A DNA stretch of 34,180 bases from Deltaproteobacteria bacterium (GTDB lineage: Bacteria; Desulfobacterota; GWC2-55-46; UBA9637), in the NCBI GenBank assembly GCA_016219285.1, contig JACRNJ010000077.1:1-34180 (forward strand). The letters are read 5' to 3'. Positions 1-34,180 of the stretch are shown one piece after another (the stretch's first letter is position 1; every line of letters begins with the position of its first letter). The notes below the pieces were generated by a model. It worked only from the letters and a program-made list of their open reading frames with translations. It was not told the DNA's origin and ran no database searches. The position numbers were made by a program, and so were the translations under genes.

Positions 1-48
1 TGAAAATATCTGTAGAATCTGTCCAAAGATACTGCTAAACTTATTCAT
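1..48 (-). mobile_element. IS4-family transposase, N-terminal start only (runs off the left edge)
   Basis: Sixteen codons are visible, reading MNKFSSIFGQILQIFS, from an ATG at 48-46. This matches the opening of IS4-group transposases with an N-terminal DUF4372 domain (MNKF..FGQ). A strong GGAGG Shine-Dalgarno sits just upstream (about 55-60). The DDE catalytic domain lies outside the window, so integrity cannot be judged. Confidence 0.7.
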
Positions 49-49
49 G

Positions 50-109
50 GGAAGCCTCCTCTCAGGTTTTTTGTTTCTACTCAAGAATATCTTACCTGAT
101 GAGGCTTCC
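50..109. repeat. Inverted repeat in the leader of the IS4-type transposase
   Basis: GGAAGCCTC (50-58, extending to AGGT at 67) is the reverse complement of GAGGCTTCC (101-109, preceded by ACCTG from 94). The hairpin would enclose the transposase ribosome binding site. It may be the element's end or a translation control; no second IS end is visible to decide. Confidence 0.5.
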
Positions 110-222
110 TTTTAAAAACTTATTTTGGACAGATGTGGTTACAAGCCTGCTCCTGCAAAAGTATTTATAATGTCAGGATAATCATGTGAAGACATCATTC
201 ATTCTTTTTTCTGCAAACAAAA

Positions 223-257
223 AAACCCTGCCTACCGATAAAGGATAAACAGGGTTT
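223..257 (-). terminator. Intrinsic terminator after the FlgT-like gene
   Basis: Arms AAACCCTG (223-230) and CAGGGTTT (250-257) form an 8-bp stem. On the minus strand the stem is followed by a run of seven T. It lies about 100 bases beyond the stop of the 353-1498 gene and closes that two-gene operon. Confidence 0.8.
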
Positions 258-352
258 CAATGAACTTCTAATCAGGCAGTTATCTTTTCAATTGTGCTGT
301 GATAACCATCAAAAAACAAGATCCAATTTCTTTTCCTACTATTTTCCTATTT

Positions 353-1498
353 TCATTTTTTGTTCTTTTTAACTACCTCTAATTCTAATCTCCCGGCAGA
401 AAAATCGGTTACCTCTATATTAAATCCTTTAAAATCTTTCTGAGCCAATTCGTCCGCAAAGGTCTGGGCATCGCCTTTAAGGTCAATTTCTATAACCCCA
501 CGGTTCCCGGTGTATGATCTTTGGTGAATTCCCTTCACCCCTCTGAAAGATGAGGTTAAGGCTGACTTGAACTGTGAAAACTGCGAATAGCTGATTCCGT
601 TTATAACCAACTCGATACTATTGGTATTTGTAACATCGCTGCTCCACTTGGCAAGGATCTGTTCTGTCATATAGTCGGCCAGTTCTCCGCCAGCTTTTTG
701 GAGCGCCTTTTTCCCGGCAATGGCCTCTGTTATATCAAGACCGCTTGCATGTTTACCGTCAGCAACAAGTATTTCTCCGGTATCCGTTTTGACAGCCCTT
801 GCTTCTACCCTTGCCCGACATGACATCATACCACCAAGGCCGCCGCCAGCAGATTCACTGAATGCCTCACCGATGATTACCACTTCTGCGCCATATTGCA
901 GACCTATTTTGATCGCAAGGCTTGTATCTCCTTTTATGGCGGCACTCACCTGGTCATTATACCTGATCTTTGCCACTTGTGATTGATCCACTACCTTGAA
1001 CCCCTTTTCCAGAAGTCTTTTAATGATCTCCGTTTCTCCAGCCGGGTCGGGAATTCTCTTCATTAAGTGCTGCTCAGGAATAATCACCATGACTCTCGGC
1101 TTGTGCTTTCGCACCATCAACAGACCGATGCCGGCAAGGTCATCTTGTAGCTTGCCGGAAGCAATGCGGGCCTCTACTGTTACTTTGAAAAGGCTGCCGT
1201 CGTTGGATTCCCAAATAAGGTCATACTTTTGTACATAACCTTTGGATCGGGCAATTATCTCATCATTAATGAGTATTGCATTTTTAACAACGGTCTCCGA
1301 CTGGATAAATGTCCCGACGGCCTGCTCCACTGCCTTGCGAAGGGCATCCTCTATGGCAGTATCTCTTGCCCACCCTTTTCCGCCATCCGATATATCCCCA
1401 ACTCCATCGGCTTTTACAATAATAGCATCCTGCCCGGATACCACTCCGGGCAGGATGAACAAGGAAAAAAGAATAAAATATACTTTTATAAAACCCAT
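353..1498 (-). CDS. Exported FlgT-like protein of unknown role
   Basis: 381 aa with a Sec signal peptide (MGFIKVYFILFSLFILPG, cleavage near residue 22). Residues about 25-125 look like the FlgT N-terminal domain: an ALRKAVEQAVG helix, then a GYVQKYDLI strand and VTVEARI. Residues 130-260 resemble the FlgT middle domain or LPP20-like fold (RVMVIIPEQ, GAEVVIIGEAF). The last ~80 residues form an FlgT-like small alpha/beta domain. FlgT belongs to the Vibrio flagellar H ring, but no flagellar gene is near. This copy follows a CsgG-like lipoprotein by 11 bases, so the pair is probably an outer-membrane or periplasmic module unrelated to flagella. An AAAGGT ribosome site precedes the ATG. Confidence 0.6.
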   Translation of the reverse strand: MGFIKVYFILFSLFILPGVVSGQDAIIVKADGVGDISDGGKGWARDTAIEDALRKAVEQAVGTFIQSETVVKNAILINDEIIARSKGYVQKYDLIWESNDGSLFKVTVEARIASGKLQDDLAGIGLLMVRKHKPRVMVIIPEQHLMKRIPDPAGETEIIKRLLEKGFKVVDQSQVAKIRYNDQVSAAIKGDTSLAIKIGLQYGAEVVIIGEAFSESAGGGLGGMMSCRARVEARAVKTDTGEILVADGKHASGLDITEAIAGKKALQKAGGELADYMTEQILAKWSSDVTNTNSIELVINGISYSQFSQFKSALTSSFRGVKGIHQRSYTGNRGVIEIDLKGDAQTFADELAQKDFKGFNIEVTDFSAGRLELEVVKKNKK

Positions 1499-1509
1499 GC
1501 AAATTACCT

Positions 1510-2469
1510 TTATTTAGCTATCACCCCTTGTTCTTCCAACTTCTTTCTTTCCGCAGCTAAAAGTCTGGTATTGGCAATCTCATTCATACATTCATCGCAT
1601 GGCTTTATCTTATTTGCCTCATTAAATGCCGCTTCTGCCTCTTTGAACATAGAGGTGTATTCGTAGGCAAGGCCTAAGTTGAACCAAGCACCCGCATGAG
1701 CCGGATTTTTCTGTGTGGCTGTCTTAAAGTTCTCCAATGCCTCATTCCACATCCCCTTTTTGGCATAATTAACCCCCTGCGCCATTTCCGGAACTTTGGA
1801 ATCATTTTCTGCAAAGGTGACACTTACATACTCGGTATATGGACTGATCATCTTCATGAACGCCGCTATAGTTCCATTTCTTGCGGTATCCTTTATTGCG
1901 TCTCCATTCGGCGACTCCGGCCAGCGGTTATCAGCACTGTTATAGTCTGTTGCCTCTTTTGATATTGTCTTCGCAGCAAGTATCTTGCCTGTTTGCATAC
2001 CGACAACCTTGAAGGTAACAGTTATTTTGGCAGTCCCTGTTACATAATGTGCTTTATGATACCCACCATCCTTATCTGTCCATGGAATGCCAACAGTCTT
2101 CTTTTCCTCGTATTTGCATAGCGAAACGTTGCCAAAGACAAGGGAGGCAGCACCTACTAACTCACCCATCTTTGCCGCGGTCTTTTCATCCACTGCTCCA
2201 CCGAGAGTCAAGTTGTGCTCTTTCATTATCTTGTCGAGGTTTGCCCTGTCAAGTACATCAAATTTACCGGATTCAAACAGTTTGCTTGTCAAGAGATCAT
2301 ACATCTCCTGTCCGCAATTACCGGAAATCTCTCCTATTGCAATCTTGTTGATTCCACGCAGGTTAATCTCTGCCGGCCGGGTTACAGGCACCCGCATAGA
2401 AGGGGCACACCCAGATACAATTACGCCTATAACCAAGATACAAACCAAATACAGTTTCTGCTTCTTCAT
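1510..2469 (-). CDS. CsgG-like lipoprotein with C-terminal TPR repeats
   Basis: 319 aa from the ATG at 2469, chosen because AAGGAGGT lies 5 bases upstream and it gives a textbook lipoprotein signal (MKKQK, hydrophobic stretch, VSGC lipobox). Residues about 35-200 match the CsgG / penicillin-binding-protein activator fold: KIAIGEISG, then a LFESGKFDVLDRANLDKI segment. Residues about 225-300 hold TPR helices (WNEALENF, AWFNLGLAYE, EAEAAFNEA). A second in-frame ATG at 2502 with its own GGAGGG would add 11 residues (MKHKKINKEVI). The downstream neighbour is the FlgT-like protein. CsgG relatives build outer-membrane pores or sense envelope state; which applies here is unknown. Confidence 0.7.
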   Translation of the reverse strand: MKKQKLYLVCILVIGVIVSGCAPSMRVPVTRPAEINLRGINKIAIGEISGNCGQEMYDLLTSKLFESGKFDVLDRANLDKIMKEHNLTLGGAVDEKTAAKMGELVGAASLVFGNVSLCKYEEKKTVGIPWTDKDGGYHKAHYVTGTAKITVTFKVVGMQTGKILAAKTISKEATDYNSADNRWPESPNGDAIKDTARNGTIAAFMKMISPYTEYVSVTFAENDSKVPEMAQGVNYAKKGMWNEALENFKTATQKNPAHAGAWFNLGLAYEYTSMFKEAEAAFNEANKIKPCDECMNEIANTRLLAAERKKLEEQGVIAK

Positions 2470-2579
2470 AATGACCTCCTTATTGATTTTTTTGTGTTTC
2501 ATGGTATTCCCTCCTTTTGAAAAGTTTAAAGTATATTTAAATTGGTGGTATAAACGTTGCATATCCCGCCAAAACAAAA

Positions 2580-2604
2580 AAGGCAGACCTTTTTGGTCTG
2601 CCTT
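2580..2604 (-). terminator. Bidirectional intrinsic terminator
   Basis: AAGGCAGACC (2580-2589), a TTTTT loop and GGTCTGCCTT (2595-2604) form a perfect 10-bp stem with A/T runs on both sides. On the minus strand it ends in TTTTTTG. It separates the coiled-coil gene (2738-3031) from the CsgG-like operon. Confidence 0.8.
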
Positions 2605-2646
2605 TTTAAATTTATACAGTGAAAAAATATTCAGGACGGTTAAAAA

Positions 2647-2686
2647 ATGAATGAATGAATGAATGAATGAATGAATGAATGAATGA
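2647..2686. repeat. Tetranucleotide tract (ATGA)10
   Basis: Ten perfect ATGA units. The tract is intergenic, between the terminator at 2580-2604 and the stop of the coiled-coil gene at 2738, so it does not shift any reading frame I can identify. It is the only 4-bp tract among a set of mostly 7-bp arrays. Confidence 0.9.
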
Positions 2687-2712
2687 GCAAGATATGTGCC
2701 ATAGTTCTTGGT

Positions 2713-2730
2713 TCAAGGCTAAAGCCTTGA
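2713..2730. repeat. Perfect 8-bp hairpin after the coiled-coil gene
   Basis: TCAAGGCT-AA-AGCCTTGA. It starts 8 bases past the stop codon on the minus strand and lacks a T run, so it is more likely a small palindromic repeat or 3'-end stabiliser than a terminator. Confidence 0.6.
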
Positions 2731-2737
2731 GTTACTT

Positions 2738-3031
2738 TTATCCTTTAGCTTTTATCTGCTTTACCTCTCTTGATGTATCCAGCAATGCGTCGCCAAGGGC
2801 ATTGACGGTAGATTTGACATCGGACATATCGGCTTTGAGGACGGCAACATCCTCTTTGAGAACAGTGACATCTGTTTTGAGTTCAGAGACATCAGCCTTG
2901 AGAATGGAGACATCGGTTTCAAGCCTGTCAATTTTCTGTCCAAGATTTGTCTCAACCTGATCCAGACGCTTTTTAAGACCGCCAATATCCGCCTTGATGT
3001 CTAATAAGATATTTATAACCCGTTCTTCCAT
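2738..3031 (-). CDS. Small coiled-coil protein
   Basis: 97 aa from the ATG at 3031, preceded by AAGAGG; upstream in-frame codons lie over the promoter. Nearly the whole chain (residues 8-95) is a heptad coiled coil with a recurring LKxDVxxLKxDV pattern (VSELKTDV, VTVLKEDV, VAVLKADM). The DNA under it repeats imperfectly every 21 bases. There is no signal peptide or membrane segment. Similar tropomyosin-like small proteins are common and functionally undefined. It is monocistronic: its own promoter in front and a terminator behind. Confidence 0.6.
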   Translation of the reverse strand: MEERVINILLDIKADIGGLKKRLDQVETNLGQKIDRLETDVSILKADVSELKTDVTVLKEDVAVLKADMSDVKSTVNALGDALLDTSREVKQIKAKG

Positions 3032-3038
3032 ACAACCT

Positions 3039-3067
3039 CTTATAATATTATAACTAAACCATGTCAA
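3039..3067 (-). promoter_or_regulatory. Sigma70-type promoter for the coiled-coil gene
   Basis: On the minus strand, TTGACA (3067-3062), 17 bases, then TATAAG (3044-3039). The predicted start point falls almost on the ATG at 3031, so the message would be leaderless or nearly so, which lowers confidence. An alternative TATAAT lies within the spacer. Confidence 0.4.
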
Positions 3068-3099
3068 GAAAAATTTGTCTAATTTTACTCTTCCTCATC

Positions 3100-4689
3100 T
3101 TATTTTTTCTGCCTCCTGCGGGTCAATATGCCTATGCCTGTAATAAGGACAAGGGACGGCATAATAATAACAGGAAGCCAGAAGATAAGCCTGCCCTGGC
3201 TGGCACTTAGTATCACCGGAGTGGCATCCGGTTCTTTCTTTCTGATGGAAATCATGTCAGCCTCTTCTGCAAGCCAGTTTGCCGCATTAAGAAAGAAGTC
3301 TTTATTGCCTGCAAGATTTATATTTGTATTATTTACAAAATCTGAATCACCGAAAACAACTATCTTGGCGTATATCTTTTTGTTTTCAACATCTTTTCCC
3401 TGCTTACTGCCTGCAGGGACAAGATTATGCTCACTATGCCCACCATGTTCACTCTCGCCTACCTCAACTGCAGTAACCGCGGCAATTGAAACAGGCCCTT
3501 TTTTATCCTTTCCATCATTGTATTCGGCCTTCCCCTCTTCAAGCGCCTTTTTATTGGTCTCCGCCCAGCTCGCCTCGCCGGTTTTTGCCAATTGATATCT
3601 GCCTTTTGTAGGGTCGTTGTCTACCTCCACCGACCTTGTGAGGGGGAAGAAAGTTGCCACATTAAATTCCTTTGTTATGGGATGGTCTTTGTCATATTCT
3701 GTAACAACAGGTGTCAGATAGTTGGCGCCAAAGACCTGAGAAAGCTTGTCAATTATTATGTCATCCCCTATCTTAAACCCATAATCTTTCAGATAAGAAA
3801 CAAGGCTGGGGACGGTTCCGGGGTCAAGCATAAATAACACCTTGCCGCCGCCATTGATATATGCAGTCAGCTTTTTAATTTCATCAGGCAAAAGTTCTTT
3901 TTTGGGACCGCTAATCACAAAGACAGCCGCGTCATCAGGAATCTTTTCTATAGTTAATAATACAACTTCTTTTACAAGGTAATTCTCCTTTTCAAGCGCC
4001 TCTCTTACAGCCTTGTAACCGCTGTTCTGCATGTCCAGTATATTGTTTTCTCCATGACCTTTTAGGAAGTAGATGGTTTTTACCTCATCCCTGGAAACCT
4101 TTAATATGGCATTAGTAAGTTTTTCTTCGCTCTCATAACCAACCACCTCTTCTTTATTTCCGCTTTTTATGAGCGTTGTTCTGTAGGATGTTACATTATA
4201 TTTTACAGCAAGACTTGGGTTTTTATCCGGATCTATAAATTGATACGCAAAACGGGAAGAATTATGTTTGTATTCTGACAAAAGGTCCTGCATAGTCTGC
4301 CTTGTCCTCTCATCGCCTCTGTAAAACGCAACTGCCTCAATATCCTTTTTAAGAGCACCTAATAGTTTCAGCGTTTGATTAGAAAGTGTATAACGTTTTG
4401 CCACTGTCATATCCCATTTAGACTTGTATTTGATTGACATAAATACAGTGAAAATGATCAGCGCCACAAATACCCCTGTCATCAGGACAGTATTCGCCCC
4501 ATATTTGGCAGACCTTCCAGACAGGATATTTTTTATATCAGAAAAACTTACATAAAAGAAAAATAACAGACACAAGAGACCTGCCCATATAAGGACTAGC
4601 ATATATGTTTGCATGGCACCTATAATGGCCCAGGAAACCACTCCCACTGCCAACATTAAAAGCCCTAAAATTGGTATAAATCTCTTCAT
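3100..4689 (-). CDS. GldG-like ABC-system auxiliary membrane protein
   Basis: 529 aa. Three membrane segments at the N-terminus (about 5-24, 29-48, 67-85), a large extracytoplasmic domain (about 95-470) and one C-terminal segment (about 505-524) before RRRQKK. The layout and motifs (KRYTLSNQTLKLL, FYRGDERTR, FLKGHGENN, LFMLDPG, VFGDSDFVNN) are those of the GldG / ABC-2 auxiliary family. It follows the permease and ATPase genes in the same direction, as in gldA-gldF-gldG clusters. A His-rich loop (ESEHGGHSEHNL, near residue 415) is unusual and could bind metal. Substrate is unknown; gliding is not implied. Confidence 0.75.
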   Translation of the reverse strand: MKRFIPILGLLMLAVGVVSWAIIGAMQTYMLVLIWAGLLCLLFFFYVSFSDIKNILSGRSAKYGANTVLMTGVFVALIIFTVFMSIKYKSKWDMTVAKRYTLSNQTLKLLGALKKDIEAVAFYRGDERTRQTMQDLLSEYKHNSSRFAYQFIDPDKNPSLAVKYNVTSYRTTLIKSGNKEEVVGYESEEKLTNAILKVSRDEVKTIYFLKGHGENNILDMQNSGYKAVREALEKENYLVKEVVLLTIEKIPDDAAVFVISGPKKELLPDEIKKLTAYINGGGKVLFMLDPGTVPSLVSYLKDYGFKIGDDIIIDKLSQVFGANYLTPVVTEYDKDHPITKEFNVATFFPLTRSVEVDNDPTKGRYQLAKTGEASWAETNKKALEEGKAEYNDGKDKKGPVSIAAVTAVEVGESEHGGHSEHNLVPAGSKQGKDVENKKIYAKIVVFGDSDFVNNTNINLAGNKDFFLNAANWLAEEADMISIRKKEPDATPVILSASQGRLIFWLPVIIMPSLVLITGIGILTRRRQKK

Positions 4690-4735
4690 AGTTTTTTATT
4701 TTCTCCTAACCCCTATTTCCTAACCCCTGTCTTTA

Positions 4736-5515
4736 TTATCCCCTCCACTTCTTTGACTCAAGTATCCTTAATGTCAAAAACAGGAAAAGGCTTATAAATA
4801 TTAAATAATAAACAATATCTTCTGTGCCTATCACGCCTTTGGCAAAACCCTCCAGATGTGCTGTCAAAGATATATATGACAAGATATCTCCGAAAATCTG
4901 GCCTGCAAGCGAGGCGGAAAAACCAATCATCCAGAAAAGGAGCAGCAGGCCAAAGGCTACTGTGGCGGCTATTATTTGATTTTCTGTCAAAGAAGATGCA
5001 AATACTCCAAGGCTTACGAACGAGGCGCCCACAAGGAACAAACCTATATAGCCTGTTATTATCGGGCCTGTCTCAGGCTGGCCAAATGCTATCAGCAAGA
5101 TAGGGTAGATAGCGGTCAATGCAATCATTATCATAAACACAGCCATACAGGAAAAAAACTTGCCCAAAAGCACCTCCATATCAGTAATCGGATAGGTAAG
5201 AAGAAGCTCTATGGTGCCGGACTTCTTTTCCTCTGAAAATAGCCTCATGGTCAGAAGCGGCATCATGAGAAGGAGTATAACGCTGATATTTCCAAAGAGC
5301 GGCCTTACAACGCTCTCCGTTATATTGAGCAGGCCAACCTGTTTTGCCAGCATAGGATTTATTGTCGCTTGAAAACTTATGGTGGAAAATAATGCAAAGC
5401 TGCTGTAGAAAAAATACCCTGCAAGTATAAGGAACATTGTAATGACCACATACGCCACAGGGGATGCAAAGTATGATTTAAATTCTTTTTTGAAGATAAG
5501 ATAAAAATTGCGCAT
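4736..5515 (-). CDS. ABC-2 type permease (GldF-like)
   Basis: 259 aa from the ATG at 5515, with GGGAGG five bases upstream. Six hydrophobic segments. The N-terminal FKKEFKSYFASPVAY and the loop RLFSEEKKSGTIELLLTYPI are signatures of the ABC-2/GldF permease family. It lies between the ATPase (5665-6600) and the GldG-like gene. NosY is a permease of similar size, so a link to the NosZ-like cluster is conceivable, but the GldG partner argues for the general Gld-type module. Confidence 0.8.
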   Translation of the reverse strand: MRNFYLIFKKEFKSYFASPVAYVVITMFLILAGYFFYSSFALFSTISFQATINPMLAKQVGLLNITESVVRPLFGNISVILLLMMPLLTMRLFSEEKKSGTIELLLTYPITDMEVLLGKFFSCMAVFMIMIALTAIYPILLIAFGQPETGPIITGYIGLFLVGASFVSLGVFASSLTENQIIAATVAFGLLLLFWMIGFSASLAGQIFGDILSYISLTAHLEGFAKGVIGTEDIVYYLIFISLFLFLTLRILESKKWRG

Positions 5516-5531
5516 CAAAACCTCCCGGAAA

Positions 5532-5603
5532 AAATTTACGATTGTAGATTTACGATTTCAGATTTTAAAGATTTTAAATCGTAATTCGTAAATCGTAAAT
5601 TCA
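5532..5603. repeat. AT-rich heptamer palindrome between permease and ATPase genes
   Basis: The left half carries ATTTACGATT-type units and the right half AAATCGT/AATTCGT units, so the whole island folds on itself. It is the same family as the islands in tilS, folC, ccmH-like and tlpA-like genes, here in a 149-base intercistronic gap. Confidence 0.85.
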
Positions 5604-5664
5604 CAGTATTTCCAAAAAGACAGGTAACAGGTTGTATGTGATGGGTGATAGGAAAAACTATAGC

Positions 5665-6600
5665 CTATTCCTTGGTTACCAACTTCACAAATATATCTTC
5701 CAGGCTCATCTCGTGAGGCTTAAGCTCAAGGAGCGCCCACCCTTTATTTACAATACAAGGGGCTATCTCTTTTCTTATATCTCTCCCTTTTATTGACTCA
5801 ACTATATATTCGCCAATCCCGCTGGCAGAGGCGTCTTTCTTTATAACCTTTTCAACACCTTGAATCGCTTCAAGCTCTTTTATAACATATTGGGGCGGAC
5901 CATCAATCTTTACTGAAAAACGGTTTGCGCCATGAATAGTTGATGTCAGGTTTTGCGGAGTGTCTACTGCCACCACCCTGCCGTCATTTATAATAACAAC
6001 CCTCTGACAGGTCATGCTGACTTCAGGAAGTATGTGGGTTGAAAGGATTACCGTCCGCCGTCCTGCAAGGTTTTTTATCAGCTTTCTTATCTCTATAATC
6101 TGTTTAGGGTCAAGGCCGATGGTTGGTTCATCCAATATTAAAACCTCCGGGTCGTTGACCAATGCCTGGGCAAGCCCAACCCTCTGGCGATAGCCCTTTG
6201 AAAGCTCTCCAATAAATTTATACGAGACATCCGTGAGAACGCATTCATGCATTACCTTGTCAACAGTTGCCTTAATATTTTTACTACCGACCCCTTTGAT
6301 ACCGGCAGCAAATGCAAGATAGTCTTCAACGGTCATATCCTTGTAAAGCGGAACATTCTCCGGCAAATAACCTATCCTTTTCTTTACTTCGAGGGGCTCT
6401 TCAAACACATCAAAACCGGCTACTCTTGCCTTGCCGTTTGTGGGAGGAAAGAAGCAGGTAAGTATACGCATGGTTGTAGTTTTTCCAGCGCCATTCGGGC
6501 CGAGAAAGCCAAGGATCTCACCCTTATTTACCGAAAAGGTTATCCCTTTTAATGCATGATAATTGCCATAATATTTAGTAAGGCCTTCAACTTCTATCAT
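5665..6600 (-). CDS. ABC transporter ATPase (GldA-like)
   Basis: 311 aa from the ATG at 6600, behind GAGGTGG; a longer reading to 6651 lacks homology. Walker A GPNGAGKT (34-41), signature LSKGYRQR (133-140), Walker B VLILDE (153-158) followed by PTIGLDP, and the switch His in ILSTH. The C-terminal ~90 residues form the accessory domain typical of ABC-2 export ATPases (GldA, CcmA, NosF, drug exporters). It energises the permease at 4736-5515. The sequence alone does not separate GldA-like from NosF-like use. Confidence 0.85.
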   Translation of the reverse strand: MIEVEGLTKYYGNYHALKGITFSVNKGEILGFLGPNGAGKTTTMRILTCFFPPTNGKARVAGFDVFEEPLEVKKRIGYLPENVPLYKDMTVEDYLAFAAGIKGVGSKNIKATVDKVMHECVLTDVSYKFIGELSKGYRQRVGLAQALVNDPEVLILDEPTIGLDPKQIIEIRKLIKNLAGRRTVILSTHILPEVSMTCQRVVIINDGRVVAVDTPQNLTSTIHGANRFSVKIDGPPQYVIKELEAIQGVEKVIKKDASASGIGEYIVESIKGRDIRKEIAPCIVNKGWALLELKPHEMSLEDIFVKLVTKE

Positions 6601-6700
6601 TATTGCCACCTCTAAAAAGTTAAGGCTAGGGTTGAAGCTAAAAAACTCCATTCATCTTGTCTTCTCTTAACCTTAACCTCAACCTATCTTTCTGCCCTAT

Positions 6701-7204
6701 CTACTTCATCGGCTTCATTATAGTTAAATCTGAGCCTGCAGCGCTTTTACCCTTTAATGCAACCTCTATCCCACGCTCTTTTACAGGGGTATTCATAAGT
6801 TTAATCAGAGCGGCATCGTTATCCAATAACTTTGCCAAGTCTTGTTTTCGCCATGAGTCTTCCCAATTACCCACAAGTGCATTCCAGACCTGGGCAATTG
6901 CTACTGCCTCACCATCCTTTATCTCTCCAATACCACCATATTTGTCTCTATCTTTTGATATCAATGTCCGCATATTATGCACCACTACAACAAATGGCGG
7001 ACCGCATCTCATACAGTATTTTGCAGTTTTATCTATACTGTGGCACTGAACGCATTTTTTATGCGCCAGTTCCACTGCCTCATCAGCGCTATATTTTATA
7101 TAACCCTCTGCCTTAAGCAGTCTTACAGCATCCTTGCCTAAGATAACTACAGCAGCCAAAAATAAACCGGCAATAATAAGTATAACTATTATGGCTTTAT
7201 TCAT
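6701..7204 (-). CDS. Membrane-anchored monoheme cytochrome c
   Basis: 167 aa from the ATG at 7204. An uncleaved-looking N-terminal membrane helix (IIVILIIAGLFLAAVVILG) is followed by one heme site, CVQCHS, near residue 50, and a second CxxC (CMRCG) without His. There is no obvious ribosome site and the start lies only 17 bases past a strong terminator hairpin (7221-7253), so expression may depend on read-through. It is the last cytochrome of the 6.7-9.4 kb group. Its specific partner is unknown. Confidence 0.65.
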   Translation of the reverse strand: MNKAIIVILIIAGLFLAAVVILGKDAVRLLKAEGYIKYSADEAVELAHKKCVQCHSIDKTAKYCMRCGPPFVVVVHNMRTLISKDRDKYGGIGEIKDGEAVAIAQVWNALVGNWEDSWRKQDLAKLLDNDAALIKLMNTPVKERGIEVALKGKSAAGSDLTIMKPMK

Positions 7205-7220
7205 AAAAATGTAAAAAACA

Positions 7221-7253
7221 CAGGGCACGACTATTCTAACCAATCGTGCCCTG
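7221..7253 (-). terminator. Intrinsic terminator between cytochrome genes
   Basis: On the minus strand CAGGGCACGA, a 13-base loop, TCGTGCCCTG, then TGTTTTTTACATTTTT. The stem is a perfect 10 bp. It follows the 7276-8205 gene and stands directly before the start of the 6701-7204 cytochrome gene. Confidence 0.88.
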
Positions 7254-7275
7254 ATAAATTACAATTAATCCTAAC

Positions 7276-8205
7276 TTATTTCATTGCCTTGGCTTCGTCT
7301 GCTGCTACCTTTCTAAGACCACCTTCCACAAAACCAGTGCCCTTCAGGTCTCCACCACGGCCAGCTAAAGATGCCTCGAGAAGCTCCTGCACCTCTTTAA
7401 ACTCCGCATTATGAGCAGCATTCAAAGGTGTTACAGCATTTGCCGCTGATTTAGGGTCAAAAGAAGATTTTGGGTTCAGATAGTCTGCTACGCTTGTTAT
7501 TGGCTTTACATCCGCATTTGCCCTTATCCACGCTATGACATTCCATATATCCTGGTCAAGCAGCAGATTGCCCCACGCCGGCATGGCCGGTGACAAATCT
7601 ACCGCTTCACCGCCGCCTTTGATTACCGTAAAAAGCTCCACATTGGTCTTTTTGTTCATGTATTCTGCGCCAGAGGTAAGCTTCCTCGGATATGGGTCAA
7701 GATATACTGCATTCGGTCCGTCACCATGAAGAAGCCAGCCATGACAGCCTACGCAATACACATAATACCACTGCTTTCCTTCATTTGGATTTGCCCCCGG
7801 AACAAGGCTTGTCTTAAAGCTGGGAGACCAGTTATTCGTCCACTGGTTATAAATCTGTTCCCCTGATGTGGGTTTTTTTACCCTGTCCCACATCTCTGTT
7901 TTGCCTGTGCCTTTTGAATAACCGCTTTCAACCTTAAAGGTCTTTGTGTCCGCCTTGGTGGTCCTCTTGCCAACACCTGTGAGATAGTCGAACGGAGCTA
8001 TCCCGTATGTGCTGCCCCCTGCGCCCCTCAGCATATCCATTGCCTCTTTATCAAAATTAGCAAGGGCCTTTTCCAAAGACTCCTTAGTCTGGGTAGGACA
8101 CTCGACCTTTTCACCCGCTGCCTTACATCTCTTCTCTGCTGCAATTGCTGCCGGAACCACGGCAAACAATGCTACTACCAACAACACTAACCATTTTGCA
8201 TTCAT
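7276..8205 (-). CDS. Exported monoheme cytochrome c with long flanking regions
   Basis: 309 aa from the ATG at 8205, which has GGAGGAGG 8 bases upstream (a GTG at 8214 lies within the ribosome-site region). Sec signal peptide MNAKWLVLLVVALFAVVPAAIAA. One heme site, CVGCHG, sits near residue 150, with a likely axial Met in PAMPAWG about 60 residues later. The ~130 residues before the heme and ~80 after it carry no heme motif and I do not recognise them. It lies in an operon with two other cytochromes behind the 9.4-kb promoter. Confidence 0.75.
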   Translation of the reverse strand: MNAKWLVLLVVALFAVVPAAIAAEKRCKAAGEKVECPTQTKESLEKALANFDKEAMDMLRGAGGSTYGIAPFDYLTGVGKRTTKADTKTFKVESGYSKGTGKTEMWDRVKKPTSGEQIYNQWTNNWSPSFKTSLVPGANPNEGKQWYYVYCVGCHGWLLHGDGPNAVYLDPYPRKLTSGAEYMNKKTNVELFTVIKGGGEAVDLSPAMPAWGNLLLDQDIWNVIAWIRANADVKPITSVADYLNPKSSFDPKSAANAVTPLNAAHNAEFKEVQELLEASLAGRGGDLKGTGFVEGGLRKVAADEAKAMK

Positions 8206-8273
8206 TTTTTTCACCTCCTCCTTTAATTTTAAGTAATTTACTAATTAAACCAACTAAATAAAATTGCAAAGAG

Positions 8274-8666
8274 CTATTTGCCTTTGCACTTGCAAAGTTT
8301 TCTTAAATAAGCTGTCAAATCCTTTATTTCGGCTTCAGTAAGCGTCTTGCCAAATGGAGGCATAATAGAGGACTTGCTAACAGACGCACCGCCATCTGAT
8401 ATTGCATTTTGAACATCTATATCGCTTAACTTGGACATATCTACAGAGCTTGTATGATTCCTTGGCGTAACCGACATCTCCGGTAAATCAATACCAAATG
8501 CCTTTGGCTTTGCATTTACGCCTTCGCCCTTGCCATCCAAACCGTGACATTGGGCGCAATAAAACTTGTAGTTTTCTTCCGCAGTTGCAGCAAAGACAGC
8601 CCCTTTCCCGACAAAGGCTGCTGTGCCTATTAAAATTGTTATAACTAAAAATATCCTTTTTATCAT
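8274..8666 (-). CDS. Small periplasmic monoheme cytochrome c
   Basis: 130 aa from the ATG at 8666 (AAAGGGG upstream). Signal peptide ends near AVFAA. A class I cytochrome domain follows: YCAQCHG for heme attachment and IMPPFGKTLTEAEIKDLTAY with the axial Met. The C-terminus is rich in Cys and Lys (KLCKCKGK). Probably a soluble electron shuttle between the bc-type complex and a terminal acceptor. Confidence 0.8.
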   Translation of the reverse strand: MIKRIFLVITILIGTAAFVGKGAVFAATAEENYKFYCAQCHGLDGKGEGVNAKPKAFGIDLPEMSVTPRNHTSSVDMSKLSDIDVQNAISDGGASVSKSSIMPPFGKTLTEAEIKDLTAYLRKLCKCKGK

Positions 8667-8690
8667 TCTTTTACCCCTTTCCAATAAAGT

Positions 8691-9359
8691 TTATTTCTGG
8701 CCTGCTACAAACCCAGCTATAGTTTTCATTTCATTGTCGTTTATAATACCCACAAATATCGGCATCCTCTTTACAGGCTTGAAGACCTTAGGTTCTTTGA
8801 GATAGGCATACACCCAATCTCCTTTAAGTCTCTTTCCTGCCTCAGAAAGGTCAGGTCCGCTTGCGCCGCCAGCCTTTTGTGCCCCTGCCTTTATAGAATG
8901 ACATCCTACACAGCCGTACCTTTTTACGAAAAGATTTTTCCCTTGTGGAGTTGATGCCTCAGTTACTCCGCCTGCTGTTACTTCTTTGGCTGTAAGTGTC
9001 ATAAGATAATCCGCAACATCTTCAGCTTCTTTTTTAGAAAGGGCTGGATGTTTCTCACTATTTTTTTCAGTTATTGAGTTATACTTTAACAGTCTTATCG
9101 TAGCTGGCTTCTCTAACCAGCCCCGCAGCCACTCACTTTTAAATTTACTACCTGAGTACCAGAGTTCAGGTCCCTTTTTCTTAAGCTGGTCATCAAATGT
9201 TTTTTCAGCAGCAGGACCAGCTATTTGATGACAACTTCCACAATTCTTTGAAGCAAATATGCCTTTGCCATCAGCATAACTCAAATTCCACGAAAAACCG
9301 ACAACGAAAGCAGTCATAACAACTAATACCATCAAACGACCCACTTTACCTACACTCAT
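8691..9359 (-). CDS. Exported diheme cytochrome c
   Basis: 222 aa with a signal peptide (VLVVMTAFVVGFSWNLSYA) and two cytochrome c domains: CGSCHQ near residue 40 and CVGCHS near residue 151, each followed by helical segments ending in YLMTL or FVAG. An AGGAGGT ribosome site lies about 10 bases upstream of the ATG. It is the first gene after the promoter at 9401-9429, and the next two cytochrome genes follow with short gaps. Architecture resembles diheme cytochrome c4-like electron carriers. Confidence 0.8.
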   Translation of the reverse strand: MSVGKVGRLMVLVVMTAFVVGFSWNLSYADGKGIFASKNCGSCHQIAGPAAEKTFDDQLKKKGPELWYSGSKFKSEWLRGWLEKPATIRLLKYNSITEKNSEKHPALSKKEAEDVADYLMTLTAKEVTAGGVTEASTPQGKNLFVKRYGCVGCHSIKAGAQKAGGASGPDLSEAGKRLKGDWVYAYLKEPKVFKPVKRMPIFVGIINDNEMKTIAGFVAGQK

Positions 9360-9398
9360 CTGATAAGACCTCCTAAATTATTTATTCTGTGATTGTGA

Positions 9399-9412
9399 TT
9401 GATATATCTCAA
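9399..9412. promoter_or_regulatory. FNR-like operator
   Basis: TTGATATATCTCAA matches the FNR/CRP-family palindrome TTGAT-N4-ATCAA with one mismatch in the right half. It lies 40-53 bases upstream of the cytochrome ATG (9359) and overlaps the -10 hexamer proposed at 9401-9406. An AT-rich run (AATAAT) further downstream could be the -10 if the factor activates. No regulator gene is present in the window. Confidence 0.4.
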
Positions 9413-9429
9413 CTATAATACTTTGTCAA
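9401..9429 (-). promoter_or_regulatory. Promoter for the cytochrome c operon (8274-9359 and onward)
   Basis: On the minus strand TTGACA (9429-9424), 17 bases, TATATC (9406-9401). The -35 box overlaps the stop region of the propeller gene ending at 9426, so the cytochromes can be expressed apart from the propeller genes. Confidence 0.6.
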
Positions 9430-10586
9430 GGGTTTTTTTGCTCAAATATCTTCCTCTGTTCAGCGTCCAGTTTCACGGACAATTTGGCAGGTTTATACCC
9501 GTCTGATATTGCATTTGTCATATTCAATTTACCAATATTATTTGCGCCTATTTCTGTAAACCAAACGCTATCGGCGGCATCTATAGCAATATCCATCGGC
9601 TGTCCACCAGTTACAGCAACATTTAACTCAACAAACTCGCCTTGCACAGGGTCCAACCTTCCCACCTTTCCGCCTCTCTTATCGCAATACCAGATATTCC
9701 CTTTTTTGTCAGTGGTTATTCCCTCCGGCACGCCCCTGCTGGGGATTTCAAATCTTTTAAACTTTTCCGTTGCAGGATTGAATCTTACAAGTCTTCTGTC
9801 TTTCCTTTCGCTGAACCAGACACCTCCAACCCTATCTACAGCAACTTCGTTGGGGGCGCTAAATGCGCTTTGTATGGCATACTCCTTGAACTTTCCAGTG
9901 GCAGGAGAGAATACGGCCAATTTATTTGCCTGTGTTTCTACGAACCACACCCGCATCTTTGCATCTACTGCAATCCCCATAGGCTGGCTCAATTGTGTTG
10001 GGATTGCATACTCCTTGATATCGCCTTTCTTCGTATCAAGCCTTGCTATCTTGTTTGCCGCAAATTCCGTAAACCAGATATTGCCTGAGCCGTCCGCTGC
10101 GAGCCTTACAGGCTGACTGTCTGGGGTTGGCACCTCATACTCTTTAAATGTTCGTGTTTTAGGATCAAATCTGCCTATCTGATTTCCATCCTGCTCTGTG
10201 AACCAGATAATACCGTCTGCATCCACTGTTATATCAGTGGGGTAGCTCTTTGCGGTAGGGATATCGTATTCAAAAAACGCAGAAGTTTCAGGCTGAAATA
10301 CAGCTATCTTATTTGCATTCAATTCTGCAAACCATATCCGTCCTTTTGCGTCAACACTTATGGCCGAGGGAAAACTTCGCTGTGACGGGATTGGATAGAG
10401 CCTCATTGCTGGCTCGGCGGCTATAGCCGGTATGGTAAAGAGTAAGCAGTAAGCAGCAAGCAGTAAAAAGATTTGAGATTTGAGATTTGAGATTTGAGAT
10501 TTTAAATCCAAAATCCGAAATCCGAAATCCGAAATTATTCCTGGCTTCTTACTTCTGGCTTCTGAACTCTTGCTCATTTTACTCAT
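9426..10586 (-). CDS. Exported streptogramin-lyase-like (Vgb-like) beta-propeller, second copy
   Basis: 386 aa. Residues about 60-350 contain seven WFTE/WFVE-type blades of the virginiamycin B lyase/NHL propeller type (IWFAELNANKIAVF, IWFTEQDGNQIGRF and so on). The protein contains no histidine at all, so it cannot use the catalytic His known in Vgb, and a binding or scaffold role is more likely than lyase activity. Its first ~50 residues come from heptamer arrays: a repeat-derived N-region, then the hydrophobic core FLLLAAYCLLFTIPAIAA. The ATG overlaps the stop of the upstream paralogue (ATGA, 10586-10583). Confidence 0.75.
   Translation of the reverse strand: MSKMSKSSEARSKKPGIISDFGFRILDLKSQISNLKSQIFLLLAAYCLLFTIPAIAAEPAMRLYPIPSQRSFPSAISVDAKGRIWFAELNANKIAVFQPETSAFFEYDIPTAKSYPTDITVDADGIIWFTEQDGNQIGRFDPKTRTFKEYEVPTPDSQPVRLAADGSGNIWFTEFAANKIARLDTKKGDIKEYAIPTQLSQPMGIAVDAKMRVWFVETQANKLAVFSPATGKFKEYAIQSAFSAPNEVAVDRVGGVWFSERKDRRLVRFNPATEKFKRFEIPSRGVPEGITTDKKGNIWYCDKRGGKVGRLDPVQGEFVELNVAVTGGQPMDIAIDAADSVWFTEIGANNIGKLNMTNAISDGYKPAKLSVKLDAEQRKIFEQKNP
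10441..10565. repeat. Heptamer arrays encoding the N-terminus of the second propeller
   Basis: Plus-strand units: GCAGTAA-type (10446-10466), GATTTGA x4 (about 10470-10500), CCGAAAT (about 10514-10535) and GGCTTCT/TACTTCT (about 10542-10562). They are open in the coding frame and supply the signal-peptide region of the 9426-10586 gene. Confidence 0.85.
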
Positions 10587-11767
10587 TCCTGTTTTCTCTC
10601 TTTTGTTCTAAGCGTATACCATATCATAAAACATGCAAACAAGATAACAATTATTGTTGCTATTATTTTGATTGTTTGCAGAGAGATGCTGTTACTTATC
10701 TCTGTGGTTACCATGGCTTTCCCATTATCGGTATGCGTAATAACAGATGGCTCTATTCTACCAATCTTATTTGCATCCCTGTCTGTCTCTGTAAACCATA
10801 CTACGCCTTTACTGTCTACTGCAATGCCAAGCGGAAGGCTCCTGTATGTGGGCACATCGTATTCAGTGAAAACCGATTGAATGGGGTCAAATACACCCAC
10901 CCTATTCCCTCTGTTTTCTGTAAACCATATCCGACTATCTTTATCTATAGCTATACCGGAAGGAACGCTCGCAAGATGCGGCATTATCGCTTCGTTGAAT
11001 TTCTTTAATTTTGGGTTAAACATGGCAAGCTTATTGCCATTCAATTCCACAAACCAGACATTTCCGTCTTTATCAATAGCCACATCAGATGGGTTTGAAA
11101 ATAGCATAGGTATACTGTATTCAACAATTACCCCTGTAGCAATTTTAAGGCTTCCAAGCTTATTGCCGCCGGACTCAATAAACCAGACCCGGCCACCCGC
11201 ATCAACAACTATTCCTGACGGCTGGCTGTTAAGGGTTGGGATACGGTATTCTTTTATTGTCCCATCCCTGGTATTTAATCCGCCAATCTTATTGCCATCT
11301 CTTTCTGTAAACCACACCATCACTGCATCACTGCTAACAATAATACCATATGGCGCCGCATCTGATGTTGGAATTGAATACCTTGTAAATTTCTTTTCTA
11401 ACGGAGAAAAACTTATAATGCTGTTGTCAATAGACATGGTCGCCCATATAATAGAGTTGGCATCTATGGCAATACCAACAGGGCTGCCTTTATAAGGGAT
11501 TTCTAATTCCTCAAATTTCTGAGCAGACTGGATAAATTTGCCTATTTTATTGCTGTTCTGTTCTGTAAACCAGATATTGTCAGATGCATCTATAGCAATA
11601 TCCACCGGATTGCTGGATGGGGTTGGGATTGCATATTCCTTTATCTGCCCGCCGGTAGCCCCCCCCTTTGTCAAAAGGGGAGCTATGGAGGGGGGCTCCG
11701 CAGAAAATACCGCAATCGGAAACAAGACAAGACAAATGAGGCTGAATAATTTAACGGCTTGTTTCAT
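10583..11767 (-). CDS. Streptogramin-lyase-like (Vgb-like) beta-propeller with C-terminal membrane anchor
   Basis: 394 aa. Signal peptide MKQAVKLFSLICLVLFPIAVFSA, then a Pro/Gly-rich stretch (PPSIAPLLTKGGATGG) encoded by a GC-rich palindrome at about 11658-11696, then propeller blades with WFTE-like motifs up to about residue 340. A C-terminal membrane helix (IKIIATIIVILFACFMIWYT) precedes a basic tail. Only one His falls in the propeller. It overlaps its paralogue by four bases. Tandem propellers between a cytochrome b/c complex and soluble cytochromes suggest a structural or docking role, which is inference. Confidence 0.75.
   Translation of the reverse strand: MKQAVKLFSLICLVLFPIAVFSAEPPSIAPLLTKGGATGGQIKEYAIPTPSSNPVDIAIDASDNIWFTEQNSNKIGKFIQSAQKFEELEIPYKGSPVGIAIDANSIIWATMSIDNSIISFSPLEKKFTRYSIPTSDAAPYGIIVSSDAVMVWFTERDGNKIGGLNTRDGTIKEYRIPTLNSQPSGIVVDAGGRVWFIESGGNKLGSLKIATGVIVEYSIPMLFSNPSDVAIDKDGNVWFVELNGNKLAMFNPKLKKFNEAIMPHLASVPSGIAIDKDSRIWFTENRGNRVGVFDPIQSVFTEYDVPTYRSLPLGIAVDSKGVVWFTETDRDANKIGRIEPSVITHTDNGKAMVTTEISNSISLQTIKIIATIIVILFACFMIWYTLRTKERKQE
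11658..11696. repeat. GC-rich palindrome inside the first propeller gene
   Basis: A run of C, a spacer with AAAAGGGGAGC, then GGAGGGGGGC pairs back on itself. It is translated in frame as PPSIAPLLTKGG just after the signal peptide. Related palindromes lie at 14564-14619 and inside folC (about 24804-24836 and 25061-25101). Confidence 0.7.
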
Positions 11768-11878
11768 ATCTGCAAACTGTTTGCCTACTCGCTTAAATTA
11801 CCATTTGCTTGACCCAAAGCATTTTTTGACATTTTATACAAAGTTGACGCTCAAAAATTGCACAAATACAAAGCGATT

Positions 11879-11952
11879 GTAGTCTGCCGATTTATCGGCG
11901 CATTTAAAACGTCCATGGGGCACCCAACATAAGGTTGGGTCGGGCAAACTAC
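11879..11952. repeat. Palindromic repeat, core of the 124-bp MITE family
   Basis: Starts GTAGTCTGCC and ends GGGCAAACTAC, with inner palindromes ATTTATCGGCG and CCCAACATAAGGTTGGG. It matches the central 76 bp of the elements at 22131-22254 and 26314-26437 but lacks their outer terminal repeats, so the core can exist alone. It fills most of the 236-base gap between the propeller and cytochrome b genes. Confidence 0.75.
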
Positions 11953-12003
11953 CAGTATGTTGCAGCAGCGGCAACACAGCAGATGTACATTTTTCAGCAT
12001 GAA

Positions 12004-12720
12004 TTACCATGTAAATGTCGGCTCATATATATGCCGCATCTGCCAGTTGGCATCTTTGTAAGTTTCCACGTCCTGGCCGATGACTGATTCTCCTTCTGTT
12101 CCTGTCTTGCTGGCGCGGTATTTCCCTACCTCTATCTGACGCGCCCTGTTATTTTTATAAAAATCTGCCACATCCATTGGGGGTAGATTTTGTCTTACCC
12201 CTGTACTATGATTATGACAAGAAATACAGCCGTGAAGCTTTGCCTGATAGCCACTTTTAACAACACCAAAGATTATAATCCCAAAGACAATCAGGGGGGG
12301 CAATAAATATCTCAGTCTTTTCCCAATGCTGTTTACCTTATTTTTATTTCTGAAAAGGAAAGGCACTAAGATGAGAAATAAAATGCCAAGTACTGGGATG
12401 AGAAAAGTACCTACAAACTGCCATGTAGCCAATGCACCTTTAAGATACCAGAAAGGCTGAAGCAGAAACAGGAAATACCACTCTGGACCTGGGATATACA
12501 TACCATCATCAGGCAGTGTTGTATTGCCAGCCAGGTCAGCAGGTGCAGGGAGTCGGTAGCTGTATGCCAGAATCACTATAAGTGCGATTGTCACTATCAC
12601 AGCTATACTGCCTTTGATTGCGTGCTGTGGCCAAAATTTATGAAATCCTTTAGTATAAATATCCGGGGGATAACGTGAATCAATCAACTGATTCTCATTG
12701 ACATCGTTGCCAAGCGACAT
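12004..12720 (-). CDS. Cytochrome b subunit IV (PetD-like) fused to a monoheme cytochrome c tail
   Basis: 238 aa. N-terminal ~155 residues match the C-terminal half of cytochrome b (subunit IV): three hydrophobic helices and the quinol-oxidation-site motif PEWY in GPEWYFLFLLQPF. A periplasmic tail then carries a heme site, GCISCHNH, near residue 166. Such petD-cytochrome c fusions occur in bc-type complexes of several anaerobic lineages. It forms a set with the small cytochrome c (12871-13323) and cytochrome b6 (13421-14056). A GGGAGGT ribosome site precedes the ATG. Confidence 0.85.
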   Translation of the reverse strand: MSLGNDVNENQLIDSRYPPDIYTKGFHKFWPQHAIKGSIAVIVTIALIVILAYSYRLPAPADLAGNTTLPDDGMYIPGPEWYFLFLLQPFWYLKGALATWQFVGTFLIPVLGILFLILVPFLFRNKNKVNSIGKRLRYLLPPLIVFGIIIFGVVKSGYQAKLHGCISCHNHSTGVRQNLPPMDVADFYKNNRARQIEVGKYRASKTGTEGESVIGQDVETYKDANWQMRHIYEPTFTW

Positions 12721-12870
12721 TATCTTACCTCCCTTAATACATAATTAAATATCTGTCTGTATATAAATACCTTGTAATTACCGATTTTCTTTTAAAAATC
12801 TACCCCTTCTTCTCTCAATCCATCAGGCTATACAAATTGGCTTTTTCTATTTTTAAGATTATTTATTATA

Positions 12871-13323
12871 CTATTTGGACTCCCCTTTATATGTACATTC
12901 ACATATACCGCTTCTGATATACGCAATTACATTCTTTATCTCTTCATCGGTCAACGTTGCATCAAATGACACCATCGCCTCTGAAAATCCTGCTGAAACA
13001 CCACCCTTCTTTATTACCCCGAACAAAAATTCGTCAGTACGTTCAGAGAGAATATCTTTATTCGTTAGGTCGCGTGGTTTTACACCTTCGCCAAGTGTAT
13101 CTGCCAACGGCCCATCACCTTTACCCTTATCGCCATGACACTGGATACAATGGGCCTGAAAGTTCTCACGGCCAGATTCTATTCCACCCTTACCGCTCCA
13201 GGTGGCTGTCTCTCAGGGTTCGGTCTTTACCTTGAACTTTTTTTCAGCAGCAAACGTAGCATTGCAAACAAGAAGAAGAGAGGCGCAAAATAATATAAAA
13301 AGCAGCATCTTTATTCTGTACAT
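12871..13323 (-). pseudogene. Cytochrome c of the bc-type complex, interrupted by an in-frame TGA
   Basis: A single frame runs from the ATG at 13323 (GGAGGTC upstream) to the stop at 12871: signal peptide MYRIKMLLFILFCASLLL, mature start near AEKKF, heme site CIQCH and a cytochrome domain ending ICECTYKGESK. Codon 37 is TGA (13215-13213), between the signal peptide and the heme motif. Without reading through it the product has either no heme domain or no signal; a start after the TGA at a TTG (13107) would also lack CIQCH. Nothing else is damaged. A fresh nonsense mutation or a sequence error is most likely; selenocysteine seems unlikely at this site. Confidence 0.75.
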
Positions 13324-13420
13324 GGATGACCTCCTCATATTGCCTTTTTCCTTTATCCTCCGCCTTTTATTAATAAAAGCCAAATATCAATTTCTATTCA
13401 ATACAAGTCCTATAAATACT

Positions 13421-14056
13421 TTATAGAGGACCAGAGATACCATGCCGCTTTACCATCTTGAAGTGAAAGGTTAAAAGAATTGCAGCAAAGATGGGAAGAA
13501 TCAATATATGGACAACAAAGCTACGGCTCACAGAAAAATATTCTAGCATGGGCCATCGAAGGAACTCACCTATAACCGGCCATGTTGCTATATAATCTGT
13601 CCATATTACCAGAACCCAATAAGCTCTCCAATTCCATGGCAGGATTTCACCGGTCAGGCTAAAAAGGAAAACGATAAGAAACAGTGTCAAACCTGTAAAC
13701 CAGTTAAGTTCTCTTGGTTTTTGGTATGCCTTGTGATAAAAAACGCTGATTATGTGAGTAATTAAGGTTGCCACAAGAAGTGTAGCGCCCCAGCGATGTA
13801 TATTCCTCGCAAACCAGCCGAGAGGGATTTCATTGCTCATACGTAATACACTGTTGAAGGCATCTTCCGGGTTGGGTTTATAAAAAAAAGTCATGTATAC
13901 GCCTGTTATAAGCTGAAATATGATTATAGTTAAGGAGATACCGCCGAAACAGTAAAAAAAATTAAGATGGTTTGGGATTGGGAGGGACAATTTTTTCTTT
14001 ATATAGCTGCTGAATCCTGCACGTTCTTCAAACCAATCAGCAATTCTATTAATCAT
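13421..14056 (-). CDS. Cytochrome b6-type subunit (diheme, N-terminal half of cytochrome b)
   Basis: 211 aa with four membrane helices. Heme-binding His pairs: HRWGATLLVATLITH (13-residue spacing) and HILILPIFAAILLTFH (14-residue spacing, as in b6 rather than mitochondrial-type cytochrome b). The C-terminal HGISGP is typical. CAGGAGG precedes the ATG. The partner subunit IV lies two genes on. No Rieske iron-sulfur gene is in the window, although the PEWY motif in the partner implies a quinol-oxidation site that normally needs one. Confidence 0.88.
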   Translation of the reverse strand: MINRIADWFEERAGFSSYIKKKLSLPIPNHLNFFYCFGGISLTIIIFQLITGVYMTFFYKPNPEDAFNSVLRMSNEIPLGWFARNIHRWGATLLVATLITHIISVFYHKAYQKPRELNWFTGLTLFLIVFLFSLTGEILPWNWRAYWVLVIWTDYIATWPVIGEFLRWPMLEYFSVSRSFVVHILILPIFAAILLTFHFKMVKRHGISGPL

Positions 14057-14059
14057 AAT

Positions 14060-14515
14060 TTATCCTCCTGTCTTATCTGAACGCTCCTGCCTGGAATCTG
14101 GCTGTGTCTCGCCTGTGAAATCTATCTTCCAGCTATTTGTTTTTTCATCCATATCAAGGTTTATATCGGTTTCCTGAACAAAATCTCCGCCAAATGCCGA
14201 TGGCACCTTACATTCAATTTTAACAACAGCCCTGTCCTTTGTTATTTTGCTGCTTATGACAGTAATCTTCATATCCTTTGAATATTTTGATGCTATATCT
14301 TTAAATCTATCTTCGGGAAGCTTATATTGTTTTGTACTGCAGAGCTTGTATGCTTCTCCAAGGGTAGTAGGCCCGCCCTCATGAATATAGGCATAGAATT
14401 TTTTTACCACATCCTCAGGGCTTTCTGCAGGCTGGTTTGATATCTTGCTGCACCCTGATGATACGGCTACTATGGCAAATAACGTGTATATCGCTACTCT
14501 GACTATGGTTTTCAT
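14060..14515 (-). CDS. Lipoprotein, NTF2/DUF4878-like
   Basis: 151 aa. Lipoprotein signal with lipobox VSSGC at about residue 22. The remainder (SPEDVVKKFYAYIHEG, then strands RAVVKIECKV and SWKIDFTG) fits the DUF4878/NTF2-like fold of small bacterial lipoproteins. It lies three bases upstream of cytochrome b6 and downstream of the NosZ-like gene, so it may be a periplasmic helper for this respiratory set. No catalytic residues can be proposed. Confidence 0.6.
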   Translation of the reverse strand: MKTIVRVAIYTLFAIVAVSSGCSKISNQPAESPEDVVKKFYAYIHEGGPTTLGEAYKLCSTKQYKLPEDRFKDIASKYSKDMKITVISSKITKDRAVVKIECKVPSAFGGDFVQETDINLDMDEKTNSWKIDFTGETQPDSRQERSDKTGG

Positions 14516-14563
14516 GAATGTTTTATTCAGGACAAAGTTATCCTTTATTCTCCTAAAAATAAT

Positions 14564-14619
14564 TATGCCCCCCTCCCCTGCCCCCTTACGGAAAGGGATA
14601 AAGTGAGAGGGGGGACATA
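14564..14619. repeat. GC-rich palindrome downstream of the NosZ-like gene
   Basis: TATG-CCCCCCTC at the left pairs with GAGAGGGGGG-ACATA at the right, with a nested CCCCTT/AAGGG centre. It belongs to the same C/G-run palindrome family as those inside folC and the first propeller gene. On the minus strand it is followed by an AT-rich stretch and might attenuate transcription between the NosZ-like gene and the lipoprotein gene. Confidence 0.7.
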
Positions 14620-14640
14620 ACTGGTATTACTTATAGATTT

Positions 14641-16368
14641 TTACAGTTGATTCAGCGCAGGAACAACTGCCTTGTTTCCGCCCTCTATCTGGCCTGGCAA
14701 TACGCCTAACTGCTTCTGCTCCGCAGCCTCATCATAATCGCCTGTGGCAAGATTTGACTGTCCTTTCGGACCATCAACAAAGAATGCTGCCCTCATCTCA
14801 AGATGGAGCGGACCGCAGAATGTTTCGCAGTATATCTCATACTCACCCGCATAATCTGCTACAAATTCTGTCATAAGTGATACGCCTCTTGGAATATGCA
14901 GCATAGTCCTTGTCGCATATGGCCCGTATATGGTAAAGCCCATGATAACATCGGGGTTTTTTGTGATGCCTGATGCCTTATCAATATTGGTTACAATAAT
15001 CCTTACCTTATCGCCTTTGTTGACCCTCATCTGCCTCGGGACATAACCGTAGCTGAATGCCTTTACATGTATCTCTTTTACATCACCCTTCTGAACTATA
15101 CCTGGTTTCTGTGTATCCAGAGGAAGATAAGCAATCTTAGCGCCGCCTAAATGCACCGGCCTTATCTCAGGCGTTGACCCGCTTATAAGCCCCCCCTTCT
15201 CTCCTTGCCCCATTGTCCAGTCTTTTACAAGGTTTGCAAAAATGACCTTGGCATTATGCGGCTCGCCGTCAACTGGGATAATCTTGAGGCTCTTGCCGTA
15301 TGTCGGGCTGCCTACTTTTACATCCAGCAGCTCGTGGTTAACCGGCCACCTAATGCCTGTTGGGCTGAATAGGCCCGTTGAGAATTTGTTCAAAGCCAAC
15401 ACATAATTATCATCCGGGCTCACTGCAATGTGCCCTATTCTGTAATGGATTGGATATTCATCAACAACCTCAAGCTTATTCAAATCCGTCTTGATAACAG
15501 CGTCTGCAACAAAACAGCTTGTATAGGCATTGCCTTTGTTGTCAAACACATTGTGGAGCGGACCTGCGCCTGCCGGCACTACCTTCTTAACAGCCAGCTT
15601 GTCCACATCAATAAAGGTAAGGGTAGCGGAAAGCTTGTCTGCCACCTGGATATACCTGCCCTTGGGCTCGGCATCTGTTCCATGCGGGTTCTTTCCAACA
15701 GGAATCTCCTTTACAAGCTTAAAGGGATTCAGCTCAAACACGCCGACTGTGGAATGATAATAATTGCCTGAAAAAAGATACTGCTTCTTGTTAGGATTGC
15801 CTGCCTTCTTGTTAATATCAAGATAGTCAGGGGCGCTTGGCGCAGGACCCCAATCAATAACCTGGGTCTTGCCAGTGGCAATATCAATCTTTGCCATCTT
15901 GCCTGTAAGTTCACCCGATGCATATAGTGTCTTTCCATCCGGTCCCAGTGTTATATGGTGGATACCAAATGGGAAGGGCAGCGAAATAAGCCTCTCCAGA
16001 GAACCCAGCTGCAGGTTGATAACACCGATGGTATTGGCTGCCTTGTCATTTACATACAGATATTTGCCGTCCGGTATCAGGTTCTTGGTACCTTCATTAG
16101 TAGGTGCGCTGAATACCGGCTCATGCAGGTCAACACCAACCAGAATATGCCTGTATGTCCTCATACTTGGAACACCAAATACTGCAACTGAACCGTCTGT
16201 TCCGCCAGCATTATACATCAGCATCGGGTCTTGCAGAGGGGCATCATTCGGAGCTGCCTCAGTAACGTGCCAGTCTCTCTCTGCCGATACAGCAATTCCT
16301 GGCATGACAAACCATGCAAAAAAAGCAATTACTGCAAACACAAAACTCAATCTTCTTGCTACTTTCAT
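14641..16368 (-). CDS. Divergent nitrous-oxide-reductase-like protein (NosZ-like), altered copper ligands
   Basis: 575 aa from the ATG at 16368 (GGAGGTG 8 bases upstream); an in-frame ATG at 16434 with its own GGAGGTG would add 22 residues. Signal peptide ends near GIAVSA; ARRLSF is a poor Tat motif, so Sec export is likelier. Residues 45-390 align with the NosZ propeller (VFGVPSMR, GKYLYVNDKAANT, NPHG, GPLH, GNAYTS, EPH) and 430-535 with its cupredoxin domain. CuZ ligand positions read H82, E83 (normally His), H137, H229, H272, H313, H371. CuA reads M476 (normally His), C514, C518, H522, M525. The chain is shorter than usual NosZ (~640 aa). N2O reduction is plausible but unproven. Confidence 0.8.
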   Translation of the reverse strand: MKVARRLSFVFAVIAFFAWFVMPGIAVSAERDWHVTEAAPNDAPLQDPMLMYNAGGTDGSVAVFGVPSMRTYRHILVGVDLHEPVFSAPTNEGTKNLIPDGKYLYVNDKAANTIGVINLQLGSLERLISLPFPFGIHHITLGPDGKTLYASGELTGKMAKIDIATGKTQVIDWGPAPSAPDYLDINKKAGNPNKKQYLFSGNYYHSTVGVFELNPFKLVKEIPVGKNPHGTDAEPKGRYIQVADKLSATLTFIDVDKLAVKKVVPAGAGPLHNVFDNKGNAYTSCFVADAVIKTDLNKLEVVDEYPIHYRIGHIAVSPDDNYVLALNKFSTGLFSPTGIRWPVNHELLDVKVGSPTYGKSLKIIPVDGEPHNAKVIFANLVKDWTMGQGEKGGLISGSTPEIRPVHLGGAKIAYLPLDTQKPGIVQKGDVKEIHVKAFSYGYVPRQMRVNKGDKVRIIVTNIDKASGITKNPDVIMGFTIYGPYATRTMLHIPRGVSLMTEFVADYAGEYEIYCETFCGPLHLEMRAAFFVDGPKGQSNLATGDYDEAAEQKQLGVLPGQIEGGNKAVVPALNQL

Positions 16369-16501
16369 TTTTTTCACCTCCTTAGTTATTTTTATTTTAT
16401 TTAAAACTCCGAAACCAAAAGAAACAAACATTTGCTTTTTCACCTCCCTCTATAAGAGATTATTATGATTAGAAAATAGTATTTAATTACAGATTGGCTA
16501 G

Positions 16502-16530
16502 AATATAGAATGGTAAAAATTAAATGTCAA
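16502..16530 (-). promoter_or_regulatory. Sigma70-type promoter of the NosZ-like gene
   Basis: On the minus strand TTGACA (16530-16525), exactly 17 bases, TATATT (16507-16502). It lies about 135 bases upstream of the chosen ATG, inside the only sizeable gap in this block, and gives the NosZ-like gene its own transcription unit apart from the ccdA/tlpA genes. I found no FNR-like box here. Confidence 0.7.
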
Positions 16531-16545
16531 GAAAAAAATTAACCT

Positions 16546-17289
16546 TCACTCAACAAAGAAACTGAGAAGAAATGCCTTATAATAAACCATAAAGCCGCTC
16601 ATGGCCATTATCCCCAAAATCATCAGAAAGAAGGCACAACAAAAAATGACAAGACCATGTCTCCGAATTCTTTGTGTCAGCCAGCCGACAGCTATTGCAA
16701 GGGGAAGGCCAATAGCAATAAATGCGGTACTCAAACCAATACCATATATTATAAGAAACAGAAATCCCCTTACTGCATTTTCAGGCACACTGGCATAATT
16801 TAAGAGTTGAGAAAGGGTAGGCGGAATACAGGGGGAATAGATAAATGCAAATGAAGCACCCACAAACGGCGCAAGAATCCAAAAGATAGAGCCGGGCAAT
16901 GTTTGTGCAATATTTCTTACAAAGGCTATAGCAATCATTAATAGAGCTATCAACAAGATAAAAATGCCTGATAACATCCTGAAACTTTTTATATGATAAA
17001 GCAGATATCCGGATATGCCAGTCCCTGATGCACCAAGTAGGGCAAAGATAATGCTGAACCCCACTAAATATCCAAAAGATGTGATCAAAAGATTTGTTGT
17101 GGGTTGTTTAAGAGAGCCGACCTCTTTAATCAAGCATACCGCAATGAGAAATACCATGAAAAATGGGCTTATCTGGGCTATGCAGAACTGCCAGCTAGAA
17201 AAAAAAGAGGAAAATGCGCCGAAAAATGCCTCGGAAAAACCAACATTTGAAATCAAATTTACTATTTCGTGATGATGTCCTGATTCCAT
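16546..17289 (-). CDS. CcdA/DsbD-type thiol-disulfide membrane carrier
   Basis: 247 aa with six membrane helices. The two conserved redox Cys of the CcdA fold are visible: C36 in QFCIAQISPF and C154 in SPCIPPTLSQLL. CcdA moves electrons from cytoplasmic thioredoxin across the membrane to periplasmic thioredoxin-like proteins used in cytochrome c maturation. Two such proteins are encoded directly upstream (17369-18552). A heptamer palindrome fills the gap before its ATG and no clear ribosome site is seen. An N-terminal His cluster (GHHHE) is present. Confidence 0.8.
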   Translation of the reverse strand: MESGHHHEIVNLISNVGFSEAFFGAFSSFFSSWQFCIAQISPFFMVFLIAVCLIKEVGSLKQPTTNLLITSFGYLVGFSIIFALLGASGTGISGYLLYHIKSFRMLSGIFILLIALLMIAIAFVRNIAQTLPGSIFWILAPFVGASFAFIYSPCIPPTLSQLLNYASVPENAVRGFLFLIIYGIGLSTAFIAIGLPLAIAVGWLTQRIRRHGLVIFCCAFFLMILGIMAMSGFMVYYKAFLLSFFVE

Positions 17290-17362
17290 AAAAAGATTTT
17301 AGATTGACGATTTTAGATTTAAGATTTTAAATCGTAATTCTTAAATCGTAATTCGTAAATCA
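17288..17362. repeat. AT-rich heptamer palindrome before the ccdA-like gene
   Basis: GATTTTAGATT-type units on the left, AAATCGTAATTC units on the right. It fills the 79-base gap between the tlpA-like stop and the ccdA-like ATG. Confidence 0.85.
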
Positions 17363-17368
17363 CATTAT

Positions 17369-17947
17369 TTATTTCGCTATCTCCTCAACCCATGCCGACA
17401 ACTTCTCTATCTCAACAAGCTTTCCGTAGAATGCCCTGGCTATCTTGCCATCCTTGTCTACAAAAAATGTTGTAGGCGGAGCATTGACGCCGTAGAGACT
17501 CGCTATTTTATCAGCCTTATCAAAACCGGCAGGGAAAGGGAACTGCTTCTTTTCAAGAAATTTTCTAAACTTTGATTCCGAATCCTGTATGCCTATCATC
17601 AGAAATTCCACACCCTTTGGATTATACTTGCCATATGCCTCTTTAAAAACAGGCGCGCTCTCATTAGAGCAGGGACACCACGATGCCATAAATGTTATTA
17701 CAAGCGGCTTTCCCTTAAAACTGTCAAGGGTTATAGAGCCTCCGCTTATGAGATTAAGAGTAAACATGGGAGCAGACATGCCAACCTTTGCTGTTGGCTG
17801 CTTATCCTGCGGACCGCTGCAACTTACAGTAAGAAGTAGGCAGTAGGCAGTAAGCACGAAAAGAGATTTTAGATTTAAGATTTTAGATTTTAGATTTAAA
17901 AAATCGTAAATCGTAAATCGTAAATCGTAAATCGTAATTGTCTTCAT
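17369..17947 (-). CDS. TlpA/ResA-like thioredoxin with unusual CPC active site
   Basis: 192 aa. Residues about 55-190 form a TlpA-type thioredoxin domain (MASW, VEFLMIGIQDSE, NAPPTTFFVDKDGKI with the cis-Pro region). The active site reads W-C91-P-C93-S instead of WCxxC, so the resolving Cys is one position early: a CxC site. The first ~40 residues (TIYDLRFTIYDF and LTAYCLLLTVSC) derive from heptamer arrays, including the hydrophobic core; C43 may be a lipid attachment site, with a weak lipobox. The ATG overlaps the upstream stop (ATGA). Probable role: periplasmic disulfide reduction for cytochrome c or copper-site assembly. Confidence 0.8.
   Translation of the reverse strand: MKTITIYDLRFTIYDFLNLKSKILNLKSLFVLTAYCLLLTVSCSGPQDKQPTAKVGMSAPMFTLNLISGGSITLDSFKGKPLVITFMASWCPCSNESAPVFKEAYGKYNPKGVEFLMIGIQDSESKFRKFLEKKQFPFPAGFDKADKIASLYGVNAPPTTFFVDKDGKIARAFYGKLVEIEKLSAWVEEIAK
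17826..17944. repeat. Heptamer arrays at the start of the CPC thioredoxin gene
   Basis: AAATCGT x5 perfect copies at 17901-17935, preceded by AGATTTTAGATTT-type units and GCAGTAG/GCAGTAA units (about 17838-17855). All are translated in frame on the minus strand. Confidence 0.9.
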
Positions 17948-18552
17948 TTTAGCGCCTTCTCTATCTCCTTTATCAAATCAGCTTCTGCAATCTCACCCAT
18001 ATGGATATAAGAAAACCGCCCATCCTTCCCAATGATAAAAGTCTTTGGTATACCGTATATCTTATAAAGCTCAGAAATATTACCTTCGCTGTCAAGTCCA
18101 ACAGGAAATGCAATACCAAATTCCTTCACGTAGTCCAAAACCTTTGCCTCGGTGTCCTGAATTGCAATGGCTATGAATACAGCCCCCTTGTCCTTATATC
18201 TTGTATAAACCCTCTGAAAGGCTGGCGACTCTAACCTGCAAGGATGGCACCATGATGCAAAGAAGTTGATAATAACAGGTTTCCCCTTCATATCATTTAA
18301 ACTGAACCTTTTACCATCCAATAATTTTAAGGAGAATGAAACTGCAACATCATCTTCCCTGGGCAGTATCTTTCTTATGCCGCCTTCCTCCTCCTTTTGT
18401 ACACAGCCGGGCAAAACAGTAAGCAGTAAGCAGCAGGCCGTAAGCAGTATTAAAAATACAGACTTCAGATTCAAGACCCAAGACTCAAAACTTAAGTCTG
18501 TAGTCTGTAGTCTGGTGTCTGGTGTCTGGTGTCTTGATTTCCTATTTTTCAT
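17944..18552 (-). CDS. TlpA/ResA-like lipoprotein thioredoxin
   Basis: 202 aa. A canonical active site W-C102-HP-C105 lies in a TlpA fold (GKPVIINFFASW, AIAIQDTEAKV, YGIPKTFIIGKDGR). The lipobox LPGC places the lipidated Cys at 50, an unusually long leader: residues 1-45 are encoded by heptamer arrays (HQTPDTRLQTTD, LLTACCLLLTVL). It overlaps the upstream CX3CH cytochrome gene by 11 bases and the next tlpA-like gene by four. GGAG lies five bases before the ATG. Likely keeps apocytochrome thiols reduced, with CcdA as electron donor. Confidence 0.85.
   Translation of the reverse strand: MKNRKSRHQTPDTRLQTTDLSFESWVLNLKSVFLILLTACCLLLTVLPGCVQKEEEGGIRKILPREDDVAVSFSLKLLDGKRFSLNDMKGKPVIINFFASWCHPCRLESPAFQRVYTRYKDKGAVFIAIAIQDTEAKVLDYVKEFGIAFPVGLDSEGNISELYKIYGIPKTFIIGKDGRFSYIHMGEIAEADLIKEIEKALK
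18414..18545. repeat. Heptamer arrays at the start of the WCHPC thioredoxin gene
   Basis: AGTCTGT / TGTCTGG units run from about 18495 to 18534, with GCAGTAA-type units at about 18417-18450. They are translated as QTPDTRLQTTD and LTACCLLLTV. Confidence 0.85.
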
Positions 18553-19384
18553 GAAACTCCGGTACCGGCAGTTCCCATCTGAAAAATCTCTCTTTCTGGC
18601 CTGGCAAATCTTTTAAAACAAGATTCATAAAACCTTTATCATTTTTAACCTTTCCCCGATTAAAGTCCTCTGTGACAAACTTAAATCTCAACACGCCTTC
18701 CATGTGGTGATAATCTCCGCTTGTATAAGATACCTTCCAGTCCGCCGGCTCATAAATCCCGCCATCCTTATCCTTTAATACAGCCAGTTTTTCCATAGCC
18801 GCCTTTGGCAGTCTCTCCTGATGCGTATTCAGATAAACAAGAAATACGGTGTAATCCTGCACATTATGCTTTTCCGCATCGGAAGCCCCGCCTGTAAGAT
18901 TGAAATACTCAATCGGCGTATAAATCACATCAATATAAAGGTCGCTTTCACCAAAATCACTCCTCCAGAGATACTGTTTTAAAAACCTGTTTGCCTCATT
19001 GGATAAAATTGTAGGAACATTGCTTAAATGTTTTTTTTGAAGATACCTGGTAATTGCAATACTCTCGTTATCTGTCAGCCGCGCACCATTAACAAGCCTC
19101 ATCCTGTTCACTACGTTTTCCCATTCTCGCGGCGTATGTTTTGTCCTTTCTACAACATCCTTGCTGTGGCACTTCCTTGTGCATGAATTGCTATAGAGAA
19201 ATTTCATCTCAGTTTCATCAAGTTCCGGCAATCCGGCAAACCTAAAGGCCGTAATCCTGGCCGCTACATTCAGATATTCAAATCTGCTCATTGGCCTTGT
19301 ATCCACCAAGAGAAAAAAGGCCACAATAGCCATCATAAGGAGTAGGGAGGTAAACATAAAAACTGCAACAAGTAACTGCCTCAC
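18542..19384 (-). CDS. Membrane-anchored cytochrome with CX3CH heme motif and unrecognised C-terminal domain
   Basis: 280 aa starting at GTG, overlapping the ccmH-like stop (GTGA). One N-terminal membrane helix (residues 4-27). A heme-type site C68-TRK-C72-H73 (CX3CH rather than CX2CH) is followed by HTPREWENVVNRM, as in cytochromes that sense or carry electrons. Residues about 120-275 (SDLYIDVIYTPIEYF, DYTVFLVYLNTHQERL, YHHMEGVLRFKF) form a domain I do not recognise. CX3CH hemes are rare and may need their own lyase. The position among ccmH, tlpA and ccdA suggests a role in maturation or in feeding the NosZ-like protein. Confidence 0.65.
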   Translation of the reverse strand: MRQLLVAVFMFTSLLLMMAIVAFFLLVDTRPMSRFEYLNVAARITAFRFAGLPELDETEMKFLYSNSCTRKCHSKDVVERTKHTPREWENVVNRMRLVNGARLTDNESIAITRYLQKKHLSNVPTILSNEANRFLKQYLWRSDFGESDLYIDVIYTPIEYFNLTGGASDAEKHNVQDYTVFLVYLNTHQERLPKAAMEKLAVLKDKDGGIYEPADWKVSYTSGDYHHMEGVLRFKFVTEDFNRGKVKNDKGFMNLVLKDLPGQKERFFRWELPVPEFHEK

Positions 19385-19875
19385 CTTGCCGCCTTGTCAG
19401 GAGCGGACATTGATAATAATCGCCGGCTTACGAGATATATGCCGATGAACAAACCAACAACCCAGACACTAATAACACCCCAGAAGATTGCCCAATCTAT
19501 AGTATCAAATGCCCTTGTATATTTAAAAAACTTGCCCTTTATCCTTTGCACAGGTGTTATTCTTGCATCATCGCCGTATTTATCTAAAAAATATTTTATA
19601 ATCTCTTGCTTTGTCTTCCCATCTTTTATCATCTGGCCTATCTGGTCTTTCCAGTCAAGACCGCAGCTCATATTGCAGTCCTCCAACACAAGAGGACATT
19701 CGCACGGGCAGGCCAGATCTTCCGCAACCTCCTGAACTGTCAGGGCATAGGCTGGCGCCGATAAAAATAGTAAGCAGCAGGCAGTAAGCACTAAAAGAAA
19801 TTTTAGATTTACGATTTTAGATTTACGATTTAAATTCGTAATGCGTAAATCGTAAATCGTAATTGTCTTCTTCAT
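19381..19875 (-). CDS. CcmH-like cytochrome c maturation protein with extra cysteines
   Basis: 164 aa. After an array-encoded leader (residues 1-44, TIYDLRITN and LTACCLLFLSAPAYA) comes a CcmH/NrfF helical domain: VQEVAEDLACPCECPLVLEDC, DQIGQMIKDGKTKQEIIKYF, DKYGDDARITP. A C-terminal membrane helix (IFWGVISVWVVGLFIGIYLV) follows. Classical CcmH has a single LRCxxC pair; here C56, C58, C60, C67 and C71 are present, so the thiol chemistry may differ. The ATG overlaps the upstream stop (ATGA). It should act in reducing apocytochrome disulfides. Confidence 0.8.
   Translation of the reverse strand: MKKTITIYDLRITNLNRKSKIVNLKFLLVLTACCLLFLSAPAYALTVQEVAEDLACPCECPLVLEDCNMSCGLDWKDQIGQMIKDGKTKQEIIKYFLDKYGDDARITPVQRIKGKFFKYTRAFDTIDWAIFWGVISVWVVGLFIGIYLVSRRLLSMSAPDKAAR
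19769..19864. repeat. Heptamer arrays at the start of the ccmH-like gene
   Basis: GCAGTAA-type units (19770-19790), then a palindrome of TTTACGATTTTAGATTT against AAATTCGTAATGCGTAAATC. They are translated as the leader of the CcmH-like protein. Confidence 0.85.
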
Positions 19876-20621
19876 CTCTTCCTCTTAAAAACAAACCACA
19901 GCATTCCTATGACCAGCAAAAGGCCGAGGCCTCCTGCAAGGTATAAGATAGCTGCCATACGGCGTGGGGTTTCGTAAGGCGAACCCCATGTTTTTGGCCC
20001 TGCCATTGGCGAATATTTTATATCAACTGACGGTATGTTGTCATTTTTTACATATTCAACCTTAAAATCTATTGTCTTCCCAGCCTGCACATTCTCAAAT
20101 ACATAACCGTAATGCTCAAAATCTTTTTTCTCTGATACCTCAGACGCCGCTGGAGTTATCCTGAATCCATCTGTCCTTAACGGCCTCTGAATATCAACCT
20201 CTAACTTGTCTGTTGCGTGATTTACATTAACTGTGTATAAAAAATCCTTATTCGTTTTATTTTCTTTAAATGGGTTTACATGAAAACTCAGATAAAAATT
20301 CGGATACGGCAATTTCAGTCTCACCTCATCCACATCGCCAACGTTTTTTTGCTTATACAACTGACAAAAGTGCTGGCCTTTGGGAGACAGGCTGCATGCG
20401 TCGCTTATAACGCTATCCTTTGGCAATATAAAGGTAGTTTCTGCAGGAAAAGAATTTTCACCCTTGAACCTGCCGTCATAGATAACCATGATGCCATGGT
20501 CATCATACTCAGGCCATATTGACACCCTCATCCTGCCTATGGATAAATCAGATGCCGATGTATGGTTCACAGATAAAAAGAGAGATATTAACAAAACCCA
20601 TACTATTAGTACCTTTTTCAT
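19872..20621 (-). CDS. Exported, C-terminally anchored protein of unknown function in the cytochrome maturation operon
   Basis: 249 aa from the ATG at 20621 (GGAG six bases upstream). Signal peptide MKKVLIVWVLLISLFLSVNHTSA, a beta-rich extracytoplasmic domain (RMRVSIWPEYDDHGIMVIYD, FPAETTFILPKDS, FKVEYVK) and a C-terminal membrane helix (ILYLAGGLGLLLVIGMLWFVF) with a basic tail. I do not recognise a named family. It begins 17 bases after tilS and overlaps the ccmH-like gene, so it probably assists cytochrome assembly at the membrane surface. Confidence 0.6.
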   Translation of the reverse strand: MKKVLIVWVLLISLFLSVNHTSASDLSIGRMRVSIWPEYDDHGIMVIYDGRFKGENSFPAETTFILPKDSVISDACSLSPKGQHFCQLYKQKNVGDVDEVRLKLPYPNFYLSFHVNPFKENKTNKDFLYTVNVNHATDKLEVDIQRPLRTDGFRITPAASEVSEKKDFEHYGYVFENVQAGKTIDFKVEYVKNDNIPSVDIKYSPMAGPKTWGSPYETPRRMAAILYLAGGLGLLLVIGMLWFVFKRKR

Positions 20622-20638
20622 GTAAAACTCCAATCATC

Positions 20639-22075
20639 TCATTTTAATTTTATCTCATACTCTATCTCCAATATCTTCTTTGTTCCCGATTCTATTTTAC
20701 CATACTCTGCCTGTCTCATACCAGCTACCCATATTATCTCGCTGCCGGATACAAGGACGGGAACCATATTTCTCCGACGCTTAGAAATCTTCTTTTCTTG
20801 AAAAAGCTCCTTAACCTTTTTGTGGCCGTTCATACCAAGCGGCACAAAACTATCGCCCGGTCTAAAGCTCCTGACAATCAGAGGGATTGTAGGGTGGGCT
20901 TTGCCCGCCACTTTATCGTAATCAAAATAGGCGACCGATTGAGGTTTTAGGTTTACGATTTTAGATTTACGATTTTGAATTCTTGTCTTAAAATCCGCAA
21001 TCCGCAATCCGCAATCCGCAATTACTTCTGTCTTGCCATTTATCTTTAATTCCTGTCCAAAAGCAATATCTGCGCTATTCTTGCCTCTTGCCTCCTGCCT
21101 CTTGCCTCTTTCAATTATAACAACATCATATTCTTTATACAGGGTCAGGTTGTGTGGAAGGGTAATAGAGATATTGGGTGAAGCATTACTTAACAACTTG
21201 AGAAAATCTTCTACATGATAACTGTAAAATCCCTTTAATGAACCAAGTAGTTCCTCAACTGCCATAAAAAAAACTCTGGCCTTTATCGCATCATGCAATC
21301 TTGAGAGTTCTTGAACATAGAGAACGATTGCATTCTTGCCTCTGCCCTTCATGCAATCTCTGTAAATATCTTTTGCCTTATCCTTGAGATAATCCTCGTC
21401 TCTGGCAAGGATATTGGCAAGCCGGGCTGCATCATTTTTAAGCCTTGGGTTATAACATTCAAGCACAGGCATCAATTGAAGCCTTATACGATTACGAAGA
21501 TATTTTGTGTTTTTATTTGAACTGTCCTTTACAAACCTCAATCCATTTTTAGCAGCATATTCCTCTATCTCTTTTCTGCTTACATCAAGCAGCGGCCTTA
21601 TATATTTTCCTCTTTTTGGCAGAATCCCGCTCAAACCATTTAGTCCGGCCCCCCTTAAAAACCTGCTTACTACTGTCTCGGCCTGGTCATCCATATTATG
21701 GCCTGTAGCTATCTTATCCGCTCTATATTTTTTTGCAGTTTCCTCAAAAAATAGATATCTTGCCTCTCTGGCAACATCCTGAAGCGAATCACCTTTTTTA
21801 ACAAGAGAGCGAATATCAACTCTCTTATAGATAAACTTTACACCCATTTTTTTTGCAATCCCTTTTACAAATGCCTCATCCCTGTCGGACTCTTTACCTC
21901 GTAAACAATGATTGAGATGAACAACAAGGATAGAAATTCGGCATTCTTCTGCAAGCATTGAGAGTGCATGAAGTAATACAACGGAATCAATACCGCCTGA
22001 AACGGCAACCATTACAGTATCGCCTTTGCTTAACATGTTGAATCTTTTAATTGTGGTTTTTATTTTGTCCAGCAT
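20639..22075 (-). CDS. tilS: tRNA(Ile)-lysidine synthetase carrying repeat-encoded insertions
   Basis: 478 aa. PP-loop SGGIDS (26-31), HLNHCLRG, GHNMDDQAET, SRKEIEEYA and RNRIRLQLMP identify TilS, which makes lysidine at C34 of the AUA-reading tRNA(Ile). The C-terminal substrate-binding domain is also present (VRSFRPGDSFVPLGM, ELFQEKKISKRRR). Between them are inserts encoded by repeats: residues about 320-331 (RGKRQEARGK), 352-377 (IADCGLRIADF, RIQNRKSKIVNLK) and about 388-396 (GKAHPTI). All keep the frame, and the essential motifs are intact. Confidence 0.92.
   Translation of the reverse strand: MLDKIKTTIKRFNMLSKGDTVMVAVSGGIDSVVLLHALSMLAEECRISILVVHLNHCLRGKESDRDEAFVKGIAKKMGVKFIYKRVDIRSLVKKGDSLQDVAREARYLFFEETAKKYRADKIATGHNMDDQAETVVSRFLRGAGLNGLSGILPKRGKYIRPLLDVSRKEIEEYAAKNGLRFVKDSSNKNTKYLRNRIRLQLMPVLECYNPRLKNDAARLANILARDEDYLKDKAKDIYRDCMKGRGKNAIVLYVQELSRLHDAIKARVFFMAVEELLGSLKGFYSYHVEDFLKLLSNASPNISITLPHNLTLYKEYDVVIIERGKRQEARGKNSADIAFGQELKINGKTEVIADCGLRIADFKTRIQNRKSKIVNLKPQSVAYFDYDKVAGKAHPTIPLIVRSFRPGDSFVPLGMNGHKKVKELFQEKKISKRRRNMVPVLVSGSEIIWVAGMRQAEYGKIESGTKKILEIEYEIKLK
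20885..20915. repeat. GGGTGGGC/GCCCGCC hairpin repeat inside tilS
   Basis: TGTAGGGTGGGCTTTGCCCG pairs as GGGTGGGC with GCCCGCC. It is translated in frame as AGKAHPTI. A related GTAG-type palindrome lies at 33861-33909. Confidence 0.65.
20944..21022. repeat. Heptamer arrays inside tilS (first site)
   Basis: CCGCAAT x4 (20995-21022) and TTTACGATTTTAGATTTACG units (20950-20975). Translated as IADCGLRIADF and NRKSKIVNLK. Confidence 0.9.
21081..21111. repeat. Heptamer array inside tilS (second site)
   Basis: GCCTCTT-type units, about four imperfect copies, translated as RGKRQEARGK between the catalytic and C-terminal domains. Confidence 0.8.
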
Positions 22076-22130
22076 GATTATAGTCCGTAAAAATGGATGT
22101 CTGTTTTTGGGATAGTTATGGTTAAACAGT

Positions 22131-22254
22131 TATAGTGGACGATACAAATAAGTAGATGTAGCTTGCCCGACCCAACCTTCTGTTGGGTGCCCCATGGGCG
22201 TATTTTAAAATCGCCGATAAATCGGCAACCTACAAATTTATGTCGCTGACTATA
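22131..22254. mobile_element. MITE-like element, 124 bp (minus orientation)
   Basis: Terminal repeats start TATAGTGGACGATACAAAT and (reverse complement of the other end) TATAGTCAGCGACATAAAT, matching at 14 of 19 positions. The core GTAG...CTAC (22158-22233) contains CCCAACC/GGTTGGG-type and CGCCGATAAATCGGC palindromes. The element at 26314-26437 is a second copy of the same length in the opposite orientation. It lies between lptD and tilS. Confidence 0.8.
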
Positions 22255-22303
22255 GTAGATTTTGTTTTTATCTTTTACTCCTAACTCCCAACTACTAACC
22301 GCA

Positions 22304-24586
22304 TCATTTCATCTTTCCACTCACCCCATCAATCTGCCCGATGCCAAGCAGGTTAAATGTTAAAAAGATTATTTTCTCCTCCAGCCTCTCCGTATAGGTA
22401 ATCTGGGCGCCCCAGCATTGGTGGTGATATTCAAGACCGTACACAGCCTCTATCGCCTTTTGTTCAGTATAGGAATATCTGTTACGATAGGTAAGGTCAA
22501 AAGCCTGGCCAGGTTTAAATCTTAATGAAGCATCGAGATATTCTGTGGATTTGGTAGGAAAAGGATCCCTTGTATATCTATAGCTCACATCCAGCCTGTC
22601 TCCTCTCTTGTCCCAAAGCCCAAGAGACACATCATATTGGTTCATCCAATCTTCATAGGTATCATATCTTCCCTTTGCTGTTATAAGCGCCCATGATACA
22701 GGCTGTAGCCTAATCTCTCCTGCAACATCAGAAAATGGCCGCCTTTCATCAGTGGCTGAGACAAGCCTCCTTGTAGCCTCATTTATATTATAGCTCTGGC
22801 TCAAATCCATGTATATGTAGTCCAGGTAGGAAGGATTGCCGCCTTCCATAAATTTACCAGTCAGTATGGAATTTAATGAATAGGTAAACTCGCTTTTAGC
22901 TGCAATCCTATCCACGCCATCAAATGAAGGTAGCACATCCTGCGCCACCTCAGGCATATAGATATAGGTAATTTTCGGTCTTATCGTATGCTTCAACTTT
23001 TTTTGGACCAAGGCAACCGTGTTGCCGTTATCTTTAACGCCGACATGGTCGGCTTGCTCCATATTTTCATCCCATGAAAATATCCGTACAAATGTGGTAG
23101 TAATATCAGCATTAAGGTCATAAAGGCTTCTGTCGTAATAGTTGTCCTTGGACTGATTGTTGAGCCAGTAGAGTGTCTCTCTGAACCCTGCTGACGGTTT
23201 AAACTCAAAATATCCTCCCGGATTTAACGGAAGAGATACGGTTGGATGCGCATCCACACGTTGGCCTGTTATCCCTTCCTTTCTATCAAAATTCACCAAG
23301 GAAGACTCCATGGACAGATAAAACGGACTACCCATTATCTGCTGCTCTCTGCCGGTAAAGTTAATTTCGGGAAGCCTCTGAAGTGTTGCCTTATCATCAC
23401 CAACAAGAAGGTTGTCTAAATAGCGGAACTGCGTCACAAGATTAAATGTATTCCAGGTCTTTGTAAAAGATATGTTGCTTTCAAGACTTTCTAAAGACCT
23501 TTCATTTATATCTTTTCCAAAATCTATAAAATATTCATCATCGCTCACCCTTTTTATGTCTGCCTTAAGGATAATATCTCCGGACAAAAGCTGGTTATGT
23601 TTGTATTGCAGAAGCCATCTGTCATTAACCGCAGTTTGTGGCCTTGACAGATTATCGCTCCCTTTTCTAAACTCCCTTACACGGTCGATATTATTTTCCG
23701 TGAAATGATAAAAATAAAACCCTCCATCTGTATTTTTACTAAGCGCATATCTATACTCTATGCCCTTGCCAACACCCCTCCTGTTCTCTATGTCAAGATA
23801 GAATGTTGCATCCGTGCTTTCAGATATCGCCCAGAAAAAACTATTGTCAATTTTAAAACCTCTTATCTGGGAATATCCGACCCTTGGCGGCAGAAATCCT
23901 GTCTCTCTCTCTGTTTTTACCGGGAATACAAGATACGGAAAATAAAATACAGGAGCGCTCTTGACATAAAAAAAGGTATTCCATGCAGTGAGATATTTAC
24001 CAAATGTAACATCTGCATCAGTTGAATAAAAACTCCATGCAGGAGATTCATCAGCCTCGCAGTCGCAGGTTGTAAAATTTCCTCTATGCACTGAATAACT
24101 TTGGTTGCCTGTTTTCTTTACCTCCTCTCCGGTAATATGAACATTCCCTTCTTTAAAAAATATCTTGCCGTTTATCACAACGCCGATATTGGTATCTATA
24201 TTAAGCTCAAGATTATCCCCTTTTAAGGTGTTCCCTCCTTCATCTATAGCTTCCACATTCCCATAAGCTGTTGCATGCGATGCATTCATGTCAACTGTCA
24301 TCTTGTCCGCCCTGATAGACGACTTTCCCTGAACCACCAGCACATGCCCCTCAACGTAGTATGTGTTTTTAGATTTGTCGTATGTTAAAGAGTCTGCTGT
24401 TATTTCAATAGGTTCATCTTTAGCAGACAGCTTCTCAGTTTCTGCAAAGGCATCAGGAGAGAGTAAAAAGCAGAAGGCAGAAAGCAGAAAGCAGAAAAAA
24501 AAGAAATAAGAAACAAGAGACAAGAGGCATGATGAACTTTTTGCTTCTTGCTTCCGACCGCTGATTGCGGATTGCTGACCCTTCAT
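22304..24586 (-). CDS. lptD: LPS-assembly outer membrane protein LptD
   Basis: 760 aa. N-terminal OstA/LptA-like periplasmic domain (EPIEITADSLTYDKSKNTYY, VQGKSSIRADKM), then the LptD barrel signature (FFYVKSAPVFYFPYLVFPVK, ETGFLPPRVGYS) and many beta strands to the end. Cys residues in TTCDCEA may form the plug-barrel disulfide. LptD inserts LPS into the outer leaflet, which shows a Gram-negative envelope. The first ~48 residues are unusual: MKGQQSAISGRKQEAKSS and a very long hydrophobic stretch ending SAFCFLLSPDAFA, all from heptamer arrays. The ATG overlaps the folC stop (ATGA). Confidence 0.9.
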   Translation of the reverse strand: MKGQQSAISGRKQEAKSSSCLLSLVSYFFFFCFLLSAFCFLLSPDAFAETEKLSAKDEPIEITADSLTYDKSKNTYYVEGHVLVVQGKSSIRADKMTVDMNASHATAYGNVEAIDEGGNTLKGDNLELNIDTNIGVVINGKIFFKEGNVHITGEEVKKTGNQSYSVHRGNFTTCDCEADESPAWSFYSTDADVTFGKYLTAWNTFFYVKSAPVFYFPYLVFPVKTERETGFLPPRVGYSQIRGFKIDNSFFWAISESTDATFYLDIENRRGVGKGIEYRYALSKNTDGGFYFYHFTENNIDRVREFRKGSDNLSRPQTAVNDRWLLQYKHNQLLSGDIILKADIKRVSDDEYFIDFGKDINERSLESLESNISFTKTWNTFNLVTQFRYLDNLLVGDDKATLQRLPEINFTGREQQIMGSPFYLSMESSLVNFDRKEGITGQRVDAHPTVSLPLNPGGYFEFKPSAGFRETLYWLNNQSKDNYYDRSLYDLNADITTTFVRIFSWDENMEQADHVGVKDNGNTVALVQKKLKHTIRPKITYIYMPEVAQDVLPSFDGVDRIAAKSEFTYSLNSILTGKFMEGGNPSYLDYIYMDLSQSYNINEATRRLVSATDERRPFSDVAGEIRLQPVSWALITAKGRYDTYEDWMNQYDVSLGLWDKRGDRLDVSYRYTRDPFPTKSTEYLDASLRFKPGQAFDLTYRNRYSYTEQKAIEAVYGLEYHHQCWGAQITYTERLEEKIIFLTFNLLGIGQIDGVSGKMK
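24465..24584. repeat. Heptamer arrays at the start of lptD
   Basis: GCAGAAA/GCAGAAG units (about 24470-24497), AACAAGAGACAAGAG units and GATTGCG-type units next to the ATG. They encode the N-region and hydrophobic core of the LptD signal peptide. Confidence 0.85.
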
Positions 24587-26241
24587 GGTTTACCTTTTTT
24601 CAGTTTTATATTTTGCACTTTGCAATTTTCAATCTGCAATTGCCGAAAGGCTTCCCTCGCCTCTCCAACTGTAAAGACAGAACCGCTAACACATATTATA
24701 TCGTCAGCATTAGCCATAGATACGGTCGTTCTGCAGGCATCTGCGACATCTTCAATGAGCATTATTTTTAATTTACGATTTAAGATTTTAGATTTACGAT
24801 TATTCCCCCTTATTAAAGGGGGCAAGGGGGTTGTCCCCTCTATTCGTAAATCGTAATTCGTAATTCGTAATTCCATGATTTCTTGGTAAAGCATTTCTAA
24901 TGACGCCGCCCTTTCCGTCTTTGGACGGGTTAGTATAACGGTATGGGCCAATGGCGCAAGCTTTAACACTATACCTTTTATATCCTTGTCAGCCATTATA
25001 CCCAATACAAGAAAGAGTCGTTTGTATAATTTATGATTTACGATTTTAGATTTACGATTTTCCTCCCCCTGTCCCCCTCCAGAGGGGGATAAAGGGGGAG
25101 GAATTCGTAATTCGTAAATCGTAAATCGTAAATCCAGAAGCGCCTCCCTTAAAACCTCCGCCCCTGCTGGATTATGGGCACAGTCTAAAACAATGAGCGG
25201 CCTGCGAGACACTATTTCAAGCCTGCCTGGCCAATAAACACTGGCCAATCCTTTCCTTACAGCAATCTCAGGAATAGTATACCCTTTTTCTTCCAAAACC
25301 TCTGCTGCCGCAAGGGCGCAGGCAGCATTGAGATGCTGATGTCTGCCCAAAAGGTTTATCTGTAAATTTTTATAAACCCACCGTCTGCCGGTGAAGGTGA
25401 AAGGTGAAAGGTGAAAAGTAAGCGAATCGGGGAATCGGGGAGGAACCCATCCAAGGGATGGGGCGGAGGAATCGGCTTTTCTATTTCTCCGTTGCTCCGT
25501 TGCTCCGTTGCTCCATTGCTCTATAAAAAAATCCCTATCAAGCCTGTAGAATACAGCCCCTTTTTTTTTACACGCAGAATTTAAAACCTTCAGCGCCGCA
25601 GGTTTTGTCTCTCCGGATATTAAAATACCGCCTCTCTTTATTATCCCGGCCTTTTCAAATGCTATATCACTTATTCTGCCTCCAAGGATTGACTCATGGT
25701 CTTTTGCAATGTTTGTTATCACAGAAACCAGAGGCTTGCCAACATTGGTAGCGTCCAGCCTTCCGCCCAGTCCAACTTCCATTACAGCAATATCAACCTT
25801 TTCCTCCGCAAAATATAAAAACGCCATTGCTGTAGTGAATTCAAAAAAGGTAAGGTTCAAGCTGAGATTTGGAGATTCCTTAGCCTTAGCCTTAGCCTCA
25901 ACCTTAGCCTCTACCCTCTGCCTTATCCTTTCCACCAACTCTGCTATTTTTCTATCGGGTATCTCTCTTCCATTGACACGTATCCTCTCATTAAACCTAA
26001 AAAGATGCGGCGATGTATATAACCCAACTTTATAACCTGTCTTCATAAGAATAGACTCTATCATGGCGGAGGTAGAACCCTTTCCATTAGTTCCGCCTAC
26101 ATGGATTATATTTAACTTATCCTGCGGATTATCCAGAGATTTTAAAATGGCCTTCATCCTTGCAAGGCCAAGATGGATTCCAAGCCTTTCAAGGCTGTAC
26201 AGATATTCCATAGTTTTATTATAAGGAGAAAGTGTTGGCAT
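24583..26241 (-). CDS. folC: Folylpolyglutamate/dihydrofolate synthase with four repeat-encoded insertions
   Basis: 552 aa against about 430 usual. FolC motifs are intact: P-loop GGTNGKGST (49-57), YTSPHLFRFNERIRVNG, VMEVGLGGRLDATN, HQHLNAACALAA, WPGRLEI, LDCAHNPAGAEVL and a C-terminal VSGSVFTVGEAR. The extra length is four blocks: residues about 107-121 (RVEAKVEAKAKAKE), 239-284 (WSNGATEQRRNRK to HLSPFTFTG), 369-403 (LRFTIYELRIPPPLSPSGG and on) and 456-490 (LRITNYDLRIEGTTPLPPL and on). Each is in frame and coded by repeats. The C-terminal LQIENCKVQNIKL also looks repeat-derived. The enzyme links folate to glutamate. Confidence 0.93.
   Translation of the reverse strand: MPTLSPYNKTMEYLYSLERLGIHLGLARMKAILKSLDNPQDKLNIIHVGGTNGKGSTSAMIESILMKTGYKVGLYTSPHLFRFNERIRVNGREIPDRKIAELVERIRQRVEAKVEAKAKAKESPNLSLNLTFFEFTTAMAFLYFAEEKVDIAVMEVGLGGRLDATNVGKPLVSVITNIAKDHESILGGRISDIAFEKAGIIKRGGILISGETKPAALKVLNSACKKKGAVFYRLDRDFFIEQWSNGATEQRRNRKADSSAPSLGWVPPRFPDSLTFHLSPFTFTGRRWVYKNLQINLLGRHQHLNAACALAAAEVLEEKGYTIPEIAVRKGLASVYWPGRLEIVSRRPLIVLDCAHNPAGAEVLREALLDLRFTIYELRIPPPLSPSGGGQGEENRKSKIVNHKLYKRLFLVLGIMADKDIKGIVLKLAPLAHTVILTRPKTERAASLEMLYQEIMELRITNYDLRIEGTTPLPPLIRGNNRKSKILNRKLKIMLIEDVADACRTTVSMANADDIICVSGSVFTVGEAREAFRQLQIENCKVQNIKLKKGKP
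24770..24873. repeat. Nested palindrome in folC (fourth insert)
   Basis: Outer arms are ATTTACGATTTAAGATTTTA against AATCGTAATTCGTAATTCGT. The inner palindrome is CCCCCTT-ATT-AAAGGGGG. Two repeat families are nested one within the other. Confidence 0.9.
25032..25134. repeat. Nested palindrome in folC (third insert)
   Basis: Outer arms GATTTACGATTTTAGATTTA against GTAATTCGTAAATCGTAAAT enclose CCTCCCCCTGTCCCCCTCC against AGAGGGGGATAAAGGGGGAG. Same nested design as the fourth insert. Confidence 0.9.
25390..25523. repeat. Composite repeat block in folC (second insert)
   Basis: GGTGAAA-type units (25390-25416), GAATCGGG units (25424-25440) and CGTTGCTC x3 (about 25490-25513, an 8-bp unit). All are open in the folC frame. 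Confidence 0.85.
25877..25920. repeat. CCTTAG hexamer array in folC (first insert)
   Basis: CCTTAG repeated, then CCTCAA and CCTTAG. Translated as VEAKVEAKAKAKE between the FolC motifs. Confidence 0.85.
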
Positions 26242-26247
26242 GGAATC

Positions 26248-26294
26248 GGAGGTTGGGAGTTAGAAGTTCGGAGTCAGGAGTTCGGAGTTGGGAG
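26248..26294. repeat. Heptamer array upstream of folC
   Basis: GGAGTTG / GGAGTTC-type units, about six imperfect copies, between the folC start and the 124-bp MITE. It is not translated in folC and probably lies in its leader. Confidence 0.8.
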
Positions 26295-26313
26295 ACAAAA
26301 AAACAATTACTCC

Positions 26314-26437
26314 TATAGTCAGCGACATAAATTTGTAGTCTGCCTATTTATCGGCGATTTTAAAATACACCCGTGGGGCATCCAACCGAAGGTTGGGGCG
26401 GGCAAACTACATCTACTTATTTTTATCGTCCGATATA
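26314..26437. mobile_element. MITE-like element, 124 bp (plus orientation)
   Basis: Begins TATAGTCAGCGACATAAAT and ends in ATCGTCCGATATA. The core 26335-26410 is GTAGTCTGCC to GGGCAAACTAC. It is a diverged copy of the 22131-22254 element in opposite orientation and equal length. It lies between accD and folC. Confidence 0.8.
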
Positions 26438-26493
26438 ACTACGAACTCACAACTCGGATCTCAATCCGTAAAAAATCAATGTCTATTTTTGGG

Positions 26494-27339
26494 TCAATAT
26501 GGAGCAAGCATCTTAAGAAGTTTTCCAAGAGTATCCTTCATATCTTCCCTCTCCACTATCATATCTATTACACCATGCTCAAGCAGGTATTCTGCCCTTT
26601 GGAACCCCTCCGGCAGTTTTTGCCTTATGGTCTGTTCAATAACCCTTGGGCCTGCGAATCCTATGAGGGCCTTCGGCTCTGCAATGATGATATCTCCAAG
26701 CATGGCAAAACTTGCAGTAACACCGCCCATGGTCGGATCCAGAAGAACAGATATATAAGGGAGGCCTGCCTTTCTGAATTTTCCCAATGCCGCACAGGTC
26801 TTGGCCATCTGCATAAGCGAGAATATACCCTCCTGCATCCTTGCGCCGCCTGATGAGGAAAATATAATAACGCTGCAGTTCTTATCTATCGCCCGCTCAA
26901 TAAGCCTTGATATCTTTTCACCCACAACCGAACCCATGCTTCCGCCCATGAATTCAAATTCAAATGCCGCTGCCATAGTCTTTTGCCCATTTACCTGCCC
27001 TTCACCGCAGAGTAACGCATCCTTGCGCAACAAAGTTTTTTGACTACTCTTGAGCCTGTCTTTATACTTTTTCATATCTTTAAAATCCAGCACATCAACC
27101 GATTCAAGCCTCTCATCAAACTCAATAAAGCTCCCCTCGTCAAAAATCAAAGATAATCTTCTTTGCGCATTTATCTTGAAATGATAGTTGCATTTTGGAC
27201 AGACATCAAGGTTTTTTTCTATCTCCTTTTTATATATTATCTCTCCGCAGAACTCACACTTAACCCACAATCCGCGGGGGACCCGCACCCTTTTCCCCTC
27301 TGGCCGTACGCTAGAATCTACTTCCTTCTTAAGAAGCAT
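26494..27339 (-). CDS. accD: Acetyl-CoA carboxylase carboxyltransferase subunit beta
   Basis: 281 aa. N-terminal zinc ribbon with C28, C31, C47 and C50 ([18 protein letters not shown]), then the carboxyltransferase domain: [60 protein letters not shown]. With AccA it moves the carboxyl group from carboxybiotin to acetyl-CoA in fatty-acid synthesis. GGAGG precedes the ATG. The trpA-accD-folC order is also known from Geobacter-type genomes. A 128-base gap to trpA contains a duplicated AAACCTCC and no gene. Confidence 0.95.
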
Positions 27340-27467
27340 AAAACCTCCATTTTGAAAGAAAAAACAAAACCTCCAGGATTTTGGATTTATAATTTATCTT
27401 TAATGCCTAAAGGCTTAAATATAAAATTCTGTTTTTTTAATTGTCTGTTTTAATGGAATACGCGTTT

Positions 27468-28295
27468 TTACAAGCTCATTTCCTTTTTAATCTGAGATAC
27501 AAATTCTCCCACCTTTTTTACCAAATCAGGTGAGCCATGATTTTTTTCTATCACATTGATAATTGCGCTTCCAACAACAACACCGTCGGCCCATGTTGAC
27601 ACTTTTCTGGCCTGCTCTTGTGTAGATATACCAAACCCAACACTAACTGGCAAGGATGTAAACTGCCTGACCTTGTTCACGGATTTCTGGATTGTGCCTG
27701 ACAATCCTTTTCTTGCGCCGGTAATTCCGGCAACTGAGACATAGTAGATAAAGCCGCTTGCATTCTCCGCCACCAGTCTCATCCTATTATCATCACTGGT
27801 AGGCGTTAAAAGAAATATAAGGTCAAGACCGTTTTTATCCGTATGGGTTTTTAACTCAGAAGCCTCTTCCGGCGGTAGATCAACAACCAACACACCGTCT
27901 GCCCCTGCCTGTTTTGCGTCATTTGCAAACTTCTCCACACAATAAGCAAATATGGGATTATAATAACCAAAAAGGACCATCGGGATTTGGCTCTTTTTCC
28001 TTACATCTCTTACCAGTTCCAGAACATGACTTAATGTTGCTCCTTTCTTTAATGCCCTTTCTGAAGCAGCTTGAATTGTAGGCCCATCCGCCATAGGATC
28101 TGAAAATGGTATGCCAAGTTCAATAATATCGGCGCCTGATTTTTCAAGTTCAAAAATAATATCCTTGCTTGTTTTCAAATCAGGGTCACCTGCTGTAATA
28201 AAAGTTATCAGCGCCCTTTCACCGTTATCTTTGAGTCTCTTAAAGGTTTGACCTATTCTGCTTTGAACTTTGAACTTTGAACTTTGAACTTTCAT
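27468..28295 (-). CDS. trpA: Tryptophan synthase alpha subunit
   Basis: 275 aa. [25 protein letters not shown] with catalytic E59 and D70, [21 protein letters not shown] and VSVGFGIS identify TrpA, which cleaves indole-glycerol phosphate to indole inside the alpha-beta complex. The first 12 residues ([12 protein letters not shown]) are encoded by an ACTTTGA heptamer array. The ATG overlaps the trpB stop (ATGA). Confidence 0.96.
28261..28292. repeat. Heptamer array at the start of trpA
   Basis: ACTTTGA, about four copies, abutting the trpA start codon and translated as [11 protein letters not shown]. Confidence 0.9.
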
Positions 28296-29521
28296 ATTTC
28301 AACCCCCATCTCCTTGGCTGCGGTATTCAAATCTTTATCACCACGACCGGAGAGATTCACAATTATTATCTTATCCTTGCCGAGTTTTGCCGCCAGCTTC
28401 ATTGCGTATGCAACCGCATGAGAGCTTTCCAGCGCAGGGATAATCCCTTCCAAAAGCGATAAGGCTTTAAAGGCATTCAGGGCCTCTTTATCTGTTATTG
28501 CCGTATATTCAATCTTTCCGGTATCGTGCAGATAACTGTGTTCCGGGCCGACGCCGGGATAATCAAGCCCCGCTGAAACAGAATGGGTGTGTATTATCTG
28601 ACCATCGCTGTCCTGCAAAAGATAAGTTTTGCTTCCGTGCAGAACGCCGACCTTGCCGGCGCAAATTGACGCCGCATGTTTGCCGGTTTTGATGCCATAT
28701 CCTGCCGCCTCAATGCCAATCATCTTTACACCCTTATCCTTTATAAAAGGATGAAACAAACCCATTGCATTGCTTCCGCCGCCGACACAGGCGACAAGAT
28801 AATGCGGCAATCTGCCTTCTATGTTTTTTATCTGCTCCCTTGCCTCTTTGCCTATGACCGATTGAAAATCCCTGACCATCATCGGATACGGGTGCGGCCC
28901 TGCAACACTGCCTATTATATAAAAGGTGTTCCACACATTGGTTGTCCAGTCCCTGATCGCCTCATTCATTGCATCTTTCAGGGTGCAGCTTCCTGATGAA
29001 ACAGGATTTACCTTTGCGCCAAGAAGTTTCATTCTAAAGACATTCGGCTTCTGCCTTTCAATATCCTCTGTACCCATGTATATCTCGCAAGGCAGACCGA
29101 ACATGGCCGCAACCGTTGCAGTTGCAACGCCGTGTTGCCCTGCTCCAGTCTCTGCTATTATCCTTGTCTTACCCATCCTCTTGGCAAGGAGGATTTGTCC
29201 CATTGTATTGTTGATTTTATGCGCGCCGGTGTGGTTGAGGTCTTCGCGCTTTAAATATATCTTAGCGCCACGCGCTTTTTTGGTAAGCCTCTCCGCAAAA
29301 TAAAGCGGCGTTGGCCTGCCGACATATTCTTTCAAATAATAATCCAATTCTTTCTTGAAATTCTTATCGCTCTTAAATTTCAGATATGCCTTTTCAAGCT
29401 CCAATACCACCGGCATCAGTGTCTCGGATATGTATCTGCCGCCGTAGATGCCGAAGTGGCCTGTCTTATCTGGAAGGTTTTCAAGCCTTTGACCCTTGAC
29501 CCTTGACCCTTGACCCTTCAT
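28292..29521 (-). CDS. trpB: Tryptophan synthase beta subunit
   Basis: 409 aa. [17 protein letters not shown], the PLP lysine K102 in [24 protein letters not shown], the phosphate loop VGGGSNAMG and LSGRGDKD mark TrpB1, which joins indole and serine. The first 11 residues ([11 protein letters not shown]) come from a GACCCTT heptamer array. The ATG overlaps the trpF stop by four bases. Confidence 0.97.
29491..29518. repeat. Heptamer array at the start of trpB
   Basis: GACCCTT, four perfect copies, directly abutting the trpF stop/trpB start overlap. Confidence 0.92.
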
Positions 29522-30168
29522 AATGCTCCCTTCGTCCTTTCTATAAACTCCATTACCTTTTTCAAATCCTTTTTCCCCGGCCTCTCCTCCACACCGCTTG
29601 ATACATCCACAGCATATGGCATAACTATCTTTATAGCCTGCTTAACATTTTCCGCAGTCAAACCACCGGCCAGTATTATTTTCCCTACCCTTGCGGCATC
29701 TCTCGCAACTCCCCAGTTAAAGGTAACACCAGTACCTCCTTCAACACATTCTTTGTAGGTATCCAGCAGATATGCAGAAACATTATATCGTTCCATTTCT
29801 TTATTGACCCCTTGCTCTCCTGTGCCTATACCAATAACCCGCGCCCCCTTTACCCTGAATGTTTTTACAACCTTACCCTGCATGTTTTCACAAAACTCAG
29901 GGGATTCATTTCCGTGAAGCTGAACCACATGCAGACCAACGGTTTTGACGATTTCGTTTATCATGTTTGCGTCTTCGTCAACAAATACGCCTACCGTAGT
30001 CACAAAAGGCGGCAGTTCCCTGATAATCCCCTTTGCCTTTTCCGGCTCAATGAATCTGGGGCTTTTTTTATAAAATATAAATCCAAGGGCATCTGCTCCA
30101 TATTCACATGACGCAAGCGCATCCTCAATATTTGTTATGCCGCATATCTTTACCTTAACCAATTCCAA
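29518..30168 (-). CDS. trpF: Phosphoribosylanthranilate isomerase
   Basis: 216 aa with a TTG start behind AAGGAG. Motifs [42 protein letters not shown] and [10 protein letters not shown]. It carries out the Amadori rearrangement, the third step of tryptophan synthesis. Overlaps trpC by 14 bases and trpB by four, implying translational coupling. Confidence 0.95.
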
Positions 30169-30943
30169 GTAACTCCTTCAACTTCTTCCCCATATCTCTT
30201 TCCCTCATTATTGCCTCACCAACAAGAAATACATGCACACCTTTCCTTTTTAAAATGTCAATATCGTTATAGCTGTTTATGCCGCTTTCACTCACAACTA
30301 TCCTGTCATTAGTAATCTTTGAGATAAGATGAAGCGTGTTTTTAATATCTGTCTTGAATGTCTTTAAATCCCTGTTGTTTATGCCAATCAGTTTTGCCTT
30401 GGTTGATAAAGCCTTTTCAATATCATCTTCATTATGCACCTCAACGAGACAGCTCATACCGAAACTGTGGCTCAAGGCAAGGAATGAATCTATCTCTCCC
30501 TTTTCAAGGATATTCGCTATGAGCAGTATTGCGTCAGCGCCGGCAGCCCTTGATTCATAGATTTGATACTCATCAAATATAAAATCCTTTCTTAGAACTG
30601 GAATAGATACTGCGCCTTTTATCTCTTTCAGATAGTCAATATGCCCATGAAAATACTTCTCTTCCGTTAAAACAGAGATCGCTGCTGCGCCATTCATCTC
30701 ATATACCCTTGCTATCTCAACAGGGTTAAAATCCTTTCTTATAACCCCCTTTGACGGCGACGCCTTTTTGACCTCAGCAATTATCTTTATACCTTTGCCT
30801 TTAACAGTCTTTATGAAATCCCTTGTCGGCGGAAGCTGTTTAATACGCATCTTAAGACCCTGAATAAGCCCCTTGACAGGGAAGTCAGCTTTGATTCTGT
30901 TTAATTCTGCTTTTTTATGCGCTATAATTTCATCCAGTATCAT
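30155..30943 (-). CDS. trpC: Indole-3-glycerol phosphate synthase
   Basis: 262 aa. IIAEVKKASPSKG, AISVLTEEKYFHG, VLRKDFIFDEYQIYE, GINNRDLKTF, VVSESGI and VFLVGEAIM give all the TrpC active-site strands. It closes the indole ring. A 250-base gap to trpD upstream is mostly a 217-bp MITE-like element. Confidence 0.96.
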   Translation of the reverse strand: MILDEIIAHKKAELNRIKADFPVKGLIQGLKMRIKQLPPTRDFIKTVKGKGIKIIAEVKKASPSKGVIRKDFNPVEIARVYEMNGAAAISVLTEEKYFHGHIDYLKEIKGAVSIPVLRKDFIFDEYQIYESRAAGADAILLIANILEKGEIDSFLALSHSFGMSCLVEVHNEDDIEKALSTKAKLIGINNRDLKTFKTDIKNTLHLISKITNDRIVVSESGINSYNDIDILKRKGVHVFLVGEAIMRERDMGKKLKELLGIG

Positions 30944-30962
30944 TTGTTTTTAGTCTTTGTTT

Positions 30963-31179
30963 TATAGTGAACGCATTAAATAAGTTGACATGGTATTAAG
31001 AAATCCTAAATCCTAATGTCTAATTTCTAATGAATGTCCAATGACTAAATTTCAAATGCTTTTTGACATTTGACATTTTATCCTTGACAGATATTCTTCC
31101 TGTCAAGGATTTATTAGAAATTAGGATTTAGAAATTAGAAATTTATTGTAGTACCTACTTATTTTTGTCGTTGACTATA
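30963..31179. mobile_element. MITE-like element, 217 bp, with heptamer core
   Basis: Terminal repeats TATAGTGAACGCATTAAATA (30963 on) and, from the other end, TATAGTCAACGACAAAAATA match at 18 of the first 23 bases. Inside are heptamer units (AAATCCT, TCTAATT, TTTGACA) arranged as a palindrome around a perfect hairpin ATCCTTGACAG / CTGTCAAGGAT (about 31080-31110). The termini are of the same family as those of the 124-bp elements. Confidence 0.8.
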
Positions 31180-31193
31180 GTATGTTTTCCTGC

Positions 31194-32207
31194 CTACTGT
31201 CTGTTCGTTATCTCCACCAATTTATTTAATTTATCCAGCGATGCGCCGCTGTCTATGGAACCCCTTGCGGCAGCAATGCCTTCCTCAATAGAATTAGCAA
31301 CACCGCCTGCAGCAATGGCTGCTGCTGCATTTAAAAGAACCACATCATGCTGGGGGCCTTTCTTGCCTTTTAATATTTTAAGGATTATCTCTGCATTTTG
31401 TTCAGGGTCTCCGCCTTTTAAATCCTCTGCCTTGCACCGCCTGAATCCAAAGTCCTCTGGCTTTATATGATATGTTCGCAATTTCCCGTCTTTGAGTTCT
31501 GTGACTTTTGTCTCTGCTGTAAGCGTTATCTCATCAAGGCCATCCTCTCCCCTTACAACAAATGCGTGCTCAGCGCCAAGATTTGACAGAACCTTCCCCA
31601 ATATATCGGTCAGACTGTCGTCATAAACACCAATCACCTGACATCTTGCGCCTGCGGGGTTTGTCAAAGGCCCAAGTATATTAAAAATAGTCCTTATGCC
31701 GATTTCTCGTCTCACAGGCGCCGCATATTTCATAGCGCCGTGGAGCATGGGCGCAAATAAAAATCCAACACCAATCTCATTGATGCACTCCTCAACCCTT
31801 GCAACCTCTGCCTCTATATTGACTCCGAGCGCCTTCAGCACATCTGCGCTTCCGCTCCGGCTGGATACGCTCCTGTTGCCGTGCTTTGCGATAGTCAAGC
31901 CAGCGCCTGCCGCTACAAACGCCGCAGCAGTTGATATATTGAATGTCATGGATTCGTCGCCGCCTGTGCCGCAGGTATCCACAACCTTTTTACCCTTAAC
32001 CTCTATCTTCGTGGCCTTCTCTCTCATCACCTTTGCAGCGCCTGTGATTTCATCAACAGTCTCGCCTTTTATTCTGAGCGCAGTAATAAATGCCCCAATC
32101 TGCCCAGGGCTTGCCGCTCCTGTCATAATCTCATTCATAATCTCAATCATTTCAGATTCGGTCAAATCCTGATTTTTTACTATTTTAGATATGGCCTCTT
32201 TAATCAT
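31194..32207 (-). CDS. trpD: Anthranilate phosphoribosyltransferase
   Basis: 337 aa. Glycine-rich DTCGTGGD (77-84), KHGNRSVSSRSGSADVLKALG, FAPMLHGAMKYAAPVRREIG and IFNILGPLTNPA identify TrpD, the second pathway step. Its ribosome site (GGGAGG) lies within the last codons of the HEPN gene. trpE and trpG, often found upstream, are not in the window. Confidence 0.97.
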   Translation of the reverse strand: MIKEAISKIVKNQDLTESEMIEIMNEIMTGAASPGQIGAFITALRIKGETVDEITGAAKVMREKATKIEVKGKKVVDTCGTGGDESMTFNISTAAAFVAAGAGLTIAKHGNRSVSSRSGSADVLKALGVNIEAEVARVEECINEIGVGFLFAPMLHGAMKYAAPVRREIGIRTIFNILGPLTNPAGARCQVIGVYDDSLTDILGKVLSNLGAEHAFVVRGEDGLDEITLTAETKVTELKDGKLRTYHIKPEDFGFRRCKAEDLKGGDPEQNAEIILKILKGKKGPQHDVVLLNAAAAIAAGGVANSIEEGIAAARGSIDSGASLDKLNKLVEITNRQ

Positions 32208-32210
32208 GGT

Positions 32211-32540
32211 TTAACCTCCCTTACTCAACTGTTTTAGAAGGGTTTCCACTTCTTTCACCAATTCTTTTGCTTTCTTTAACTGTTCTTCTGCTTCTTCTTT
32301 GCTAAACTCTACATAGTCTTCATAATCTGCCCTTTCTCGTTTTGCCTTGGCACTCGTAATAATCTGATAAACTTCTTTTGCCAACAAACCAGTTTTAATG
32401 AAATGTTCATTGAACAAGGCGACAACACCGGAGTGTCTTTTGCTATCCAAGCCTTTCAATGCCAATAGCGCCCTAACTGCTGTAAATATAGCATAATATG
32501 AACGGCCGATTGAGTCGGCCAAATTACCTGATTTAAGCAA
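32211..32540 (-). CDS. HEPN-domain protein, probably frameshifted at its N-terminus
   Basis: At least 109 aa from a TTG at 32540. LADSIGRSYYAIFTAVRALL, HFIKTGLL and KRERADYEDYVEF match HEPN partners of MNT nucleotidyltransferases. The same frame continues upstream with family-like sequence (YLQAKERLASAEALL) back to the nucleotidyltransferase stop at 32601, yet offers no ATG, GTG or TTG there. The shifted frame does have a TTG start (32608) overlapping that stop and reads (M)SEKHQIYLATYRQK. The simplest reading is a one-base indel near 32555-32575. The gene ends three bases before trpD. Confidence 0.65.
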   Translation of the reverse strand: MLKSGNLADSIGRSYYAIFTAVRALLALKGLDSKRHSGVVALFNEHFIKTGLLAKEVYQIITSAKAKRERADYEDYVEFSKEEAEEQLKKAKELVKEVETLLKQLSKGG

Positions 32541-32600
32541 CGCCTCCGCCGAAGCTAATCTTTCTTTTGCCTGTAAGTAGCAAGATATATTTGATGCTTC

Positions 32601-32948
32601 TCAGACAAGAGACACCCCTTCTTTTTCAACTTCCTGAGTAAAGAGAGTTCTGAAGTATTTGTTCCTTTCACGCTCCCGTTTAGTATAGATAACAGGCGAT
32701 ATATTGCAGTCAAATTCCATATTAATATCAGCAGCAATTTTGCTTATCGCTTCCTGTAAATGCCAATCATCAGAATCTATTACCAGCAAAATATCAATAT
32801 CTGACTCCTCATCAAAATCACCCCTTACCTTTGAGCCGAAGATACGAAGCTCTAAAAGAGAATAGCCAAGAAGCTTCTTTACCTTTTCAACAAAGGCACT
32901 TACTCCCTGCCTTTCATCCTTACTTAGATATTTTTCATAATCGCGCAT
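32601..32948 (-). CDS. Minimal nucleotidyltransferase (MNT family)
   Basis: 115 aa from the ATG at 32948. The catalytic core IFGSKVRGDFDEESDIDILLV has GS (38-39), D50 and D52 of the Pol-beta/MNT fold. The C-terminus RTLFTQEVEKEGVSLV is typical. MNT proteins act as antitoxins by adding nucleotides to HEPN ribonuclease toxins. Here the MNT comes first and the HEPN follows, as in MNT-HEPN operons. A GTG at 32981 would add 11 residues but has no better ribosome site. Confidence 0.8.
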   Translation of the reverse strand: MRDYEKYLSKDERQGVSAFVEKVKKLLGYSLLELRIFGSKVRGDFDEESDIDILLVIDSDDWHLQEAISKIAADINMEFDCNISPVIYTKRERERNKYFRTLFTQEVEKEGVSLV

Positions 32949-32990
32949 AAAATCCCTTGTTTGTCGCTGCGCACTTGCCACAAAAATGTC

Positions 32991-33042
32991 ATTCCCGAAT
33001 GCTTCCCCGCTTACTGTCTGCGAGGACAGGTTTATCGGGAAT
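32991..33042. repeat. Palindromic repeat (ATTCCCGA ... TCGGGAAT)
   Basis: Outer arms ATTCCCGA (32991-32998) and TCGGGAAT (33035-33042), with an inner CTGTC/GACAG. It belongs to the widespread TCATTCCCG...CGGGAATCCA class of intergenic palindromes. Confidence 0.65.
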
Positions 33043-33108
33043 CCATGCTTTCATTCCGCCTTATTTCAGAATCTCATGCCTTTGCTAGGCAAAGCCCACC
33101 CTGCTGGA

Positions 33109-33411
33109 TTAAGTCAATATAGTCTCTCTCAATAAGCGTCTTCCGTGGACAACTGCAACCACTTTAACCTCGTTACTGTCTAAATCATGACGATAAACCA
33201 CACGATAACTATCAACAATAACTTCTCTATGCGGTAGGTTGGGAAACTCTGGCAGATGACGGCCTGATTCAGGGAACTGGCGCAAACGTTCTGTGGATTT
33301 GCAAATACCCTCTATTTGATAGCGGGCGTAAAGAGGGGAGTCTCTGGCAATATAGTCATAAATCCCCTCCAAGTCAGAAAGAGATTCTTCGCTCCATATC
33401 AGCTCTGCCAT
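33109..33411 (-). CDS. ParE/RelE-superfamily toxin
   Basis: 100 aa. IWSEESLSDLEGIYDYIA, LRQFPESGRHLPEF, VDSYRVVYRHD and VVAVVHGRRLL match ParE toxins. ParE poisons gyrase and RelE cuts mRNA; the sequence alone does not decide which. The ATG overlaps the antitoxin stop by 13 bases. The full-length conserved C-terminus suggests it is intact. Confidence 0.88.
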   Translation of the reverse strand: MAELIWSEESLSDLEGIYDYIARDSPLYARYQIEGICKSTERLRQFPESGRHLPEFPNLPHREVIVDSYRVVYRHDLDSNEVKVVAVVHGRRLLRETILT

Positions 33412-33587
33412 TTTTCGGATAACCTTTTCATTGCATCGCCATGCGAAAGGATTTTCCCCTCCCTGATATCTGCTTCGCCTGCTTCTATTTTTTCGAGAAG
33501 ATAGAGCCGATACATTACTTCTTCCGTATCAACCACATCAGGAAGTTCTTTAAAAAGTTTTTCCAATCTTGATTTTGCGATGTTCAT
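33399..33587 (-). CDS. Small antitoxin paired with the ParE-like toxin
   Basis: 62 aa, mostly helical and acidic (LPDVVDTEEVMYRLYLLEKIEAGE, then ILSHGDAMKRLSEKW). It is of the short addiction-module antitoxin type found in front of ParE/RelE toxins. GAGGGAGAA precedes the ATG. No DNA-binding motif can be assigned with confidence. Confidence 0.8.
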   Translation of the reverse strand: MNIAKSRLEKLFKELPDVVDTEEVMYRLYLLEKIEAGEADIREGKILSHGDAMKRLSEKWQS

Positions 33588-33641
33588 CAGCTTCTCCCTC
33601 TACTTCATTTTTTGATTATTTCCACTCTTATACCACACAGC

Positions 33642-33742
33642 CCCTGCTCATCACAAGCAGGGCTTTTGCTGGATTCGCTTTGCTTTAACCCAATTCACTG
33701 GGCTATTTACCCCGTTAGAAAGGCGAAGATTTTCTAACAGGG
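33642..33742. repeat. Composite hairpin repeat
   Basis: CCCTGCT (33642-33648) pairs with AGCAGGG (33656-33662). CCC-GTTAGAAA (33710-33721) pairs with TTTCTAAC-GGG (33731-33742), with one mismatch. Probably one intergenic palindromic element. No gene on the plus strand ends here, so it is not assigned as a terminator. Confidence 0.6.
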
Positions 33743-33860
33743 TTTACTTTTAATGGTATCTGTCCCTATTATTTTCTCTGCGGTAATTTGGCATTGTTTT
33801 ATTTTATGATTTCTTTTGGTGGATAAAGCTCGCCCTGTGACCGTTAAATTTTATAATTGC

Positions 33861-33909
33861 GTAGGGCGGGCTGTGCTCGCCGATAAATGGTGGGCGCAGC
33901 CCACTCTAC
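33861..33909. repeat. GTAG...CTAC palindrome
   Basis: GTAGGGCGGGCTGTGCTC pairs with GGGCGCAGCCCACTCTAC. It shares CGCCGATAAAT with the MITE core and GGGC-type arms with the hairpin inside tilS (20885-20915). Confidence 0.65.
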
Positions 33910-33927
33910 TTACTAATTTGTTATTCA

Positions 33928-34016
33928 TTATTCAAAAAAACTTGGGTAACGATTTGCTAGTTCCTTAAACCTTTCAGGTCCAAATAATTTTCTGGTTCTT
34001 ACTGCCTGAGTGGCTA
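33928..34016 (-). pseudogene. C-terminal remnant of an unidentified gene next to the IS630-type element
   Basis: An open minus-strand frame ends at a TAA (33930-33928) and reads LATQAVRTRKLFGPERF then KELANRYPSFFE. It is protein-like but runs into what looks like the end of the IS630-type element at about 34017. The rest of the gene should lie beyond that element. I do not recognise the family. Confidence 0.4.
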
Positions 34017-34024
34017 GTGTAGTG

Positions 34025-34050
34025 TTACATAAATAACTTTACTTATGTAA
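34025..34050. repeat. Inverted repeat in the IS630-type end region
   Basis: TTACATAA (34025-34032), ten bases, TTATGTAA (34043-34050). It sits 22 bases before the transposase ATG, probably in or beside the element's terminal repeat. An operator is also possible. Confidence 0.6.
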
Positions 34051-34071
34051 AATATTATGTATAATGGTTTT

Positions 34072-34180
34072 ATGTGTAGAGTAGCAGAAACCATTATATT
34101 GACAGAAAAAGAGCAGATAACAATAGACGCATGGGCAAAGAGTAAAAAGATGCCCTTTCGTATTGTTCAAAGAGCTCGCA
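34072..34180 (+). mobile_element. IS630-family transposase, N-terminal part (runs off the right edge)
   Basis: From the ATG at 34072 the frame reads MCRVAETIILTEKEQITIDA, then WAKSKKMPFRIVQRAR. This is the helix-turn-helix opening of IS630/Tc1-type transposases (LT..E...I..WA.S...P.R.VQRAR). It is the only plus-strand gene recognised. The catalytic DDE region is outside the window. Confidence 0.8.

Follow-up and report, generated by a model that had tools for sequence, protein, structure and literature searches.

A clade III lactonase-type NosZ with altered CuZ and CuA ligand positions, encoded in a conserved cytochrome operon of a "Deltaproteobacteria" genome

The gene at positions 14641-16368 of the window (the whole 34,180-nucleotide stretch of DNA that was analysed) encodes a member of a known clade, the clade III or lactonase-type nitrous oxide reductases (L-NosZ), and the ligand pattern of its copper sites is its interesting part. 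The unusual copper residues are common to the intact relatives and hence are not private to this protein; on the alignments, they mark the clade III branch and not a lone enzyme. By family, the protein is likely to be an N2O reductase. The explanation preferred here, an exported clade III enzyme with its own electron route and a His138/Met476 arrangement of the copper sites, is judged quite probable as a whole.

The gene is located on the minus strand, where an open reading frame running from an ATG at 16368 to 14641 encodes a product of 575 aa. A ribosome-binding site, GGAGGTG, lies close to the 5′ side of this ATG. A reading of the same interval on the plus strand was rejected, being closed by stops. 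The product carries a Sec-type signal peptide at about residues 1-28, judged by eye to be non-Tat, followed by a seven-bladed propeller and a C-terminal cupredoxin (CuA) domain. Over the propeller, Pfam matches to Lactonase (PF10282, 8.6e-14), to YNCE and to one nos_propeller repeat were obtained. The cupredoxin match (PF13473) is weak (3e-4, below its cut-off); the CuA domain nevertheless aligns. The Lactonase and YNCE matches are shared with 6-phosphogluconolactonases and YncE-type propellers over the propeller part only, and to our knowledge these proteins have neither a cupredoxin domain nor the CuZ histidines.

Comparison of L-NosZ with Pseudomonas stutzeri NosZ chains gave an E-value of 2.5e-33. 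A ColabFold model of moderate quality (mean pLDDT 70.6, pTM 0.65) was searched against the PDB. Only NosZ structures stood among the top matches listed, with E-values near 1e-29 and TM near 0.6 over more than 580 columns, the fold match spanning the full length. The first-pass annotation, made from the letters alone, had described a protein that aligns with nitrous oxide reductase from end to end and is shorter than the clade I and clade II enzymes. The profile matches (NF052460, TIGR04246 and TIGR04244) and the fold matches agree with the first statement, and the length of 575 aa against 630-641 aa for four canonical enzymes agrees with the second.

The copper sites were analysed by aligning L-NosZ with these four canonical enzymes (Ruegeria clade I, one haloarchaeon and two clade II), the canonical ligand roles being drawn from PMC11573801, PDB mutant titles and general knowledge. 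The protein shares with canonical NosZ (TIGR04244, TIGR04246) the fold, the domain order, six of the seven CuZ His positions, the CxxxCxxxHxxM motif and a lysine near CuZ, K328. It differs, however, in having DxHE instead of DxHH, IHH instead of IHG, THG, NHV or NHA, and Met instead of a CuA His, and most of the segment from "NY" in blade IV to the blade V His is absent. The gene and its copper-site features are as follows.

14641-16368, minus strand: L-nosZ, clade III lactonase-type nitrous oxide reductase (translation, NF052460, NosZ fold match)
16120-16125, minus strand: His82-Glu83, blade II "DLHE" against canonical DxHH (H129, H130), Glu83 standing for the second His (alignment)
15955-15960, minus strand: His137-His138, blade III "IHH"; His137 corresponds to canonical H178 and His138 is extra (alignment)
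14941-14943, minus strand: Met476, where P. stutzeri has H583, its N-terminal gating His of CuA (alignment)
14794-14829, minus strand: CuA loop CETFCGPLHLEM with C514, C518, H522 and M525 (translation, alignment)

In the propeller, H82, E83, H137, H229, H272, H313 and H371 align with H129, H130, H178, H326, H382, H433 and H494 of P. stutzeri. In the cupredoxin domain, M476, C514, C518, H522 and M525 align with H583, C618, C622, H626 and M629. Positions 83 and 476 are both occupied by His in all four canonical enzymes, whereas the window protein has Glu and Met, respectively. The alignment thus bears out what had earlier been read by eye, namely the exchange of the second His of DxHH for Glu83 and of the N-terminal CuA His for Met476, with retention of the other CuZ histidines and of the CxxxCxxxHxxM part of CuA.

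Of the 26 intact tree rows (window included), 19 have Glu at position 83 and the other 7 have Asn, a ratio that is not a frequency estimate, since VGVDLHEP, one of the two patterns used in the motif scan of genome contigs, favours Glu83. The seven Asn83 sequences are a Nitrospinota-type group forming one clade. His138 is present in every intact relative; at this position, two of the four canonical enzymes carry Gly and the others Val and Ala. Residues H82, H137, H138, H229, H272, H313, H371, M476, C514, C518, H522 and M525 are invariant in 23 rows. At the three sites, the canonical pattern is His, then Gly, Val or Ala, then His, and that of the clade III family is Glu or Asn, then His, then Met. 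In the window protein, H138 is at −7 when counted back from the blade turn. The value is the same for two residues at canonical ligand positions, H272 (turn at G279) and H313 (turn at D320), and is −8 for H137 and H229; the Nitrospinota-type rows have one extra residue in this region.

Because His138 is gained while the second blade II His is lost, L-NosZ would still have seven hub histidines, six at canonical positions and His138 at a new one. Replacement of the CuZ histidines of P. stutzeri by Ala abolished metalation in six of the seven cases, and the seventh gave an inactive three-copper centre (PMC11573801); an uncompensated loss at position 83 would therefore be expected to kill the site, and compensation is expected. 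The simplest reading, proposed from the sequences, is that His138 takes over the role of the lost H130, so that a ligand would have moved from blade II to blade III. Further candidates for copper or pocket roles are the invariant blade IV residue H205 and the linker residue H406. That the enzyme is an N2O reductase with Glu83 as a direct CuZ ligand, and no replacement by His138, seems unlikely: Glu83 is exactly at the ligand position and is kept in most members, but a whole Nitrospinota-type group that keeps all else has Asn there, and His138 never varies.

Met476 shows no variation in any intact relative. In P. stutzeri, H583 flips in and out of CuA1 and is proposed to act as an electron-transfer gate, bonding S550 when flipped out (PMC11573801). 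The position of S550 is Ala (A437) in the window protein and in most relatives. The "TNID" Asp is retained (D463), and H522 is the sole conserved His of the cupredoxin domain across relatives. CuA with other ligands exists in PmoD, where Cys, Met and His are used (PMC6189053). Judging from the residues, either Met476 would bind CuA1 or CuA1 would be three-coordinate, and we propose that Met may stand in for the gating His as a ligand. That clade III reduces N2O with H130 relocated to His138 and with Met in place of the gating CuA His, so that neither DxHH nor a His gate would be required, is a plausible but still tentative proposal.

The usual nos accessory genes had been described as missing near L-nosZ. 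This holds for nosL, which was sought in the genome and is absent, but the gene is surrounded by a conserved operon that encodes an ABC exporter and cytochromes of the b and c types, so the apparent absence reflects a different accessory set. The neighbouring genes are as follows.

3100-4689, minus strand: GldG-like auxiliary exporter protein (PF09822 8e-30, synteny)
4736-5518, minus strand: ABC-2 permease, GldF-like, with a putative NosY-type role (NCBIfam, synteny)
5665-6651, minus strand: ABC exporter ATPase, GldA-like, with a putative NosF-type role (TIGR03522 330 bits, below the cut-off of 402.6; synteny)
6701-7243, minus strand: small haem c protein, also part of this cluster (CVQCH motif, synteny)
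7276-8214, minus strand: cytochrome c, 312 aa, candidate electron donor (PF13442 1.1e-9, synteny)
8274-8684, minus strand: monohaem cytochrome c (PF13442 2.4e-10)
8691-9359, minus strand: dihaem cytochrome c (PF00034 1.1e-16, synteny)
9426-10586, minus strand: Vgb-like beta-propeller, second of a pair (PF24684 4.5e-79, synteny)
10583-11767, minus strand: Vgb-like (virginiamycin B lyase family) beta-propeller, first of the pair (PF24684 4.4e-68, synteny)
12004-12720, minus strand: cytochrome b subunit IV-like protein, carrying a haem c motif, CISCH, at its C-terminus (sequence and synteny; no match in Pfam or NCBIfam)
12871-13323, minus strand: monohaem cytochrome c whose codon 37 is an in-frame TGA, 13213-13215 (intact counterpart at L010:10312-10812)
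13421-14056, minus strand: cytochrome b6-like membrane subunit (PF00033 1.4e-39, synteny)
14060-14515, minus strand: lipoprotein of about 150 aa, no family match (conserved directly downstream of L-nosZ in relatives)
16546-17289, minus strand: multi-spanning membrane protein, DsbD/CcdA-like by eye only (conserved in L009 and L010; no family match)
17369-18552, minus strand: two ResA-like periplasmic thiol-disulfide proteins, 17369-17947 and 17944-18552 (family matches)
19381-19875, minus strand: CcmH-like cytochrome c maturation protein (PF03918 3.3e-11)

Genes for the lipoprotein, cytochrome b6, the haem c-bearing subunit IV and the two Vgb-like propellers occur in the same order beside L-nosZ in MAGs that belong to several phyla and come from groundwater and marine settings. 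A GldA/F/G-like exporter is found beside L-nosZ at L010 (ATPase and permease only), L012, L013, L015 and L017. Homologues of the 7276-8214 cytochrome c are located directly downstream of L-nosZ at L016, L018, L019 and L022 and directly upstream at L011. In the TGA-bearing cytochrome, the rest of the frame is conserved, and the stop is either a sequencing error or the mark of a young pseudogene.

Several features of the neighbourhoods deserve mention in their own right. In the sister MAG (L009:12582-14051), a NosD-like beta-helix is fused to cytochrome c; the window and L010 have the cytochrome alone in this slot. The Vgb-like (streptogramin lyase family) pair, at 9426-11767 in the window, often accompanies L-nosZ in different phyla; in such surroundings it seems unlikely to act on antibiotics, and it may take part in metal-site assembly. 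Directly upstream of Asn83-type L-nosZ, a 138-aa protein matching NF052405 ("NOV5WD8W family nitrogen cycling protein") is encoded at L024:326-742 and L026:9464-9880, and ORFs of similar size occupy this slot at L023, L027, L028 and L030. In a Gallionellales MAG (L019:13031-18438), L-nosZ is followed by genes for a cytochrome c, universal-stress/PCP_red, NirJ/AhbD-like radical SAM and protoporphyrinogen-oxidase-like proteins, a gene content that suggests a possible link to haem modification. At L018 and L022, this place is taken by large ORFs without assignment.

Accessory and denitrification genes were sought family by family in the genome of the window. The genome has narG, as well as nirS and its relatives, and a stand-alone NosD-family protein is encoded on a contig with a NarK-like fragment. 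The family searches for a second or canonical nosZ found none in the genome, and no NO reductase was identified by family; a COX1 match considered for this role was rejected as a contig-end fragment beside a CyoE-like gene. The presence of narG and nirS and the lack of a canonical nosZ fit a final N2O step carried out by L-NosZ.

L-NosZ, the only NosZ of the genome, would thus be expected to convert N2O to N2 in the periplasm, probably completing nitrate or nitrite reduction. The most likely source of electrons is the quinol pool, from which they would reach soluble c-type cytochromes by way of the cytochrome b6/subunit IV-c complex. From these cytochromes, among which the one encoded at 7276-8214 is the best candidate donor, the electrons would go to CuA; as in canonical NosZ, CuA would pass them on to CuZ of the partner subunit. 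The CuZ hub probably consists of seven His, with Glu83 in place of the second His of blade II and His138 beside His137 as the putative substitute, and CuA would be built of two Cys, one His and one Met, Met476 presumably replacing the flipping gating His. Points against this explanation are the profile score 10 bits short of the cut-off, the lack of nosL, the failure of the family searches to recover an NO-reduction step in the genome, the stop in the operon cytochrome at 12871-13323 and the mean pLDDT of 70.6.

It is improbable that the product is a copper protein descended from NosZ but without N2O reductase activity, serving another substrate, electron transfer or copper binding. Two canonical ligands are replaced, the branch to canonical NosZ is long and nosL is absent, but all the remaining ligands are invariant across several phyla, and the only truly degenerate relative, L020, drops most of them, which argues that ligand conservation is selected. 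In addition, N2O reduction is on record for cultured clade III organisms (PMC13274427), and the denitrification genes narG and nirS co-occur with L-nosZ. The related enzyme with another substrate that the first-pass annotation had offered as an alternative gained no positive evidence.

The taxonomic position of L-NosZ within the NosZ family follows from profile searches and phylogeny. The NF052460 profile ("clade III lactonase-type nitrous-oxide reductase") matches it over positions 1-479 of 480 (E = 1.9e-207), with a score of 689.6 bits against the NCBI curated cut-off of 700, a shortfall of 10 bits or 1.5 percent; the genome-wide search likewise scores the gene at 690. The profiles of clade II (TIGR04246, 201.2 bits, E = 2.3e-59) and clade I (TIGR04244, 147.3 bits, E = 6e-43) both remain well below their cut-offs of 625. 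DLHE instead of DxHH, Met476 instead of the CuA His and the signal, non-Tat by eye, set the protein apart from clade I, and the first two of these set it apart from clade II. With clade III it shares the full-length profile match, the lactonase-type propeller joined to a cupredoxin domain, the non-Tat signal and the ligand pattern of over-cut-off members, although its sub-branch has CETFC in the CuA loop and not the commoner CxHFC of clade III.

In the maximum-likelihood tree, all relatives form one fully supported branch, separated from canonical NosZ by a long branch, and the window protein is sister to L009 and adjoins the over-cut-off P0004. The over-cut-off rows are P0002, P0003, P0004, L005, L014, L016 and L019. 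Relatives with the same residues reach 701-779 bits in the phylum of the window, and those from gammaproteobacterial and Gallionellales MAGs score 770-803 bits; tested members of the Asn83 clade score 589-610 bits. Since it branches among over-cut-off relatives that carry the same residues, L-NosZ of the window lies within clade III despite its sub-threshold score. A new lineage outside clade III, to which only the score below the cut-off points, is rejected as highly improbable, since same-residue relatives pass at 701-803 bits and the tree contradicts it. The separate N2O reductase lineage suggested earlier is thus recovered as one branch, but it is not new, corresponding to the already described clade III. 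A NosZ-like clade with a lactonase propeller was reported in 2024 in Nitrospirota, Nitrospinota and Sporomusa acidovorans, and was found to be transcribed in groundwater, a functional test being called for (PMC11033732). For clade III, PMC13122619 and PMC13274427 cite He et al. 2025 (Nature 646:152, doi 10.1038/s41586-025-09401-4), to which, according to these citing papers, the assignment of N2O reduction is due. Desulfitobacterium nosdiversum (enrichment) and Sporomusa acidovorans are listed as clade III N2O reducers (PMC13274427).

The presence of L-NosZ is patchy, as G090, a species of the same genus as the window, is devoid of it. No Bacillota members were found in 299 genomes of an Alicyclobacillus-centred phylum, and the search of viral contigs for L-NosZ relatives found none. 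The matches listed in the plasmid search have about 26 percent identity, and most are annotated as canonical NosZ. A second L-NosZ copy (G399:C227:2371-3735, 722 bits), a 492-aa open frame matching from profile position 46, is present in the gammaproteobacterial genome of L016. In a Nitrospinota MAG (L020:1198-4617, JACRGN010000237.1), a 1139-aa ORF combines an L-NosZ domain with about 600 aa without known family. Its ligand losses are H74N, HH137-138 to NN, H371N and M476P, and the CuA Cys are gone; an L-NosZ of more typical make-up is encoded separately in this genome (G404:C369). From its sequence, the L020 protein looks like a dead N2O reductase recycled as a domain. A CHAT protease reading of the fusion, suggested by eye, found no Pfam or PADLOC support.

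N2O is a greenhouse gas, which nitrous oxide reductases convert to N2. The window adds a clade III member from a MAG group labelled "Deltaproteobacteria" at NCBI, and the conserved clade III operon is shown across several phyla. If the residue pattern holds in validated clade III enzymes, the clade would provide a natural test of the ligands required at CuZ and CuA for N2O reduction, and surveys that demand the DxHH or CuA His motif would miss the clade III branch.
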